IMG/VR virus record: IMGVR_UViG_3300009425_003086
Location: 1-54,187 of that record
DNA from: a virus
Reading direction: 5' to 3' (one strand)
Length of the DNA: 54,187 nucleotides
The position numbers and the translations under genes are program-made. Positions 1 to 54,187 of the stretch are shown here, in pieces. Within the stretch, counting starts at the first letter, position 1; each line of letters opens with the position of its first letter. Below the pieces are notes generated by a model, which was given only the letters and a program-made list of their open reading frames with translations, searched no databases and was not told the DNA's origin.

Positions 1-1
1 A

Positions 2-448
2 CTTCTTGCTAAGGAATTTATCGATTCAGATAAACCATTATTCTTCGCCAACTCAGATCAATATTGTGAATGGGATTCAAATGAGTTTATGTACAAAATG
101 AACGAAACCGATGCAGATGGTGGTATTGTATCATTTAGATCAACACACCCCAAATGGAGTTTTGCTAAGGTAGATGAACAAGGATTGGTAACAGAAGTTG
201 CAGAAAAGAATCCAATCTCAGATATTGCAACAGTTGGTTTTTATTATTGGAAACATGGTTCTGATTTCGTAAAATATGCAGAAGAAATGATTACCAATGA
301 TATCAAAGTGAATGGAGAATTCTATGTTTGTCCTGTATTTAATCAAGCAATATCAGATGGAAAGGAAATACGTACCTTTGATATCCCAAAGATGTGGGGA
401 TTAGGAACACCAGAAGACTTACAAACTTATTTAGAAAACCATAAATAA
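2..448 (+). CDS. Sugar-phosphate nucleotidyltransferase, C-terminal part (5' end outside window)
   Basis: The frame is open from base 2 with no stop, so the gene enters from the left; the first internal ATG is at 89. The visible 148 residues look like the second half of an NDP-sugar pyrophosphorylase (GT-A-like fold, glucose-1-phosphate thymidylyltransferase family). An ANSDQ segment corresponds to the metal-binding region, followed by a VAEKNP segment, a GEFYVCP segment and the terminal WGLGTPEDL typical of the family. Such enzymes make nucleotide sugars from a sugar phosphate and NTP. The stop overlaps the next gene, a glycosyltransferase-like protein, which suggests that an activated sugar is made and used by the same operon. 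The exact sugar cannot be told. Confidence 0.75.
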   Translation, partial: LLAKEFIDSDKPLFFANSDQYCEWDSNEFMYKMNETDADGGIVSFRSTHPKWSFAKVDEQGLVTEVAEKNPISDIATVGFYYWKHGSDFVKYAEEMITNDIKVNGEFYVCPVFNQAISDGKEIRTFDIPKMWGLGTPEDLQTYLENHK

Positions 449-1230
449 TGAGAACAGCTATATTTGTATTTGGGCTATATAGACAGTTTGAACAAGCAGC
501 ACCATTCTGGGAAGATACATACAGTAGGTACAATCCTGATTATTACTTTTCATTATGGGACTACAGTAGAGAAGTATGTAAATACAGTCGCTTAAGTGAA
601 GAAGAGCACTTTGACATAGAGCGAAATGTTACTGAATCTATGATTTTAAAATACTTCCCTGATGCAACTATATCTTTACACACCGAAGAATTAGGTAAGT
701 GGAGAAAAAGAATTGCATCAAAAATTTGGTTTACTTTAAAAAAATGTGCTGAAATGTGTGAGAATAGTGGGAACGATTATGATCTAATAATTGTTAAAAG
801 AGCAGATTCAATAGAATATTTTAAGTATAATTTAAGTGACAGTTTACAGCCAAACACAATATACACTAATGGAGGCGCTCAGTTTAATAAAGATAAAACT
901 CCTCATTACGATTTTTTCGATCCACTTTGGTACGGAAGCCCTGAAGCTGTTATACGGTTTATAAATGAATTCTACGAGACTAAGTACTATAGAAACGGAG
1001 TGAGGTGCCACATAGACCCTGATAAATTTTTACATGAATCAGATTTTAAGATGAATAAATTTCTTTCTTGGATGCATTTAATTATTAGACCTAACATGAT
1101 TTCTATGTTTGATGGATCTACTTCTGTAATTGACTTTTTCCGAGATAAAAAATCTGAAATAAACACAGCAGAAGGAAAGTGGTATTTTGATTTACGACCT
1201 ACATTAACTATTAATGCGACTGAAAGATGA
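448..1230 (+). CDS. Glycosyltransferase-like protein, copy A
   Basis: A 260-residue protein starting inside the stop region of the nucleotidyltransferase. No family is recognised with certainty. The layout (short beta strand and FGLYRQF at the N-terminus, a hydrophobic YDLIIVKRAD segment near residues 111-120, then a YGSPEAV segment) matches the next gene, which has the same elements in the same order. The R-x-D after a hydrophobic strand is the kind of metal/nucleotide-binding motif seen in WavE-like and other polysaccharide glycosyltransferases. It overlaps the downstream gene by 4 nt (ATGA). The role in glycan or capsule-like modification is inferred from this motif and the nucleotide-sugar gene upstream. 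Confidence 0.5.
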   Translation: MRTAIFVFGLYRQFEQAAPFWEDTYSRYNPDYYFSLWDYSREVCKYSRLSEEEHFDIERNVTESMILKYFPDATISLHTEELGKWRKRIASKIWFTLKKCAEMCENSGNDYDLIIVKRADSIEYFKYNLSDSLQPNTIYTNGGAQFNKDKTPHYDFFDPLWYGSPEAVIRFINEFYETKYYRNGVRCHIDPDKFLHESDFKMNKFLSWMHLIIRPNMISMFDGSTSVIDFFRDKKSEINTAEGKWYFDLRPTLTINATER

Positions 1231-2138
1231 AAATAGCTTTAACAATTAACGGTAGTGGAAGATATATAGAAGAAACTGGAAGGCTGTTTGCTCAATACAA
1301 TAAGCTATATGATGATGTAGAATTTGACTACTATCTTGCAACATGGGAAGACAAAATCGATTATAATAAACTAAAATGGATAACCGGTTACGAAAGATTA
1401 AAAGAAGAAGACAGTAGATACTTTGATTTAAACAATTATACTGAAACACTAGGACACCAGCCCCAGTTTATGTACTCTCTCTATAGAGTAAATCATCTAC
1501 GTAATCAATCTAATATAAAATACGATGCAATTCTTCAGACTCGATCTGATATATTCATTACCCGTGATGCTTTAGACTCTTTAGTTGACGTTTTGAGAAA
1601 AGGTCTTATTAAAGATAATTTAATGTATAATCCTAGTGGAGTAGATTCCAAAGGAGGTTATTTATGGTGTAATGATTACTTTATGTTTGGAAGTCCTTCG
1701 GTTATGGATACATATAGTATGGCCTGGTTAAATTATTTTTTAGATAAATCATCCCATTTCTATAAAAACCGTCAGGAGTTAATACTTAACCATAGATGGT
1801 CAGCAGAATTTTTACATCAAAAGGGTATTCATATACTATCTAATGGTTCTACGCATAGAACTATGTTAGTTAGAGAACCTTTTAGATTTGAACCAAAAAG
1901 CTACCATGCAGGAGCAGGATGGCACAAAAAAAATCCATCAACAGAACAGTTAACACGTTTATTAAAAGAAAAAGGAGAAGAGTACATTATGGACATTAAG
2001 TATGATGTATTAGTAAAGTACTTTTTAAACACCGATAAAGGATCAATAGAAAACACAATCATACCAGGACATAAGTATAATGTAATTGATATACCAGAAT
2101 ATTACGCAACATATGCTAAAGATAAAGATAATAAATAA
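1227..2138 (+). CDS. Glycosyltransferase-like protein, copy B
   Basis: A 303-residue protein translationally coupled to copy A through an ATGA overlap. It shares with copy A the N-terminal strand and loop, a YDAILQTRSD segment (R106-x-D108) and a downstream FGSPSVMD segment, so the two look like diverged tandem duplicates. The R-x-D after a hydrophobic strand resembles the motif of WavE-type polysaccharide transferases. Acceptor and donor are unknown. The neighbouring sugar nucleotidyltransferase supports a role in glycan building. There is no signal peptide or membrane segment, so it should act in the cytoplasm. Confidence 0.5.
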   Translation: MKIALTINGSGRYIEETGRLFAQYNKLYDDVEFDYYLATWEDKIDYNKLKWITGYERLKEEDSRYFDLNNYTETLGHQPQFMYSLYRVNHLRNQSNIKYDAILQTRSDIFITRDALDSLVDVLRKGLIKDNLMYNPSGVDSKGGYLWCNDYFMFGSPSVMDTYSMAWLNYFLDKSSHFYKNRQELILNHRWSAEFLHQKGIHILSNGSTHRTMLVREPFRFEPKSYHAGAGWHKKNPSTEQLTRLLKEKGEEYIMDIKYDVLVKYFLNTDKGSIENTIIPGHKYNVIDIPEYYATYAKDKDNK

Positions 2139-2140
2139 CT

Positions 2141-2389
2141 ATGGCTAATAAGATAACTAAAATAAAAAAAGCAGAGCTAACACAAGTTCATGCTATTAAG
2201 ACTGATAAAGAACATTTACTGATAGAGTTAGGAGAGATTAAACTTTTAGAATTGCAATTAGAAGAAAGATTAACAAGAGCAAAAGAAAATAAACTCCGAA
2301 TTGAAAATTTTGAACTTTCATTAACCAATTCTTTAAATCAAAAATACGGAAATATTGAAATAGATTTAAAGACGGGAAATATTAGTTAA
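2141..2389 (+). CDS. Small coiled-coil protein, function unknown
   Basis: An 82-residue, Lys/Glu/Leu-rich protein with a heptad-like helix over roughly residues 15-65 and a short polar C-terminus. It starts 2 nt after the glycosyltransferase stop. It lies just upstream of the sheath gene and its late-type promoters. Short coiled-coil proteins in this position are common in T4-like phages of marine bacteria, but I do not recognise a named family. Confidence 0.6.
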   Translation: MANKITKIKKAELTQVHAIKTDKEHLLIELGEIKLLELQLEERLTRAKENKLRIENFELSLTNSLNQKYGNIEIDLKTGNIS

Positions 2390-2419
2390 AATTCTTAGGT
2401 GGTTTAGATTCTTTTTTTC

Positions 2420-2427
2420 TATTTATA
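2420..2427 (+). promoter_or_regulatory. Late-like promoter element TATTTATA (1)
   Basis: CTATTTATA, 93 nt before the sheath ATG. It has no TTG at the spacing used by the other promoter class. A second copy follows at 2477, so the sheath gene may have two late start sites. Confidence 0.4.
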
Positions 2428-2476
2428 AATGTAATCTAACTTACTATCTTATAGAGTGGTTTGGAGGAATGAACGA

Positions 2477-2484
2477 TATTTATA
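2477..2484 (+). promoter_or_regulatory. Late-like promoter element TATTTATA (2), tail sheath
   Basis: ATATTTATA followed by an A-rich run, 36 nt before the sheath ATG. The same octamer lies 21-36 nt before the tube, tape-measure, 66-aa virion and holin-like genes. It recalls the -10-only late promoters of T4 (TATAAATA), but the assignment is inferred from position only. Confidence 0.5.
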
Positions 2485-2512
2485 TAAAAACACGACTTAA
2501 ATTAACATCAAC

Positions 2513-4291
2513 ATGGCAGAAACAATAATCTCACCTGGTGTACTTGCAAGAGAAAATGACGTATCATTTATCTCCCCGGCACCCCAAGAAGTTGGAGCAG
2601 CTTTCATTGGGCCTACAACAAAGGGACCGATTGAGAATCCTACTACTGTAACATCTTTTGGGGAATATTCAAGGAAGTTCGGTAGAACATTCACTTCAGG
2701 TTCTACTAACGTAGAGTACTTTACATCCTTAGCTGTAAAAAATTATTTCGATCAAGGTGGTAACACAGCACTTATCACAAGGGTTGTATCCGGATCCGCA
2801 GGATGGACTTCAGCACAATCAACTCCTATATCAGGATCAGTAGGGCTTCCAGCAACAGAAATACTTCAATTAAAAACACTTGGTAAAGGTATACAATATA
2901 ACGGTGTAACCGGATCAATAGAATATACTAGCGGCGATGAATTAAACAGCGGAGCACTTAAAAGTGGTTCAGCAGACAATATAAGATGGGAAGTTTCAAA
3001 CCTTAATACTTCAAAAGGTACTTTCTCACTACTAGTAAGAAGAGGTGATGACAATCACAAAAACAAAATTATACTAGAAACGTTTAGTAATTTAAGTTTA
3101 GATCCAAACGATGATCGATATGTATCAAAACAAATCGGTGATAGTTACACATCTAAAACTTCAGACGGGACTAACACATATATACAATCAGTTGGAGAAT
3201 ATCCAAACCGATCTAACTATATTAGAGTATCAGACGTAAAAGTAAATACTTCAAACTATTTAGGTACAGATGGGATAACAGTTAATGAAGATGCAGCAGG
3301 ATTAAGCTATTCAGCTTCTATTCCAGCAGCAGCATCTGGAGCCTTTGCAGGTGCCACCGGTACTAACGTAACAGCAACATCACTCTTCTTTGGAGATGTT
3401 TCAAACGATACAGCAGGTATACAGGGATTAATTGGAGCTGATTATAACGATGCTATAACAATCTTAGAAAATAAAGACGAATGGAGATTTAATATTATAT
3501 CTGCACCAGGTCTTATACACTCATTTGCTACGAATGGTTCTACTCAAGTAGATAACCTTATATCGTTAGCGGAATCAAGAGGAGATTGTATCGCAGTAGT
3601 AGATTTAGTAGCTAAAGGAACAGCAGCAGTAACAACAGTAACATCTGAAGCATCAGAAGTAAATAGTTCTTATGCAGCAACATATTGGCCTTGGGTACAA
3701 GTAGGATCAGCAACAGGTAAAAACGTTTACGTTCCTGCATCAGTAGTAGTACCTGGAGTATATGCATTTACAGATGGAGCTCAAGCCCCATGGTTTGCAC
3801 CAGCAGGACTAGTAAGAGGAGGAGTTCCTTCAGTATTACAAACAGAAAGAAAATTAACAAGATCTGAAAGAGATACTTTATATAGTGGAAACGTTAATCC
3901 TATCGCAACATTCCCAGGACAAGGAATAGCAATATTTGGACAGAAGACTTTACAAAAAGCAGCTTCATCTCTAGATAGAGTAAATGTTCGTAGATTGTTA
4001 ATAGAACTTAAGAAATTCGTTAGCGATCAAGCAAACACGTTGGTATTCGATCAAAACACTATATCAACAAGAAACAGATTCTTATCTGCAGTAAATCCAT
4101 TCTTAGAATCGGTAGTACAGAGACAAGGATTATATTCATTTAGAGTTGTAATGGATGATTCGAACAACACAGCAGATGTAATCGATAGAAATCAATTAAT
4201 TGGACAGATATTTGTTCAACCAGCTAAAACAGCTGAATTTATTGTTCTTGACTTTACATTAGAACCAACAGGAGCAACTTTTAGCGGATAA
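2513..4291 (+). CDS. Contractile tail sheath protein (T4 gp18-like)
   Basis: A 592-residue protein, close to the size of T4 gp18 (659). The N-terminus has the sheath signature ISPGVLARE, then FIGPTTKGP and FGEYSRKFG. The C-terminal domain contains RRLLIELKKFV and a final beta-rich segment (VQPAKTAEFIVLDF) that forms the inter-subunit connection in sheath proteins. It polymerises around the tail tube and contracts on infection. It precedes the tube gene, as in T4 (18-19). The central 100-330 region is variable and Ser/Thr/Ala-rich, as in the exposed domains of other sheaths. The start is set by the match to the family N-terminus. Confidence 0.95.
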   Translation: MAETIISPGVLARENDVSFISPAPQEVGAAFIGPTTKGPIENPTTVTSFGEYSRKFGRTFTSGSTNVEYFTSLAVKNYFDQGGNTALITRVVSGSAGWTSAQSTPISGSVGLPATEILQLKTLGKGIQYNGVTGSIEYTSGDELNSGALKSGSADNIRWEVSNLNTSKGTFSLLVRRGDDNHKNKIILETFSNLSLDPNDDRYVSKQIGDSYTSKTSDGTNTYIQSVGEYPNRSNYIRVSDVKVNTSNYLGTDGITVNEDAAGLSYSASIPAAASGAFAGATGTNVTATSLFFGDVSNDTAGIQGLIGADYNDAITILENKDEWRFNIISAPGLIHSFATNGSTQVDNLISLAESRGDCIAVVDLVAKGTAAVTTVTSEASEVNSSYAATYWPWVQVGSATGKNVYVPASVVVPGVYAFTDGAQAPWFAPAGLVRGGVPSVLQTERKLTRSERDTLYSGNVNPIATFPGQGIAIFGQKTLQKAASSLDRVNVRRLLIELKKFVSDQANTLVFDQNTISTRNRFLSAVNPFLESVVQRQGLYSFRVVMDDSNNTADVIDRNQLIGQIFVQPAKTAEFIVLDFTLEPTGATFSG

Positions 4292-4304
4292 TTTTAATTT
4301 TAGA

Positions 4305-4312
4305 TATTTATA
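4305..4312 (+). promoter_or_regulatory. Late-like promoter element TATTTATA (3), tail tube
   Basis: ATATTTATA followed by an A run, 21 nt before the tube ATG, in the short gap after the sheath gene. It could give extra tube mRNA. Confidence 0.45.
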
Positions 4313-4325
4313 ATAAAAAAAAGAC

Positions 4326-4811
4326 ATGGCAATATTAGATACTAACGAAATAATGTTCAGAGCCTTTGAACCAAAGGTACAAAACAGGTTCTTCATGGTA
4401 ATTGACGGAATAGAGTCGTTTATGATTAAGAATGTGACAGCACCTTCCTTCTCAGACGAACCGATCAAACTAGATCACATTAATTCATACAGAAAAATAA
4501 GGGGTAAAAGAGAGTGGCAAGATATGGACATGACACTATATGATCCAATCACACCATCTGGAGCTCAAGCTTGTATGGAATGGGCTAGACTATCATATGA
4601 ATCAGTAACAGGAAGAGCAGGTTACTCTGATTTTTATAAGAAAGATATAACACTAAACGTTTTAGGTCCTGTAGGAGACATTGTTTCTGAATGGATTATA
4701 AAAGGAGCTATGATTACTAGCTTTGCACAAGGTAGTTTTGATTGGACAAGTTCAGAGCCAACAGAAGTTACAATGACCGTAGCCATGGATTATTGTGTAC
4801 TTAATTACTAA
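4326..4811 (+). CDS. Tail tube protein (T4 gp19-like)
   Basis: 161 residues, almost the length of T4 gp19 (163). The N-terminal half has QNRFFMVIDGI, then APSF, and the C-terminal half has the WIIKGAMITS and SFDWTSSEPTEVTMTV segments typical of tube proteins that stack as hexameric rings. Position right after the sheath and just before a strong hairpin terminator fits a highly expressed structural gene. Confidence 0.93.
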   Translation: MAILDTNEIMFRAFEPKVQNRFFMVIDGIESFMIKNVTAPSFSDEPIKLDHINSYRKIRGKREWQDMDMTLYDPITPSGAQACMEWARLSYESVTGRAGYSDFYKKDITLNVLGPVGDIVSEWIIKGAMITSFAQGSFDWTSSEPTEVTMTVAMDYCVLNY

Positions 4812-4835
4812 GCACTAAGAATTTTATTGAAAATT

Positions 4836-4867
4836 AAGAACCTAGATTTATTTTTAGGTTTTTTTTT
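4836..4867 (+). terminator. Rho-independent terminator after the tail tube gene
   Basis: AACCTA (4839-4844) pairs with TAGGTT (4855-4860), extendable by A-T and G-T pairs on both sides, followed by a run of seven T (4861-4867). It ends the sheath-tube transcript; a new promoter follows at 4877. Confidence 0.8.
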
Positions 4868-4874
4868 GTAAAAT

Positions 4875-4906
4875 AGTTGCCTAATAAGTTAAATCTTCGT
4901 ATATTT
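4875..4906 (+). promoter_or_regulatory. Host-type promoter TTG-N20-TATATT (gp26-like gene)
   Basis: ATAGTTGCCTA with TTG at 4877-4879, exactly 20 bases, then TATATT from 4900 within TTCGTATATTTAT. The start codon follows at 4938. The same two boxes at the same spacing recur at nine other gene starts in this window. They resemble the -33/-7 boxes (TTTG, TAnnTTTG) of the Bacteroidota housekeeping sigma factor. Confidence 0.65.
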
Positions 4907-4937
4907 ATTATTAGAACTAGTTATAACAAAATAATTT

Positions 4938-5687
4938 ATGGAATCCAAATTTACATTACCTACTGAATCAGTAGATTTACCGTCTAGAGGGTTACTTTAC
5001 CCTAAAGACTCACCCCTTTCCAGCGGAAAAATAGAAATGAAGTATATGACCGCTAAGGAAGAAGACATTCTCTCCAATGCAAACTACATTAAAGCTGGAA
5101 CAGCATTAGATAGAGTATTAAAATCACTTGTCGTTGATAAAGGAGTTAACTTTAACACTTTGTTAACAGGAGATAAGAATGCTATTATGGTAGCAGCACG
5201 TATATTATCTTACGGAAAAGACTATGAATTTAAATTAGGTGAAGAAGATCATATTATTGACCTATCGCAACTAAAAGAAAAAGATATAAACTATAAATTA
5301 TTAGAAGACGGTAAAAATGAATTTAAATTTACTTTACCTAAAACTGATAATAAAATTACATTTAAGTTATTAAATCAAATAGATGAGAATAACATAGAAA
5401 AAGAAGTAAAAGGAAAACAGAAAATAGATAAACAAAGTAACAGCGAAGGTTCTACAAGACTGAAATATATGATTACCTCAGTTAATGAAAATAAAGAATC
5501 AAAAGACATTAGAGATTTCGTCGATAATTACTTATTAGCATCGGATGCAAGAGCTCTTAGAGCAGAATACCAAAAAGTATCCCCAGATATTGATATGAAT
5601 TACACGTACGATAATCCTGAAGGAGGAGAAGAGGAGGTAGAGATCCCGATAGGGGTTACCTTTTTTTGGCCTGACTTCAAATTATAG
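4938..5687 (+). CDS. Baseplate hub assembly protein / tail chaperone (T4 gp26-like)
   Basis: 249 residues. The N-terminus contains DLPSRGLLYP and a GKIEMKYMTAKEEDIL segment, the hallmark of T4 gp26-like baseplate proteins (T4_baseplate family). The C-terminus ends IPIGVTFFWPDFKL, where the FFWPD element is usual. The middle (about 85-200) is a Lys/Glu-rich helical domain. In T4, gene 26 is followed by gene 51 and then by the hub and tape-measure genes; here too a gp51-like frame and the tape measure follow. The end overlaps a +1-frame continuation, see the next entry. It works in baseplate assembly and may not be in the mature virion. Confidence 0.75.
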   Translation: MESKFTLPTESVDLPSRGLLYPKDSPLSSGKIEMKYMTAKEEDILSNANYIKAGTALDRVLKSLVVDKGVNFNTLLTGDKNAIMVAARILSYGKDYEFKLGEEDHIIDLSQLKEKDINYKLLEDGKNEFKFTLPKTDNKITFKLLNQIDENNIEKEVKGKQKIDKQSNSEGSTRLKYMITSVNENKESKDIRDFVDNYLLASDARALRAEYQKVSPDIDMNYTYDNPEGGEEEVEIPIGVTFFWPDFKL

Positions 5688-5916
5688 AAAAAATCTATTT
5701 AAGCAAATCCATGAAATAGTTTTTCATGGTAAAGGGGGTTACGACTGGCATACTGTTTATAATATGCCTATCTGGTTAAGGAGGTATACTTTTCAAGAAA
5801 TAGAACAATTTTACCTTGATCAAAAAGAACAACAACAAGACGCATCCGGTAAACCACAACTTACCGTAGCTAAACCGGACATAAGACCAAATTATACCAC
5901 AAAGGCTTCTAAATAA
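5653..5916 (+). CDS. gp51-like baseplate assembly segment in the +1 frame, probably made by frameshifting
   Basis: The +1 frame is open from 5653 (after TAG at 5650-5652) to TAA at 5914-5916 and overlaps the end of the gp26-like gene. It has no usable ATG near its beginning; the first in-frame ATG falls inside a conserved-looking stretch. The product carries QIHEIVFHGKGGYDW and NMPIWLRRYTF, typical of the second half of FWP-type tail assembly chaperones and of gp51. Candidate shift sites are TTTTTTT at 5661-5667 or a +1 slip between 5676 and the TAG at 5685-5687. Shifting near the stop would join FFWPDF directly to NYRKNLF. A sequencing error merging two genes is the alternative. Confidence 0.6.
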   Translation, partial: GLPFFGLTSNYRKNLFKQIHEIVFHGKGGYDWHTVYNMPIWLRRYTFQEIEQFYLDQKEQQQDASGKPQLTVAKPDIRPNYTTKASK

Positions 5917-5927
5917 TAGAAGCTTTT
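5901..5927 (+). terminator. Hairpin terminator at the end of the gp51-like frame
   Basis: GCTTCT (5905-5910) pairs with AGAAGC (5918-5923) over a 7-nt loop. The stem extends outward by one G-T and three A-T pairs into TTTT (5924-5927). The stop codon lies in the loop. A late-like promoter begins 3 nt later. Confidence 0.6.
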
Positions 5928-5929
5928 GC

Positions 5930-5937
5930 TATTTATA
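5930..5937 (+). promoter_or_regulatory. Late-like promoter element TATTTATA (4), tape measure
   Basis: CTATTTATA, 25 nt before the tape-measure ATG and immediately behind a terminator hairpin. Confidence 0.5.
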
Positions 5938-5954
5938 TGAAAGTATTACTCTAA

Positions 5955-8852
5955 ATGGCTAAAATACCCATCCAAAAGACAACACCTCCAACTAAAGAGA
6001 GAGCAAAGGAAATGAATGAGCTCAAACAAGCAGGAGCTGAATTCGTTGATGTTTTAAACCAAATGAAGGAGGCGATGAAAAAGGTTAGTGCCTCTTCACA
6101 AGATACTGTTGGTGAGATGAGGTTTATGACTGGTTTCCAAAAACAATCATTAGAATTAGCGAAGCAGATGGAGAGGATGACTACTACTGATTTAGCTAAT
6201 GCAAAAAAACGAAATAGTTTTAATAAAGCTGTAAAAGAGACAGCAGCTGAAATAGCTAGTCAAACAGCTGAAATAGCTAGTCTATCTTCAAAAATAGTAA
6301 CAGCTCAAAAGAAAATAGAAAAATCTAAAAAAACCATATCCTCTGAAACAAAAAATACTTCAAGAGAGAGTAGAGATGCTATTCAAGCTGCTAAAAAATC
6401 AATAATAGTTGATGAAGACAAACTAAAAACAGCTGAAGCACAAGTAAAGGAACTTGTAAACCAGAAAGAGACATCAGAAGCACTACTAAAAGTAGCCCAA
6501 AAATTTGGTAAAACTACTCAATCTGTAGCAAGAGCAGCTAGCGTCTTTGGTGGAATCGCAGAAGTATTTGCCGGTATACCTATACTCGGCCCAGTCTTCA
6601 ATGGATTTGCAAAATCCTCCCAGAAAATGGCAGAACATGTAGCAGATGGAGGCTCAGCCGCATCAGGTATGAAAGATGCATTTAAAGATATAATGAAGCT
6701 AGGTCTTACTACAATGATTGCTATGTTGTGGCAAGGAATTCAAAAGATACAAGCAGGAGCAGCTAAAATACGTAGAGAATTAGGAATGGCTGGTGAAGAT
6801 GCAGCAAGAGCCTTTTCAAAAGCATCCGCAGCAGCAGCAGGAATGGGAATGCCGGTAAGCGAAGCAGCTGGAGCAGTAGTTGGATTCAATAAAGCATTAC
6901 ATACATCAGCAGTAGTTTCAAAAGAAACAAATAAATATATTTTAGGTATAGCTAATAGAATGGGTCTTGGAGCAGAAGCCGCTGCTAAATTATATAAAGA
7001 AGCAGCTAATTCTGGAAAAACTCTAAAAGAGATAACAGATGAAACTGTAGGATTTACTCAAAAGTTTAATAAAGCTAATAAAGTATTCTTAAGCGGAGCA
7101 GACATACTTAACGATGTTGCAAACGCTTCATCACAGACAGCATTGTCAACTAAAAAATTCCCCGGTGGTTTAAAGCTAGCAGCAGCAGAAGCAAGAAAGT
7201 TAGGTACCGATTTATCAAAATCTAAAGATGCAATGAGTGGAATGCTTGATTTTGAGCAATCCTTAACAGCGGAAATGGAAGCAGAAATGTTACTTGGTAG
7301 AAACCTTAACTTAGATAAAGCCAGATTAGCAGCATTAAATGGAGATATAGCAGGGTTTAACAGAGAAATAGCTAAACAAGGTATTACTGCTAAGTCTTTT
7401 GGAGATATGAATGTTCTTCAACAAAATGCAGTTGCAGCCGCATTAGGTAAAAATGCAGAATCTTTAGCAGCAGAATTAAAATCAAAAGAAACAAATAAAG
7501 TATTAGAAGAAGAAGCTCTTGCTAATGGTCAAAAGCATAATAATTCAAAACTTTCTGAATTAGAATTAGGAGCTCAAATTAATGAACAAGCCTTATTCCA
7601 AGCTACAGTAGCAGAACGATTAGCCTCAGCATTTGAAAAAATACAGCTGCTATTAGCAGAAAAAATACTACCATATCTAATAGATTTTGCAAATTGGATT
7701 ACAAAAAGTGAAACAAATTTAGGTTTAGTAGCTGCTGCATTGACAGCTATTGGCGCCATGTCCATCATAGCTCCATTTAAAGCTGCATGGAATATGACAA
7801 CCTCAATAGTTAGCACTCTTACAACTGCAATCTCAAAAATGTTAGGTCTCGGTAAAGCAGCAAAAAATGTTGCTAAAGGGCCCCAATCTCAAAGTCTTAT
7901 GAGTAAAGCATGGGGAGCAACTAAAAACGCAGTAAAAACAGGTGCCGGCAAGATCAAAAATAGCAGTCTAGGAAAAGCAGTTGGAAATGCAGGCAAAAAT
8001 ATTGCCTCAAAAGCAACCAAAGCAGGCCAATTTGTTGCCACAAAAGCAGGTAACGTAGGAACTGGAATTGGTAATGCAGCAAAAGGAGCTAAAGATTTTG
8101 TTGTCAAAAATGCAAGTAAAGCAGGTCAGTTTGTTTCAGAAAAAACTGGAGAAATATTTTCAATGAAAGGTGTTGGCGGTAAGCTAGGTAAATTATTTAA
8201 AGGAATGGGTAAATTTGCAAGAAAAGTACCTGTAATTGGTGGAGCTATTGAAACAATGCTTGCTAACCATGATATGAAAGCTTTAGCAGCATCAGGAGCT
8301 TCTAAAGAAGAAATCCACCATGGAATTGGTAAAAGAGGAATACAAGCAATAACTGGAATGATAGGTGGAGCTGGAGCAGCAGCTTTAGTAACTGCTTTAA
8401 GCGCAACAGGTGTACCAGGCTTTCTAGTTAGTGGTCTAGCTTATACACTTGGTGACATGCTGGGAAGAGGTTTAGGAGGATTAATAGCAGATAATGCCGG
8501 TTCACATACTGGAGCAATTGGAAAATCAATTGCAGAAAATTTTGGTTACGATAAAACTATACAAGCTACAAAAGAAGCAAGCGACGCAGCTGCATCTTCT
8601 GAAACTGTAGGATCACCATCCATCGTAACACCAAAACCAGAAGGTACAGCATCAAATCCATTAATCACTAAAGATTTTGTTATTAAACCTTTAAATGAAG
8701 ATACTATCACAATGGCCGGTGGTACTAAGCTAGGTGGTAATGTAGAATCATTATTAGAACAGCTAATTGATATAGTTTCAAAAGGAACAGTTATTAACTT
8801 AGATGGTAAATTAGTTGGTGAAGGATTAGTAATGGCTGCAACAAAACAATAG
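5955..8852 (+). CDS. Tail tape measure protein
   Basis: 965 residues. An N-terminal coiled-coil half (about 10-180, Lys/Glu/Ala-rich) is followed by several Gly/Ala-rich hydrophobic stretches: about 195-215 (GIAEVFAGIPILGPVF), about 590-615 (LGLVAAALTAIGAMSII) and about 790-850 (MIGGAGAAALVTAL). This mix of long helices and late membrane-like segments is the usual tape-measure design; the protein fills the tube, sets tail length and is ejected with DNA. At about 0.15 nm per residue it predicts a tail of about 145 nm (inference). It occupies the place of T4 gene 29, between the gp26/51-like genes and the gp48/54-like gene. Primary sequence is not clearly T4-like, so the call rests on design and position. 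Confidence 0.8.
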   Translation: MAKIPIQKTTPPTKERAKEMNELKQAGAEFVDVLNQMKEAMKKVSASSQDTVGEMRFMTGFQKQSLELAKQMERMTTTDLANAKKRNSFNKAVKETAAEIASQTAEIASLSSKIVTAQKKIEKSKKTISSETKNTSRESRDAIQAAKKSIIVDEDKLKTAEAQVKELVNQKETSEALLKVAQKFGKTTQSVARAASVFGGIAEVFAGIPILGPVFNGFAKSSQKMAEHVADGGSAASGMKDAFKDIMKLGLTTMIAMLWQGIQKIQAGAAKIRRELGMAGEDAARAFSKASAAAAGMGMPVSEAAGAVVGFNKALHTSAVVSKETNKYILGIANRMGLGAEAAAKLYKEAANSGKTLKEITDETVGFTQKFNKANKVFLSGADILNDVANASSQTALSTKKFPGGLKLAAAEARKLGTDLSKSKDAMSGMLDFEQSLTAEMEAEMLLGRNLNLDKARLAALNGDIAGFNREIAKQGITAKSFGDMNVLQQNAVAAALGKNAESLAAELKSKETNKVLEEEALANGQKHNNSKLSELELGAQINEQALFQATVAERLASAFEKIQLLLAEKILPYLIDFANWITKSETNLGLVAAALTAIGAMSIIAPFKAAWNMTTSIVSTLTTAISKMLGLGKAAKNVAKGPQSQSLMSKAWGATKNAVKTGAGKIKNSSLGKAVGNAGKNIASKATKAGQFVATKAGNVGTGIGNAAKGAKDFVVKNASKAGQFVSEKTGEIFSMKGVGGKLGKLFKGMGKFARKVPVIGGAIETMLANHDMKALAASGASKEEIHHGIGKRGIQAITGMIGGAGAAALVTALSATGVPGFLVSGLAYTLGDMLGRGLGGLIADNAGSHTGAIGKSIAENFGYDKTIQATKEASDAAASSETVGSPSIVTPKPEGTASNPLITKDFVIKPLNEDTITMAGGTKLGGNVESLLEQLIDIVSKGTVINLDGKLVGEGLVMAATKQ

Positions 8853-8857
8853 TACAC

Positions 8858-8865
8858 TATTTATA
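8858..8865 (+). promoter_or_regulatory. Late-like promoter element TATTTATA (5)
   Basis: CTATTTATA plus AAAA in the gap after the tape measure, 30 nt before the next ATG at 8888. Confidence 0.5.
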
Positions 8866-8887
8866 TAAAACAATTAAAATTAAAATT

Positions 8888-9088
8888 ATGAGCATATTAA
8901 AAGGATCAATTGGTTCAAAGTACGGTTTAAAAGGTAATACACCTGAATTAAGAGCAGGAGCATTTGGATCATCAAAACTTCACGTACAAGGTAAAGGTAT
9001 AGCACTTAGTGTTCCACCTTCAGCTACGGAATTAGATTTAGACGGTATTCAACCTTCAAACACTTACAGTTCTAACTTACCTAGATAA
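8888..9088 (+). CDS. Small virion-associated protein, function unknown
   Basis: 66 residues, Gly/Ser/Leu-rich, with no membrane segment or coiled coil. It sits in the late tail operon between the tape measure and a baseplate gene and has its own late-like promoter. I recognise no family. A minor structural or assembly role is inferred from position. Confidence 0.6.
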   Translation: MSILKGSIGSKYGLKGNTPELRAGAFGSSKLHVQGKGIALSVPPSATELDLDGIQPSNTYSSNLPR

Positions 9089-9095
9089 TTAATCA

Positions 9096-10640
9096 ATGGC
9101 ATTAATTGACAGCTTAGAGCATACTACCCTTAAGGACTTTCCTAAATATACAGGCTATCAGCCACTAATTAGAAAAGACATTAAGAATCCTCCTATATAC
9201 AATTCTGTTAGTAAACAGGTTGAAGCTAGAGGAGATGATGTTTTAAGGTTAAGTAAGTTGATGGTTACAGGACCGGGAATAAAATTTATGGGCAATGTAG
9301 CTACCCTTAATGCTATAGATAAAGGTAGAAGTGCTGCCCCTCTTCAAAGAGGTAGGTTAGCATCATCTGATAATACTTCTTTTGGAGACGTACTTAGTTT
9401 TATAGGAGCCGTCTTTGCTTCAGCAGGTCAATTAGCTTTAAATACTGTAGCAATTACTGCAGAAACTATAGCTCAAGCAGGATTAGCAGGTTCCGGAACA
9501 CATTTAGTATTAGGATTTAAAGGTAAACAAGGGTACCTAAGAAGACAACAAGGTCATGTTTTTTCAAGTCAAGGAAAAGAAGTTCCAATCCCTAATTCAT
9601 TTGTTAGTGAACTTAGAGATGGAGACTCAAAAACATTTGATCAAAATAAGTTAAAATACGGTAATAGGCATTCTGCAAAAGATTATGCTTATGATCAACC
9701 TAGAAACGGGATATCTACAGAAGACCCATTATCAAATATAGTAGAAACTTTAACTTCACAACCATCAGTAAAAGGTGATAGAAAACTTTATGACTTTACC
9801 TCTAAAGAATATAAAGTAATTGAATCTAAAATAGTTAAAGAAGAAAGACTAGGATTAGGAAGAACAGCCGGCAGAGGTTTATCAAGATATACTGCAAACT
9901 ATACCTCAAAATCTCCAGAAACAGCTAGAGATAAAATTAACATGATGGGCCCACATACTGGGGAAAACTTCTTTAATGAGGACTTTATAAAATTTAATTT
10001 TGAAGTAATAGACCCAGATGAAGGAGAAGAAAATACATTCTTATACTTTAGAGCTTATCTAGATTCTTTTTCAGATTCATATACTGGGAATTGGAATGCT
10101 CATAAGTATTTAGGAAGAGGAGAAGATTTTCATACTTACGGTGGGTTTAGTAGAGCAATAAGCTTTGGATTTAAATCAGCGGTTATGACAAGAGAGGAAT
10201 TAAAACCAATGTACCATAAACTAAACGTTTTAGCTTCAACAACAGCACCAACATACCATTCACAACAAAGCTTTATGAGAGGTACTATAGTTAATGTTAC
10301 TATAGGGGATTACCTTGTATCTCAACCAGGTTTCTTTAGTGCAGTTAACTATACTTGGAATACTACCTACCCTTGGGAGACTAAGTTAAATCCACATGAA
10401 AATACACAACAGTTACCTCATATACTTGATTGTGCGTTAACGTTCACACCAATTCATACATTTGCACCTCAAACAGGTAACTTCCATTATTCAACTAACC
10501 CAAGTGATAATAAATTCTTTAAACAAGATACAGCTATTGCTAATTTAGAATCAATGACAGAACAAGTAACAGGGTATGTAGAATCTGGTATAGATTTTTT
10601 AACTGAAGCAGCTGAAGGCGGAACCCATGATTTAAGTTAA
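9096..10640 (+). CDS. Baseplate tail-tube cap/initiator protein (T4 gp48/gp54-like)
   Basis: 514 residues. The C-terminal half carries a tube-like domain: FLYFRAYLDSFSDSY, then YLGRGEDFHTYGGF and REISF-like FSRAISFGFKSA, then ELKPMYHKLNVLAS. GR-x-D-x-x-xTY followed by R-x-IxFxF and a KLN-x-L helix is the pattern of gp48/gp54-type proteins, whose tube-like fold sits on the baseplate and nucleates the tail tube. The N-terminal 150 residues include an Ala-rich helical stretch (about 105-140). It lies between the tape measure and the LysM-like gene. Whether it matches gp48, gp54 or a fusion of their roles is unclear. Confidence 0.65.
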   Translation: MALIDSLEHTTLKDFPKYTGYQPLIRKDIKNPPIYNSVSKQVEARGDDVLRLSKLMVTGPGIKFMGNVATLNAIDKGRSAAPLQRGRLASSDNTSFGDVLSFIGAVFASAGQLALNTVAITAETIAQAGLAGSGTHLVLGFKGKQGYLRRQQGHVFSSQGKEVPIPNSFVSELRDGDSKTFDQNKLKYGNRHSAKDYAYDQPRNGISTEDPLSNIVETLTSQPSVKGDRKLYDFTSKEYKVIESKIVKEERLGLGRTAGRGLSRYTANYTSKSPETARDKINMMGPHTGENFFNEDFIKFNFEVIDPDEGEENTFLYFRAYLDSFSDSYTGNWNAHKYLGRGEDFHTYGGFSRAISFGFKSAVMTREELKPMYHKLNVLASTTAPTYHSQQSFMRGTIVNVTIGDYLVSQPGFFSAVNYTWNTTYPWETKLNPHENTQQLPHILDCALTFTPIHTFAPQTGNFHYSTNPSDNKFFKQDTAIANLESMTEQVTGYVESGIDFLTEAAEGGTHDLS

Positions 10641-10659
10641 ATTTAATTTATAATAATTA

Positions 10660-10962
10660 ATGGACAGATATAATCAAATAAAGAAACTTAGGAGCGAAGA
10701 TAATCGAGTATATTATCTCAACCCCATATACCCAGATATACCTGAAACTGAGGAAGATATTTATGTTATTACCACAGGAGGCGATAGATATGATACACTA
10801 GCTCAACAGTTTTATAAAGATAGCACCCTTTGGTGGGCTATAGCATCAGCAAATACTTCTGTGAGAGATAGCTTAGCAGTTAAACCAGGAGTACAGTTAC
10901 GAATTCCTTTAAATAAACAAAGAGTATTACAGCTGTACAGATCCGCAAATAGAACAAGGTAA
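10660..10962 (+). CDS. LysM-like baseplate protein (gp53 / tail protein X type)
   Basis: 100 residues with a single LysM-like module: YVITTGGDRYDTLAQQFY, then LWWAIASAN and PGVQLRIP. In T4 the wedge protein gp53 holds a LysM-type fold, and tail protein X of P2-like phages has the same module. It is therefore a likely baseplate component that contacts peptidoglycan or neighbouring wedge proteins. It shares one base with the next gene's start. Confidence 0.7.
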   Translation: MDRYNQIKKLRSEDNRVYYLNPIYPDIPETEEDIYVITTGGDRYDTLAQQFYKDSTLWWAIASANTSVRDSLAVKPGVQLRIPLNKQRVLQLYRSANRTR

Positions 10963-13322
10963 TGGCTAGACGAAAACCAGATCTTTTTTTAGGAACCCCT
11001 TTTGGATCCGCAATTAACCCAGCAGTTATAAAACAAATATCTGCTCGATCTAGAGTTCTAAGTAAAAGAACAAGATCTTCTGAAGAAATATCCCTACTAA
11101 ATAGTAATACTTCTTGGCTAAGAATCTCTTCAGCAGCATCAATAGGAGGATCTCCAGATTCAGCTAAAAATAACATACTCTTTGGTGGAACTGCATTGAC
11201 AGAAAAAAAGAGTTTTCTACTAAGACAAGGACTTGATCTTGATAAACCTTCAACTTCTACATATCAAAATCATCCAACTGATAGAGGAATAGTACCAATG
11301 CCCGGTATTACTTCTTTCTCTAGTAAATATCAAGGGCTCTCGGGAGTAATGAAAACAGAGTTTACTTTCAAATGCTTTAATCATGAAGAGTTTCAATTAT
11401 TTGAAAAACTATACGCTAAAATAGGATGTACGTTACTAGTAGAGTATGGCAACAGCATTTATATAAATAACACAGGAGATGTTATATCAAATTCAGAAGC
11501 TATAAATACATTTTTTAAATCCAACTTAACTGAACAGAAACTCCTTTTTGAAATAGAAGCATTAAGACAAAATTCTGATCAAAATTATGAAGCAAGTATC
11601 TGTACTATTTCTAACTACAGTATTAGTTTTCAATCTGATGGAAGCTTTGATTTTAAAATTTCATGTATTTCAAAAGGTCAAATTTTAGAAGCTTTGAAAG
11701 CTACAGGAGCTCCAAAACCTACATTAGCAGGGCCTGGATCAGTAGTCCCACCAATAGAGTTAAAACAGTTAATATCAGGAAACTCTCCTTTTACAACAGC
11801 GTTTGGATCACCTGCTTCAATAGGAACACCAGTTCCATTGTTAGGAACCGGGATTGCGGTCAACCTGGCTTTGAAGTATATAACACCCCCGAAAGAAAAA
11901 TTCAAATTAAAACTTGGAAAAGGACTAAATTTAGATGAACTTGCTGATGTGAGATTTGATAATTCAAAATCACCTGTACTTGATATACTTTCATTTTATA
12001 AAAATTTCGGAACAAATCATGAGGAATTACTAAGTAAGTTAAATGAGAAGTATTGTAATATGCAATGGAATACCCAAGATGCAGGTATATTTTTGCAAAA
12101 AGCTGATTCCGGTAATTTTGATAAAGATTTGATATATATTAAGTTAAAAACTTGGCTTAAGATAATAAGTTATACATTAATACCTACTGCCAATGGAGGT
12201 GAAAAAGTAGTAAGAATCCCTTATGAAGATCTCTTTACCCGATATACTACCTACTCTAACCATTTTGCACTAGACCCTAGTATATGTATTTTACCTAAGA
12301 TGCCTGTAAATGAAAACTTATATACCGGTTATCGTAAAAAAAATATATTTACAGCCCCTAACGGAGAAAATATCTATAATATTTGGTTAGAGACTAGTAT
12401 GCTCTACAACACACTAAGAGAACTTTCAAAACAAAAAAAAGAAAACGGTGAAGTAGATTTAATAACCTATATGCAAACAGTGCTCGAAAAGGTAGATGTG
12501 AATTTGGGAGGTATAACTGATTTAAATATCAATTACTATTCTAAAGCTGGTTTTTTTGCTATTGTTGACGAAGGAGCTAATAAACAAGAATTATTAAATA
12601 GAACAACACTGCAACTACAAGGTCAAGAATCGATATTTACGAATGTATCAATGAATACTAAAGTATCGTCCGCAGTCGCTACCCAAACTGCTATAGAGAC
12701 AAGAGCTAATACATCAAGTCAACTAGTATCTTCATTTGAAGGAGTAGTGGATAGATTAAAAACAGAAATAAAAGAAACTACAGGAACACCAACAGAAAAG
12801 CTTACTGATGAAGAACTAGAGGAATGGAAGAAGGAGCAGTTAGCAATATCCAAAGAACCAACAAAACCAATACCTGCTGCTATAGAGAGGTACGAAGCTG
12901 CTATTAATAAATTTGTAGGACAAGGGCAGATAGATAAAGGTGAATTTGAAACACTTACAGGGCATTATGCTGACTATGCAAAAAAAGAAATTACTAGATT
13001 GTATTTAGACTTCCCAGCTGGAAGATTACCTTTTGAATTATCCTTCACTATGGACGGAATCTCAGGAATAAGTGTTGGAGAAATGTTTAGAATAGCACCA
13101 GGTCTTGTACCCGACTATTTATCATTAAGATCTAGCTATAAAATTACCAGCATAGCTCAAAAAATAACTGCAAATAAATGGACAACAGAGGTATCATCAG
13201 CACCTCAAATAGATATGGGCCCATCAGGAGATAGATTTGAAGAAAAAGAGGACCCAGATCTAGCAAAAGCATTAAATGCTGAAGTAGCTACTCAAATAGA
13301 GAAAAACTCAGAAACAGAATAA
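10962..13322 (+). CDS. Baseplate hub protein (gp27-like)
   Basis: 786 residues. An N-terminal segment has MPGITSFSSKYQG and a beta domain (MKTEFTFKCFN, about 127-137). The C-terminal domain (about 680-760) carries LPFELSFTMDGISGI, EMFRIAP and YKITSIAQKI followed by WTTEVSS, the pattern of hub proteins at the tail tip of contractile phages and related tail systems. A Glu/Lys-rich helical linker lies at about 600-660. It starts on the last base of the LysM-like gene. No lysozyme domain is visible, so a separate tail lysozyme, if any, lies elsewhere. Confidence 0.65.
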   Translation: MARRKPDLFLGTPFGSAINPAVIKQISARSRVLSKRTRSSEEISLLNSNTSWLRISSAASIGGSPDSAKNNILFGGTALTEKKSFLLRQGLDLDKPSTSTYQNHPTDRGIVPMPGITSFSSKYQGLSGVMKTEFTFKCFNHEEFQLFEKLYAKIGCTLLVEYGNSIYINNTGDVISNSEAINTFFKSNLTEQKLLFEIEALRQNSDQNYEASICTISNYSISFQSDGSFDFKISCISKGQILEALKATGAPKPTLAGPGSVVPPIELKQLISGNSPFTTAFGSPASIGTPVPLLGTGIAVNLALKYITPPKEKFKLKLGKGLNLDELADVRFDNSKSPVLDILSFYKNFGTNHEELLSKLNEKYCNMQWNTQDAGIFLQKADSGNFDKDLIYIKLKTWLKIISYTLIPTANGGEKVVRIPYEDLFTRYTTYSNHFALDPSICILPKMPVNENLYTGYRKKNIFTAPNGENIYNIWLETSMLYNTLRELSKQKKENGEVDLITYMQTVLEKVDVNLGGITDLNINYYSKAGFFAIVDEGANKQELLNRTTLQLQGQESIFTNVSMNTKVSSAVATQTAIETRANTSSQLVSSFEGVVDRLKTEIKETTGTPTEKLTDEELEEWKKEQLAISKEPTKPIPAAIERYEAAINKFVGQGQIDKGEFETLTGHYADYAKKEITRLYLDFPAGRLPFELSFTMDGISGISVGEMFRIAPGLVPDYLSLRSSYKITSIAQKITANKWTTEVSSAPQIDMGPSGDRFEEKEDPDLAKALNAEVATQIEKNSETE

Positions 13323-13323
13323 T

Positions 13324-15171
13324 ATGTCGTTTTATCCAAAATCAATGATAAAGAAATTGCAACCAGGTATAGACTTACTTGGTGGTGACTTTGGAGTATT
13401 AGAGGGTTTGTTTAAAAAAGCTATGGAACAGCTCTTTAGAAGAGCATTAGGCCTTTCCGATGATGAAGCAACACCTGATAGTACAACCGGTAGTACAGCT
13501 GATAGTACAGCTTTATTGACTAAACCAACACCTGCAGATATAGTACTACTACAAACGAGAAACTTACAGATAATTGCATTACCTAAAAAAGAATATGAGG
13601 TAGGTAACTTTCAAAATGCAATTATAATTACTAATGAAGTTACTGGAGACCCAACAACAGACCCAGTAATTAAAAGACATTACTCTAGGCCATATCTTCC
13701 CGATTATCAAAAAGGATATTATGATAGGTATTTATTTTTTGATATAAGAACTAAAGAAGTTATAGAAGTTACCGAAAGAGACTATATTAAATATAGAGAT
13801 TTAAGATATAAAAGGACTACTATTATTTCTTGGTATATTTTAGGAGCAGCAGAAGACTACAGACTCGAAAACTACATATACCCAGGAGTAGAGAATAATA
13901 ATATAGATGTTTTAGCACAAGCTGAAATTGACGTACCCGGAGTTACTGACTTTTTTAAACTCTATAAAGGTTTTACAGAACACTTACTGAGTGATATTTC
14001 TGAGTATGACGGAGCTGTAGAAGTTATAGAAGATTTAGAAGAACCACCACCACCACCAACTGATGAGGAAATAGCAGAAGAAGAAGATTTATCACCTGCA
14101 GAAGAAATAGCCGAATTACCTGCTCCAATTGATATGGATTTAGATGAAATAACATCTGGTTTGGATGAAGCAGAAGGGTTGCAAGATGACATAGATGCAG
14201 CAGCTGAACAATTAATCGCCGATCAAGATGCTATAACCAAGGAAATGGAAGATGATTTAGCAGATCAAGAACGTAGAATAGCACAATTAGAATTAGAGCA
14301 AGAAAGACAGCAAAGAATAAATGATTTAAAAATGATTATCGATGTAGAAGAAATGAATCTTACTCAAGATATTATTAATTGGAGTTCTAAAGCTAGAAGA
14401 AAAAAGAAAAGAAGAAGATTAGATCAAACCCGCGATGAAACTAAAATAAACACATTATTTGATATAGTATTTAACGGAAATAAACACCCAGAACTGTATA
14501 CCGGAGAAGAAATGGTTATATCAACTAATGAAAGTTCATTAAGAAGTAGAGTTAAGCTATCATTAAGCGCTAAGAAGATTACAGCTGTTTGGACAAGAAA
14601 CCAAGGAGATACTTATTATGCTAGTAGTTATTCTATGAAAAATGGACGTACAGTCACAGGAGAACATGCAAAACTCTATTCTGATTTTGCAGCAGCTACC
14701 CCATCTACACCTGCAGGCACAACTCAAGCCGATTATGATGCTATAACTCTAACTACTGAACAATCAGACGCTGCATTAGGGGTATTAACAGCACGGGAAA
14801 GGAACCAAGTACCAGCCTTAAGAGCCAAAGCACTACAGTTTATGAAAGATGAAATCTTAACAGCACAATCTACAGGAGGAGAATTTAGAATTACAATTGC
14901 TCGTCAAAACGTATACAATAGGTATAAAAGTTTTAAATTTGAAAATAGCGGTAATACGGAATATAGCAAAAGGGGTAATTACGAAGGAGGAACATCAACA
15001 GGTTCCACCCAACAGACTAGAGGTAACATAGTTGACGGACAATCTATAGGTACTAGAGGTACTAGAAAAGGAACCACCCCAACAAAATCTGGAGGAGGAG
15101 ACCGAAGCCGTAAAATGCAACAAAACTCTTCTTTATATGATTCTAACAGACCTACTCGTAGAGAATCTTAA
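13324..15171 (+). CDS. Large tail/baseplate-region protein with acidic coiled-coil centre, function unknown
   Basis: 615 residues. An N-terminal domain (to about 235) is rich in Tyr and charged residues. Then come a proline run (EEPPPPP, near 240), a very acidic stretch (245-300), a long helix rich in Glu and Gln (about 300-345) and a basic cluster (KARRKKKRRRL, about 355-365). The C-terminal 60 residues are Gly/Thr/Ser-rich and probably disordered. It begins 1 nt after the hub gene and is the last gene before the replication block, so a minor virion or baseplate protein is likely. No family is recognised. Confidence 0.6.
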   Translation: MSFYPKSMIKKLQPGIDLLGGDFGVLEGLFKKAMEQLFRRALGLSDDEATPDSTTGSTADSTALLTKPTPADIVLLQTRNLQIIALPKKEYEVGNFQNAIIITNEVTGDPTTDPVIKRHYSRPYLPDYQKGYYDRYLFFDIRTKEVIEVTERDYIKYRDLRYKRTTIISWYILGAAEDYRLENYIYPGVENNNIDVLAQAEIDVPGVTDFFKLYKGFTEHLLSDISEYDGAVEVIEDLEEPPPPPTDEEIAEEEDLSPAEEIAELPAPIDMDLDEITSGLDEAEGLQDDIDAAAEQLIADQDAITKEMEDDLADQERRIAQLELEQERQQRINDLKMIIDVEEMNLTQDIINWSSKARRKKKRRRLDQTRDETKINTLFDIVFNGNKHPELYTGEEMVISTNESSLRSRVKLSLSAKKITAVWTRNQGDTYYASSYSMKNGRTVTGEHAKLYSDFAAATPSTPAGTTQADYDAITLTTEQSDAALGVLTARERNQVPALRAKALQFMKDEILTAQSTGGEFRITIARQNVYNRYKSFKFENSGNTEYSKRGNYEGGTSTGSTQQTRGNIVDGQSIGTRGTRKGTTPTKSGGGDRSRKMQQNSSLYDSNRPTRRES

Positions 15172-15187
15172 TAAAAAAGTATAAAAT

Positions 15188-15219
15188 AGTTGCCTATAGC
15201 TATTATTTTTCTTATATTT
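15188..15219 (+). promoter_or_regulatory. Host-type promoter TTG-N20-TATATT (small polymerase gene)
   Basis: ATAGTTGCCTA with TTG at 15190-15192 and TATATT from 15213, spaced by 20 bases. It marks the switch from the virion block to the replication block. The ATG is 27 nt after the TATATT start. Confidence 0.65.
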
Positions 15220-15239
15220 AATTAAAATAGGTTATAAAA

Positions 15240-16562
15240 ATGTTTTATATAGTTGAAAGCGACAAACAGCTAAAGAGGTTAGAAAAGTACAAAGATATAC
15301 CTACTTATGTAGAAGCAGTACCATCTAATTTTTCGTATCATCCCAAATTAGCAGATACAGTAGGAGTTTATATTAGACCTATAACCTTAGATAAAGGATT
15401 CATAGTTCCAATCGATCATGAAGAAGGTTTAAATGTAGAGAAAGACCGTCTCTATGATATTTTAAAGCAATTTACTACTCTATATACTGTAGATAGGAAA
15501 GCATTGTTGTATCACTTTAATTTACTTAATAGCAACGATATTTCTCTGCTGTATATGATGAAGAAGTATGACAGATTACAGATACCAGATTATAATAAAG
15601 GAATCAACCATTTTTACAATAAATTTGATGATGATATAAGTATTAATAAGGTAATTCCTATTAGTAAACTATATGAATATTATGAAACTGTATTTGAAAA
15701 AATTAAAGGAGTAATAGAGGAAGAAAAACCTTCTGGGTTTGATTTTTATAATACTACAGCTACTAATGTATTCTTTTTATTAGAACAACAAGGATTAGGA
15801 GTATTTTATAACGCTTTCATTGAATTATTTAATCCTAGAAATCCTATTTTTAATATTACTAATAATATAGCACTAACTTCCTATAATTTATACAATGTTA
15901 CATCTAGGCCTACCAATTCTTTCAACAGTGTGAATTTTGCTGCAATTCCACATACCGAATCCCACCGAAAATCCTTTAAACCCCAAAACGATTTTTTTGT
16001 AGAATTTGATTTCGATGGGTACCACCTTCGATTACTCTGTCATCAGATTGGTTATAAATTAACTGATAAACCAGCTCATAAGCAATTAGCTAAACACTAC
16101 TTCGGTACTGAGGATATAACAGATGAACAGTATAAACAAGCAAAACAGATAAATTTCCATGCAATATATGGGAAGATACCTAAAGAACATGAAAACTTAG
16201 AGGTATTTAAGTTAATAAAAAAATATATTGCGGATATGTGGACTGTGTATGAAGAACAAGGTGTTGTATGTGATCCTATATCAAATAAACCATTCACTAA
16301 AGAACTAAAAGACATGCATCCCGCTAAATTAATGAATTATATGATGCAAAGCTTGGAAACTTCAAGAAATATTCTTATATTAAAGAATGTTCTACGGTTT
16401 TTAAAAGATAGAAAAACTAAAATCGCATTATACACCTATGACTCAGTGTTATTCGATTTTAATAAAGAAGATAAAGAAATACTAGATGAGTTAGAGAACG
16501 TGCTGAGCGAAGATGGGAAGTACCCTGTCAAGTTTAAGTCTTCTAAAAACCTGGTTTTATAA
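15240..16562 (+). CDS. Small, divergent family-A DNA polymerase-like protein
   Basis: 440 residues. The C-terminal half carries the three family-A polymerase motifs in order. Motif A is FDFDGYHLR (D257, R264), with His where E. coli Pol I has Glu710. Motif B is KQINFHAIYG (K302, F306, Y310, matching K758, F762, Y766). Motif C is YTYDSVLFD (D401 as Asp882, with Tyr and Ser replacing the usual His and Glu). Both catalytic aspartates remain. The first 240 residues show no 3'-5' exonuclease or FEN motifs. A complete second polymerase is encoded at 43324. The gene opens the replication block upstream of gp32 and UvsX homologues. A role in repair, lesion bypass or priming is possible but unproven. 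Confidence 0.75.
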   Translation: MFYIVESDKQLKRLEKYKDIPTYVEAVPSNFSYHPKLADTVGVYIRPITLDKGFIVPIDHEEGLNVEKDRLYDILKQFTTLYTVDRKALLYHFNLLNSNDISLLYMMKKYDRLQIPDYNKGINHFYNKFDDDISINKVIPISKLYEYYETVFEKIKGVIEEEKPSGFDFYNTTATNVFFLLEQQGLGVFYNAFIELFNPRNPIFNITNNIALTSYNLYNVTSRPTNSFNSVNFAAIPHTESHRKSFKPQNDFFVEFDFDGYHLRLLCHQIGYKLTDKPAHKQLAKHYFGTEDITDEQYKQAKQINFHAIYGKIPKEHENLEVFKLIKKYIADMWTVYEEQGVVCDPISNKPFTKELKDMHPAKLMNYMMQSLETSRNILILKNVLRFLKDRKTKIALYTYDSVLFDFNKEDKEILDELENVLSEDGKYPVKFKSSKNLVL

Positions 16563-16584
16563 AATAATATAATATTTATAACAA

Positions 16585-17043
16585 ATGGAAAATGTTTTGG
16601 CAAGGCCGGTATTTGATTACGATATCGACGTAACACCCCTAACTGGAGATATGAATAATAAGCTTTTCTGTACTTTCTCAACAGAAACAGACCTAGAAAA
16701 CAATCTAGCTCAGATAAAAGAGAAGTATAAAATAATATACAACAAAATCTTTGTGCTTTATTCAAAGAGCCAAGACGAGTATATCTGTACCTATAATGTA
16801 GATTTCGGAAATGTATCTGCATTTCTAGATAATACAATACTTGTACATAGAAAAAAAGAAACCAACACACTTTATACAATTAACGCTCTAAATACATTAA
16901 TTAAGTCAATTAATGGAGGAGTGCTTGATACAAGCTATAAGGTCGATTGGACTGATTATAGGAATTGCGTCCTCCTAACCAAAGGACCGGAGTTAAAAAG
17001 GATTAATACTAAACTTTTTCGTATAATAGAGTTGGTCCCCTGA
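16585..17043 (+). CDS. Conserved-looking protein of the replication block, function unknown
   Basis: 152 residues. The N-terminus (FDYDIDVTPLTGD) is acidic. The C-terminal half has NTLYTINALNTLIKSI and WTDYRNCVLLTKG segments that look like a compact alpha/beta domain. It lies between the small polymerase and the single-stranded DNA-binding protein. The promoter of the latter sits in its last codons. In T4 the gp32 neighbourhood holds gp59 and gp33, but I see no match to either. A TATTTATA octamer lies 5 nt before its ATG (16573-16580). Confidence 0.6.
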   Translation: MENVLARPVFDYDIDVTPLTGDMNNKLFCTFSTETDLENNLAQIKEKYKIIYNKIFVLYSKSQDEYICTYNVDFGNVSAFLDNTILVHRKKETNTLYTINALNTLIKSINGGVLDTSYKVDWTDYRNCVLLTKGPELKRINTKLFRIIELVP

Positions 17044-17061
17044 TCTTTTTTTCGTATATTA
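17030..17061 (+). promoter_or_regulatory. Host-type promoter TTG-N20-TATATT (ssDNA-binding protein)
   Basis: TTG at 17032-17034 inside the last codons of the upstream gene, then TATATT from 17055 in TTCGTATATT. Spacing is 20 bases. The ATG is 36 nt after the TATATT start. Confidence 0.65.
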
Positions 17062-17090
17062 ATTAAATAAGTTATAAATAAAACAAAGTT

Positions 17091-17867
17091 ATGGATTTAA
17101 ATGCAATTAAAGCAAAGCTCGGTGAGCTAAACAGTAACTCTGGAGACAGAGAAAAAAAAGACTACTCAAAGATATTTTGGAAACCTGAGATAGGTAAACA
17201 AGTAGTAAGAATTCTACCATCACATTTTGACCCTGCGTTCCCATTTAAGGAATTAAAGTTTCATTACGGTGTAGGTAAATATCCTATGGTAGCTCTATCT
17301 AATTTTGGTAAACAAGATCCGGTAGAAGAGTTTGTTAATGAATTAAAAAAGACATCTGATAAAGATAACTGGTCATTAGCAGGAAAACTAACTCCGAAAA
17401 CTAGAATATTTGCTCCGGTAGTAGTAAGAGGTCAAGAAGACCAAGGAGTAAGATTATGGGGATTTGGAGTAACAATTTACAAAGCACTTCTAGCACTAGC
17501 AGAAGATGAAGATGTAGGTGATTACACTGATGTTATTAATGGATGGGACTTAGTTGTAGAACAAGCCACAGGTAATCCTTACCCAGTAACAACTGTAAGA
17601 ATCAAACCAAAACAAACACCATTATCAGACAATAATGACAACGTGAAACTATGGTTAAAAGAACAACCATCACCAGAAGAGTCATTTACACAGTATGATT
17701 ATGAGTTTATCAAGAGACAACTAAAGAGTTACTTAGACCCTAACGCAGAGGAGACTAATACTCCAGCAGCAGAACCATCGGCAGCAGTTAAGACTGACTT
17801 TACGTTGGCCAAAGCAGGAACAGGTAATGATAAAGTAAGCAAATTCGACGATCTTTTTAACGAATAA
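17091..17867 (+). CDS. Single-stranded DNA-binding protein (T4 gp32-like)
   Basis: 258 residues against 301 for T4 gp32. The core has WKPEIGKQVVRILP, FKELKFHYG and RIFAPVVVRG, the OB-fold pattern of phage gp32 proteins. The tail is acidic and ends KFDDLFNE, the usual docking tail for recombination and replication partners. The N-terminal LNAIKAKLGELN helix could give cooperativity. It protects single strands and organises UvsX, polymerase and helicase. It stands directly upstream of uvsX-like and rnh-like genes. The zinc-binding Cys/His set of T4 gp32 is not obvious. Confidence 0.88.
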   Translation: MDLNAIKAKLGELNSNSGDREKKDYSKIFWKPEIGKQVVRILPSHFDPAFPFKELKFHYGVGKYPMVALSNFGKQDPVEEFVNELKKTSDKDNWSLAGKLTPKTRIFAPVVVRGQEDQGVRLWGFGVTIYKALLALAEDEDVGDYTDVINGWDLVVEQATGNPYPVTTVRIKPKQTPLSDNNDNVKLWLKEQPSPEESFTQYDYEFIKRQLKSYLDPNAEETNTPAAEPSAAVKTDFTLAKAGTGNDKVSKFDDLFNE

Positions 17868-17873
17868 ATAAAC

Positions 17874-18947
17874 ATGACAGTAAAGAAAAAACAAGTTATA
17901 GAAGCCGCATCTGCGATCGTCAAAAAAAATTTTGACTTAAGTAAGTTTAAAAAGAAGAAAGGTTTTTCTAATTCATCAGTAAAATTTAAAGAACAGGGTT
18001 GGATACCTCTATCAAAAGCATTTGTAAATATAACATCTTTACCGGGCATACCAACTGGACATATAACATTACTACGTGGACATAGTGATACTGGGAAAAC
18101 CACAGCACTAATAGAAGCAGCAGTGAATGCACAGAAAATGGGAATTTTACCTGTATTCATTATAACGGAGATGAAATGGTCTTGGGATCATGCTAAAATG
18201 ATGGGATTAGAGCTTGCAGAGTTAAAAGACTCTGAAGGTGATGTAACAGATTACGATGGCTTCTTCCTCTACGCAGATAGAGGTACTATCAACTCCATTG
18301 AAGATGTAGCCGCTTATATGGCTGATCTAATGGATGAACAGACAAAAGGTAATTTACCTCACGATATGTGTTTCTTTTGGGATTCAGTAGGATCTGTACC
18401 ATGTGATCTTTCAATACGTTCTAATAAGAACAATAATGAATGGAATGCAGGAGCAATGTCAACTCAATTTGGAAATAACCTTAATCAAAAGATCTTACTT
18501 TCTAGAAAATTAGGCAATCCTTACACTAATACATTAGTAGCAATAAATAAAGTATGGACTATGAAACCTGAGCATCCTATGGGTCAACCAAAGCTGCAAA
18601 ATAAAGGTGGAATGTCGATGTGGTACGATGCTACATTAGTAGTTACTTTTGGTAACATAACAAACCCTGGAACTTCTAAAATTAAAGCAGTAAAAGACGG
18701 CCTTCAGGTGGAATTCGCCAAACGGACTAATGTACAAGTCGAAAAGAACCATATCGGAGGAGTACAATCCAGAGGTAGGGTAGTAATGACATCACACGGA
18801 TTTATCGAGGATGATAAAAAAGCTATTGATAAGTATAGGGATACACATAAAGAACACTGGTTAAAACTAGTGGGAACAATGGACTTTGACTTAATTGAAC
18901 AAGGCGACTTAGAAGAGGAGAAAATAACTACTAAGTTATTAGATTAA
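17874..18947 (+). CDS. uvsX: RecA-like recombinase (T4 UvsX-like)
   Basis: 357 residues (T4 UvsX 391). Walker A is GHSDTGKTT (69-77), with a hydrophobic MCFFWDSVGS Walker B strand around 166-175. A QFGNNLNQKI segment and GGMSMWYDATLVV correspond to the DNA-binding and core regions of RecA/UvsX proteins. The enzyme forms filaments on single-stranded DNA for strand exchange and recombination-dependent replication. It overlaps the next gene by one base (TAATG), so the two are co-translated. Confidence 0.9.
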   Translation: MTVKKKQVIEAASAIVKKNFDLSKFKKKKGFSNSSVKFKEQGWIPLSKAFVNITSLPGIPTGHITLLRGHSDTGKTTALIEAAVNAQKMGILPVFIITEMKWSWDHAKMMGLELAELKDSEGDVTDYDGFFLYADRGTINSIEDVAAYMADLMDEQTKGNLPHDMCFFWDSVGSVPCDLSIRSNKNNNEWNAGAMSTQFGNNLNQKILLSRKLGNPYTNTLVAINKVWTMKPEHPMGQPKLQNKGGMSMWYDATLVVTFGNITNPGTSKIKAVKDGLQVEFAKRTNVQVEKNHIGGVQSRGRVVMTSHGFIEDDKKAIDKYRDTHKEHWLKLVGTMDFDLIEQGDLEEEKITTKLLD

Positions 18948-19978
18948 TGAGCACTAAATACAACAGTATTTTAGAAAACCTTAAAGAAAGACCTCCTCAA
19001 GAGCTAAATGATAATATTATGGTCATTGATGCTATGAATACTTTAATTCGTAGTTTTTCTTTACTAAAAGCAATGAACCCTGACGGTTACCACATAGGTG
19101 GCTTGGTTGGATTTTTACGCTCCCTTGGGTTCTTAGTAAGAACATTCGAACCTAGCAGAGTAATAATAGTATGGGACGGAAAAGGTGGATCAGCTAATAG
19201 AAAGAATATCAATCCTGAATATAAAGCTAATAGAGCTACTAGTAGAATTACTCACTGGGGATTATACGATACAAAAGAAGAAGAAACAGAAGCCCTGATA
19301 GGACAGTTGAATAGAGTACGAGACTACCTTGAATGCTTACCGGTCCAACAAATAATGATGGAGAAATTGGAAGCGGATGATATTATGGCTTATATAGGTA
19401 AGCAAGCTTCTGATTCTAATGTTAAAAAATGCACGATAGTATCTTCAGATAAGGATTTCTTACAATTAGTAGATGATACTATAGAGGTTTATGCACCAAT
19501 AAAGAAAATAGTTTATACAGAAGCTAATATTAGAGAAGGACTAAACGGTATTATACCTGAAAACTACAATATTGTAAAAGCTTTACTTGGAGATAACTCA
19601 GACAACCTAAAAGGAGTAAAAGGTTTAGGTATAAAGACTATTCTTTCACAATTCCCAAAACTTATTGATGATCCTACTATGGAATTAGATTATGTATTCG
19701 GAGTATGTGAAAAGAACTTAGAAGGTAAGAAGATTTTCTCTAAAATACTTACTGCATGGGATCATGTAGAAACTAATTACGAACTTATGAATTTACATGA
19801 GTCTGTGTTGGATGATAACGAAAAAAATCATATATTGGATGTAATGAAAGCAAGTATACCGGATCTACAAGCTGGAGCATTCCTTCATTTACTAGATACA
19901 GATAAAATAGAAGGAATAACTAAGAATACAGAAGGATGGTTAGAAAACTTTAGAAAATTAACAGTTTATAAAAAATAG
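18947..19978 (+). CDS. 5'-3' exonuclease / RNase H of the FEN family (T4 Rnh-like)
   Basis: 343 residues. FEN-type acidic residues appear in order: VIDAMN (N-terminal Asp), VIIVWDGKGG, KLEADDIMAY, SSDKDFLQL, and the helix-hairpin-helix region LLGDNSDNLKGVKGLG. A FEN/Rnh nuclease removes RNA primers and flaps from lagging-strand fragments. It is followed 5 nt later by the replicative helicase, in keeping with a replisome operon. Confidence 0.88.
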   Translation: MSTKYNSILENLKERPPQELNDNIMVIDAMNTLIRSFSLLKAMNPDGYHIGGLVGFLRSLGFLVRTFEPSRVIIVWDGKGGSANRKNINPEYKANRATSRITHWGLYDTKEEETEALIGQLNRVRDYLECLPVQQIMMEKLEADDIMAYIGKQASDSNVKKCTIVSSDKDFLQLVDDTIEVYAPIKKIVYTEANIREGLNGIIPENYNIVKALLGDNSDNLKGVKGLGIKTILSQFPKLIDDPTMELDYVFGVCEKNLEGKKIFSKILTAWDHVETNYELMNLHESVLDDNEKNHILDVMKASIPDLQAGAFLHLLDTDKIEGITKNTEGWLENFRKLTVYKK

Positions 19979-19983
19979 GTTAT

Positions 19984-21330
19984 ATGACATTACAGAGATT
20001 ATCAGAATACGGAAAAGGATTCCAAATAAAAGTGATCGGCGCACTACTAACACAGAAAGGATTTCTAATTAATGTTAGAGACACCCTAAAAGCAGACTAC
20101 TTTGATACTGACACTCATAAATGGGTGGTTGATAAAATCTTATCGTACTTTGATCAGTACAACACTACCATTACTATGGATGTTCTTAAAGTAGAACTTA
20201 AAAAAGTAGATAATGATGTCTTAATGACAGCTTTAAAAGAAGAATTAAGGAATTCTTATGCAGCTTCACAGGATGATTTAGATTATGTAGAGGGAGAATT
20301 TACTTCTTTCTGTCGTAATCAGGAAATGAAAACTGCTATACTAGATTCAGCATCCATGCTAAAAAATGGTGATTTTGAAGGAATCAGAAGTGTAGTAGAA
20401 AAAGCAATTAAAGCCGGAATGGATAAAAGTATAGGTCATGAATATAATAAAGATGTTGAATCACGTTATCGTGTTGACTACCGTCCTACTATTCCTACTC
20501 CTTGGCCTGCTCTTAATGATAGTATACAAGGTGGGTTTGGACCTGGGGACCTTGGCATCATTTTTGGTAGTCCTGGTGGTGGTAAAAGTTGGACTATGGT
20601 TGCTATTGCCGCTCATGCTGTTCAGCTTGGCTACAAAGTTAATTATTATACTTTGGAACTGGGTGAAGACTATGTAGGAAAAAGATTTGACTGTTATTTT
20701 ACAGGTCATGGTATTGAAGAGGTAAATAGTCATAGAGGAGAGGTACAAACATACATTGATAACTTAAAAGGAAAATTAATAGTAAAAGAATACGCACCGA
20801 AACAAGCTAGTGTAGGTACTATAAAAGCACATATACAGAGGTGTACTGATTTAGATCACAAACCGGACTTAGTTATAATTGATTATGTTGATTATTTAAG
20901 AGGACCGGCTAGAGGAAAGTTTACTGAAAGAAAAGATGAGATTGATGATAGTTTTATCGCAACTAAAGGACTAGCAAAAGAACTACAGATACCTATAATC
21001 ACACCTTCCCAGGTAAATCGAATGGGAGCCAGGGATAGTATTATAGAAGGTGACAAAGCAGCAGGCTCATACGATAAAATGATGGTTGCTGACATCTGTA
21101 TATCACTTTCCAGAATGAAAGAAGACAAGGTACTAGGTACAGGTCGATTCCATATCATGAAAAATAGATACGGTCGAGATGGAATGACATATAATATAAA
21201 AATGAATACAAATAACGGACATATTGATATTGAAGGTGTAACAAACCTGGAAGAACTTCTCGAACAAGAGAATAAACCCCAGTTTACTCTTACACCGGAT
21301 AAAATGCAAGATTTATTTGGAAAAACCTAA
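19984..21330 (+). CDS. Replicative DNA helicase, DnaB/gp41-like
   Basis: 448 residues (T4 gp41 475). A helical N-terminal domain (about 1-150) is followed by a RecA-type motor. Walker A is GSPGGGKS (195-202), Walker B is LVIIDYVDYL, a sensor-like PIITPSQVNR follows, and an arginine-finger region contains FHIMKNRYGRDG. It forms a hexamer that unwinds the lagging strand. No primase domain is present. The stretch 20461-20660 around Walker A uses many T/C-ending codons (CGT, CCT, GGT, GCT), unlike its A-ending flanks. Confidence 0.9.
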   Translation: MTLQRLSEYGKGFQIKVIGALLTQKGFLINVRDTLKADYFDTDTHKWVVDKILSYFDQYNTTITMDVLKVELKKVDNDVLMTALKEELRNSYAASQDDLDYVEGEFTSFCRNQEMKTAILDSASMLKNGDFEGIRSVVEKAIKAGMDKSIGHEYNKDVESRYRVDYRPTIPTPWPALNDSIQGGFGPGDLGIIFGSPGGGKSWTMVAIAAHAVQLGYKVNYYTLELGEDYVGKRFDCYFTGHGIEEVNSHRGEVQTYIDNLKGKLIVKEYAPKQASVGTIKAHIQRCTDLDHKPDLVIIDYVDYLRGPARGKFTERKDEIDDSFIATKGLAKELQIPIITPSQVNRMGARDSIIEGDKAAGSYDKMMVADICISLSRMKEDKVLGTGRFHIMKNRYGRDGMTYNIKMNTNNGHIDIEGVTNLEELLEQENKPQFTLTPDKMQDLFGKT

Positions 21331-21352
21331 ATATATATGCTATTTATTTTAG

Positions 21353-21386
21353 ATCTCCTGGAATAGATTATTCTACTTTAGGAGAT
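21353..21386 (+). other. Two-part RNA hairpin between helicase and nrdB
   Basis: ATCTCCT (21353-21359) pairs with AGGAGAT (21380-21386). Inside it GAATA (21361-21365) pairs with TATTC (21369-21373) over a 3-nt loop. There is no long T run, so it is more likely an RNA processing or regulatory structure than a strong terminator. A near-match to the late element (CTATTTATT) precedes it. Confidence 0.5.
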
Positions 21387-21419
21387 TTAACTGTCTACAA
21401 ATAATAAAAAATAAAATTT

Positions 21420-22397
21420 ATGAGCCTACTTAATGAAAGAATTGTTTACAAGCCGTTTGAGTATCCAAAAGCATTCGACTACTGGTTAAAACAGCAACAA
21501 GCACACTGGTTACACACAGAAGTACCTATGGCTCAAGACGTTAGTGATTGGAAATCCAACCTAACAGCTTCAGAAAAGAACCTAATAGGGGGAATTTTAA
21601 AAGGTTTCGCACAAACAGAAACAGTAGTTAATGATTACTGGACAGGATTAGTTACTAAGTGGTTCAGAAAACCAGAAGTTATTGCAATGGCCACTACTTT
21701 CGGATCATTCGAAACTATTCATGCAGAAGCCTATTCTTTACTAAACGAACAGTTAGGTCTAGACGATTTTGCTGAATTTTTAGAGGATGAAGCTACAATG
21801 GCCAAGATAGAAGCGTTAATGGACGTTAGAGATGGACATGATGGCAAACCTGATTGGAAAAAAAGAGCTAAATCCTTAGCTATATTTTCAGCTTTTACTG
21901 AAGGAGTAAATTTATTCTCTTCTTTTGCAGTTCTATTATCTTTTAAAATGAGAAATAAACTAAAAGGTATAGGTCAGATTGTAGAATGGTCTGTAAGAGA
22001 TGAATCATTACACTCAGACGCCGGTTGTTGGTTGTTTAGAACGTTAATGGAGGAGCATCCTGAATTTAAGACTAAAAAACTAATGAAGGAAATCAAACAA
22101 GCAGCCCACCTTTCTTTAGAATTAGAATTTAATTTTATAGATAAGATATTTGAATTAGGAGATTTAGAAAATCTTACTAAAGACGAATTAAAGAATTTTA
22201 TTAAACATAGAGTTAATACAAAAATGGGAGATTTAGGATTAGATCCTATTATACCTTCATCTGAAATAGATAAAGGAGCTTTAAAAACAATGAAATGGTT
22301 CGATGCAGTAATTGCGGGTAAACAACAAACAGATTTCTTTGCGAGTAGAGTTACTAACTACTCTAAAGGAACCGTAGATTGGGATAACGCTTTTTAA
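21420..22397 (+). CDS. nrdB: Ribonucleotide reductase small subunit (class I)
   Basis: 325 residues. Di-iron ligands appear as Glu67 (FAQTE), Glu98 and His101 (ETIHAEAY), a Glu in FTEGVNLF and Glu/His in RDESLHS. The radical tyrosine is Tyr105 (H-x3-Y), so a tyrosyl-radical enzyme is expected. The first ligand reads as Glu where the E. coli protein has Asp84. It pairs with NrdA 22 nt downstream to make deoxynucleotides for phage replication. Confidence 0.93.
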   Translation: MSLLNERIVYKPFEYPKAFDYWLKQQQAHWLHTEVPMAQDVSDWKSNLTASEKNLIGGILKGFAQTETVVNDYWTGLVTKWFRKPEVIAMATTFGSFETIHAEAYSLLNEQLGLDDFAEFLEDEATMAKIEALMDVRDGHDGKPDWKKRAKSLAIFSAFTEGVNLFSSFAVLLSFKMRNKLKGIGQIVEWSVRDESLHSDAGCWLFRTLMEEHPEFKTKKLMKEIKQAAHLSLELEFNFIDKIFELGDLENLTKDELKNFIKHRVNTKMGDLGLDPIIPSSEIDKGALKTMKWFDAVIAGKQQTDFFASRVTNYSKGTVDWDNAF

Positions 22398-22418
22398 AAA
22401 CACATAAACACTAAATAA

Positions 22419-24137
22419 ATGGTAAATAACATCGATATTTCAAACTGGGAAAAGGGTAAAGATTATCCTGAATGGATGACTGAAGTATCATTAGCAACCG
22501 TCTCCAAAGGTTATCTACTACCAGAGGAAACCCCAAAAACAGCTTATAAAAGAGTAGCGAATAGAGTAGCATCACGGTTAGATAGACCGGATTTAGCTTC
22601 TAAATTCTTTAGATATATATGGAAAGGGTGGTTAAACCTAGCTTCCCCAGTATTATCTAATACAGGAACCGGTAGAGGACTGCCTATTTCTTGTTTTGGT
22701 ATAGATACACCTGATTCTATTAGAGGAATTGGTTTAACTAATGCTGAATTAATGAGATTAACTTCTCTAGGTGGTGGAGTTGGAATTGGATTATCTAATA
22801 TTAGAGGAAGAGGTGGAAAGATCGGAGGAAATGAAAATTTAGGTCAATCTGAAGGTATTGTACCTTGGGCTAAGATTTATGATTCTACTATCATTGCGAC
22901 AAATCAAGGAGCAGTAAGAAGAGGGGCAGCCTCTGTTAATCTAGATATAAATCATCCAGATATTGAAGAATTCTTACAAATACGTAGACCTAAAGGTGAT
23001 CCTAATAGACAGTGTTTAAACCTACATCAATGTGTGGTTATAGATGATGAGTTTATGCAAAAATTAGAAAGAAATAATACAAAAGCAAGAGATTTATGGA
23101 TTAGTATACTTAAGTCAAGAATGGAAACTGGAGAACCTTACATTATGTTTAAAGATAACGTTAATAACGCTAATCCACAAGCATATGTAAAGAACAACTT
23201 AGAAGTTTCGATGACTAATATTTGTTCTGAGATTACATTATTTACAGATGATGAACATTCTTTTATTTGCTGTCTTAGCTCACTTAACTTAGCTAAATAT
23301 GATGAGTGGAAAAATACAGATTTAGTAGAAACAGGGGTATACTTCCTTGATGGTGTAATGGAAGAATTTTTAGATAAGACTTCCGGTAGAGAATCATTAG
23401 TAAGAGCTCATAGATCAGCTAAAAAAGGAAGAGCTATAGGTTTAGGAGTTTTAGGATGGCAAACATTTTTACAAAATAAGAGAATACCATTCATTTCTAT
23501 CGAAGCAACTTCATGGACCCACAAGATATTCTCACAAATTAGAGAACAAGCAATAGCAGCTTCAATGAAGTTAGCAGACGAATACGGAGAACCAGTTTGG
23601 TGTAGAGGAACAGGTATGAGAAACTCCCATGTATTGGCAATAGCACCAACAGTATCAAATTCCACCATAACAGGAGGAATATCAGCCGGTATTGAACCAT
23701 TACCAGCAAATGTTTTTACATTTAATTCAGCTAAAGGTACTTTTATTAGGAAGAATCCTGCATTAGAAAGTTATTTAGAAGAGAAAGGTTCTAATACAGA
23801 AGAAATTTGGGATCAGATAATGAAAGATAGAGGATCAGTAGCAAACCTACCTGAAAGCGTATTACCAAATGGAGATAAAAAAATATTCCTTACATTTTCA
23901 GAAATAAACCAATTAGGTTTAGTAGAGCAAGCAGCAGCAAGACAGAAGTACATAGATCAAACGCAATCTTTAAATTTAGCCTTTGATCCCACCGATAGTC
24001 CAAAATTTATTAATTTAGTTCACCAAACTGCTTGGAAGTTAGGAATAAAAACACTATATTATCTAAGAACAGATTCAGTAATCAATGGCGACATTGGATC
24101 TAGAACATCAGAAGATTGTTTAAATTGTGACGGTTAA
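22419..24137 (+). CDS. nrdA: Ribonucleotide reductase large subunit (class I), without ATP cone
   Basis: 572 residues, much shorter than E. coli NrdA (761). It starts directly with the catalytic barrel and lacks the N-terminal ATP-cone, so it should escape dATP feedback inhibition through that site. Catalytic elements are present: SCFG (first redox cysteine), SMTNICSEI (active-site Asn-Cys-Glu), CCLSSLNL (second redox cysteine) and a LYYLRTDS segment with the radical-transfer tyrosines. The C-terminal tail ends EDCLNCDG, giving the CxxC that is re-reduced by thioredoxin; the phage thioredoxin at 30078 could serve. Confidence 0.93.
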   Translation: MVNNIDISNWEKGKDYPEWMTEVSLATVSKGYLLPEETPKTAYKRVANRVASRLDRPDLASKFFRYIWKGWLNLASPVLSNTGTGRGLPISCFGIDTPDSIRGIGLTNAELMRLTSLGGGVGIGLSNIRGRGGKIGGNENLGQSEGIVPWAKIYDSTIIATNQGAVRRGAASVNLDINHPDIEEFLQIRRPKGDPNRQCLNLHQCVVIDDEFMQKLERNNTKARDLWISILKSRMETGEPYIMFKDNVNNANPQAYVKNNLEVSMTNICSEITLFTDDEHSFICCLSSLNLAKYDEWKNTDLVETGVYFLDGVMEEFLDKTSGRESLVRAHRSAKKGRAIGLGVLGWQTFLQNKRIPFISIEATSWTHKIFSQIREQAIAASMKLADEYGEPVWCRGTGMRNSHVLAIAPTVSNSTITGGISAGIEPLPANVFTFNSAKGTFIRKNPALESYLEEKGSNTEEIWDQIMKDRGSVANLPESVLPNGDKKIFLTFSEINQLGLVEQAAARQKYIDQTQSLNLAFDPTDSPKFINLVHQTAWKLGIKTLYYLRTDSVINGDIGSRTSEDCLNCDG

Positions 24138-24147
24138 AAGAAAAGTT

Positions 24148-25428
24148 ATGAAGGAAAATTATATTTTTATTAATATAGCAAGTTATAGAGATGCAGAATT
24201 GTTACCTACTATAGCAGATGCTATCAAAAACGCAAAGTATCCAAAAAGATTAGTATTTGGAATATGCCACCAACATCATGATGATGATAAGTGGGATACT
24301 CTAAAGAAATATAAAAAGGATAAAAGGTTCAAGATTATTGACATGCGAGCAGAAGAGGCTAAAGGAGTATGTTGGGCAAGAGCTGAAATACAAAAGCTTT
24401 GGACTGATGAACAGTTTACTTTACAGTTAGATTCACACCATAGGTTTATTAAACACTGGGATGTAGAACTAATCAACACATTTTTCGACTGTGTAAAAGC
24501 AGGATACCAAAAACCATTGATTACTTCTTATATACCATCTTATGATCCTGACAACGATCCACAAAATAGAGTAAACGAACCATGGTACCTAACCTTTGAT
24601 AGGTTTGCACCAGAAGGACCGTTACACACTAGACCACATACAATAGAAAATGCTGCCAAATGCACCTTACCTATACCAGCAAGATTCTTTTCAGCCCACT
24701 TTATGTTTACAATGGGTGAATTCAATAGAGAAGTACCTTATGATCCTTCTTTGTACTTTCATGGGGAAGAGATTACTATGGCAGTAAGAGCTTACACTCA
24801 TGGGTATGACTTACTAACACCTCATAGAATATTTGCATGGCACCATTACGGTAGAGATAATGCTAGAAAGCACTGGGGAGACCATTCAAACTTTGGAGAT
24901 AGAGATAAATTATCTTTTGATAGAGTTAAGATGTTACTTAGTGTGGGTAGAGTAAAATGTAGACCGTGTCAACTAAGACAGCTAGAGCCTTTTGGTTTCG
25001 GTAAAGAGAGAACATTTAGAGAATACGAAAGATATGCTGGAATAGACTTTAGTACAAAGAAGCTACAAGGGTATACACTAAAACATAAAACACCTCCAAA
25101 CCCACCATTGGATGAAAATGAAGAATGGTCAGAAACACTACTACCATTCCAGAAATTCTGTGTAGATATACACAAAGATCATTTTAAATATAATGATTAC
25201 CTATTCTGCGTAGTATCTTTTGAAGGAGATGCCGACGGAGATGTAATTCATAGAGAAGATTTTAATAAAGAGCAACTACAGAACTTGTTAGATGCAACTC
25301 CAGACGGAACATTTATTAATATATGGAAAGAATTTTATGGCCCAATGCCTGCTAAAGTAATTGTTTGGCCTAACTCTAAAAAACATGGTTATGTCGATAG
25401 ATTTGAGTACCGATTTGATGCAGTCTAA
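24148..25428 (+). CDS. GlcNAc-transferase family glycosyltransferase, copy 1
   Basis: About 426 residues from ATG 24148; a GTG at 24127 lies inside nrdA and is less likely. IFINIASYRDAELLPTI, RLVFGICHQ and LQLDSHHRF are signatures of the family named for the Skp1 GlcNAc transferase (PF11397, GT-A fold), with D-S-H in place of DxD. PIPARFFSAHFMF and FHGEEITMAVRAYTHGYDL complete the catalytic domain. The C-terminal 100 residues form a separate small domain shared with the next gene. It probably transfers a HexNAc sugar; the acceptor is unknown. The 3' end overlaps copy 2 by 11 nt. Confidence 0.8.
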   Translation: MKENYIFINIASYRDAELLPTIADAIKNAKYPKRLVFGICHQHHDDDKWDTLKKYKKDKRFKIIDMRAEEAKGVCWARAEIQKLWTDEQFTLQLDSHHRFIKHWDVELINTFFDCVKAGYQKPLITSYIPSYDPDNDPQNRVNEPWYLTFDRFAPEGPLHTRPHTIENAAKCTLPIPARFFSAHFMFTMGEFNREVPYDPSLYFHGEEITMAVRAYTHGYDLLTPHRIFAWHHYGRDNARKHWGDHSNFGDRDKLSFDRVKMLLSVGRVKCRPCQLRQLEPFGFGKERTFREYERYAGIDFSTKKLQGYTLKHKTPPNPPLDENEEWSETLLPFQKFCVDIHKDHFKYNDYLFCVVSFEGDADGDVIHREDFNKEQLQNLLDATPDGTFINIWKEFYGPMPAKVIVWPNSKKHGYVDRFEYRFDAV

Positions 25429-26689
25429 AATATTTGTACATCTCCCAGCTTATAGGGAGCCTGAACTAATACCCACTATTGAAGATGCATTAGCCCAAGC
25501 AGCAAACCCAAAAAGAATTATATTCGGTATTTGTAGACAATATCACCCTGATGATGACTTTGATAATCTGGATAAGTACAGAAAAGATAAGAGATTTAAG
25601 ATCTACGATATTCCTCATGAAAAAGCAAAAGGTCTGCCTTATGCAAGAGCAATTATTAATGAGAAACTGCTAGAAAATGAAGATTACGTACTTCAATTAG
25701 ATTCTCACCATAGATTCATTAAACATTGGGATAAAGAGCTAATTACAATGCATTCTAACCTGGAAAAGGACGGGTATAAGCCACTATTAACAGGTTATTT
25801 ACCTGAGTATAAGCCATTTGAAGAACCTAACGGTAGAACCGATGTTCCATGGTTTACAAGATTTAATAGTTTCTACCCACACGGTACTATTTTTATACAA
25901 CCTACCTTATTAAGAGGTTGGAAAAATATGAAAAAACCAGTACCTGCCAGATTCTGTTCAGGACACTTTTGCTTCGGTAAAAACGAATGGGCTAAAGAAA
26001 TAAAGCATGATACTGATATATACTTTGCAGGAGAAGAATTAAACCTAACTGTTAGAAGTTACACTCATGGTTATGACTTATTTCACCCTCATAAAATAGT
26101 TATTTGGCATGCTACTATGAGAGAAGAAAGAGACGGTATCTTAGCATGGGATGATCAACATAAAAGAGGAGATAACACATGGTACACTCAGCAAGATATA
26201 GGAAGATCTAAAATTAGACAACTACTAAAGACTGAAGATAATGGGTTTGATCTTACAGGGTATGATTTAGGAACTGTGCGTAGTTTACGGCAGTATGAAA
26301 AATATGCTGGTATTAATTTTAAATTAAAAGCAGTACAAGAATACACCGCAGCAGACCAATACCCCCCTAATCCTCAACATTTATCTCAAAAATCATGGGA
26401 AGATTCATTTATGAAATCCACATACCATTTAGTAGATATAACACCAGAAGATTTACCGGGAAAAGACTATAATTTTATATTAATAGCATTTGACAATAAA
26501 GAAGGAATTAACATAGAAAGCCAGTACCTAGAAAGAGAGGAAATGGAAGAGTTTTTTACACTAGGAAAACCAATACATTTTGAAAAATCAATTCTTAGTG
26601 CCACAAAACCTGCAAAAGTAGTATACTGGGGACATAGTGAGAAAAGAGGTTGGGCTGAAAGAAAAGAAATAAACTTAAGTAATGATTAA
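25418..26689 (+). CDS. GlcNAc-transferase family glycosyltransferase, copy 2
   Basis: About 423 residues from ATG 25418. Longer in-frame extensions would run deeper into copy 1, and the family N-terminus (IFVHLPAYREPELIPTI) starts here. It repeats every motif of copy 1: IIFGICRQ, LQLDSHHRFIKHW, PVPARFCSGHFCF, FAGEELNLTVRSYTHGYDL and a YEKYAGINF segment before the C-terminal domain. The two are tandem duplicates that have diverged, and could add two different sugars or act as a pair. It overlaps the carbamoyltransferase gene by 8 nt. Confidence 0.8.
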   Translation: MQSKIFVHLPAYREPELIPTIEDALAQAANPKRIIFGICRQYHPDDDFDNLDKYRKDKRFKIYDIPHEKAKGLPYARAIINEKLLENEDYVLQLDSHHRFIKHWDKELITMHSNLEKDGYKPLLTGYLPEYKPFEEPNGRTDVPWFTRFNSFYPHGTIFIQPTLLRGWKNMKKPVPARFCSGHFCFGKNEWAKEIKHDTDIYFAGEELNLTVRSYTHGYDLFHPHKIVIWHATMREERDGILAWDDQHKRGDNTWYTQQDIGRSKIRQLLKTEDNGFDLTGYDLGTVRSLRQYEKYAGINFKLKAVQEYTAADQYPPNPQHLSQKSWEDSFMKSTYHLVDITPEDLPGKDYNFILIAFDNKEGINIESQYLEREEMEEFFTLGKPIHFEKSILSATKPAKVVYWGHSEKRGWAERKEINLSND

Positions 26690-28307
26690 CGTAGCAATAT
26701 ACGGATCCCATAATGCAACCGTAGCAGTGGAGGTTGATGGAGAAATCAAACTTGTTTTAGAGTTAGAAAGACTCATAAATGAAAAGAACCAAGGACTTGC
26801 CCAATATAACACCTATAAACCAGATGATATACTCTGGTATAGTAAATACTTAGCACAGTATATTTGTAAAAAGTTTAATGTTAAACAATTTGACCATTGT
26901 TTCCATCAACAAACAGAGGTAGTTATAGATGAAATTAAACATAGGTTATTCGAAGATTTTCCTGCTAAACATTACATAGAAGGTAAACACCATCATTCAC
27001 ATGCTTCTGGAGGACTGTACCAATCTCCATATAATAAAGCATTAATTTTTTCTTTTGATGGAGGAGGTAATGATGGCTTTTTTAACATATACCTTGGCAA
27101 GAAAGGTAAAGAATTAAGTTTATTAGAATGTATAACCCATCCTAGAAGTGAATCACCTCATGAATATTTAGATTTAGGTCTACCTTATATGCTGTTTGGT
27201 CACTATTTAGCGGAAATAAAACAAGAAGTAGATATCTCAGCAGGTAACCTTGTATACCCAGGCAAGATGATGGGTTTAGCTTCATATGGGGATATTAGAG
27301 AAGAGTGGTTACCCCCTCTAACAAATTTTCTACTAACTCAAATGTCTGGACAAACACATATGGAACCACTCTCAATATTGGGTGAAGAAATAGGTTTAGT
27401 ATTTCATAAAGATAGTAGAATTGGAGGAAAAACAGGACAAGATTTAGCAGCATCTATTCAGAAAGCATGGGAAGAAGTATTCTTATCTTATGCTATACCT
27501 TATATGGAAAAATGGCCGGACTATCCAATTATCTTAACTGGGGGATGTGCTTTAAATATTATTTTAAATACAAGAATAAAAGAAGAATTTAAAAAAGAAG
27601 TATTTGTAGGTCCTAATCCTAATGATTGCGGATTAGCAGCAGGAATGTTACTAAGCAACATAAGACCTTTAGAACCTGTCGACTTAACTTATTCCGGAAC
27701 AAAATTATTAGATTTAGATGTACTTTCTGAATATGCACACAATACTCATTTTAGTACAACTTCTTTTCTAGATTTAGATGTATTAGTAAAAGATATACAG
27801 GCTGGTAAAATAGTAGGTGTAGCAAGAGGAAGAGGTGAACATGGACCAAGAGCTTTAGGGAATAGAAGTATTATATGTGATCCAACAGTAGCTAATATGA
27901 AAAACATACTTAACAAGAAAGTTAAAGGTAGAGAATACTTCAGACCCTTTGCACCAGTAGTAAGACTAGAAGATGTTGGTAAGTATTTTGAATTTGAAGG
28001 AGAAGCAAGATGGATGTCTTTTTGTCCAAAAGTTAGAGAGGAATATCGAGACAAACTAAAAGCAATTACACATATTGACGGAACAGCACGAGTACAGACA
28101 GTAACTTCCGCACAAAATCCATGGTTATATGAACTATTAACTAAGATGGATGAAAAAACTGGGATAGGGGTACTATTAAACACATCTTTTAATGTAGCCG
28201 GTAAACCAATACTAAGTACTGCAAGAGATGCCTTCAAAATCTTCCATCAAAAAGAAATGGACGTACTGGTAATAGAAGATAATTATTTTAAAAAACGCAC
28301 TTTGTAA
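26682..28307 (+). CDS. Carbamoyltransferase (NodU/CmcH/TobZ family), copy 1
   Basis: 541 residues with both family domains. The N-terminal ASKHA-type domain has GSHNATVAV, the metal-binding HHHSHASGG and the nucleotide-binding FSFDGGGNDG. The YrdC-like C-terminal domain has GEHGPRALGNRSI, REYFRPFAPVV and LLNTSFNVAGKPI. Family members use carbamoyl phosphate and ATP to make carbamoyl-adenylate and pass the carbamoyl group to a hydroxyl of a sugar or other small molecule. It sits just after two GlcNAc-type transferases, which suggests that a sugar is the target. A second family member is at 34047. Confidence 0.88.
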   Translation: MINVAIYGSHNATVAVEVDGEIKLVLELERLINEKNQGLAQYNTYKPDDILWYSKYLAQYICKKFNVKQFDHCFHQQTEVVIDEIKHRLFEDFPAKHYIEGKHHHSHASGGLYQSPYNKALIFSFDGGGNDGFFNIYLGKKGKELSLLECITHPRSESPHEYLDLGLPYMLFGHYLAEIKQEVDISAGNLVYPGKMMGLASYGDIREEWLPPLTNFLLTQMSGQTHMEPLSILGEEIGLVFHKDSRIGGKTGQDLAASIQKAWEEVFLSYAIPYMEKWPDYPIILTGGCALNIILNTRIKEEFKKEVFVGPNPNDCGLAAGMLLSNIRPLEPVDLTYSGTKLLDLDVLSEYAHNTHFSTTSFLDLDVLVKDIQAGKIVGVARGRGEHGPRALGNRSIICDPTVANMKNILNKKVKGREYFRPFAPVVRLEDVGKYFEFEGEARWMSFCPKVREEYRDKLKAITHIDGTARVQTVTSAQNPWLYELLTKMDEKTGIGVLLNTSFNVAGKPILSTARDAFKIFHQKEMDVLVIEDNYFKKRTL

Positions 28308-28320
28308 AAAGAACTAAAAG

Positions 28321-30033
28321 ATGAGTAAATCAAACGTAACAATAGTATCCGGCTTATGGGATTTAGGTCGCGAAGATAGAGGCTTCCAGGAAGTGTATAT
28401 TCCAAGATTTAAAGAATTTCTACAAACAGACGCTAATCTAATACTATTCCTACCAGAAGAGTTACATGAAATGGTGTGGGAATGTAGGGAAAAGAAAAAC
28501 ACTAGGGTAGTTACTTGTGGGTTAGAACAAGGCATAAAGAGTAATTACTTTGCACCACACTGGGATAATGCTCAAGGCATTAGAAATAGTGAAGACTGGA
28601 GAAATTTAACTGGAACAGGTGGGTGGTTACAAGGATCCCCACAGTTAAAGTATGAATACTACAATCCAATAGTAATGTCTAAGATGTTTATGTTACATGA
28701 TGCATCTATATACAATGACTTTAATACAGAATTCTTTTTCTGGGTAGATGCTGGCCTCACGATGACGGTAGATCAAAGATTATTAAATAGAGCAGATATT
28801 ATAGAGAAGTTCGCCGATTACGCTAATCCATTCTTATTTTTATCTTTTCCGTATGAGAATCAAGATGAATTTCATGGATTTAAAGCAGATGCATTAAAAG
28901 CACATTGTAGAACCTTACCAACATACTGTTGTAGAGGTGGTTTTTTCGGAGGTCATAAAACACAAATTACAGAAGCTAACGCAATGTATTACGGGCTACT
29001 AAACAATACCTTAGAATCGGGGTATATGGGGACTGAAGAGACTATATTCACTATAATGGCTCATGCACAACCTCAGACCTATAGAAGATACATGTTAGAC
29101 CCAAGTGGTCATATCTATAAGTTTTATAACAGTCTAGAAAAAGGTGATATAGAATTAGAGGAAGTAGATGTTAAATTTGCAGAAGATCAAAGGATAGTTA
29201 CTGAAAAAGAAGTTGAAGAGACTAAGACTAACCTATATATGTTGACATTCAATTTTCCAAAGCAAATACTTCATACTATAGAGACTATGAAAGAAGCCTC
29301 AGAATGGTTAGAAAAACCTAATCTATTCTTACTAGACAATTCTACTGACAAAGAAGCAAAAAAGAAAAATATAGAGATATGTAAACAGTACAATTTTGAA
29401 TATATTGATTTAGAAAAAAATACAGGAATCTGTGGTGGAAGACAAGCAGCTGCAGAACACTTTGATAAATCAGGCGCCGATTTTATGTTCTTCTTTGAAG
29501 ACGATATGACAGTAAATCCACCAGATAAAGAGGGAATGGTGTGTAGAAATGGCTTTAATAGGTATATACATGGTTTATATAGGAAATTACATAGGATAAT
29601 GTTATTAGAAAAGTTTGATTTCCTAAAATTATCATTTACAGAGGTGTATATGGATAATAACAAACAATGTGCATGGTATAATGTCCCACAAAACATAAGA
29701 ACCAGAGATTACCCACATTATGATCAATTACCGGTAAATGGTCTGGATAGAAATTCTCCAAATACTAAATTTGACGAAATAAGGATGTTAGATGGAGTCT
29801 CCTATATTACTGGAGATGTGTATTACGCTAACTGGCCTCAAATCGTTAGCAAAGCCGGTAATAAAAAAATGTTTATAGACACGAAGTATGATCACCCTTA
29901 CGAACAGACATGGATGTCTCATATATACCAACAAGAGAAAGAAGGTAATATTAAATCCGCTGTACTACTAGCATCACCTATTTGGCATGACAGAATACAG
30001 TATTATAAACCAGAAGAAAGACGAGAAAACTAG
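28321..30033 (+). CDS. Two-domain glycosyltransferase: HtrL/YibB-like plus GT2-like
   Basis: 570 residues. The first half (about 1-290) has VTIVSGLWDLGR, FLPEEL and FFFWVDAGL followed by GGFFGGH, the pattern of the HtrL/YibB protein family. The second half (about 300-560) is a GT-A domain with LYMLTFNFPKQ, FLLDNST, GICGGRQAA and FFEDDMT (DxD). Two transferase-like domains in one chain suggest sequential sugar additions. It follows the carbamoyltransferase by 13 nt. The acceptor is unknown. Confidence 0.7.
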   Translation: MSKSNVTIVSGLWDLGREDRGFQEVYIPRFKEFLQTDANLILFLPEELHEMVWECREKKNTRVVTCGLEQGIKSNYFAPHWDNAQGIRNSEDWRNLTGTGGWLQGSPQLKYEYYNPIVMSKMFMLHDASIYNDFNTEFFFWVDAGLTMTVDQRLLNRADIIEKFADYANPFLFLSFPYENQDEFHGFKADALKAHCRTLPTYCCRGGFFGGHKTQITEANAMYYGLLNNTLESGYMGTEETIFTIMAHAQPQTYRRYMLDPSGHIYKFYNSLEKGDIELEEVDVKFAEDQRIVTEKEVEETKTNLYMLTFNFPKQILHTIETMKEASEWLEKPNLFLLDNSTDKEAKKKNIEICKQYNFEYIDLEKNTGICGGRQAAAEHFDKSGADFMFFFEDDMTVNPPDKEGMVCRNGFNRYIHGLYRKLHRIMLLEKFDFLKLSFTEVYMDNNKQCAWYNVPQNIRTRDYPHYDQLPVNGLDRNSPNTKFDEIRMLDGVSYITGDVYYANWPQIVSKAGNKKMFIDTKYDHPYEQTWMSHIYQQEKEGNIKSAVLLASPIWHDRIQYYKPEERREN

Positions 30034-30039
30034 TAAAAT

Positions 30040-30071
30040 AGTTGGAATTCTAATAAATAATCACTATATTA
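30040..30071 (+). promoter_or_regulatory. Host-type promoter TTG-N20-TATATT (thioredoxin)
   Basis: TTG at 30042-30044 and TATATT from 30065, spaced by 20 bases. The ATG lies only 13 nt after the TATATT start, so the transcript may be leaderless. Confidence 0.6.
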
Positions 30072-30077
30072 TATAAT

Positions 30078-30332
30078 ATGAAGAGAGTACTAAGATTCAC
30101 AGCAGAATGGTGCGGACCATGTAAAGGTTACGCTCCTATATTTGAAGCAGTAGAAGATGCAGGAGTAGAAGGAGTAGAATTTATGACTATTAATATAGAT
30201 AACGATACTACAGGAGCAGCAGCAGAGTACGGTATTAAAAGTGTACCTTGTACCATAGTAGATAACGGAGGAGATATTAAAAGACATATAGGTGTTATGT
30301 CTGAAGTACAATTAATCAATTTTATCAATTAA
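30078..30332 (+). CDS. Thioredoxin
   Basis: 84 residues, shorter than the usual 105-110. The active site WCGPC and the cis-proline segment VPCTIV are intact, and the C-terminal helix is short. It can reduce the phage ribonucleotide reductase tail (CxxC in NrdA) or other disulfides. It has its own promoter and a very short leader. T4 carries a comparable small redoxin (NrdC). Confidence 0.88.
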   Translation: MKRVLRFTAEWCGPCKGYAPIFEAVEDAGVEGVEFMTINIDNDTTGAAAEYGIKSVPCTIVDNGGDIKRHIGVMSEVQLINFIN

Positions 30333-30346
30333 AACCAAAATAAGTT

Positions 30347-30649
30347 ATGTTAAGAAACCCAGATTCATTACCGGTAGGGGATACAGTTATTTCAGATCCA
30401 GCAATGGAACCTTACTTTATTACTCGTTCTCAAAATCACGAATACACAGTATTTGAAAAAGTAATTAAAGGAGATAATGATACTCCCTACCTAAGAACAG
30501 TTTGTTACCCTTCGAAATTTAGAAGAGCTTTAAAAGTAATTATGAAAGAACTATTGGACTTTAAAGGTCAAACTAAATTTAATTCCTTAGAAGAATACTT
30601 TAAGAAATGGGAAAAAATCAATGCTAAATTAGATAGTCTAACAATTTAA
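30347..30649 (+). CDS. Small protein of unknown function
   Basis: 100 residues. DPAMEPYFITRSQN starts a beta-rich half, YLRTVCYPSKFRRAL follows, and the end is a charged helix (EEYFKKWEKINAKL). The layout of a short sheet and then a helix recalls small phage proteins of DUF5405 type, but this is a weak resemblance. It lies between thioredoxin and queC with short gaps. Confidence 0.55.
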   Translation: MLRNPDSLPVGDTVISDPAMEPYFITRSQNHEYTVFEKVIKGDNDTPYLRTVCYPSKFRRALKVIMKELLDFKGQTKFNSLEEYFKKWEKINAKLDSLTI

Positions 30650-30699
30650 AACGTCCGCCTATACGTTACTAATACCTGGCAAATTAAAAATAAAAAATC

Positions 30700-31515
30700 A
30701 TGGCAAAACATGTAGTTGTAAGTCTTAGTGGAGGGATGGACTCCTCAACATTACTATTAAGAGCATTAAAAGAGTACGATACAGTAACAGGTATCTCATT
30801 TGATTATGGTCAAAAGCATAGGGTAGAGCTACAAAGAGCACAATCATTAATTAATTATCTAGCAGATAATAATCATAAAGTAAAATATCGACAAATTAAA
30901 TTAGACGGTTTAGCAGATTTAATAGACTCAGCTTTAGTGGAAGGAGGAGATGACGTACCGGAAGGACATTATGAAAATGATAATATGAAAGAAACTGTTG
31001 TACCTAACAGGAATAAAATGTTTGCTTCAATTACTCAAGCAGTAGCATTATCAGTCGCAAATAGAACAGGAGAAATTTGTGATATTGCTTTAGGAATTCA
31101 TGCTGGAGATCATGCAGTTTATCCTGATTGTAGACAAGAATTTAGAGATGCAGATGATGCAGCTTTTAGAATTGGTAATTGGGAAGCTGATAAAGTAGGG
31201 TATTTTACACCTTACCTTGATACTGATAAATTAGGTATTCTTAAAGATGGTGAATATTTAGTTAAATGGTTAGGGTTAGATTTTGATGAAGTTTATAAGA
31301 GAACTAATACTTCTTACAAACCTTACCCTTCTGGTAATAGTGACTATAAGTCTGCTAGTAGTGTAGAACGTATTGAAGCATTCATAGTTTTGGATCGTAA
31401 TGATCCCGTACAATATGAAGACGAAACCGGACCAGTCGATTACAGTATTGCGAAAAACCATGTTAAAGAAATCTTAGAAAATCACACTCTTACAGCAGAC
31501 TTAGGAAGAGATTAA
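30700..31515 (+). CDS. queC: 7-cyano-7-deazaguanine (preQ0) synthase, QueC-like, zinc cysteines replaced
   Basis: 271 residues. The ATP pyrophosphatase loop SGGMDSS (10-16), FDYGQKH, VPNRNKMF and ALGIHAGDHAVYPDCR are typical of QueC, which converts 7-carboxy-7-deazaguanine to preQ0 with ATP and ammonia. Canonical QueC ends with a four-cysteine zinc site (TxxCY...CGxCxxCxxR). Here the matching segment (residues 202-224) reads TNTSY, then PSGNS and SASSVER, with Ser at or near each Cys position and no Cys at all. Other pathway genes lie at 35894-43001. It is separated from them by the sulfation genes. Confidence 0.88.
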   Translation: MAKHVVVSLSGGMDSSTLLLRALKEYDTVTGISFDYGQKHRVELQRAQSLINYLADNNHKVKYRQIKLDGLADLIDSALVEGGDDVPEGHYENDNMKETVVPNRNKMFASITQAVALSVANRTGEICDIALGIHAGDHAVYPDCRQEFRDADDAAFRIGNWEADKVGYFTPYLDTDKLGILKDGEYLVKWLGLDFDEVYKRTNTSYKPYPSGNSDYKSASSVERIEAFIVLDRNDPVQYEDETGPVDYSIAKNHVKEILENHTLTADLGRD

Positions 31516-31522
31516 CTAATAT

Positions 31523-32197
31523 ATGGAACACTTGTCTGAGAAGGTAGTATTTACATCAGAAGAATGTAGAAAGATATTAATTATTGCAACACCAAGATCG
31601 AGCTCTACAACATTAGCAAGAGAGTTAGGGAAGGTAATAAATGGTAAAGTAATATACGAACCATACAATAACTATCACCCGGTCTCATCTGCAATTAAAT
31701 TCGACTCAAGTGTGTTACCGGATAGAGTAGTAGTGAAGACAATGATTCACCACAGTCTTAAAGGAGTGGATAGATACGGTAAGACGTTAAATGATAGAAT
31801 GCAGAGCACCTTTTCTTTCTATCTGGAAGAAATAAAAAAATATGATAGGGTAATCTTACTTAGTAGAAAAGATATAAAAGGTGCATATGAAAGTTACAAG
31901 TATCATTTAGATACAAAACCACTAGGAAGATGGCACTCTCCTTACATGTATGAAAAAACAAATTTCGATGTTAGGGTTTATAATGAATTCTTAAAATGGA
32001 ATAGCGCTATAATAGAATTCTCATTAGAAACTGGAATAGAGATAAACTGGTATGAAGACCTATATAGCGGAGACCTAAAGGAATTTAAAGAAGTAGTAGA
32101 TCCCTGGAATTTAGGAGAGAGCTCTACTTCTATTTATAAGAAATTAACAAGTACAAAAAAATATAGGATCACTAATCAAAAAAATACATTAATATGA
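31523..32197 (+). CDS. Sulfotransferase-like protein, copy 1
   Basis: 224 residues. The N-terminal P-loop-like ATPRSSSTTLARELG (about 22-36) matches the 5'-phosphosulfate-binding loop of PAPS-dependent sulfotransferases. VILLSRKDIKGAYES (about 110-124) matches the 3'-phosphate-binding segment (Arg and Ser). It overlaps the APS kinase gene, which makes the PAPS donor, by 4 nt. The acceptor is unknown. Confidence 0.72.
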   Translation: MEHLSEKVVFTSEECRKILIIATPRSSSTTLARELGKVINGKVIYEPYNNYHPVSSAIKFDSSVLPDRVVVKTMIHHSLKGVDRYGKTLNDRMQSTFSFYLEEIKKYDRVILLSRKDIKGAYESYKYHLDTKPLGRWHSPYMYEKTNFDVRVYNEFLKWNSAIIEFSLETGIEINWYEDLYSGDLKEFKEVVDPWNLGESSTSIYKKLTSTKKYRITNQKNTLI

Positions 32198-32643
32198 TAT
32201 ATTGGTTTACAGGTCAACCCGCTCATGGTAAAACAGTACTAGCAAATTTGCTTAAAGAGCACTTAGAAAAGAATAAACTTTTTACATATAAATGCCTCAG
32301 AGTAGACGGCGATGATATGAGGGAGTTATTCTCTAATAAAGACTATTCAATTAAAGGACGAGTGGAAAATGTGGGGACAGCACAACGTATTGCTCACTAC
32401 CTTCATAACCAAGGAGAGGATGTTATTGTATCGTTAGTAGCACCCTATATTGATCAAAGAGAAGATTTTAAAAAACTATTAGGAGATAATATTAAAGAGA
32501 TTTATGTTCATACAACACAACGTAGAGAACGTGATCATTTTAAGGCTATAGCGTATTCAGCCCCTAAAGAGAACTTTATCGATATAGACACAACAGTGGA
32601 TACTCCCAACGAATCTTTTGAAAAAATACTCAAACAGATATAA
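32194..32643 (+). CDS. cysC: Adenylylsulfate (APS) kinase
   Basis: 149 residues. The P-loop is GQPAHGKT (7-14). RVDGDDMRELF, YSIKGRVENV and the QGEDVIVSLVAPY strand with QRE are signatures of CysC. It phosphorylates adenosine 5'-phosphosulfate to PAPS, the donor for sulfotransferases. The protein is somewhat shorter than bacterial CysC (about 200). No ATP sulfurylase is visible in the window, so APS would come from the host or another phage gene. It overlaps its neighbours on both sides (ATGA and TAATG). Confidence 0.88.
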   Translation: MIYWFTGQPAHGKTVLANLLKEHLEKNKLFTYKCLRVDGDDMRELFSNKDYSIKGRVENVGTAQRIAHYLHNQGEDVIVSLVAPYIDQREDFKKLLGDNIKEIYVHTTQRRERDHFKAIAYSAPKENFIDIDTTVDTPNESFEKILKQI

Positions 32644-32981
32644 TGGACAAGAAAGAAACATATTTCTGTGATATCGATGGAACTATCTTTAAATACAGAA
32701 AATTTGAAACTTATTTAGAATCAGAAGTTGAAGTAATAGAGTCTATGAAAGCTTATCTTATAGAAAAGAAAGCTCAAGGTCATATGATTATATTAACAAC
32801 AGCCAGACCCTGGGATATGGAATTACATACACAGTGGGAACTAAGTACAAACAGTATACCTTATGATAGGTTAGTTATGGGTATAGAAAGAGGTCCTAGA
32901 TATCTTATAAACGATATGGACCCTAAAAAACCAGGAGAAAGAGCAATATCAATTAATCTAATTAGAAACAAAGGAATATGA
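32643..32981 (+). CDS. HAD-superfamily phosphatase-like protein
   Basis: 112 residues. Motif I is FCDIDGTI (D10, D12), motif II is ILTTAR, and a late LINDMD segment could hold the metal-binding acidic pair. The short length without a cap domain fits small phage HAD phosphatases. It is embedded between APS kinase and a nucleotidyltransferase with overlapping starts, so it likely acts in the same small-molecule route. Hydrolysis of a phosphorylated intermediate is plausible but not shown. Confidence 0.75.
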   Translation: MDKKETYFCDIDGTIFKYRKFETYLESEVEVIESMKAYLIEKKAQGHMIILTTARPWDMELHTQWELSTNSIPYDRLVMGIERGPRYLINDMDPKKPGERAISINLIRNKGI

Positions 32982-33331
32982 GTAAATTCAGCTTATTTAT
33001 TGGAAGGTGGCAACCATGGCATGCAGGTCATAGATGGTTAATTGACCAGAGACTAAAAGAAGGTAAGAATGTATGGTTAGCAATTAGAGATATAGAACCT
33101 AATGAAAACCAACCTTGGACACCTCACGAAATACTAATGAATATATCAGAAGAACTAAAAGACTTAATATCAGAAGGAAGAGTAAAGATTACAATTATTC
33201 CTGATATTGAATCTATTAATTACGGAAGAGGAGTTGGATATGATATTATTGAGCATGTACCGCCCACAGAAATAAAAGAAGTATCAGCAACAAAGATTAG
33301 AGCTAAATTAAGAAAAGAAGGGAAATTGTGA
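32978..33331 (+). CDS. HxGH-type nucleotidyltransferase (NMN adenylyltransferase/cytidylyltransferase superfamily)
   Basis: 117 residues. GRWQPWHAGHRWL (10-22) contains the HxGH nucleotide-binding motif, and VSATKIRAKL near the C-terminus matches the ISxTxIR motif. GRWQP-x-H-x-GH is closest to the NadM/NadR type of NMN adenylyltransferase, but substrate choice cannot be read from sequence. It is translationally coupled to the HAD gene (ATGA) and to the second sulfotransferase gene. Confidence 0.72.
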   Translation: MSKFSLFIGRWQPWHAGHRWLIDQRLKEGKNVWLAIRDIEPNENQPWTPHEILMNISEELKDLISEGRVKITIIPDIESINYGRGVGYDIIEHVPPTEIKEVSATKIRAKLRKEGKL

Positions 33332-33840
33332 AATACCTAATAGCCACTGCAAGATCAGGATCAACTAACCTACAAAAATATTTAGGGAAGATAATGCCAT
33401 TAGAGCAAGTACAAAAAGCCCTAATACACAGAGTTCCTGAAAGGTATGGTTCTATGTTTGAGTATGCTGATAATTTACTAACTCATTTTCCAAACAGTTT
33501 TTTACTAGATAGAAGAGATAAACAGTTACAAGCAGAATCACTTTGTTTTAGAAAAATCAAATATGGAGATGCTTTTAAACACTACCACCATCAAGAATAT
33601 TACGATACTTTAAATGATGATTATATTTCTAATGCAATAATTAATTTCGAAGAGCAATCTAAGGTTATTAAAGAGATTAGTTTGAAATATAAAATTAATA
33701 TCTTATATTACGAAGACATCTTTAAGAATATAGAAAAAGTGCAAGAATTAGGTATTTATCATAAAAGACTCTATAATGAGTTTTTAGACCCTAAACATAA
33801 GTCACGGTTAATAAATCAAACACCAAAAACAATAGTATAA
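33328..33840 (+). CDS. Sulfotransferase-like protein, copy 2
   Basis: 170 residues starting with GTG inside the upstream stop region; no ATG fits the family N-terminus. KYLIATARSGSTNL (2-15) is the PAPS 5'-phosphosulfate loop, and FLLDRRDKQLQAES (about 58-71) is the 3'-phosphate segment. YYEDIF later in the protein matches IxYEDL of bacterial sulfotransferases. It is shorter than copy 1. Two transferases around one APS kinase suggest two sulfated sites or products. Confidence 0.65.
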   Translation: MKYLIATARSGSTNLQKYLGKIMPLEQVQKALIHRVPERYGSMFEYADNLLTHFPNSFLLDRRDKQLQAESLCFRKIKYGDAFKHYHHQEYYDTLNDDYISNAIINFEEQSKVIKEISLKYKINILYYEDIFKNIEKVQELGIYHKRLYNEFLDPKHKSRLINQTPKTIV

Positions 33841-34050
33841 ATGGTCGGTTACAGAAGACATATAGCAAAGACAGTATCATGGAGAATAATTGGTACATTA
33901 GATACAATAGTACTATCAGGATTAATAACAGGATCATGGACAACAGGGTTAACAATAGGAGGAATTGAAGTTATAACCAAAATGGTTTTATACTTTGCAC
34001 ATGAAAGAGCATGGTACCGCTTCAGTAAATTTGGAATAAAGAAGAAATGA
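33841..34050 (+). CDS. DUF2061-family small membrane protein
   Basis: 69 residues. HIAKTVSWRIIGTLDT, then a hydrophobic span, GIEVITKMVLYFAHERAW and a basic end match the DUF2061 family of two-helix membrane proteins. DUF2061 genes occur beside cysC/cysD/cysN in sulfate-assimilation loci of Bacteroidota (from general knowledge). Its place after APS kinase and sulfotransferases fits that link. It starts directly after the sulfotransferase stop and overlaps the carbamoyltransferase by 4 nt. Confidence 0.8.
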   Translation: MVGYRRHIAKTVSWRIIGTLDTIVLSGLITGSWTTGLTIGGIEVITKMVLYFAHERAWYRFSKFGIKKK

Positions 34051-35705
34051 GACAATTAGGATTATCAGCATTTTACCATGACTCAGCAGCCTGCTTAGTA
34101 GAGAATGGTAAAGTACTGTATGCAGTAGAAGAAGAAAGATTCACTCAAACAAAACACGACAGTGCATTTCCATATAACTCTATAGACTGGATTCTAAAAG
34201 AAGCTAAGTTAGAGATTGGCGATATAGATGAAGTATGTTGGTATGAACGTCCTAATGATAAGAAGAAAAGAGTAGATGAGATGTTTAGTAGACATCCATA
34301 CAAAACATTTTTCTTAAAAAGACAATTTCGAAAAGATTTTGAACTTAATAATCCAAAAGTTTTATTAGAAAATCATTATGGTTATAAAGGAAAGATTAAA
34401 TACATTCCTCATCATTTATCTCATGCTGCATTCGCTTATTACACCTCTAGTTACAAATCCGCTGCCATTCTAACTGTAGATGGAGTAGGAGAAGAACAAA
34501 CAATTACAATCAATAAAGGAACTGGTAATGATATTAAATTACTAAAATCAATAAACTTCCCTAACTCATTAGGGATGTACTACTCAGCTATGACTTCTTT
34601 CTTAGGCTTTAAACCTAATGAAGGTGAGTATAAGGTTATGGGACTAGCAGCATGGGGGAATAAAACTAAATATACAGAACAACTTTCAAAAGTATTTAAA
34701 CCTAAACTATACACGTTTGATATAGATTTAAAATACTTCCCTTGGGAGTATACTGATCAAATTATGTTTAATAAATCACTATGTAAACTGTTAGGAATGC
34801 CTAATCGACTACCTGAAGACGAGTTAACCCAAGACCACAAAGATTTAGCATCATCAGTACAGTATTTATATGAAAAATACTTTTTAAAATTAGTAGAACA
34901 TACTAAACATTTAACTAAGGCGGAGAATTTATGTTTATCTGGAGGATGTGCTTATAATGGAGTAGCCAATGGGAAAGCCTATAAGTATTTTAAGAGTATA
35001 CACGTGCCATTTGCACCCTCTGATGCAGGCTCAGCAATAGGAGCATGTTTGTATAGTAATAGTAAGAAAAGAGTAGATAATACATCTCCATTTTTAGGAC
35101 CTTCTTATAGTAGAGGTAGAATTGAAGAAGCTATTAAACACAATATGTTATATATTAAAGTATACAACCTAAAGGAAGATATAATGCTCAAAAGAGTGTC
35201 TCAAATGATTCATGCCGGAAGAATTATATGTTGGTTTCAAGGATCAATGGAATTTGGAGCTAGAGCACTAGGTAATAGGAGTATTTTAGCAACCCCATTA
35301 GACCCTAATATGACAGTAAAGTTAAACGCTATTATAAAAAAGAGAGAAGGGTTTAGACCCTTTGCACCTTCTATTATAGAAGAAGAAGCTAGTAAGTATT
35401 TTGATATGAATGAACCATCGCCGTATATGAGCTTTGTGTTTCCGGTAAAAAATAAATACCTAAAAGCTATTACTCATATCAACAATTCAGCTAGAGTACA
35501 GACAGTTAATAAGGATTTTAATCCTAAGTATTATAAACTACTAAAAGCGATGAAAACAGTATCTAATCATCCAGTAGTACTTAATACATCTTTTAACTTG
35601 AAAGATCAAGTTATAACAGATTCACCGGAAAGAGCTATAAAAAGATTTCTTTCTAGTGAAATGGATGCATTAGTAATTAATAATTTTTTAATATTTAAGA
35701 AATGA
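34047..35705 (+). CDS. Carbamoyltransferase (NodU/CmcH/TobZ family), copy 2
   Basis: 552 residues with the same two-domain design as copy 1 but clearly diverged. LSAFYHDSAACLV and EEERFTQTKHD open the N-terminal domain, followed by HHLSHAAFAYY (metal-binding His) and LTVDGVGEEQ. The C-terminal domain has MEFGARALGNRSI, REGFRPFAPSI and VLNTSFNLKDQ. Its N-terminus is more typical of the family than that of copy 1. It probably carbamoylates a sugar or nucleoside hydroxyl. It overlaps a 36-residue basic peptide gene at its stop. Confidence 0.88.
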   Translation: MRQLGLSAFYHDSAACLVENGKVLYAVEEERFTQTKHDSAFPYNSIDWILKEAKLEIGDIDEVCWYERPNDKKKRVDEMFSRHPYKTFFLKRQFRKDFELNNPKVLLENHYGYKGKIKYIPHHLSHAAFAYYTSSYKSAAILTVDGVGEEQTITINKGTGNDIKLLKSINFPNSLGMYYSAMTSFLGFKPNEGEYKVMGLAAWGNKTKYTEQLSKVFKPKLYTFDIDLKYFPWEYTDQIMFNKSLCKLLGMPNRLPEDELTQDHKDLASSVQYLYEKYFLKLVEHTKHLTKAENLCLSGGCAYNGVANGKAYKYFKSIHVPFAPSDAGSAIGACLYSNSKKRVDNTSPFLGPSYSRGRIEEAIKHNMLYIKVYNLKEDIMLKRVSQMIHAGRIICWFQGSMEFGARALGNRSILATPLDPNMTVKLNAIIKKREGFRPFAPSIIEEEASKYFDMNEPSPYMSFVFPVKNKYLKAITHINNSARVQTVNKDFNPKYYKLLKAMKTVSNHPVVLNTSFNLKDQVITDSPERAIKRFLSSEMDALVINNFLIFKK

Positions 35706-35812
35706 TAAAATGGATAAAGCGAAAAATCGCAGAATACAAAAGAGAGAAAGCATACCAAAGAAAGATTAAGGAATTAAAGAAAAGAGATCCTTTTACATAT
35801 AAAAACTTTTAA
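35702..35812 (+). CDS. Very small basic protein (36 aa)
   Basis: Starts at the ATGA overlap with the carbamoyltransferase stop. 36 residues, rich in Lys, Arg and Tyr, ending KKRDPFTYKNF. Short basic peptides ending in an RDPF-x-Y motif are, from memory, widespread in marine phages; function unknown. The coupled start and codon use like the neighbours argue that it is real. Confidence 0.55.
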   Translation: MIKWIKRKIAEYKREKAYQRKIKELKKRDPFTYKNF

Positions 35813-35819
35813 TGGGAAT

Positions 35820-35851
35820 AGTTGTTTATTAACAGTATATTTCTTATATTG
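35820..35851 (+). promoter_or_regulatory. Host-type promoter TTG-N20-TATATT (queD-queE-ferredoxin operon)
   Basis: ATAGTTG with TTG at 35822-35824 and TATATT from 35845 (TTCTTATATT), 20 bases apart. The leader to the queD ATG is the longest of the set (49 nt from the TATATT start). Confidence 0.65.
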
Positions 35852-35893
35852 TATATGACAATAGTGTCGTAGCACCACTTTAAAAACACTAAT

Positions 35894-36361
35894 ATGAATA
35901 AATTTCAATCTACTAAAGTCTTCGATGGCTTTTCTACTGTTTTTCGACAGTGGCGTGCAGAATCAACACACTGCAAGTACCTTCATGGATATGGAATATC
36001 TTTTAAAATTTGGTTCGAAGGAGAATTAGACGAACGCAATTGGGTCTGGGATTTCGGAGGAATGAAAAGAGCAAAAGGTCAAATTGATGGAAAATCTGCT
36101 AAAGCATGGATGGACCATATGTTCGACCATACTTTCCTTGTAGCCGAAGATGATCCTTTCTTAGAATCTTTTCTTAAAATGGATGAAGCAGGAGTAGCTC
36201 AGGTAAGAGTAATCCCCGCAACAGGAGGAGAAAGATTCGCTCAATTTATATACGATAAAATAAATCCTTTTATCTTAGAGGAAACCGAAAATAGAGTAAA
36301 AATAGCAAGAGTAGAATTTAGAGAACACGCAAAAAATACAGCAATCTATGAGCCTAGGTAG
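35894..36361 (+). CDS. queD: 6-carboxy-tetrahydropterin synthase-like (QueD)
   Basis: 155 residues. FRQWRAESTHCKYLHGYG (17-34) carries the catalytic Cys27 and a zinc His31, in the HGY version of the usual HGH. LDERNWVWDFGGMK, MFDHTFLVAEDDP and a C-terminal VEFREHAKN complete the fold. The Glu near the C-terminus and the FDHT His/Asp are the usual proton-relay residues. It makes 6-carboxy-5,6,7,8-tetrahydropterin from dihydroneopterin triphosphate. The 3' end overlaps queE by 14 nt, and FolE (first step) is at 38024. Confidence 0.88.
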   Translation: MNKFQSTKVFDGFSTVFRQWRAESTHCKYLHGYGISFKIWFEGELDERNWVWDFGGMKRAKGQIDGKSAKAWMDHMFDHTFLVAEDDPFLESFLKMDEAGVAQVRVIPATGGERFAQFIYDKINPFILEETENRVKIARVEFREHAKNTAIYEPR

Positions 36362-37127
36362 AGTAGAAGACTACGAAAAGAACTTACCAATTGTAGAGAT
36401 ATATACCGCAGTACAGTCAGAAGGCTCAAGAGCTGGTTACCCAACTGTGGTAATAAGAACTACTGGTTGTACCCATAGATGCTACTTTGGTGAAGGAGGT
36501 TGGTGTGATAGTTGGTATACTTCTATTCACCCGGAAAAAGGCCAATACTGCTTCAACGACATTATTGCAGCGTATAAGAAAAACCCTCATATAACAGAAA
36601 TGATGCTAACTGGAGGATCTCCTACGATGCATGGAAAACTTGTTAATGAACTAACCCACTTTGCTAATGAAAATAATATATTTATTACAATCGAAACTGA
36701 AGGAAGTCATTTTCTCCCTACGGATTATCCTATCAATCTGCTTTCTATCAGTCCCAAATTCTCTAATTCGGTACCTGTACTTGGAGTGGCAACACCACAA
36801 GATAAGATTACGGACGAAAGGATGATAAAACAACATAATAAGTTTAGACTTAATTATAAAGCAATAGAAAACTCAATAAATTATCATTTAGATTATCATA
36901 TTAAACCGGTATGGGATGGAAAAGACGAAGAAGCTTTAATTGAAATTCTTAGTTTTAATACTAAACTTAAAATTCCTAGAGATAAGGTGTACTTTATGCC
37001 AGCAGGCGACACTAGAGAAAGTTTACAAAAATCATATCCATTAGTATTTGACTGGGTAAGGGATAATGGACATAGAATGACCTGGAGACCACATATCATA
37101 GCCTTCGAATCCCAAAGAGAAGTATAA
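36348..37127 (+). CDS. queE: 7-carboxy-7-deazaguanine synthase (QueE), radical SAM
   Basis: 259 residues. [17 protein letters not shown] and TVVIRTTGC open a QueE-type radical-SAM fold, and [12 protein letters not shown] is the SAM-binding GGE-like region. The cluster cysteines are C41, C45 and C53 (C-x3-C-x7-C), with YFGEGGW inserted between the second and third. The canonical spacing is C-x3-C-x2-C. It converts carboxytetrahydropterin to 7-carboxy-7-deazaguanine and needs an external electron donor. The last base of its stop is the first base of a ferredoxin gene. Confidence 0.88.
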
Positions 37128-37438
37128 TGAGTTATATAATAGGAAATGCCTGTGTGAGTACTTGTGACACCTCCTGTGTAAATGTCTGCCCAGTTGCTTG
37201 TATTCACGGCCCTATTAATATAGATGGAGAAGGAGCAGAAGTTGCAAATATGACAAAAGAAGAGCTTATAGGAAAGAGCTTATATATTAATCCTGATGAA
37301 TGTATTGACTGTGGAGCTTGCATCCCGGAATGTCCTGTCGACGCAATATATGGATCAGAAGAAGAAGCAATAGAAGCAGGAGAATTAAAAGCAGTTAACA
37401 ATAATTATGAATTTTTTAATTTAAAATATGACAAATAA
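37127..37438 (+). CDS. Two-cluster ferredoxin (FdxA-like)
   Basis: 103 residues. The first cysteine set is C9, C13, C17, C21-Pro and C25; the second is C59-x2-C62-x2-C65-x3-C69-Pro, the standard 4Fe-4S pattern. The order and the [20 protein letters not shown] region resemble FdxA ferredoxins with one 3Fe-4S or 4Fe-4S and one 4Fe-4S cluster. It shares a base with the queE stop (TAATG). That coupling suggests it feeds electrons to the radical-SAM cluster of QueE. Residues 26-55 form an acidic insert between the clusters. Confidence 0.9.
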
Positions 37439-37604
37439 CGATTTTATACAATGGTGCAGAGGTTTTGTAAATGGAGCACATTCATTTAATATTTTACCAA
37501 AGCAGTGGACAGAATTTAAAGAAAAATTAACAACCGTTAAGGATAACACTCCAACAACATGGATCACTACACCAGGATGGTCTCAAACTACAACATGGGA
37601 GTAA
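37428..37604 (+). CDS. Small conserved-looking phage protein (58 aa)
   Basis: The ATG lies in the last codons of the ferredoxin gene (11-nt overlap), and the stop overlaps the start of the phosphoribosyltransferase gene by 10 nt. 58 residues with [13 protein letters not shown] at the N-terminus, then [15 protein letters not shown]. The pattern dFixWlxGF...Q...Ik..L is one I recall from small proteins of marine T4-like phages, function unknown. The tight overlaps support translation. Confidence 0.6.
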
Positions 37605-37999
37605 AAAAAATATACTTAACTTATGATGATGTAGATTCTTTATTAGATAAGATTTATGAACAGGTAGAGGATGAAGGTTTTAAACAAGTAACTGGAATTC
37701 CAAGAGGAGGAACTATTCTCGCCATTTTATATTCTCATAAATACGGAATAAAATATACTCATAATATAGTTAACGAATCAGACCTATTAGTATTAGATGA
37801 TATAGCAGATTCAGGAGCTACTCTAAAAAAGGAGAGTGAACTCTACCCTGATGTTACGTTTGCTACTCTACATTATAAAGCTGAGTCAGTATATGAACCA
37901 GAGTATTACGCAAAATACATTATTGCAGAGTATGGCTGGGTTGTGTACCCATGGGAGCAAAGTAATTCAAATCCCATACAAGATTATTTGGAAAATTAA
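37595..37999 (+). CDS. Phosphoribosyltransferase-like protein
   Basis: About 134 residues from ATG 37595. An in-frame ATG at 37559 lies deep inside the preceding small gene, and the added residues look unstructured. VTGIPRGGTILA and LLVLDDIADSGATLKK form the PRPP-binding site of type I phosphoribosyltransferases. The substrate is unknown: nucleobase salvage is the usual role. The location between the ferredoxin and folE allows a role in handling released guanine or a deazaguanine, which is speculation. Confidence 0.75.
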   Translation: MGVKKIYLTYDDVDSLLDKIYEQVEDEGFKQVTGIPRGGTILAILYSHKYGIKYTHNIVNESDLLVLDDIADSGATLKKESELYPDVTFATLHYKAESVYEPEYYAKYIIAEYGWVVYPWEQSNSNPIQDYLEN

Positions 38000-38017
38000 A
38001 AAAAAATTCTTATATTA
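37986..38017 (+). promoter_or_regulatory. Host-type promoter TTG-N20-TATATT (folE)
   Basis: TTG at 37988-37990 and TATATT from 38011, 20 bases apart. The folE ATG is 13 nt after the TATATT start, so a leaderless transcript is likely. Confidence 0.55.
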
Positions 38018-38023
38018 AGATAT

Positions 38024-38734
38024 ATGAAAAGATTTATAGAAGGAACAGAATTAGTTAAAGCAGGTTATGCTAACGGAATATCAACACAGTTAGCAGATTT
38101 ACAACCTGAGTTCGGAATGCAAGCATCTTTGACAGCAAAAGAAAAGCAAGGCATAATAGATTTAGCAGCAGTACAGTATGGAAACTTTCTAACTGCACTA
38201 GGTTGTGATTGGAAGAATGATCCTAACTCATCTGATACTCCTATGAGAGTAGCAAAAGCTTATGTTAATGATTTATGGAAAGGAAGATATGAACCATTGA
38301 CAGACATTACAACATTCCCATCAGATGGTTATGACGGAATTGTACAAGAGAGCAATATACCTTTAACTTCTATGTGCTCTCACCATCACCAGACAATTGG
38401 AGGTAGAGTAAGTATAGCATATGTTCCATCTAAAGATGGTAAGGTAGTTGGTCTGTCTAAACTAAACAGGATAGTAGAACACTTTGGAAGACGAGGAGCA
38501 ATACAAGAACAATTAACAGTCGCTATCTGGAACGCAGTAAATAAAATATGTGAAGGAAATATAGGAGTAGCTGTAATGATAGATGCTACTCATAATTGTG
38601 TAAGTTGTAGAGGAATAAAACATCACAGCGCATCAATGCAGACAGCAAAACTTACAGGCTGCTTCTTAGACGAATCTTCAGCTAGAGCAGAATTTTATAA
38701 TAATATTAAATTAGCATACAAGTGTAAAAATTAA
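38024..38734 (+). CDS. folE: GTP cyclohydrolase I (FolE)
   Basis: 236 residues. SDTPMRVAKAYV, SMCSHHHQTIGG (zinc Cys/His), VVGLSKLNRIVEHFGRR and THNCVSCRGI (zinc Cys) are all standard FolE motifs. The N-terminal 50 residues are an extension before the TAKEKQGIIDLA helix. It converts GTP to dihydroneopterin triphosphate, the first step of the 7-deazaguanine route completed by QueD, QueE and QueC nearby. Folate synthesis is the alternative use, but the neighbours favour deazaguanine. Confidence 0.93.
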   Translation: MKRFIEGTELVKAGYANGISTQLADLQPEFGMQASLTAKEKQGIIDLAAVQYGNFLTALGCDWKNDPNSSDTPMRVAKAYVNDLWKGRYEPLTDITTFPSDGYDGIVQESNIPLTSMCSHHHQTIGGRVSIAYVPSKDGKVVGLSKLNRIVEHFGRRGAIQEQLTVAIWNAVNKICEGNIGVAVMIDATHNCVSCRGIKHHSASMQTAKLTGCFLDESSARAEFYNNIKLAYKCKN

Positions 38735-38739
38735 AAATA

Positions 38740-38856
38740 ATGAATATAAAAAGACAAATTGCTGTAATTAATCAATCATATAAAATAAATAAAAGATTAC
38801 AAGTAATAGAAAAGAAAATTGATATAGTATTAGAAAAAATTAAAAATAATGAGTAA
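38740..38856 (+). CDS. Small helical peptide (38 aa)
   Basis: Starts 5 nt after folE and overlaps the next gene by 8 nt. 38 residues, Ile/Lys/Asn-rich, probably one amphipathic helix. Overlap with the next start suggests translational coupling. Function unknown; low composition complexity leaves some doubt. Confidence 0.4.
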   Translation: MNIKRQIAVINQSYKINKRLQVIEKKIDIVLEKIKNNE

Positions 38857-39415
38857 ACAATTAAAATTATTTCCAGATGAAGCAGATCACGTATGGGTTA
38901 ACGATTACGTTCCATTCGTATCAGAAGTAGAAAAATTTAACGACGTATTTAATAAACCTAACAATTATGAGCCCACTATTCCGATTAAAAAAGAATGGCA
39001 ATTCGTATACGACTTTATCCTCGAAGAACTTGAAGAATATAGAGAAGCTTGCGAACGAGGCGACATTGTGGAAATTCTGGACGCTTTGTGCGATATTGCT
39101 TATGTTTCCCTTGGGAACGGTACTATGTTACATGGCCTTAAAGACAAGATATGGCCAGCCTATCAAGAAGTACAAGGAAGTAATCTTAGTAAAGCTTGTA
39201 AAACTAAAAAAGAAGCCATACAGACCGTCAGCGAAAGAAGTCAGGAGCAAAGTGAGGCCTGTCATTTTGAGAAAGTTGAGGAAGGAAGGTATATTGTCTA
39301 TAGAACAAGAGACAGAAAAGTAATGAAAAGTATCAACTACTATAGACCAGACCTTACTCAATTCTTTACAACTGATGAGTTAAAGAAATTTCACCAACCT
39401 GAAGCAATTATATAA
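38849..39415 (+). CDS. MazG-like NTP pyrophosphohydrolase
   Basis: 188 residues. EELEEYREACERGD followed by EILDALCDIAYV is the ExxE...ExxD metal-binding pattern of all-alpha NTP pyrophosphohydrolases (MazG/HisE/dUTPase-2 superfamily). The N-terminal 45 residues and a C-terminal 60-residue extension with YYRPDLTQFF are extra. It could hydrolyse non-canonical or excess nucleotides, or lower ppGpp-related alarm nucleotides as proposed for cyanophage MazG. Overlaps of 8 and 1 nt tie it to its neighbours. Confidence 0.75.
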   Translation: MSKQLKLFPDEADHVWVNDYVPFVSEVEKFNDVFNKPNNYEPTIPIKKEWQFVYDFILEELEEYREACERGDIVEILDALCDIAYVSLGNGTMLHGLKDKIWPAYQEVQGSNLSKACKTKKEAIQTVSERSQEQSEACHFEKVEEGRYIVYRTRDRKVMKSINYYRPDLTQFFTTDELKKFHQPEAII

Positions 39416-39630
39416 TGAGCCTTAAATTAGAAGAACACGTAGTTTATATAGAATCAATGAAAACTGATATGATTCCTTATAGTGTAGTTAAACAATATTT
39501 AGTAGAGACAGTTGCAGAGCAACAACCTGCATTAGATAATATTACTAATACAGTCCAGAAAGCAGAGACCGAAATATTTACTGCGTTAAATGACTTAACA
39601 AAAGAACTTGGGAACCTAAATAAGTTATGA
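39415..39630 (+). CDS. Small coiled-coil protein, function unknown
   Basis: 71 residues, starting on the last base of the MazG-like gene and overlapping the transglycosylase gene by 4 nt. The second half is a heptad-rich helix (TVQKAETEIFTALNDL). No family is recognised. Its place directly before dpdA in an overlapping operon could mean a partner role, with no direct support. Confidence 0.55.
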   Translation: MSLKLEEHVVYIESMKTDMIPYSVVKQYLVETVAEQQPALDNITNTVQKAETEIFTALNDLTKELGNLNKL

Positions 39631-40421
39631 TAAAAATAGCACACGAAAGTCCTAAAAGTATATTTAATAAAGTTCAACAGTATACTGATTATGATTATGC
39701 TTTAGTACATTTGTTTGAAGAAGATAAAGAATACTTGCAGCAATTCAAAACTGCAATTTCGAATGGACGTGAAGTTATTTTAGATAATTCAATATTCGAA
39801 TTAGAAGAAGCATTTGATGCTGAAGAGTTTGCTAAATGGATTAAACATTTAAAACCTACCTGGTATATAGTTCCGGATGTATTAGAAAATAGTGTTAAGA
39901 CTCAAAGTCAAATGTATTCTTGGTTATTTGATCACAAAAACTTACCCGGTAAGATGATTGGAGTAGTACAAGGTAAAACATATGATGAAATAGTAAGTTG
40001 TTATAAATATATGGATAGATCTGCAAATGTAGATATGATAGCAATATCTTTTGATTATTCGTATTACACAAAATCTTGTCCTCATCCTAATAAGTATGTT
40101 AGTTGGATGCTAGGACGTGTTAAGCTACTAGGAGATCTACTAAAAGACGGTATTATAAACACTGATAAACCTCACCACCTATTAGGAAGTTCATTACCTC
40201 AAGAATTTAGTTTCTATAAAAATTCTAATTACGATTGGATATATTCTTTAGATACTTCTAACCCAATAGTACATGGTATTAAAGGTATTGAATACGGTAC
40301 TGACGGTCTTTGGGATAAGGAATCTCAAAAGTTATTTGAATTAATAAATTATAAAGTTGAAGATTGTAATAAGATAATGACTAATTTACAGAAATTTAAA
40401 TGGTTTACTAATGGAAACTAA
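39627..40421 (+). CDS. dpdA: DNA guanine transglycosylase (DpdA-like, TGT fold)
   Basis: 264 residues, about the length of short phage DpdA proteins. Motifs follow the TGT barrel: VILDNSIFE (Asp53 at the base-binding Asp position), YIVPDVL, IGVVQGK, MIAISFDYS, HHLLGSS and YSLDTSNPIVHG (Asp209 as a candidate nucleophile). There is no zinc-binding CxCxxC, which separates it from bacterial tRNA TGTs. DpdA enzymes exchange guanine in DNA for preQ0 or preQ1. It overlaps a formyltransferase gene by 11 nt and lies among folE, queD, queE and queF. Confidence 0.82.
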   Translation: MIKIAHESPKSIFNKVQQYTDYDYALVHLFEEDKEYLQQFKTAISNGREVILDNSIFELEEAFDAEEFAKWIKHLKPTWYIVPDVLENSVKTQSQMYSWLFDHKNLPGKMIGVVQGKTYDEIVSCYKYMDRSANVDMIAISFDYSYYTKSCPHPNKYVSWMLGRVKLLGDLLKDGIINTDKPHHLLGSSLPQEFSFYKNSNYDWIYSLDTSNPIVHGIKGIEYGTDGLWDKESQKLFELINYKVEDCNKIMTNLQKFKWFTNGN

Positions 40422-40959
40422 ATTTTGGATAGCATTCTTTAGTCAGACAGGAGCAGAAATAGCAGACATAGCAGAAAGACTTGGCAGATGGCCTGATAGA
40501 ATTATTACTAATGAAAGACCTGATCACCTTAGAACTATAGACCCTAGAATAGAAGAGAAAGGTTATTTTACATTTAATAATAACCCTACAGAAGACGATT
40601 ATTTAGAAGTATTACAGTATATACCACAAGCTTTTATTACTCTGCATGGTTGGTTAAGAATAATACCTAAAGAAGTATGTATTACCCATGAGATATATAA
40701 TGGCCACCCAGGATTAATTACTAAATACCCAGAACTTAAAGGTAAAGATCCTCAAATGAGAGCATTTAAAGCTAAACATAAGGTAATGGGTTGTGTTATA
40801 CATAAAGTTACTGCTGGGGTAGATGAAGGAAAAGTACTAAAAGAAATATATTTTAATGCTTGGAGAATTACAGAAGAAGATATGTGGAAAACTTTAAAAG
40901 ATAGATCTTTATATCTCTGGGATGAATTTTTAACTAAATTACTAGGTATTCACAAATAA
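40411..40959 (+). CDS. Formyltransferase-like protein (DpdN candidate)
   Basis: 182 residues. The PurN/Fmt catalytic triad is in place: N97 and H99 in YNGHPGLITKYP, and D138 in AGVDEGKVL. ITLHGWLRIIPKEV and VMGCVIHKVTAG match the formyl-folate-binding core. The gene overlaps the dpdA-like gene by 11 nt. A formyltransferase named DpdN was proposed for phages with 7-(formylamino)methyl-7-deazaguanine in DNA; this gene, with QueF present, fits that role. A sugar N-formyltransferase is the alternative, since the phage has many glycan genes. Confidence 0.78.
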   Translation: METKFWIAFFSQTGAEIADIAERLGRWPDRIITNERPDHLRTIDPRIEEKGYFTFNNNPTEDDYLEVLQYIPQAFITLHGWLRIIPKEVCITHEIYNGHPGLITKYPELKGKDPQMRAFKAKHKVMGCVIHKVTAGVDEGKVLKEIYFNAWRITEEDMWKTLKDRSLYLWDEFLTKLLGIHK

Positions 40960-40988
40960 TTTTCGTATATTAAAATAAAAGTTATATA

Positions 40989-41507
40989 GTGATAAAAAGA
41001 ATAGCATTAGTTGGAGCAAGCAGTACTGGTAAAACTACTGTTTATGAATTACTAAAAGGTAGGTTACCTAAATACGAATTCGTAAATGAATCTACTAGAA
41101 CTATAGGTAATTATGGATTTCCTATTAATGAAAAAGGAACAGATGCTACTCAATTAGCTATCAGTTGTTTTCATTTAGAAGCTTTACTTCAATCTCATAA
41201 TCAAGTATTAGATAGATGTTTTATGGATGTTGTAGTTTATTCTGCTTATATGGCAGATATAGAAGATATAACTTATCGATATATAGAAGATACTTGGAAT
41301 AGAATAAAAAACGAATATACCCATTACATATACTCTCCTATTGAATTTGATTCAGTAGATGATGGCACTAGGAGTGTAGATGAAAAGTGGAGAAAGAAAA
41401 TAGATACTAAATTTGTGGAGGTATTAAAAGGCATACGTCAGCCCTATTTGACGGTAACGGGCTCTCCTATGCAAAGGGTAGAGCAAATACTAAAATTTAT
41501 AAATTAA
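40989..41507 (+). CDS. P-loop kinase/ATPase of NadR-kinase type (AAA_28-like)
   Basis: 172 residues from GTG at 40989; no ATG lies upstream of the P-loop. The Walker A is GASSTGKTT, followed by FVNESTRTIGNYG and VLDRCFMDVVVYSAYM. This layout matches AAA_28/NadR C-terminal-type kinases. Ribosylnicotinamide or deoxynucleoside phosphorylation is possible. An HxGH nucleotidyltransferase of NMN adenylyltransferase type is encoded at 32978, so an NAD-salvage pair is conceivable. A TTTCGTATATT element lies just upstream (40961-40971). Confidence 0.65.
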   Translation: MIKRIALVGASSTGKTTVYELLKGRLPKYEFVNESTRTIGNYGFPINEKGTDATQLAISCFHLEALLQSHNQVLDRCFMDVVVYSAYMADIEDITYRYIEDTWNRIKNEYTHYIYSPIEFDSVDDGTRSVDEKWRKKIDTKFVEVLKGIRQPYLTVTGSPMQRVEQILKFIN

Positions 41508-41512
41508 ATAAT

Positions 41513-42088
41513 ATGAAAAACCTAACATTAATATTAATACTACTATTTTCATCTACTAGTGGGATAAGTCAAATAGTTGAAACAGATATATTTAGGGTAG
41601 AGTATAGTCAATTCAAAGAACAGCCATTATGGGTTGAATATGTAGTACAATGTCCTAACGGAAAAGCATCAAGAGTAGGAATGGATTTTTGGGAACCAGA
41701 AGGTATTAGAACTTCTGATGATGATGATTATAAAGGCAATATATACGATAAAGGTCATCTAGCACCAGCAGCAGCCTTTAGTTGTAATAAAGAGATGTTA
41801 CTTAAAACATTCTCATACCTAAACTCAGCTTTACAGCATGAGGGATTAAATAGAGGTCAATGGAGTAGATTAGAAACTTTTGAAAGAGATGCTTCAAACT
41901 TTTTTGGTGAAGAAGTTAAGGTAAGAGTAGACGTTCTATTTGAAGGTGAGTTAGAAGTATTACCAACTGGTGCAACAGTCCCATCAGGATTCAGAAAAAC
42001 TATTACTATTGGGAATACAGAGAGAGTGTTTGAATTTCCTAATATAGATACTAAAGGAACAAAGTGGGTAGATTATATAATAAAATAA
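41513..42088 (+). CDS. Exported DNA/RNA non-specific endonuclease (NUC superfamily)
   Basis: 191 residues. A signal peptide covers about residues 1-20 (hydrophobic LTLILILLF, then SGISQ). DKGHLAPAAAF (79-89) is the DRGH catalytic motif with His82 as general base. N104, Q108 and N113 followed by WSRLE supply the metal-binding and structural residues of the Serratia-nuclease family. It would act in the periplasm or outside the cell, degrading DNA and RNA. A role in excluding other phages, scavenging nucleotides or cleaning released DNA is possible. Confidence 0.82.
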   Translation: MKNLTLILILLFSSTSGISQIVETDIFRVEYSQFKEQPLWVEYVVQCPNGKASRVGMDFWEPEGIRTSDDDDYKGNIYDKGHLAPAAAFSCNKEMLLKTFSYLNSALQHEGLNRGQWSRLETFERDASNFFGEEVKVRVDVLFEGELEVLPTGATVPSGFRKTITIGNTERVFEFPNIDTKGTKWVDYIIK

Positions 42089-42092
42089 TAAA

Positions 42093-43001
42093 ATGAGCAA
42101 AGTAAAAAATTATCAAGAAGTAATAGATATTGCATCAAAACATTTAGGAAAGGTAGGAGGATCTGGATATAAGGATACCTACTCTCCTGAACTACTAGTG
42201 AAAATACCTAGAAATTTAAATAGACAAGGTTATGGATTAACTGGATCTGAATTTGTAGGGGTAGATACTTGGAATGCTTACGAAGTATCGGCAATCACAA
42301 CTAAAGGACAACCTGTGGCAGGTATGTTGAAGATTGTATGTAATGCCTCATCTGAATTTCACGTAGAATCTAAGTCTATAAAACTATACCTAAACTCATT
42401 TAATATGACTCGTATCGGCGATACAGCAGCAGACTGTATTACAGGTATTGAAGCAAGAGTAAAGAGAGATTTAGATGAACTACTAGACACTACAACTACA
42501 GTAACATTTTATGGTTCTGATTTAGAAACAGAACCAATGTCATTTGATAGTTATGAAGATATTGCTGAATTGACAGATTTAGATACTATAGATTTTACAG
42601 CATTCGAATCAGATTCAAATCAATTAGACGTAGAAGAACATAATCAAACATCAGAGATCAAATGGACTTCTAACTTATTAAGGTCTAACTGTAGAGTTAC
42701 AAACCAACCCGACTGGGGAGATATTTACATTAGAATAAAAGGCAAAAACCTACCAACACCAGCATCTATTGCTAAATATATTGTTAGCCACAGAACTGTA
42801 AGTCATTTTCACGAAGAGATATGTGAAATGGTGTATAAACACCTTTCTGATGCATTTGAACCTGAGAATTTAATGGTAGCATGTCTTTATACCCGAAGAG
42901 GAGGTTTAGATATTAATCCAATTAGAGCAACCCATACCTACCTAATACCCGAATTCTTTACTAACCCGGAATTTATAATTCAAAAAACACTGAGACAGTA
43001 A
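42093..43001 (+). CDS. queF: NADPH-dependent preQ0 reductase (QueF, long type)
   Basis: 302 residues, near the long E. coli-type QueF (282). SSEFHVESKSIKLYLNSF holds the QueF motif ESKSxKLY (92-99). LRSNCRVTNQPDWGD has the active-site Cys200. VSHRTVSHFHEEICE matches the substrate-binding FHExC region. The enzyme reduces the nitrile of preQ0 to the aminomethyl group of preQ1 using NADPH. In this phage it would supply preQ1 for the DpdA-like transglycosylase. It shares one base with the next gene. Confidence 0.9.
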   Translation: MSKVKNYQEVIDIASKHLGKVGGSGYKDTYSPELLVKIPRNLNRQGYGLTGSEFVGVDTWNAYEVSAITTKGQPVAGMLKIVCNASSEFHVESKSIKLYLNSFNMTRIGDTAADCITGIEARVKRDLDELLDTTTTVTFYGSDLETEPMSFDSYEDIAELTDLDTIDFTAFESDSNQLDVEEHNQTSEIKWTSNLLRSNCRVTNQPDWGDIYIRIKGKNLPTPASIAKYIVSHRTVSHFHEEICEMVYKHLSDAFEPENLMVACLYTRRGGLDINPIRATHTYLIPEFFTNPEFIIQKTLRQ

Positions 43002-43258
43002 TGGATATAAAAATTAAAGAAGAGTATATTCTTATAGCAGAAAGGATCCCACCAGGAGATAATTGGGAGTTAGAAATAGATAAGGAAGAGATTATAGAAG
43101 GATTAGTTCCTACATTAACAGCTTATCTTCGAAAAACTAAATTTAAAGGAGATTACAAATTATCTCCTCTAAAAGGAAAGTTATATGCTATCAAAGAACA
43201 GGAAATTATCGTTAAAGAACCAGAAGTAGAAAAGTTTGATCTTTACGGAGAAATCTAA
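43001..43258 (+). CDS. Small acidic protein, function unknown
   Basis: 85 residues that begin on the last base of queF. Rich in Glu, Lys and Ile; a beta-strand/helix mix (GDNWELEIDKEEIIEGL). No family is recognised. The main polymerase promoter starts 8 nt after its stop. Confidence 0.55.
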   Translation: MDIKIKEEYILIAERIPPGDNWELEIDKEEIIEGLVPTLTAYLRKTKFKGDYKLSPLKGKLYAIKEQEIIVKEPEVEKFDLYGEI

Positions 43259-43264
43259 GAGTAC

Positions 43265-43296
43265 AGTTGTTTTCCTGCAATATTTTTCGTATATTT
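43265..43296 (+). promoter_or_regulatory. Host-type promoter TTG-N20-TATATT (DNA polymerase)
   Basis: TTG at 43267-43269 and TATATT from 43290 (TTCGTATATTTAT), 20 bases apart. It overlaps the 5' end of a longer open frame and so supports ATG 43324 as the polymerase start. Confidence 0.65.
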
Positions 43297-43323
43297 ATAG
43301 TATATAAAATTGATAAAACGGTT

Positions 43324-45663
43324 ATGGAGTTAGAAAAAAAATATTACACAGTCCAAGATAAAGAGACTTTAAATCTATTATACAAACACATTACTGACTC
43401 AGATGTAATAGCAGTCGATACTGAGACGACTGGGCTAAATCCTCGAAAGAATAAAATCGTAGGATGGTCTGTTTCCGGAGATGAAGGTGTAGGGTTTTAC
43501 TTACCCACTCTAGTATATAATTTTGAAGCCGATGAACTTCAAGTACAGACGATAGATGGACAATCTACAGAAGTAATCTCCAAAAACCTACTTAAACTAC
43601 TTAAAGGAAAGAAACTAGTATTTCATAATGCTTCCTTTGATGTTCAGTTCATAAAAAATTACTTCGGAGTTGACCTTATAGAAGATATATGGGTTGATAC
43701 TGGTTTACTTGTTCATACTGTCTATGAAGAAGGAGCCTTTGGATTCGGAAATCCATTTGGCCTAAAATCAATCGCTATTATGAATCAGGAAGCTCTAGGC
43801 CTGAACGTAGAAGAAGCAGCCAACCAAGAGCAAATAGAACTAAAAGAATCAATAAAGAAAAATGGTGGAGAAACTACTAAACTTAAGTATGAAATATATA
43901 AAGCAGATCTTGACATACTTTCTAAGTACGCTGCTGCTGATACTGACCTTACCCTTCGTATTTGTAATTTATATTTGGGTAAACTTAGAGATGAAGGCTT
44001 GGAAAAATTCTTCTTTGAAGAAGAGGTAATGCCTGTGTATCGTGAAGTTACTGTACCTATGGAAGCTACTGGAGTAGACCTAGATATGGACCTACTTCAT
44101 GAAACTCATAAAAACATCACAGTAGATTTAGCGAAGAATAAAAAAATAGTAATGAAGAGCCTACTAGATACTTCAGAAGCTAAGAAATGGGTTGTAGATA
44201 CATCTATGTCTACTTACCCCCCCTCTCATAAAGGTAATTGGGCACAACAACTAGCTATAAGGTATTCTCTATCTTTACCTAAGAGTGAAAAGACTGGTAA
44301 GTTTTCTATTACATCAAAACATGTAGAAGCTTTAGATGACGGGCCTGTTAAAGAGTTCTTAAAGACTGGAGATATTGAATTATTAGATAGTTTAGAAGTA
44401 GCTCGTATTTCTATGTCGATGTGGAAAGAATCTAATGACGGAGACCATATTAATATTCAATCCAAAAAACATTTAGGAGAAATCTGTTTTAAGTATATGG
44501 GTATTAAAGCTAAGTCTCAAACAAGAAAAGGACAAGATCAATTCGATATGAGCATGTTGGAGGTATTATCAAAGACTTATGCTTGGGCAGAGAATCTACG
44601 TATCTATAATAAACTACTAAAGATTAAATCTACTTATGTAGATAGGTTTATAGATAGGTCTGAAGATGGCAGATACTACTTTTACTTTAAGCAGAACGGT
44701 ACTGTATCAGGTAGGTATGGATCAGATGCTCAACAATTACCTAAAACTAAAGAAGAAGGAGAAGATGCTCCAATTATCATTAGGTATAATAATATAGTAA
44801 GAGCATTTCTAATTGCTGGAAAAGGACGTAAAGTAATCGATTGTGATTACGAATCTTTAGAACCACATTGCTTTGCATCAGTATCAGGAGACAAAAAATT
44901 ACAAGAAATCTTCAACAACGGATGGGATTTTTATTCTTATGTTGCTATTCAAACTGAAAAACTAAACGAACAAAGAAAAAGATTTCCTAACGGAGTATCA
45001 GCAGATAAGAAAGCAGATAACTACCTTAAGAAACTAGATGTAACAGCACGTAATAAAGCTAAAGCCTATTCATTAGGGGTAGCATACGGAATGGAAGCAT
45101 TTGCTCTTAAGATGACATTAGGAGTAGACCAAAAGACTGCTGAAGGACTTATAAAAGGTTACTTAGAAGGATTCCCAGGCTTAGCTGAATGGAGAGAAAA
45201 TTCTAGACTTCAAGTTAAAGCTCATGGTTATATTAAAAATTCTGTTGGTAGAGTAAGGCATTTACCTAAAGTGCAGAAGATCTACACTAAGTATCAAGAT
45301 CAATTCTTAGATTGGAGATTTAGAAAGAACTTAGAACCTCAATATGGTAGAGCTCAAGTATTACAGGTATATAGAGACTTTAGAAACGGACTTAATAACT
45401 GTTTAAACTTTCAACTTCAGTCATTAGCAGCATCAGTGGTAAATAGAGCTGCAGTCAAGATTAACTTAAAGGCTAAAGAACTAGGGATAGATGCAATTGT
45501 TCAAGCACAGGTTCATGATCAATTGATTATTAATATTGCAGAAGAAGATGCAGATAGATTTGCACCCTATGTACAAGAGCTTATGGAAACGACTACTGAA
45601 TTAGAAGGTGTAACCTTAAAAGCACCTCCAGAGATAGCGAATAACTGGCAAGAAGGCCATTAA
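43324..45663 (+). CDS. DNA polymerase I-type (family A) replicative polymerase with 3'-5' exonuclease
   Basis: 779 residues from ATG 43324; the longer open frame would translate the promoter. The exonuclease has DTETTGLNP, VFHNASFDVQF and YAAADTDLTL (all three acidic motifs). The polymerase has motif A DYESLEPH (D508, E513), motif B RNKAKAYSLGVAYG (K580, L584, Y588) and motif C QVHDQL (H731, D732). Leu584 sits at the E. coli Phe762 position, a substitution common in marine phage polymerases. No 5' FEN domain is fused; the Rnh-like gene at 18947 supplies that activity. This is the likely replicase of the phage. Confidence 0.92.
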   Translation: MELEKKYYTVQDKETLNLLYKHITDSDVIAVDTETTGLNPRKNKIVGWSVSGDEGVGFYLPTLVYNFEADELQVQTIDGQSTEVISKNLLKLLKGKKLVFHNASFDVQFIKNYFGVDLIEDIWVDTGLLVHTVYEEGAFGFGNPFGLKSIAIMNQEALGLNVEEAANQEQIELKESIKKNGGETTKLKYEIYKADLDILSKYAAADTDLTLRICNLYLGKLRDEGLEKFFFEEEVMPVYREVTVPMEATGVDLDMDLLHETHKNITVDLAKNKKIVMKSLLDTSEAKKWVVDTSMSTYPPSHKGNWAQQLAIRYSLSLPKSEKTGKFSITSKHVEALDDGPVKEFLKTGDIELLDSLEVARISMSMWKESNDGDHINIQSKKHLGEICFKYMGIKAKSQTRKGQDQFDMSMLEVLSKTYAWAENLRIYNKLLKIKSTYVDRFIDRSEDGRYYFYFKQNGTVSGRYGSDAQQLPKTKEEGEDAPIIIRYNNIVRAFLIAGKGRKVIDCDYESLEPHCFASVSGDKKLQEIFNNGWDFYSYVAIQTEKLNEQRKRFPNGVSADKKADNYLKKLDVTARNKAKAYSLGVAYGMEAFALKMTLGVDQKTAEGLIKGYLEGFPGLAEWRENSRLQVKAHGYIKNSVGRVRHLPKVQKIYTKYQDQFLDWRFRKNLEPQYGRAQVLQVYRDFRNGLNNCLNFQLQSLAASVVNRAAVKINLKAKELGIDAIVQAQVHDQLIINIAEEDADRFAPYVQELMETTTELEGVTLKAPPEIANNWQEGH

Positions 45664-45674
45664 TAGCTAAAAAG

Positions 45675-45998
45675 ATGGATATTAAACAACGAGGCGTGTA
45701 TGGAGTATTAAATGAGATGAAATTGTTAATGTATATTGGTTCTTCAACTCTTCCTTTACATATATTAGAGTATAATCATAGAAATTGGAAACAGAAGAAT
45801 TATAGTGGTACTAATTTTAGAAATAAACTAAGTCAGGTAGGAAAAGATTGGAAATTCTTTTGGATAATTAAACCATATGATTGTGATTTAAGAGAAATTG
45901 AAACAAGAGAAGGAGAATTAATACGTAAATATATTCCTCTTTTGAATATAGATAAAACACCAATAAAATCTTCTATTAAGTATGGAAGAATTAAATAA
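45675..45998 (+). CDS. GIY-YIG nuclease-like small protein
   Basis: 107 residues. GVYGVLN and LMYIGSS form the GIY-YIG core strands. An H-x-x-x-R-like stretch (YNHRNWKQ) and REGELIRKYIPLLNID carry the Glu and Asn of the GIY-YIG fold. It stands alone 11 nt after the polymerase gene. Free-standing GIY-YIG proteins in phages include homing endonucleases; flanking of a conserved replication gene fits, but no intron is seen. The C-terminus is basic. Confidence 0.7.
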   Translation: MDIKQRGVYGVLNEMKLLMYIGSSTLPLHILEYNHRNWKQKNYSGTNFRNKLSQVGKDWKFFWIIKPYDCDLREIETREGELIRKYIPLLNIDKTPIKSSIKYGRIK

Positions 45999-46007
45999 AA
46001 AAAAAGT

Positions 46008-46958
46008 ATGATTAGAACAGCAGAGTGTATTACACCAGATCACCCGGATAAAATATGTGATAGAATTTCAGATGCAATACTAGATGCATGCCTAGAACAA
46101 GACCCAGATGCAAGAGTAGCAGTAGAAACAATGGGAGGACATGGAATTATTTCTGTAACAGGAGAGTTAACAACAACAGCATATGTTGAAATCCCAACTA
46201 TTGTAAGACAGGTATACGGAGAGGAAATAGGAATACAGACTAACATAGTCAGACAGAGTCCTGAAATATCTCAAGGAGTAGATACTGGAGGAGCTGGAGA
46301 TCAAGGTATTATGATAGGATATGCCTGTAACGAAAACGAGGAATTGGTTCCTCAAGAATATTACTTAGCTAGAAATTTATGTAAGGCTATGTACGCGATG
46401 TATCCATACGATGGTAAAACCCAAGTTACGATGGATGGCAACTCACTTAGAGTTGTTTGTTCATTCCAAAATGCACCAACTGAAATGTTAGATGGATTTG
46501 TTAGAGGATTCTTCAGTAGATATCCTCAGTACCACATTGAAGCATTACATATTAATCCAGCTGGGGAGTGGTCAATAGGAGGCTTTGCAGCAGATACAGG
46601 AGTAACTGGTAGAAAATTAGCAGTAGATAATTACGGACCTCGTATACCATTAGGAGGAGGAGCATTTTCCGGAAAGGATAGTTCTAAAGTAGATAGATCA
46701 GGAGCATATGCAGCAAGAAGAGTAGCAGTAGACTATCTTAAGAAATATAATGCTAAAGAAGTATATGTAACATTAGCTTATGCAATTGGACATAATGAAC
46801 CTTTACAGGCAACAGCATTTGTAGATGGAAGAGAGATGTTTATAGAAGATTATGATCTATCTCCAAATGGAATAGTAAAATTATTAGATTTAAAAACACC
46901 TAAATTCGCAAAAACAGCACAATGGGGACACATGGGACAGAACTTTTCTTGGGGATAG
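46008..46958 (+). CDS. metK: S-adenosylmethionine synthetase (MetK), compact
   Basis: 316 residues, about 70-80 fewer than host MetK. ECITPDHPDKICDRISDA, GAGDQGIMIGYA, NPAGEWSIGGF and GGGAFSGKDSSKVDRS are the methionine-, metal- and ATP-binding motifs. TAQWGHMGQNFSW ends the protein like the family C-terminus. The missing residues fall mostly between the GAGDQG region and the last third. It makes SAM from ATP and methionine. In this phage SAM is the cofactor of QueE and could serve DNA or other methylases elsewhere. Confidence 0.9.
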   Translation: MIRTAECITPDHPDKICDRISDAILDACLEQDPDARVAVETMGGHGIISVTGELTTTAYVEIPTIVRQVYGEEIGIQTNIVRQSPEISQGVDTGGAGDQGIMIGYACNENEELVPQEYYLARNLCKAMYAMYPYDGKTQVTMDGNSLRVVCSFQNAPTEMLDGFVRGFFSRYPQYHIEALHINPAGEWSIGGFAADTGVTGRKLAVDNYGPRIPLGGGAFSGKDSSKVDRSGAYAARRVAVDYLKKYNAKEVYVTLAYAIGHNEPLQATAFVDGREMFIEDYDLSPNGIVKLLDLKTPKFAKTAQWGHMGQNFSWG

Positions 46959-46988
46959 TTGCCTAAGAAGTATTTTCTTCGTATATTT
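46957..46988 (+). promoter_or_regulatory. Host-type promoter TTG-N20-TATATT (Hsp20 region)
   Basis: ATAGTTGCCTA with TTG at 46959-46961 and TATATT from 46982 (TTCGTATATTTAT), 20 bases apart. It overlaps the metK stop. A short open frame begins 12 nt after the TATATT start, and the hsp20 ATG follows at 47072. Confidence 0.65.
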
Positions 46989-46993
46989 ATAAT

Positions 46994-47059
46994 ATGAAGG
47001 ATCTACTCCAGAGAGATTATTCACAATTTTTTTTAACCGATGACCTTAGGGCATCATAA
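46994..47059 (+). CDS. Possible 21-aa leader peptide before hsp20
   Basis: An ATG only 12 nt behind the promoter starts a 21-codon frame ending 12 nt before the hsp20 ATG. It could be a leader peptide or chance. The position right at the expected transcript start is the only support. Confidence 0.25.
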   Translation: MKDLLQRDYSQFFLTDDLRAS

Positions 47060-47071
47060 ATTTTTAATGAT

Positions 47072-47509
47072 ATGAGTACATTATTTTTAGAACGTAATCC
47101 GTTCGATATTTTAGTCCGCAATTTTTTGCAAACAGCTAACCATTACCAACCGTTAGCAGAATCCAAATTACCTCACCCAGTAGATATTTACGAAAAAGAA
47201 AACGGCTTAGGCTTAGACATTGCCTGTACCGGAATTCCAAAAGAAGATATTGAAATAGAGATTGAAGGTAACATAATTAGAGTTAATTACGACAAAAACA
47301 GTTCCGATTGTCAATGTAACTCAGACTGTGAGTGTAAATCACCTGAGTACATACATAAAGGTATTGCTAAACGATCATTCAACTTAGGTTGGAAGATTGA
47401 TAGTAGATTTAATCTTTCAAAAGCAACAGCCGACTTCAAAAACGGCCTATTACAAGTTATAATCCCTTTTGCTAAAGGATCAGAGCCAAGAACTTTGAAA
47501 ATTAGCTAA
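47072..47509 (+). CDS. Small heat-shock protein (Hsp20/alpha-crystallin)
   Basis: 145 residues. The alpha-crystallin domain spans about 34-135: HPVDIYEKENGLGLDIACTG, then IPKEDIEIEIEGNIIRV and ATADFKNGLLQVIIP. A cysteine-rich loop (CQCNSDCEC) lies between strands. The C-terminal tail is short. Hsp20 proteins hold unfolding proteins; T4-like cyanophages also carry one. Here it stands directly before groES and groEL, each with its own or a shared promoter, so a chaperone operon is likely. Confidence 0.88.
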   Translation: MSTLFLERNPFDILVRNFLQTANHYQPLAESKLPHPVDIYEKENGLGLDIACTGIPKEDIEIEIEGNIIRVNYDKNSSDCQCNSDCECKSPEYIHKGIAKRSFNLGWKIDSRFNLSKATADFKNGLLQVIIPFAKGSEPRTLKIS

Positions 47510-47523
47510 ATAAATCCATTTGG

Positions 47524-47555
47524 AGTTGGATCCCTCATTTATTTTTACTATATTA
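47524..47555 (+). promoter_or_regulatory. Host-type promoter TTG-N20-TATATT (groES-groEL)
   Basis: TTG at 47526-47528 and TATATT from 47549, 20 bases apart. The groES ATG is 29 nt after the TATATT start. I see no CIRCE-type inverted repeat, so heat-shock control by HrcA is not indicated. Confidence 0.65.
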
Positions 47556-47577
47556 ATTAAATAAACGTTATGTAAAT

Positions 47578-47883
47578 ATGAAAAAATTAAATCCTTGTAA
47601 TGATAGAATTATAATAAAATCTATCGACGATGGAGAACAAATGTACGGTTCAATCGTAGTACCTGATATGGGAAAAGAAAAACCAGAAATGGGCACAGTA
47701 GTAGCTATAGGCCCAGGCCGAATATCCGATTACGGCAAATTAATTTCCGTTAGGTCTTGTAAAGTAGGAGATGTAGTACTAATTCCTAAAATAGGTTCTA
47801 TGCGAATTGACTTCGAAGGAGAAGAGTACCTAATAGCACAAGATAGAGAAATTTTAGCAGTAATTAAAAAATCAAAAGAGTAA
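47578..47883 (+). CDS. groES: Co-chaperonin GroES
   Basis: 101 residues, close to host GroES (about 95). LNPCNDRIIIK, the mobile-loop region (about 18-33) with GSIVVPD, GTVVAIGPGR and VGDVVLIP match GroES order. The mobile loop binds GroEL and caps folding chambers. It is one nucleotide from the groEL start, as in bacterial groESL operons. T4 gp31 is a functional analogue, but this protein is closer to real GroES. Confidence 0.92.
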   Translation: MKKLNPCNDRIIIKSIDDGEQMYGSIVVPDMGKEKPEMGTVVAIGPGRISDYGKLISVRSCKVGDVVLIPKIGSMRIDFEGEEYLIAQDREILAVIKKSKE

Positions 47884-47884
47884 T

Positions 47885-49543
47885 ATGAGCAATAAAATTT
47901 TATTTTCCGATGAAGCTAGATTAAAACTAGTAACCGGAGTAGAAAAGTTATCAAAGGCAGTAACAGCCACTTTAGGGCCATCAGGCCGTAATGTAATTAT
48001 AGAGCAAAAGCAAGGCTTTCCTATATCATCTAAGGATGGAGTTACAGTAGCCAAAGGTATCGAATTAGAAGATATTGAAGAAAATATCGGAGCACAGTTA
48101 GTTAAACAGGCTTCGATTAAAACAGCAGACGCAGCAGGAGATGGTACAACAACATCTACCTTGTTAGCAGCATCAATTTACCAACAAGGATTAGAAGCAT
48201 CTAAAGACAATACAGTTAATTTAGTAGACCTTAAAAGAGGTATTGATAAAGCAACTGTTAAAGTAATTGATGCATTAGAGCTTCAATCTAAAGAAATTAC
48301 GGATGAAGGGCAGCTTAAACAAATAGCTACCATTTCAGCTAATAATGATTCCGAAGTAGGGGAACTGATTTCCACAGCCATGGATAAAGTAGGTCGTGAC
48401 GGTGTCGTTACGATTGAAGAGTCGAAAACAGGAGATACGTATTTAGAAACAGTTGAAGGAATGCAATTCAACAGAGGTTATAAGTCTCCATATTTTGTTA
48501 CTGATAATAGTTCTATGCAAGCTGTCCTTCAAAATCCGTTAATACTAATCACAGATAAGAAACTTACGCAAGTAAAAGAATTACTTCCTATATTAGAAGG
48601 ATGCTCTAATAAGAATAAATCATTACTGATTATTGCAGATGATATAGACGGTGAAGCACTTTCTACTCTAGTAGTAAATAAAATGAGAGGTATCTTAGGG
48701 TGTGTAGCAGTTAAATCTCCTGAATTTGGAGACAGAAAGAAAGCTATGCTAGAAGATATCGCTACATTAACAGGAGGTACAGTAATCTCAGGAGAGAAAG
48801 GAATGAGATTAGATAAATATAAACCTGAGTGGTTAGGTTCCGCTAAGAAAGTAACTGTTGGTAAAGATAACACAACTATTATTGACGCTAATGGAGACCA
48901 AGCATCAATCGAACAAAGAGTATCAGAGATACAGACTCAAGTAGATGAAACTAAATCACCATACGAGAAAGAAACTTTACAAGATAGATTAGCAAAATTC
49001 GTAGGAGGAGTAGCTATCGTATATGTAGGTGGAATGACTGAAGTTGAAATGAAAGAAAAAAAGGATCGTGTAGACGACGCTCTTCACGCAACAAAAGCAG
49101 CCTTAGAAGAAGGTTTCTTACCTGGAGGAGGAGTAGCATTACTAAGAGCGAGTAAAGAGCTATATGACGATCCGGAATTATGGAGTTATACAGATAATGA
49201 AAGCGAAGCACTAGGCTTTACTACATTACTTGAAGCTTGTGGTACACCATTTTGCACCATCTTAACTAATGCAGGAATTGCAAGAGATAAGGTTGTAGAG
49301 ATTTCCAAAATAGTTACCACCAGTAAAGATGAATGGCATGGATATAATACTAGAACAGGTCAGTATGTAAATATGTTTGACGAGGGAGTGATAGATCCTA
49401 CTAAAGTAACTAGATTAGCTTTAGAAAATGCAGCTAGTGTCGCTGGTACAATGTTAACCACTGAAGCACTAATAACTAATATTAAAGAAGAAAACAACGC
49501 ACCAAGTATGCCAGGAATAGATCCTAGTATGATGATGCAATAA
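47885..49543 (+). CDS. groEL: Chaperonin GroEL (phage-encoded)
   Basis: 552 residues, full length. [23 protein letters not shown] and GDGTTT (85-90) are the ATP site. The apical domain includes [14 protein letters not shown] and the second equatorial part has [15 protein letters not shown] and the catalytic Asp. The tail ends [12 protein letters not shown], not the GGM repeats of host GroEL. With GroES it should form a folding chamber for phage proteins such as the capsid. Complete chaperonin genes are known in few phages. Confidence 0.95.
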
Positions 49544-49562
49544 TTAAATTAAAATTAAGATT

Positions 49563-49733
49563 ATGAATAAACAAGAATTATTTGAACAAATCGTAAAACA
49601 CTTTGGAGAATTTGAAACTGAACACAACGGATCAACTAAAGTTTCTCAACGAAGAGCAAGAGCAGCAATTGGAGCAGTTAAAAAATTATGCACAGATTAC
49701 AGAAAAGCTTCAGTGAACGAAGATAAGAGTTAA
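49563..49733 (+). CDS. Small histone H1/Hc1-like DNA-binding protein
   Basis: 56 residues. QELFEQIVKHFGEFETEH begins a helix, and KVSQRRARAAIGAVKKL with CTDYRKAS forms the second. The order matches Bacteroidota histone H1-like Hc1 proteins (helix, then RAR-containing helix, then a basic end), but the usual Lys/Ala-rich tail is short. It follows groEL by 19 nt and precedes a terminator. DNA compaction or regulation is likely. Confidence 0.6.
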   Translation: MNKQELFEQIVKHFGEFETEHNGSTKVSQRRARAAIGAVKKLCTDYRKASVNEDKS

Positions 49734-49753
49734 AAACAAGTAGTTAATAAAGT

Positions 49754-49789
49754 AAAGGATCTTATCAATAAAAACGGTAAGATCTTTTT
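49754..49789 (+). terminator. Rho-independent terminator after the chaperonin-histone genes
   Basis: GATCTTA (49758-49764) pairs perfectly with TAAGATC (49778-49784) over a 13-nt loop, followed by TTTTT (49785-49789). Confidence 0.8.
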
Positions 49790-49930
49790 CTATTTTACGA
49801 CAAAATCACGGGCGAGGGCGTTTTTCTCTCTACCACGCGCAAATTCTACGAACCTTCCGACAGCCACCGGGCATTATATAGGGCAGACTTGGAAGATAAA
49901 ACCATTAATATTAGGTTCTAATCTATTTTT
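49790..49930. other. Non-coding gap with a GC-rich island
   Basis: The stretch from about 49801 to 49870 has 39 G/C in 70 bases, far above the AT-rich surroundings. No + strand frame of note exists. On the - strand a 25-codon frame starting with GTG runs through it without a recognisable family. No tRNA cloverleaf is apparent. It may be a structured RNA or acquired DNA. Confidence 0.4.
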
Positions 49931-49942
49931 TTCGTATATTTA
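49929..49942 (+). promoter_or_regulatory. Promoter-like TTCGTATATTTAT, weak upstream box
   Basis: TATATT from 49935, 16 nt before ATG 49951. At the expected -33 position the sequence is TTAGG rather than TTG, so this is a weaker or differently used member of the set. Confidence 0.4.
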
Positions 49943-49950
49943 TATATAAG

Positions 49951-50121
49951 ATGAAAAATCGAGATATAATCGGCCAAGAGAAGTACACGGTAGGAGAGTT
50001 AGCTCAACTATCGAGACGTCGAATGGTACAGAAAGATCACGAAGATAAGTCTAAATATAAAAGAAAACAAAAACATAATAAAGACGATTTCGATAATTTT
50101 TATCCGGATCAAGCAATATGA
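49951..50121 (+). CDS. Small basic protein (56 aa), function unknown
   Basis: Highly charged: KYTVGELAQLSRRRMVQKD in the first half suggests a helix-turn-helix-like piece, followed by a Lys-rich stretch and an acidic end with DFDNFYPDQ. It starts just behind a promoter-like element and overlaps the next gene by 4 nt (ATGA). Confidence 0.5.
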   Translation: MKNRDIIGQEKYTVGELAQLSRRRMVQKDHEDKSKYKRKQKHNKDDFDNFYPDQAI

Positions 50122-50231
50122 AAGCACTAGGAACTAAAAGTAAAATGCGACATATAGCTCATAACCCAACGTCTTTACTATTCCGTGAATTAAATCGCGT
50201 CATATTAAACAAAAAAAATAAAAAACAATAA
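50118..50231 (+). CDS. Very small basic protein (37 aa)
   Basis: ATGA overlap with the preceding gene. 37 residues with HNPTSLLFRELNRVIL and a Lys/Asn-rich tail. No family is recognised; the tight spacing on both sides (4-nt overlap, 3-nt gap) supports a gene. Confidence 0.45.
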   Translation: MKALGTKSKMRHIAHNPTSLLFRELNRVILNKKNKKQ

Positions 50232-50234
50232 GTT

Positions 50235-50468
50235 ATGTCAGACTCAGTTACCAAGTATTATGAAAATATGGCGGAAAAAGATGAAATGTTCGGCCTTGAT
50301 AAATCCCCTGATGAAAGAAGAAGTGATCAAATCCTGGAATTGTTAGCTAAAGCTACAAAAGCAAATAAGATTGTACAGGTTCAAACTCGAGCGGCTGAGG
50401 TGCAGAAAGAATATAATTCAGCTTCCTTATTGTTAGGGTTACAGATAGCTTGTGATGAAATCCTCTAA
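50235..50468 (+). CDS. Small helical protein, function unknown
   Basis: 77 residues, Glu/Lys/Ala-rich, mostly helical (RSDQILELLAKATKANKIV). It overlaps the acetyltransferase-like gene at its end. No family is recognised. Confidence 0.5.
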   Translation: MSDSVTKYYENMAEKDEMFGLDKSPDERRSDQILELLAKATKANKIVQVQTRAAEVQKEYNSASLLLGLQIACDEIL

Positions 50469-50913
50469 AATATACTACTCAGCAGATCTAGAAAATATAG
50501 CAAGTGATATAGTACCGCACGGTTTCTTTGCTTTAAAACTTACTGGAGGAAATGCACATAAGTGGCATAAGTTAATTAAGTCTTGTATTAGCTCATTCAA
50601 TTCACAAGTACAGTGGAAAGATATGTGGGACTTAGAAGAAGCACTTAATCGTTTTAAACAAGACCAAGTAATGTTCGTTTACCAACGAATAGGAGATAGA
50701 ACAGAAAGACCTTTAGGTTATGTTTGGTTTGATGGAGATTACCTATACAATATGTTTATGGTCAAAGATAGACAAGATGGACATACTGTCAGATTTGTTA
50801 GAGAGTCTTGCCATAACTTAGAACAATCCATCAAAACAATATACCTACATTGTGATGATTGGAACATAAGAGCTCAAAAAATGTTTGAAAAAGTAGGATT
50901 TAAAAAATTTTAA
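50455..50913 (+). CDS. GNAT-like acetyltransferase
   Basis: About 152 residues from ATG 50455; a GTG one codon upstream is possible. The C-terminal half has LGYVWFDGDYLYNMFMV, KDRQDGHTVRFVRES in the place of the acetyl-CoA loop, and YLHCDDWNIRAQKMFEKVGFKKF, the end of a GNAT fold. The N-terminal half is unlike common GNATs. Its target (protein, tRNA or small molecule) is unknown. Confidence 0.65.
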   Translation: MKSSKIYYSADLENIASDIVPHGFFALKLTGGNAHKWHKLIKSCISSFNSQVQWKDMWDLEEALNRFKQDQVMFVYQRIGDRTERPLGYVWFDGDYLYNMFMVKDRQDGHTVRFVRESCHNLEQSIKTIYLHCDDWNIRAQKMFEKVGFKKF

Positions 50914-50923
50914 CACCTATTAA

Positions 50924-50955
50924 AGTTGTTTAATTGAATATTTATTCTTATATTA
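50924..50955 (+). promoter_or_regulatory. Host-type promoter TTG-N20-TATATT (bS21)
   Basis: TTG at 50926-50928 and TATATT from 50949, 20 bases apart. The bS21 ATG lies 13 nt after the TATATT start, so the mRNA is probably leaderless or nearly so. Confidence 0.6.
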
Positions 50956-50961
50956 TATTAT

Positions 50962-51150
50962 ATGTTAATAATAAAGCTAGGAAAAAAAGAAAATATCAAC
51001 CAAGCACTCAAGAGATTCAAAAAAAAAGTTAAGAATACTGGCTTGCTCAAAGAGTTACGGAAGAGACAGGCCTTTATAAAACCTAGTGCTGTTAAGCGTA
51101 AGCAAAAACAAACAGCAATTTATGCCAAAAAGTTTAACACGGAACTTTAA
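50962..51150 (+). CDS. rpsU: Ribosomal protein bS21 (phage-encoded)
   Basis: 62 residues, the usual size. MLIIKLGKKENINQALKRF, then GLLKELRKRQAFIKPSA and KRKQ follow Bacteroidota bS21 closely. bS21 sits near the anti-Shine-Dalgarno end of 16S rRNA; in Bacteroidota it helps hide that end, which is why these bacteria rarely use Shine-Dalgarno pairing. A phage copy could replace the host protein on ribosomes and favour phage messages. It has its own promoter and a very short leader. Confidence 0.88.
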   Translation: MLIIKLGKKENINQALKRFKKKVKNTGLLKELRKRQAFIKPSAVKRKQKQTAIYAKKFNTEL

Positions 51151-51163
51151 AAACCGTATATTT
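51149..51163 (+). promoter_or_regulatory. Promoter-like CCGTATATTTATA, weak upstream box
   Basis: TATATT from 51157, 38 nt before ATG 51195. At the matching -33 position the sequence is TTTA, so it is weaker than the ten full matches. Confidence 0.4.
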
Positions 51164-51194
51164 ATATATACTAACAACAACAAATTTATTAATT

Positions 51195-51500
51195 ATGCAA
51201 ACAGTTTTAATTATCTTAGCAATTCTAGCCATTGGAGCAGGAGTTTATTATTATTTTTGGAGCAAAGGATCTATCGCAGATAGAGACCAAGACCTTATTC
51301 CAGATTCAGTAGAAGACAAAATCTCAGATATCAAAGAAGATATCGACGATACAGTAGCCGAAACAAAAAGAAGAGTGAAAAGAGTTAAGGAAGAGCTTTC
51401 GGATGTCAAAGGAGCTCTAAAAAATGTCGTCGAGCAAACAAAAGACATAGTAGCTGCTACAAAAGGAAAACCTCGTAGAGGAAGAAAAAAAAATAAGTAG
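51195..51500 (+). CDS. Membrane-anchored coiled-coil protein
   Basis: 101 residues. One N-terminal membrane helix (about 3-22, VLIILAILAIGAGVYYYFW) with a short outside end, a DRDQDLIPDSVED segment like a calcium-binding loop, a heptad helix (about 40-90) and a basic tail. The design resembles YtxH-like or phage-anchoring proteins. It could tether a complex to the inner membrane. Function unknown. Confidence 0.55.
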   Translation: MQTVLIILAILAIGAGVYYYFWSKGSIADRDQDLIPDSVEDKISDIKEDIDDTVAETKRRVKRVKEELSDVKGALKNVVEQTKDIVAATKGKPRRGRKKNK

Positions 51501-51518
51501 AAGTCTGTTATTAAAAGA

Positions 51519-51743
51519 ATGCAAAACCCAACCCAAAACTTAGATTACAGCCAAACTGTTGCAGTCAAATGTGAAAATTGCAATGGAATCTATTTCGAAC
51601 AAGTCGTTCACCTCCGAAAAGCTTCAGGTCTCCTTACAGGAACCGGAAAACCAAGTTACATACCAATCCCCGTCTTTGCTTGCAAAGAATGCGGAAATGT
51701 TAACCCAGAATTCCTCCCCAAAGAGTCTACAGGAGCTGAGTAG
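51519..51743 (+). CDS. Small zinc-ribbon protein
   Basis: 74 residues. CENC (about 18-21) and CKEC (about 55-58) are spaced as a zinc ribbon around a GLLTGTGKPSYIP loop. Zinc-ribbon proteins of this size in phages may bind nucleic acid or the transcription machinery. A late-transcription factor is one option, but no T4 gp33/gp55 similarity is visible. A second frame overlapping it (51559-51786) is a shadow. Confidence 0.6.
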   Translation: MQNPTQNLDYSQTVAVKCENCNGIYFEQVVHLRKASGLLTGTGKPSYIPIPVFACKECGNVNPEFLPKESTGAE

Positions 51744-51796
51744 AGTAATATATCATGGTCTACAGGATCAGATATACGAAGACTAAAAATTAAATT

Positions 51797-51830
51797 AGAG
51801 AGTAGATATAACGTCTATTCTCTTTTTTTT
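51797..51830 (+). terminator. Rho-independent terminator before the holin-like gene
   Basis: AGAGAGTAGA (51797-51806) pairs with TCTATTCTCT (51814-51823), 10 pairs with one G-T, over a 7-nt loop; a T run follows to 51830. The late-like promoter begins 6 nt later. Confidence 0.85.
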
Positions 51831-51835
51831 AGTGC

Positions 51836-51843
51836 TATTTATA
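51836..51843 (+). promoter_or_regulatory. Late-like promoter element TATTTATA (6), holin-like gene
   Basis: CTATTTATA, 33 nt before ATG 51869 and directly behind a strong terminator. It is the same octamer as before the tail genes. Confidence 0.5.
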
Positions 51844-51868
51844 AGAGAATAATATTACAACTTATAAA

Positions 51869-52093
51869 ATGGCCTTTAAGGATTTATTTAAAAACGACAA
51901 CGACATTAACGAAAAATCCATAATAGGATTTGTCTCGTTCTCTATTATGGTAATATTTGCCATAGCAGACTTAGCAATGGGATTTATTGGTAAAGACTTA
52001 ATTATCAATGATATTATATACAACTCTTTTGTGATAGTAACCTTAGGGTGTTTCGGTATCGCCGAAGCAGGAAAAGCATTTGGAAATAAATAA
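51869..52093 (+). CDS. Two-helix membrane protein, holin candidate
   Basis: 74 residues. Two hydrophobic helices (about 18-40 and 47-68) separated by a short polar GKDLIINDI turn, a charged N-terminus (KDLFKNDNDINEK) and a short basic end. Small two-helix proteins under late promoters are often holins that open the inner membrane at lysis. No lysin gene is adjacent, so the call is tentative. Confidence 0.5.
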   Translation: MAFKDLFKNDNDINEKSIIGFVSFSIMVIFAIADLAMGFIGKDLIINDIIYNSFVIVTLGCFGIAEAGKAFGNK

Positions 52094-52112
52094 TCAGTAA
52101 ATATATTAAGAC

Positions 52113-53310
52113 ATGAAACACTTATTAATAATCCTAAGTTTAATAATTTACATCCGCATTAGGACAGGAAAAGAAAACCAACTTCTTTGAGAACCTATAC
52201 AAAGACTTCTTAAAGTATGGTACAGTTTATGCAGCTGGAGACATCTCAAATGCAGTAGAAGCACAAGAACCAACATACGTATTACGAACAAACCAAGATG
52301 GGAGTATTTATTCTATACCAGATATAGAAGATGTTACTGATAGATTTCCATTTGATTACCGATATAGTATTGGTATAAGAAAGTTAGCTAGATTCGATTA
52401 CGAAAGAAAACCTAAAAACTTTTACGATGGTAACGAAAGCCAATTAGTATATGCAGCACCTTCATCGGCAATACAAGGTTTAGAGTATCAAATTCATTTC
52501 GAAAATGAAAGATGGAACGGTAGAAATTTCAAAAACCATAGAGTATTTTTAAAACATACAGGTAAATACCACATCTTCAAAGCAGAGAGTAGAGAGGTAT
52601 CTAAAATCAATCTTAATTATAAATCAGCAGAACTAAGAGCAAGATTACCAATAGGTAAGAAATTCTCTATATCAGCAGGTGTTGTAGTTAGAGGACATGA
52701 TAGAGCATATGGATATAATCCATTCGAAATATGGTTAAACGAAATGGCACCAGATTCAAACGGAACTCCATACTACACTAATCCTTGGTACACATTAGGA
52801 TTCCAATATGGTTATTCAGACCATTATACAACATCTACAACAGGTGGAAATACAACAAATGATTGGATTTGGAAAGATGAAGATGGTAATATAGTAGCTA
52901 ATACAGATTTAGAATTTAGAGAAGAAGTATTTCCAAGTATTATTAATAGGTATAATAGAGAAGCATGGGATTTAGTAGACCCATTTGTAGAATTAGCACC
53001 AATAGTAGGATTTGATTTCTATCACTACAAAAACAATTTTTGGTTACATTCATTCGGAAACATAATACTTCCTCAACACAAATACATCAAAGGAGATGGA
53101 GATTTTACATACTTAAATAGAGGCAATTGGGGACCAGGTGGATTAATAGAAGGAGCTGAACCAGAACAATGGTCAGATTTCTCAATGGGAGTTGCATTTG
53201 GATGGAAAGTAGGAAAAAACTTAGGAGTATTTGCTGAAGGTGAATATTCTAAAATGTGGGAGAGTAGGTTATTCCAAACTACATTTGGTTTAAATTATAC
53301 TTTCAAATAA
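52113..53310 (+). CDS. Outer-membrane-type protein with a frameshift in its signal peptide
   Basis: ATG 52113 starts a signal-peptide-like MKHLLIILSLII that hits TGA at 52188-52190. The downstream frame is open from 52147 to 53310 and would continue the signal as FTSALGQEKK, with Gln at the expected cleavage. A net +1 shift near 52143-52149 joins them. The mature part alternates aromatic and polar residues and ends TTFGLNYTFK, the aromatic C-terminal strand of outer-membrane beta barrels. The first in-frame ATG is at 52744, which would cut off 199 codons. Sequence error, inactivation or programmed shift are all possible. Confidence 0.6.
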
Positions 53311-53319
53311 AATAAAAAT

Positions 53320-53637
53320 ATGGCAAGGAAGGTAGACAAAGTTGAAGTTGGAGTAGATATTGATGGAGATGGAAAACCAGATTTTTCTTTAGATCTTAAG
53401 ACTATAGGAATGGTAATTGTTTTTATTTCAACAATTATAGGAATGTGGTTTACATTACAAGGTGATATACAAGAAGCAAAAGAATTACCTAAACCGTCTA
53501 TAGAGAGAATTGAATACGACTTAAAGGATGAACTTATCCGTCAAACGATAATGGATACACAAGATGACGTAGAGGATATCTTAGACAAGTTAGAAAAACT
53601 AGATGAACGTATCTACGAAATACAAAAAAGACAATAA
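53320..53637 (+). CDS. Single-helix membrane protein with coiled coil
   Basis: 105 residues. A DIDGDGKPDFS loop at the N-terminus resembles a calcium-binding repeat. One membrane helix (about 29-47, IGMVIVFISTIIGMWF) is followed by a long charged coiled coil (about 60-105). It is 9 nt behind the outer-membrane-type gene. A spanin-like or tethering role is possible, but no signal supports it directly. Confidence 0.5.
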   Translation: MARKVDKVEVGVDIDGDGKPDFSLDLKTIGMVIVFISTIIGMWFTLQGDIQEAKELPKPSIERIEYDLKDELIRQTIMDTQDDVEDILDKLEKLDERIYEIQKRQ

Positions 53638-53652
53638 TAGATTATAACAGTT

Positions 53653-54060
53653 ATGAAAAACACACTCTTTAGTCTACTGTTGATTATTACAACATCTACT
53701 TTATGTTTCGGACAAGAATTTATCACAGAAGCAGAATTCCATGCAAAAATAAACGAAAGACATGCTTTTGGAGATAATGATCAAAATGTTGTAATAGTTG
53801 AGTTTTGGGCTGAATTCAATCAAGCAAATGCCTTTCAGGAATGGGACAAGGTTAAAGGAGCAAAATACTTCAGAGTCGATGTATCAACAGCACTTAAATT
53901 AAAGAAAGAATTCCGTATAAGAATGGCACCAACTTTAATTGTATTTAATAAAGGAGTCAAAGAAGATATTTTTAAAGCAAGTTTAGATTTATTATGTCCT
54001 GTTGATTTATCAGAATTACAGGAATCTATAGATGATATTAAGACTGCAAATAAGTTTTAA
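53653..54060 (+). CDS. Exported thioredoxin-fold protein without active cysteines
   Basis: 135 residues with a signal peptide (hydrophobic LFSLLLIITTSTLCFG, cleavage near residue 20). VVIVEFWAEFNQANAFQEW aligns with the thioredoxin active-site strand, but the C-x-x-C is replaced by E-F-N-Q. YFRVDVSTALKLKKEF and RMAPTLIVFNKG (cis-proline loop) complete the fold. It cannot do thiol exchange at the usual site and may instead bind a partner in the periplasm. Confidence 0.65.
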   Translation: MKNTLFSLLLIITTSTLCFGQEFITEAEFHAKINERHAFGDNDQNVVIVEFWAEFNQANAFQEWDKVKGAKYFRVDVSTALKLKKEFRIRMAPTLIVFNKGVKEDIFKASLDLLCPVDLSELQESIDDIKTANKF

Positions 54061-54072
54061 AAAGAAAATACA

Positions 54073-54187
54073 ATGCCTATAAAATTAAAACCAAGTTCCA
54101 AACAATACATTAAAGATGCAAATGGTAGAACGACTCAGAAATGGAAATGGAATCACTATACCGTTGGTGGTACAAAAACCGAAGAAT
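54073..54187 (+). CDS. Hypothetical protein, 5' part only (runs off the right edge)
   Basis: ATG 54073 opens a frame with no stop before the window end (38 full codons). MPIKLKPSSKQYIKD and WNHYTVGGTKTEE are the visible parts. It looks like a small phage protein of unknown function. Confidence 0.5.
   Translation, partial: MPIKLKPSSKQYIKDANGRTTQKWKWNHYTVGGTKTEE

Follow-up and report, generated by a model that had tools for sequence, protein, structure and literature searches.

A miniature family-A DNA polymerase of the divPolA1 family heads a conserved phage replication and recombination gene cluster and may act as an accessory to the regular replicase

The viral DNA analysed here (the window: all 54,187 nucleotides of IMG/VR record IMGVR_UViG_3300009425_003086) encodes, besides a regular replicase, a second and miniature family-A DNA polymerase; the open reading frame, profile, structural model and conserved motifs bear out the initial annotation on this point. 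Phages usually have no more than one DNA polymerase. The protein combines a predicted Klenow-like fold and an invariant pair of catalytic Asp residues with lost exonuclease residues, fixed active-site changes and a conserved gene cluster. We see about an even chance that it is a catalytically competent, non-proofreading short accessory polymerase acting beside the regular replicase. The genes concerned are as follows:

15240..16562, + strand: divPolA1, 440-residue miniature family-A DNA polymerase (ATG start; profile, model and alignment)
16585..17043, + strand: X152, a constant partner of 152 residues and no known family, always at most 1.6 kb downstream of divPolA1
17091..17867, + strand: gp32-like single-stranded DNA binding protein, SSB (PF08804, 4e-11)
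17874..18947, + strand: UvsX/RecA-like recombinase (phrog_97, 1.6e-13)
18947..19978, + strand: 5'-3' exonuclease of the FEN / Pol I 5' nuclease type, FEN (PF02739, 1.2e-32)
19984..21330, + strand: DnaB-like replicative helicase (phrog_19, 8.7e-72)
43324..45663, + strand: full-length family-A DNA polymerase, the regular replicase (PF00476, 1e-55; PF01612, 5e-13; exonuclease motifs intact)

The frame at 15240-16562 matched the Pfam family DNA_pol_A with an E-value of 1e-7, just under the curated cut-off, and a PHROGs search gave no convincing match. At least 591 stretches in IMG/VR encode a relative, which, together with the invariance of the Asp pair in 136 distinct proteins, argues that the frame has not arisen by chance; divPolA1 is common in marine phage contigs. 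Another 7 relatives were found on MAG contigs, and a search for plasmid relatives found none. Two divPolA1 contigs are probably misbinned phage contigs: L165 had been assigned to a Rickettsiaceae MAG and L168 to a Nitrosopelagicus MAG. By tblastn, gp001 of Flavobacterium phage immuto was 58% identical to the window protein over 440/440 residues (E 3e-165), and full-length relatives were present in the 484-kb uncultured phage LR756508 (28%) and in Microcystis phage Mel-JY01 (27%). No relative was confirmed when the LR756508 protein was the query against IMG/VR. The window protein and immuto gp001 fell within one clade of the tree (support 99/99). The family was first reported and named divPolA1 by Yutin et al. 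(2024; Virol J 21:200; PMC11348598), who report 14 phages, immuto included, and describe an enzyme that accompanies a regular PolA, PolB or PolC and has an inactivated exonuclease, a truncated thumb and a conserved replication neighborhood. Since immuto gp001 is a published member and a relative of the window protein, the latter belongs by sequence to divPolA1; its kind is already known rather than categorically new. The E710H/R754Y/H881Y pattern, X152, the canonical sister clade and the promoter element described below are absent from the main text of that paper.

An AlphaFold2 model built on 34 relatives had a pLDDT of 93.4 and a pTM of 0.91. Its top Foldseek match was Klenow (E 2.5e-18), and VIA-align matched it to Pol I large fragments with Z ~27 over ~410 residues, across model residues 1-440; the model has the palm/fingers/thumb fold of family A. 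Because this match extends over the whole chain, the first 240 residues, for which the initial annotation proposed structure prediction, are predicted to comprise a reduced exonuclease domain and a short thumb, after which the palm begins. The domains in the model are:

residues ~1-135: exonuclease remnant
residues ~140-200: short thumb
residues ~203-440: palm/fingers

In the predicted model, the exonuclease remnant and the palm are only ~60 residues apart, the stretch assigned to the thumb. Almost all of the 136 proteins have V/I and S/P at exo I positions 26 and 28, none has Asp or Glu there (0/136), and the exo II position is variable in the same set; motifs were placed by eye from secondary structure, exo II and III with less certainty. 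The model, the fold match and the lost acidic residues indicate that the N-terminal ~135 residues are a degenerate, dead 3'-5' exonuclease fold, which corrects the earlier description of the protein as having no exonuclease. PMC11348598 likewise concludes that this domain is inactivated.

A profile from 23 relatives, aligned to Klenow over residues 190-429 (E 1.9e-5), placed D257 on D705, H262 on E710, K302 on K758, F306 on F762, Y310 on Y766 and Y400-D401-S402 on H881-D882-E883. The three polymerase motifs are located as follows:

16008..16031, + strand: motif A, DFDGYHLR, residues 257-264 (D257 = D705; H262 = E710, the steric-gate position)
16131..16172, + strand: motif B / O helix, YKQAKQINFHAIYG, residues 298-311 (Y298 = R754, K302 = K758, F306 = F762, Y310 = Y766)
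16428..16457, + strand: motif C, LYTYDSVLFD, residues 397-406 (Y400 = H881, D401 = D882, S402 = E883)

Across 136 distinct divPolA1 proteins (3 partial), the catalytic Asp pair never varied (D257, 135/135; D401, 136/136), and the equivalents of R668 (R223), K758, F762 and Y766 were each present in 135/135 and that of Q849 (Q370) in 135/136; E373 and D406 were further invariant residues. Replacements were equally uniform: E710 by His (135/135), R754 by Tyr (134/135) and H881 by Tyr (136/136). The Klenow alignment and these counts uphold the initial annotation in that all three motifs and the Asp pair are kept and that His stands for Glu710. Its contrast of TYDS in motif C with VHDE holds in part: the window protein does read TYDS, but Ser is only one option at the E883 position (Ala in 105, Ser in 31 of 136 relatives), and the companion PolA reads VHDQ. 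Klenow E710 helps to exclude ribonucleotides and R754 contacts and holds the dNTP phosphates, so the changes in divPolA1 touch substrate selection.

A scan with the X152 of LR756508 identified a polymerase frame of ~410 codons at the position of divPolA1 in contigs L190 and L191. A sister clade of divPolA1 was represented on four contigs, with provisional start codons:

L193:8001-9224: sister-clade polymerase
L194:7995-9224: sister-clade polymerase
L195:574-1797: sister-clade polymerase
L196:518-1765: sister-clade polymerase

These polymerases have ~410 codons, lie upstream of the same SSB and retain the motif A Glu, the O-helix RxxxK and HDS, HDA or fully canonical HDE in motif C; we found no published description of the clade. 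The divPolA1 profile matched them with E-values of 1e-25 to 7e-13. The tree had separate clades for divPolA1 (99/99), its sister group (93/98) and Pol I with full PolA (100/99), the depth being uncertain because the branches are long and the outgroup is small. Family-A enzymes usually have Glu, Arg and His at these positions, as the sister clade does, and the E710, R754 and H881 changes are therefore most simply explained as derived, which is probable. A recent duplication of the phage's own PolA was rejected: hhalign gave no significant profile match, on shallow alignments, and the divPolA1 profile, with filters off, found no full PolA at E <= 1.

The order divPolA1-X152-SSB-UvsX-FEN-DnaB is conserved. 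At loci with enough flank, SSB lay downstream of divPolA1 in 122/124, UvsX in 96/96, FEN in 72/74 and DnaB in 62/63, in agreement with the earlier statement that the polymerase opens a replication cluster. The suggested role in recombination with UvsX is compatible with their being neighbors at every such locus, but adjacency cannot separate this role from general replication.

X152 was the most immediate neighbor, within 0.9 kb in 149 of 151 loci with enough flank and within 1.6 kb in the remaining two. X152 and full-length divPolA1 occurred in exactly the same 6 of 50,697 phage records; for contrast, FEN occurred in 1,135. The protein is strongly conserved, with the motif NTILVHRKKxTNTLYTINALN, and has so far been seen only with divPolA1 or the sister polymerase (3/4 sister-clade contigs; none detected in L196). 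Searches of Pfam, PHROGs, NCBIfam and PADLOC gave no convincing match. A low-confidence model (pLDDT 61) showed a beta-alpha-beta-beta-(beta)-alpha-beta order, ferredoxin-like rather than OB-like, and neither the sequence nor this modelled fold had a match in the PDB. The idea, from its size, of a RegA-like translational repressor was rejected (hhalign probability 0.3%). In Mel-JY01 (L083:16985-18271), a protein with an S-adenosylmethionine lyase domain (PF23780, 4e-10) is encoded between X152 and SSB.

A conserved promoter-like element accompanies the cluster:

15190..15219, + strand: promoter-like element TTGCCT-(spacer)-TATATTT, 21 nt before divPolA1
17032..17061, + strand: second copy, before the SSB gene
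4877-4906, 30042-30071, 37988-38017, 43267-43296, 46959-46988 and 47526-47555: further window copies which, like the two above, read TTG-N19-20-TATATT(A/T)

The pattern TTG-N19-23-TA[TC]nTT[AT] occurred within the last 85 nt before divPolA1 at 99/120 distinct loci (shuffles 2.6, maximum 7). It also preceded SSB at 123/153 loci, compared with 3/156 for X152, 2/136 for UvsX, 0/110 for FEN and 0/135 for the upstream ORF615; as the TA[TC]nTT[AT] variant was chosen after inspecting sequences, this contrast between genes carries the main weight. A related pattern matched the + strand of the window 16 times (shuffles 3.4); several of these matches lie 7-85 nt ahead of open reading frames, full PolA included. 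The strict Bacteroidetes consensus TTG-N18-22-TAnnTTTG was found upstream of divPolA1 at 0/120 loci. The strong promoter originally annotated here gains no support from a sigma-70 scan, whose 39 matches were at chance level (40.5 in shuffles), but the conserved element does precede the gene. The positions of the element suggest a common transcript start for divPolA1 and X152, with SSB as the first gene of the next transcript.

The full-length enzyme at 43324 is a normal family-A replicase, as annotated from the outset. Together with 7 relatives it keeps the Glu, Arg and His replaced in divPolA1 (8/8) and has Leu at 762 and Gln at 883 (HDQ motif C). Directly after it, a small frame (45675-45998) weakly matched a group I intron endonuclease (TIGR01453, 6e-4, below cut-off). 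All 10 divPolA1 records searched contained a regular replicase; the proposed co-occurrence with full PolA holds for 8/10 (canonical PolA), and in 2/10 (Mel-JY01 and LR756508) PolB stands in its place. In LR756508.1 (260623-266900 and 47415-48068), family-B polymerase matches fell in two frames ~4-6 kb apart, with a PolC-type alpha domain (575-aa frame) in addition; the family-B gene is perhaps interrupted by an intron or intein. The divPolA1 module is thus retained while the regular replicase swaps between families. Its constancy beside PolA, PolB or PolC, the last as reported by Yutin et al., fits a replicase-independent accessory role.

These results support the earlier idea of a second, specialized PolA-type enzyme, which heads a replication and recombination cluster and coexists with a full replicase. 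As an accessory polymerase, divPolA1 would polymerize DNA, to judge from its conserved residues. It would work with X152, SSB, UvsX, FEN and DnaB, and its substrate would be single-stranded DNA covered by SSB at forks, gaps or recombination intermediates. X152 may be its obligate partner, as a processivity, DNA-binding or regulatory subunit, and the separate FEN would supply the 5' nuclease function that bacterial Pol I has in the same chain. The cluster could in this way operate like a split Pol I that fills gaps, replaces RNA primers and extends D-loops. The gene neighborhood is no proof of joint action, however, and does not separate gap filling from other accessory roles. Moreover, the replacement of R754, E710 and H881 may have weakened, altered or abolished activity.

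The R754 and E710 changes make a pseudo-polymerase the strongest rival, although we consider it unlikely. Such a protein would bind primer-template or fork DNA and load or regulate X152, SSB, UvsX and DnaB without significant synthesis. The dead exonuclease, the fixed partner and cluster and the substitution of E710, R754 and H881 are consistent with this; as the sister clade keeps the canonical residues, the substitutions could mark a loss of catalysis. Both metal-binding Asp residues and the equivalents of K758, F762, Y766, R668 and Q849 are nevertheless invariant or nearly so down to 27% identity, and this counts against a pure scaffold, which would not need catalytic residues.

Alternatively, though we hold this to be rather improbable, divPolA1 and X152 might be the two subunits of a biochemically new type of polymerase, in which the change of E710/R754/H881 to His/Tyr/Tyr alters sugar or triphosphate handling. 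Examples would be ribonucleotide-tolerant or de novo primer synthesis enabled by the X152 subunit; if this is true, large marine phages would possess a family-A priming polymerase of a new kind. A triple change fixed in an otherwise intact active site, a sister clade for comparison and X152 make the function testable with two small proteins.

A precedent exists for a primase or prim-pol with X152 (or SSB) in the role that MP has for CcPol in SCCmec: CcPol, a family-A enzyme with a truncated exonuclease, acts as a DNA primase once it is joined by a small protein from the adjacent gene (PMC7581432, PMC10061031). By analogy, the small protein that invariably follows the polymerase here and the changed steric-gate position would fit this function, to which we assign a low probability. 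The low-confidence X152 model (pLDDT 61) would speak against it, its order being unlike an OB fold and without a PDB match. So do the separate TOPRIM/DnaG-like primase genes of immuto, Mel-JY01 and the 157-kb contig G001, three of the larger genomes, on which grounds simple replacement of a lost primase was rejected; LR756508 had no detectable gene of this kind, and the remaining records are only fragments.

Lower still in probability are reversed roles, with divPolA1 as main replicase and full PolA as accessory. Here divPolA1, and not full PolA, lies within the conserved replication cluster, and PMC11348598 gives the regular DNA polymerase a functionally mixed context; however, divPolA1 has no predicted proofreading and an apparently small thumb, whereas the regular enzymes are complete replicases with exonuclease. 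The initial proposal of a polymerase specialized for copying 7-deazaguanine-modified DNA is highly improbable: the window does contain QueC, FolE and QueF genes, immuto has an annotated DpdA, and QueC and FolE occurred in 7/10 and 8/10 divPolA1 records, respectively, but G001 has FolE without detectable QueC, and Mel-JY01 and LR756508 have divPolA1 with neither QueC nor FolE detectable, so that divPolA1 is independent of the modified-guanine pathway.

Returning to the accessory polymerase, we compared it with known systems. As described in PMC11348598, divPolA1 proteins are additional to the regular DNA polymerase, have a dead exonuclease, keep the palm catalytic residues and are followed by replication genes; the window copy has no feature distinguishing it from the family in that description. 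With the Klenow fragment of bacterial Pol I, divPolA1 shares the whole-chain fold, domain order, motifs A, B and C and the catalytic Asp pair, but it has 440 rather than ~605 residues, a dead exonuclease and the changes E710H, R754Y, H881Y and E883A/S; the 5' nuclease is a separate gene beside divPolA1 and part of the same chain in bacterial Pol I. The PolA-SSB primases of the CcPol-MP type (PMC7581432, PMC10061031) are likewise family-A enzymes whose exonuclease is truncated or partial, and a gene for a small, constant partner comes next. In contrast to MP, X152 has no detected OB fold (model pLDDT 61) and a separate gp32-like SSB gene follows; the cluster contains no COG3378-type helicase, and several of the same genomes have their own TOPRIM/DnaG-like primase. 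Finally, TV-Pols (Iyer et al., 2008; PMC2579912) are also small family-A polymerases of viruses and mobile elements without working proofreading. They retain RxxxK and occur in linkage with D5-like helicases but, as described, never with nuclease genes, whereas divPolA1 has YxxxK in the fingers (134/135), a DnaB-like helicase, a FEN gene nearby and a remnant of the exonuclease fold.

Follow-up and report, generated by a model that had tools for sequence, protein, structure and literature searches.

A phage gene block predicted to make formylated preQ1 for DNA

Formyl-preQ1 in phage DNA, together with a DpdA/DpdN pathway that makes it, was reportedly described by Cui et al. in 2023; in that pathway QueF, a DpdA and a formyltransferase reportedly occur together, as they do at the locus analysed here, and we liken the two by gene content. 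In Enterobacteria phage 9g (dG+ pathway, DpdA1), FolE, QueD, QueE, a QueC-type enzyme and the transglycosylase are encoded in one block; unlike our locus, 9g has Gat-QueC in place of QueC and QueF and no kinase gene within 3 kb, and its DpdA could not be aligned by profile with the transglycosylase family described below. Campylobacter phages CP220 and CC_R7 share that family (phrog_19058) with our locus and carry an AAA_28 kinase gene directly downstream of DpdA, whereas no formyltransferase (FT) or QueF was found in the stretches of them examined, and CP220 differs further in an HD-AAA_33 gene upstream. The diaminopurine (dZ) pathway of phages is PurZ/MazZ/DpoZ. Our locus resembles it in that the enzyme making the base has, as neighbours, a family A polymerase and enzymes of the nucleotide pool; it differs in that a TGT-fold enzyme would exchange the base, and any action before replication is only putative here.

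The window, by which we mean the whole stretch of 54,187 nt analysed (IMG/VR virus record IMGVR_UViG_3300009425_003086), has a cultured relative in Flavobacterium phage vB_FspM_immuto_2-6A (Immutovirus; hereafter immuto), with which it has in common the gene order QueD-QueE-PRT-FolE-hydrolase-DpdA-formyltransferase-kinase-QueF-PolA, QueC lying further upstream. The two also share unusual motifs in QueC, QueD and QueE. Their DpdA proteins are 74% identical, the immuto record labelling its gene DNA guanine transglycosylase, and their FT proteins are 50% identical. In the window queE is followed by a ferredoxin gene, and there are also two carbamoyltransferase genes and, between the kinase and queF, a nuclease gene; the immuto stretch examined has none of them at the corresponding positions. 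According to a review, the modified-nucleotide genes were noticed by those who discovered Immutovirus (PMC11500664).

We consider it probable that the window carries a phage DNA-modification cassette which, with the phage's own enzymes, makes 7-(formylamino)methyl-7-deazaguanine in DNA. FolE, QueD, QueE (perhaps aided by the phage ferredoxin) and QueC would convert GTP to preQ0, and QueF would convert preQ0 to preQ1. A compact DpdA-type transglycosylase would then swap guanine for preQ1, a PurN-like FT would formylate the preQ1 amine with a formyl-tetrahydrofolate as donor, and an XGPRT-like enzyme may salvage the guanine set free. The basis of this reading is the genes themselves, the TGT fold of the transglycosylase model, the fold of FT with its invariant N-H-D residues, the conserved gene order and the fact that FT is coupled to QueF. 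The individual enzyme activities are predicted, as is the presence of formyl-preQ1 in virions; the relative order of formylation and exchange is likewise putative, and the purpose would be protection from host nucleases. An earlier proposal that this phage has preQ1 or formyl-preQ1 as its predicted DNA base came through tests of profile, fold, synteny and co-occurrence.

Pathway genes and block layout

Two of the scans for relatives each kept the best 80 loci, so that near relatives are over-represented and all counts are among the matches listed. The 171 DpdA loci obtained (the window copy, L001, excluded) were reduced to 96 representatives at 90% identity, of which 69 were counted and 27, with less than 3 kb of flank on a side, were excluded. 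A scan of viral contigs with the DpdA of phage BSTP8 gave no relatives, and a scan with FT only gave 2 loci, as expected of single-sequence queries, which reach close relatives only.

The seven reading frames named in the first-pass annotation (FolE, QueD, QueE, QueC, QueF, a DpdA-like protein and a formyltransferase) begin where it placed them and have profile or fold support (Table 1); the 11-nt overlap that it noted is also present, DpdA ending at 40421 and FT starting at 40411. It had called the genes scattered over 12 kb, which was the wrong word for their layout: queD to queF form one conserved 7.1-kb block (35894-43001, all on the + strand), and queC, 4.4 kb upstream of queD, is the sole pathway gene outside it. 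The order within the block is kept in 33 of the 34 window-clade representatives with enough flank, and the family A polymerase gene downstream of queF has an equivalent at the same position in immuto, whose record names it DNA polymerase family A, and in other relatives. Beyond the seven genes, we noted the kinase, MazG-like and XGPRT-like genes, the ferredoxin gene after queE and the equivalent gene set of immuto.

Table 1. Genes of the predicted cassette and its surroundings (window coordinates)
Feature	Position	Strand	Support and remarks
queC, preQ0 synthase	30700..31515	+	Pfam QueC PF06508 5e-38
queD, 6-carboxytetrahydropterin synthase	35894..36361	+	PTPS 5.9e-16; phrog_2389 1.2e-41
queE, 7-carboxy-7-deazaguanine synthase	36348..37127	+	phrog_2076 3.6e-50; CX3CX7C motif
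Ferredoxin	37127..37438	+	Fer4 domains; 14/34 window-clade representatives
Xanthine-guanine phosphoribosyltransferase-like (XGPRT-like)	37559..37999	+	PDB 1vdm and several XGPRT chains; 31/34 window-clade representatives
folE, GTP cyclohydrolase I	38024..38734	+	Pfam 6.5e-43; 34/34 window-clade representatives
MazG-like nucleotide pyrophosphohydrolase	38849..39415	+	PRA-PH 8e-10; phrog_671 4.5e-27
DpdA-type guanine transglycosylase (predicted), 264 aa	39627..40421	+	phrog_19058 ("unknown function"); TGT fold of model
FT, putative preQ1 formyltransferase (DpdN-like), PurN fold	40411..40959	+	Formyl_trans_N 1.1e-11
AAA_28 P-loop kinase, putative deoxynucleotide kinase	40989..41507	+	AAA_28 2e-17; phrog_2107 "thymidylate kinase" 5.7e-23; 34/34 window-clade representatives
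DNA/RNA non-specific endonuclease	41513..42088	+	Endonuclease_NS 1.9e-22; within block, between kinase and queF
queF, preQ0 reductase, bimodular	42093..43001	+	QueF_N 4e-28 and QueF 1.3e-16
Family A DNA polymerase	43267..45663	+	ORF following the block; may in fact start further downstream

The window has a candidate gene for every reaction between GTP and preQ1, and at that level the claim that the phage is self-sufficient for preQ1 stands. QueF aligns with PDB 3bp1 at 7.6e-43 and retains the ESKS and SNC...NQPDWG stretches, with 239.1 bits against the NCBIfam equivalog TIGR03138, under its cut-off of 293.45. QueC likewise scores 130.6 bits against the equivalog TIGR00364 (cut-off 150.3), and QueE scores 23.8 bits against Pfam Radical_SAM (cut-off 29.5). 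The metal sites of the three preQ0 enzymes are unusual, which makes their activities less certain than the gene names suggest: the CxxCxxC cysteine cluster present in 9g Gat-QueC and in CC_R7 is absent from the window QueC, Tyr33 of QueD replaces the His of 9g QueD, and QueE has CX3CX7C, whose Cys 41, 45 and 53 are unchanged in all 36 relatives compared. These departures lend something to the view that the divergent enzymes fall short of preQ0, so that host preQ0 would be needed or a related base made. Yet members of the clade have these changes in common (15 QueC, 30 QueD and 36 QueE sequences), which argues for a selected function, and the full gene set stays together in relatives; we regard an incomplete route as quite improbable.

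The ferredoxin encoded after queE is a possible electron donor for QueE. The XGPRT-like protein, which matches the NCBIfam xanthine phosphoribosyltransferase at 2.2e-10 (40.3 bits, under the cut-off of 138), may recycle released guanine.

The transglycosylase and the acyltransferase slot

The product of gene 39627 looks like a DpdA-type guanine transglycosylase, with predicted guanine exchange in DNA. It had no match in Pfam or NCBIfam, and none among PDB sequences at E<=1 even as a 38-sequence profile, so that its family membership rests on the AlphaFold model (pLDDT 89.7). The fold of this model is that of TGTs (Z 17.6-17.7); it superimposes on 1iq8 over 232 residues with Z 17.7 and rmsd 2.9, and a Foldseek search ranked the TGT 3hfy first and the DpdA structure 7ui4 second. 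Asp 52, 88, 136 and 205 (CP220 numbering) are invariant in 10 of 10 transglycosylases from five lineages, and may include the counterparts of the two catalytic aspartates of TGTs. It had been foreseen that a profile search might place this protein or FT in unrelated families; instead, the former has the TGT fold by model and the latter belongs to Formyl_trans_N.

A TGT fold would also suit genes that raise queuosine in host tRNA with no modification of DNA, and bacterial TGT acts on the product of QueF. However, the transglycosylase lacks a sequence match to TGT structures as well as the CxCxxC motif, and its gene neighbours are nucleotide kinase, MazG-like and polymerase genes; moreover, a formylated preQ1 would be useless for queuosine. 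Judged by sequence match, motif, gene neighbourhood and the expected use of a formylated base, the tRNA reading was rejected, and we hold it to be very improbable.

FT has the fold of GAR transformylase and is a distant relative of PurN. Its residues N97, H99 and D138, presumably the formyltransferase triad, are invariant in 34 of 34 sequences. FT was found in 49 of the 69 representatives, 19 of them outside the 44-representative window clade, and in all 49 QueF lies within 3 kb of DpdA (the p-value of this association ignores shared ancestry). Within the same distance six representatives have QueF without FT and 14 have neither, although in five of these 20 (L115, L119, L123, L139 and L153) FT, the kinase and QueF lie 6.1-7.7 kb off. 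In three lineages without FT, a GNAT acetyltransferase domain occupies the FT position. A slot whose enzyme modifies an amine would lead one to expect such a replacement, and these lineages are predicted to hold other N-acyl (acetyl-type) preQ1 DNA bases. One slot type has a 508-aa GNAT protein and a glyoxalase-fold protein. In L063 the GNAT tail is fused to the kinase, and a profile seeded with this tail recruited the kinase and was discarded. L117 has an unassigned 277-aa ORF in the FT slot and a folE2 gene, L145 has a gap there with no ORF of at least 45 aa, and in L097 FT, the kinase and QueF are all absent near DpdA.

Plain preQ1 might instead be the base, with FT formylating another amine, that of GAR or of a surface sugar; the distant kinship with PurN is in keeping with this, as are the glycosyltransferase genes present in the window. 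Against it, FT never occurred without QueF (49 of 49) and mostly lies between DpdA and the kinase in relatives, it scores 43.3 bits against the NCBIfam PurN equivalog, far under the cut-off of 150.1, and GNAT domains take its place in the three lineages. We therefore judge plain preQ1 improbable and keep to the formylated base.

Nucleotide-pool genes and the level of exchange

The small kinase gene beside the cassette is a new lead, hinting at a swap before DNA copying. Such a gene stands no more than 3 kb from DpdA in 58 of the 69 representatives (55 of them recognized by profile and 3 from the P-loop motif alone); in 52 of the 69 the distance is at most 1 kb, compared with 6 of 103 other ORFs of at least 200 aa at the same loci; near 9g-type DpdA none was found within 3 kb at eight loci (about five distinct). 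All nine representatives with FT and QueF that have no nearby AAA_28 kinase encode a DUF3310 protein between the two; three scanned against Pfam gave 34.3, 32.1 and 38.5 bits (cut-off 24), and the other six were recognized by profile only. DUF3310 also occurs in gp1.7 of T7, a kinase that phosphorylates dGMP and dTMP. In the window clade a MazG-like gene stands on the opposite flank from the kinase, and 31 of 32 representatives of this clade have one no more than 3 kb from DpdA; a PDB search with the MazG-like profile gave no match. Polymerase genes adjoin DpdA or the kinase in BSTP8 and CC_R7 and lie downstream of QueF in immuto. As judged from gene content, the kinase or DUF3310 and MazG-like neighbours fit, without proving, base exchange on nucleotides before replication.

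The same product could then be reached by another path: the MazG-like enzyme would turn dGTP into dGMP, the transglycosylase would swap the base on dGMP rather than in DNA, the kinase would raise the product towards the triphosphate and the phage polymerase would incorporate it, replacing guanine throughout. We rate this as possible but somewhat unlikely. MazG-like genes near DpdA are confined to the window clade (0 of 37 representatives elsewhere), the searches found neither type of kinase in L097, and the kinase could merely serve nucleotide recycling, as is common in phages. Its profile gave four weak PDB matches, a NadR-type enzyme first, so that its substrate is not settled by sequence, and the known TGT-fold enzymes act on polymers. 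Protein charge, considered as a sign of a nucleotide-level transglycosylase, was dropped: the median pI of 5.3 (96 DpdA representatives) against 5.64 for 9g DpdA does not discriminate between them.

Extended to the whole phrog_19058 family, the proposal becomes rather unlikely in our estimate. A dGMP transglycosylase, one of several amine acyltransferases that can stand in for one another (formyl, acetyl or the 508-aa GNAT/glyoxalase-fold type) and a dedicated kinase, joined by the MazG-like enzyme in the window clade, would form a production line replacing guanine throughout with N-acyl preQ1 bases, some of them undescribed. It predicts that the neighbouring kinase accepts modified dGMP; if so, guanine would be replaced in the nucleotide pool and no longer in completed DNA, by the logic of the diaminopurine phages, and the key enzyme would be a transglycosylase.

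With exchange in DNA, as we prefer, or on nucleotides, the formyl-preQ1 route would be tied to a widespread gene block, one scan having found at least 434 stretches that encode DpdA relatives. A scan of genome contigs gave one relative, L180, in a MAG contig.

Gene identities and the order of the block

The seven 7-deazaguanine genes named by the first-pass annotation were all confirmed as open reading frames at the claimed starts, and their names agree with the profile searches. The window (a 54,187-base virus record) has a GC content of 31-37% in 2-kb steps, and a search of it for tRNA genes found none. QueF is bimodular and aligns at 7.6e-43 to PDB 3bp1, a preQ0 reductase; the alignment keeps the ESKS and SNC...NQPDWG stretches, and the NCBIfam equivalog score (239.1) lies below the cut-off of 293.45. 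The formyltransferase model (pLDDT 90.2) has the GAR transformylase fold. The Asn-His-Asp triad of active formyltransferases is represented by Asn97, His99 and Asp138, invariant in 34/34 relatives, and against the PurN equivalog the protein scores 43.3 bits, far short of the cut-off of 150.1.

The transglycosylase matched no Pfam family and no PDB sequence, even with a profile of 38 relatives, and lacks a CxCxxC motif. Its AlphaFold2 model is nevertheless confident (pLDDT 89.7, pTM 0.88): the best VIA-align match is the archaeosine TGT 1iq8 (Z 17.7, rmsd 2.9, 232 residues), with the Z. mobilis TGT next (Z 17.6), and in Foldseek the DNA preQ0 insertase DpdA 7ui4 ranks second, behind a TGT. The family, phrog_19058, holds this protein and one from Campylobacter phage CP220; the CC_R7 and BSTP8 proteins are more remote members, and that of MA9V-3 is connected by tblastn only. 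Profile comparison with the DpdA of Enterobacteria phage 9g gave no match.

Three of the early enzymes are unusual at their metal sites. The CxxCxxC cluster of QueC is absent in the window and in Flavobacterium phage vB_FspM_immuto_2-6A (immuto) but present in 9g Gat-QueC and CC_R7 QueC, and the residues replacing it are invariant (15/15). QueD carries LHGY, with Tyr33 invariant in 30/30, where 9g has LHGH, and QueE carries CX3CX7C in 36/36, where 9g, BSTP8 and MA9V-3 have CX3CX2C. Either these variants are functional, or the chemistry is partly different.

The genes had been described as scattered over 12 kb, which is not borne out. Apart from queC they form one block, since the order is identical in 33/34 representatives of the window clade and is the same in immuto: QueD-QueE-PRT (XGPRT-like)-FolE-hydrolase-DpdA-formyltransferase-kinase-QueF-PolA-GroES-GroEL, with small genes interspersed and QueC ~10 kb upstream. 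The clade comprises 44 representatives after dereplication (93% identity), 34 of them with enough flank for gene counts: FolE, kinase and QueF 34 each, MazG-like 33, QueE 32, formyltransferase and PRT 31 each, QueD 26, ferredoxin 14, carbamoyltransferase 10, and QueC 14, a count lowered because QueC often lies beyond the flank.

Coupling of the formyltransferase to QueF and swaps in its slot

A profile scan listed at least 434 stretches encoding DpdA relatives among 600 candidates, of which the best 80 were kept; best-80 lists of this kind, rather than the full family, supplied 171 DpdA loci (L-numbers below), reduced to 96 representatives at 90% identity. Co-occurrence was counted in the 69 whose flanks reach 3 kb or more to both sides of DpdA. 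The formyltransferase occurs in 49 and QueF in 55, and never the former without the latter (Fisher p 2.5e-10, shared ancestry ignored). Outside the window clade, 37 representatives comprise 19 with both, 5 with QueF alone and 13 with neither. QueF is required for a preQ1 formyltransferase; for a purine-synthesis enzyme it is not.

A GNAT domain occupies the formyltransferase slot in three lineages lacking that enzyme: fused C-terminally to the kinase (L063, L064), as a separate protein (L174), or at the C terminus of a 508-aa protein that also matches HAD weakly and precedes a Glyoxalase_4 protein (L056, L067, L068). The slot is empty, giving DpdA-kinase-QueF, in L103, L105, L109 and L127, with a similar layout, judged by distances, in L107. 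We infer that decoration of the preQ1 amine is interchangeable (none, formyl, acetyl or other acyl), and the slot GNAT domains are candidates for making undescribed N-acyl preQ1 bases. Two other arrangements, in L117 (neither formyltransferase nor QueF found) and L143, are listed in the table.

The window cassette most likely belongs to an already known kind of system, because dPreQ1 phages, a reported formylated base with DpdN and putative Immutovirus modified-nucleotide genes precede it. The formylated base and the name DpdN reportedly come from Cui et al. in 2023, as does a DpdA3 subfamily associated with complete replacement. Hutinet et al. (2019, PMC6884629) found dPreQ1 in phages that carry QueF-type proteins and did not settle whether the free base is what QueF works on, and a review states that the new genus Immutovirus was described with putative modified-nucleotide genes (PMC11500664). 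The literature searched, whose coverage excluded Cui et al. 2023, yielded no description of the slot swaps or the kinase exchange.

Kinase exchange and the route of modification

In 58/69 representatives a gene for a small kinase is found no more than 3 kb from DpdA; the AAA_28 profile identifies 55 of these, and a P-loop motif alone the other 3. In 52/69 it is no more than 1 kb away, compared with 6/103 for other ORFs of at least 200 aa in the same loci; none of the eight 9g-type DpdA loci (~5 distinct) has such a gene. Among the 11 exceptions, five have a kinase 6.7-7.1 kb away, alongside the formyltransferase and QueF, another five (L143, L144, L160, L172, L175) encode a DUF3310 protein instead, and L097 has neither. 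Among the 96, a DUF3310 protein sits between formyltransferase and QueF in 9/9 representatives that have both genes and no nearby AAA_28 kinase (Pfam confirmed it in the three scanned). Whole-record searches in seven of these nine, whose records may be fragments, found no AAA_28 kinase; elsewhere the DUF3310 profile matched only L130, L002 (13 kb from DpdA) and L095. T7 gp1.7 phosphorylates dGMP and dTMP, according to PMC7693777 and PMC12846349, one of which states that it contains DUF3310.

Because one kinase type replaces another at a fixed place, the step there seems to need a deoxynucleotide kinase, as the exchange suggests. The same exchange would fit a pre-replicative route, in which the base is modified before replication, as would the MazG-like gene adjoining DpdA in the window clade and the polymerase genes adjoining DpdA or the kinase in other lineages. 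We nevertheless consider such a route unlikely: the MazG-like gene is near DpdA in 31/32 window-clade but 0/37 other representatives, charge gives no information on the route, and known TGT-fold enzymes act on polymers. Against the first of these points, three PRA-PH matches came up when 69 more neighbouring ORFs at 12 other-clade loci were scanned with Pfam.

Neighbouring genes

Coordinates of features in the window and in related DpdA loci
Feature	Location	Match or remark
QueC	30700-31515	
QueD	35894-36361	
QueE	36348-37127	
Carbamoyltransferase genes, two	26682-28307, 34047-35705	Carbam_trans_N and _C
APS-kinase-like, HAD-like, cytidylyltransferase-like genes	31523-33840	APS-kinase-like 3.4e-18
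DNA/RNA non-specific endonuclease	41513-42088, between kinase and queF	1.9e-22
Shortened S-adenosylmethionine synthetase	46008-46958	metK 7.7e-76, 255.5 bits, below cut-off 309.4
GNAT in slot	L063:6123-7079	Acetyltransf_10 18.3 bits, below cut-off 23.6
GNAT in slot	L064:10331-11287	Acetyltransf_10 28.1 bits (cut-off 23.6)
GNAT in slot, 190 aa	L174:8788-9360	Acetyltransf_1 21.9 (cut-off 20.7)
GNAT in slot	L068:6918-8812	44.1 bits (cut-off 20.7)
DpdA, 277-aa protein without assignment, kinase, folE2-type GTP cyclohydrolase	L117:8791-10794	PF02649 4.1e-34
Two adjoining DpdA-family genes ahead of formyltransferase	L143:6572-8231	

A carbamoyltransferase gene lies upstream of the block in 10/34 window-clade representatives. 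Since a published phage carbamoyltransferase targets 5-hydroxymethylcytosine (PMC8670742), the two in the window may, by analogy, serve a second base modification, although no thymidylate synthase-like gene was noted there. The S-adenosylmethionine synthetase could supply SAM for QueE. The endonuclease, whose N-terminus resembles a signal peptide by eye, is possibly for host DNA breakdown. On either side of the APS-kinase-like trio is an ORF that by eye resembles a sulfotransferase gene but has no Pfam match; the trio is perhaps concerned with surface chemistry.
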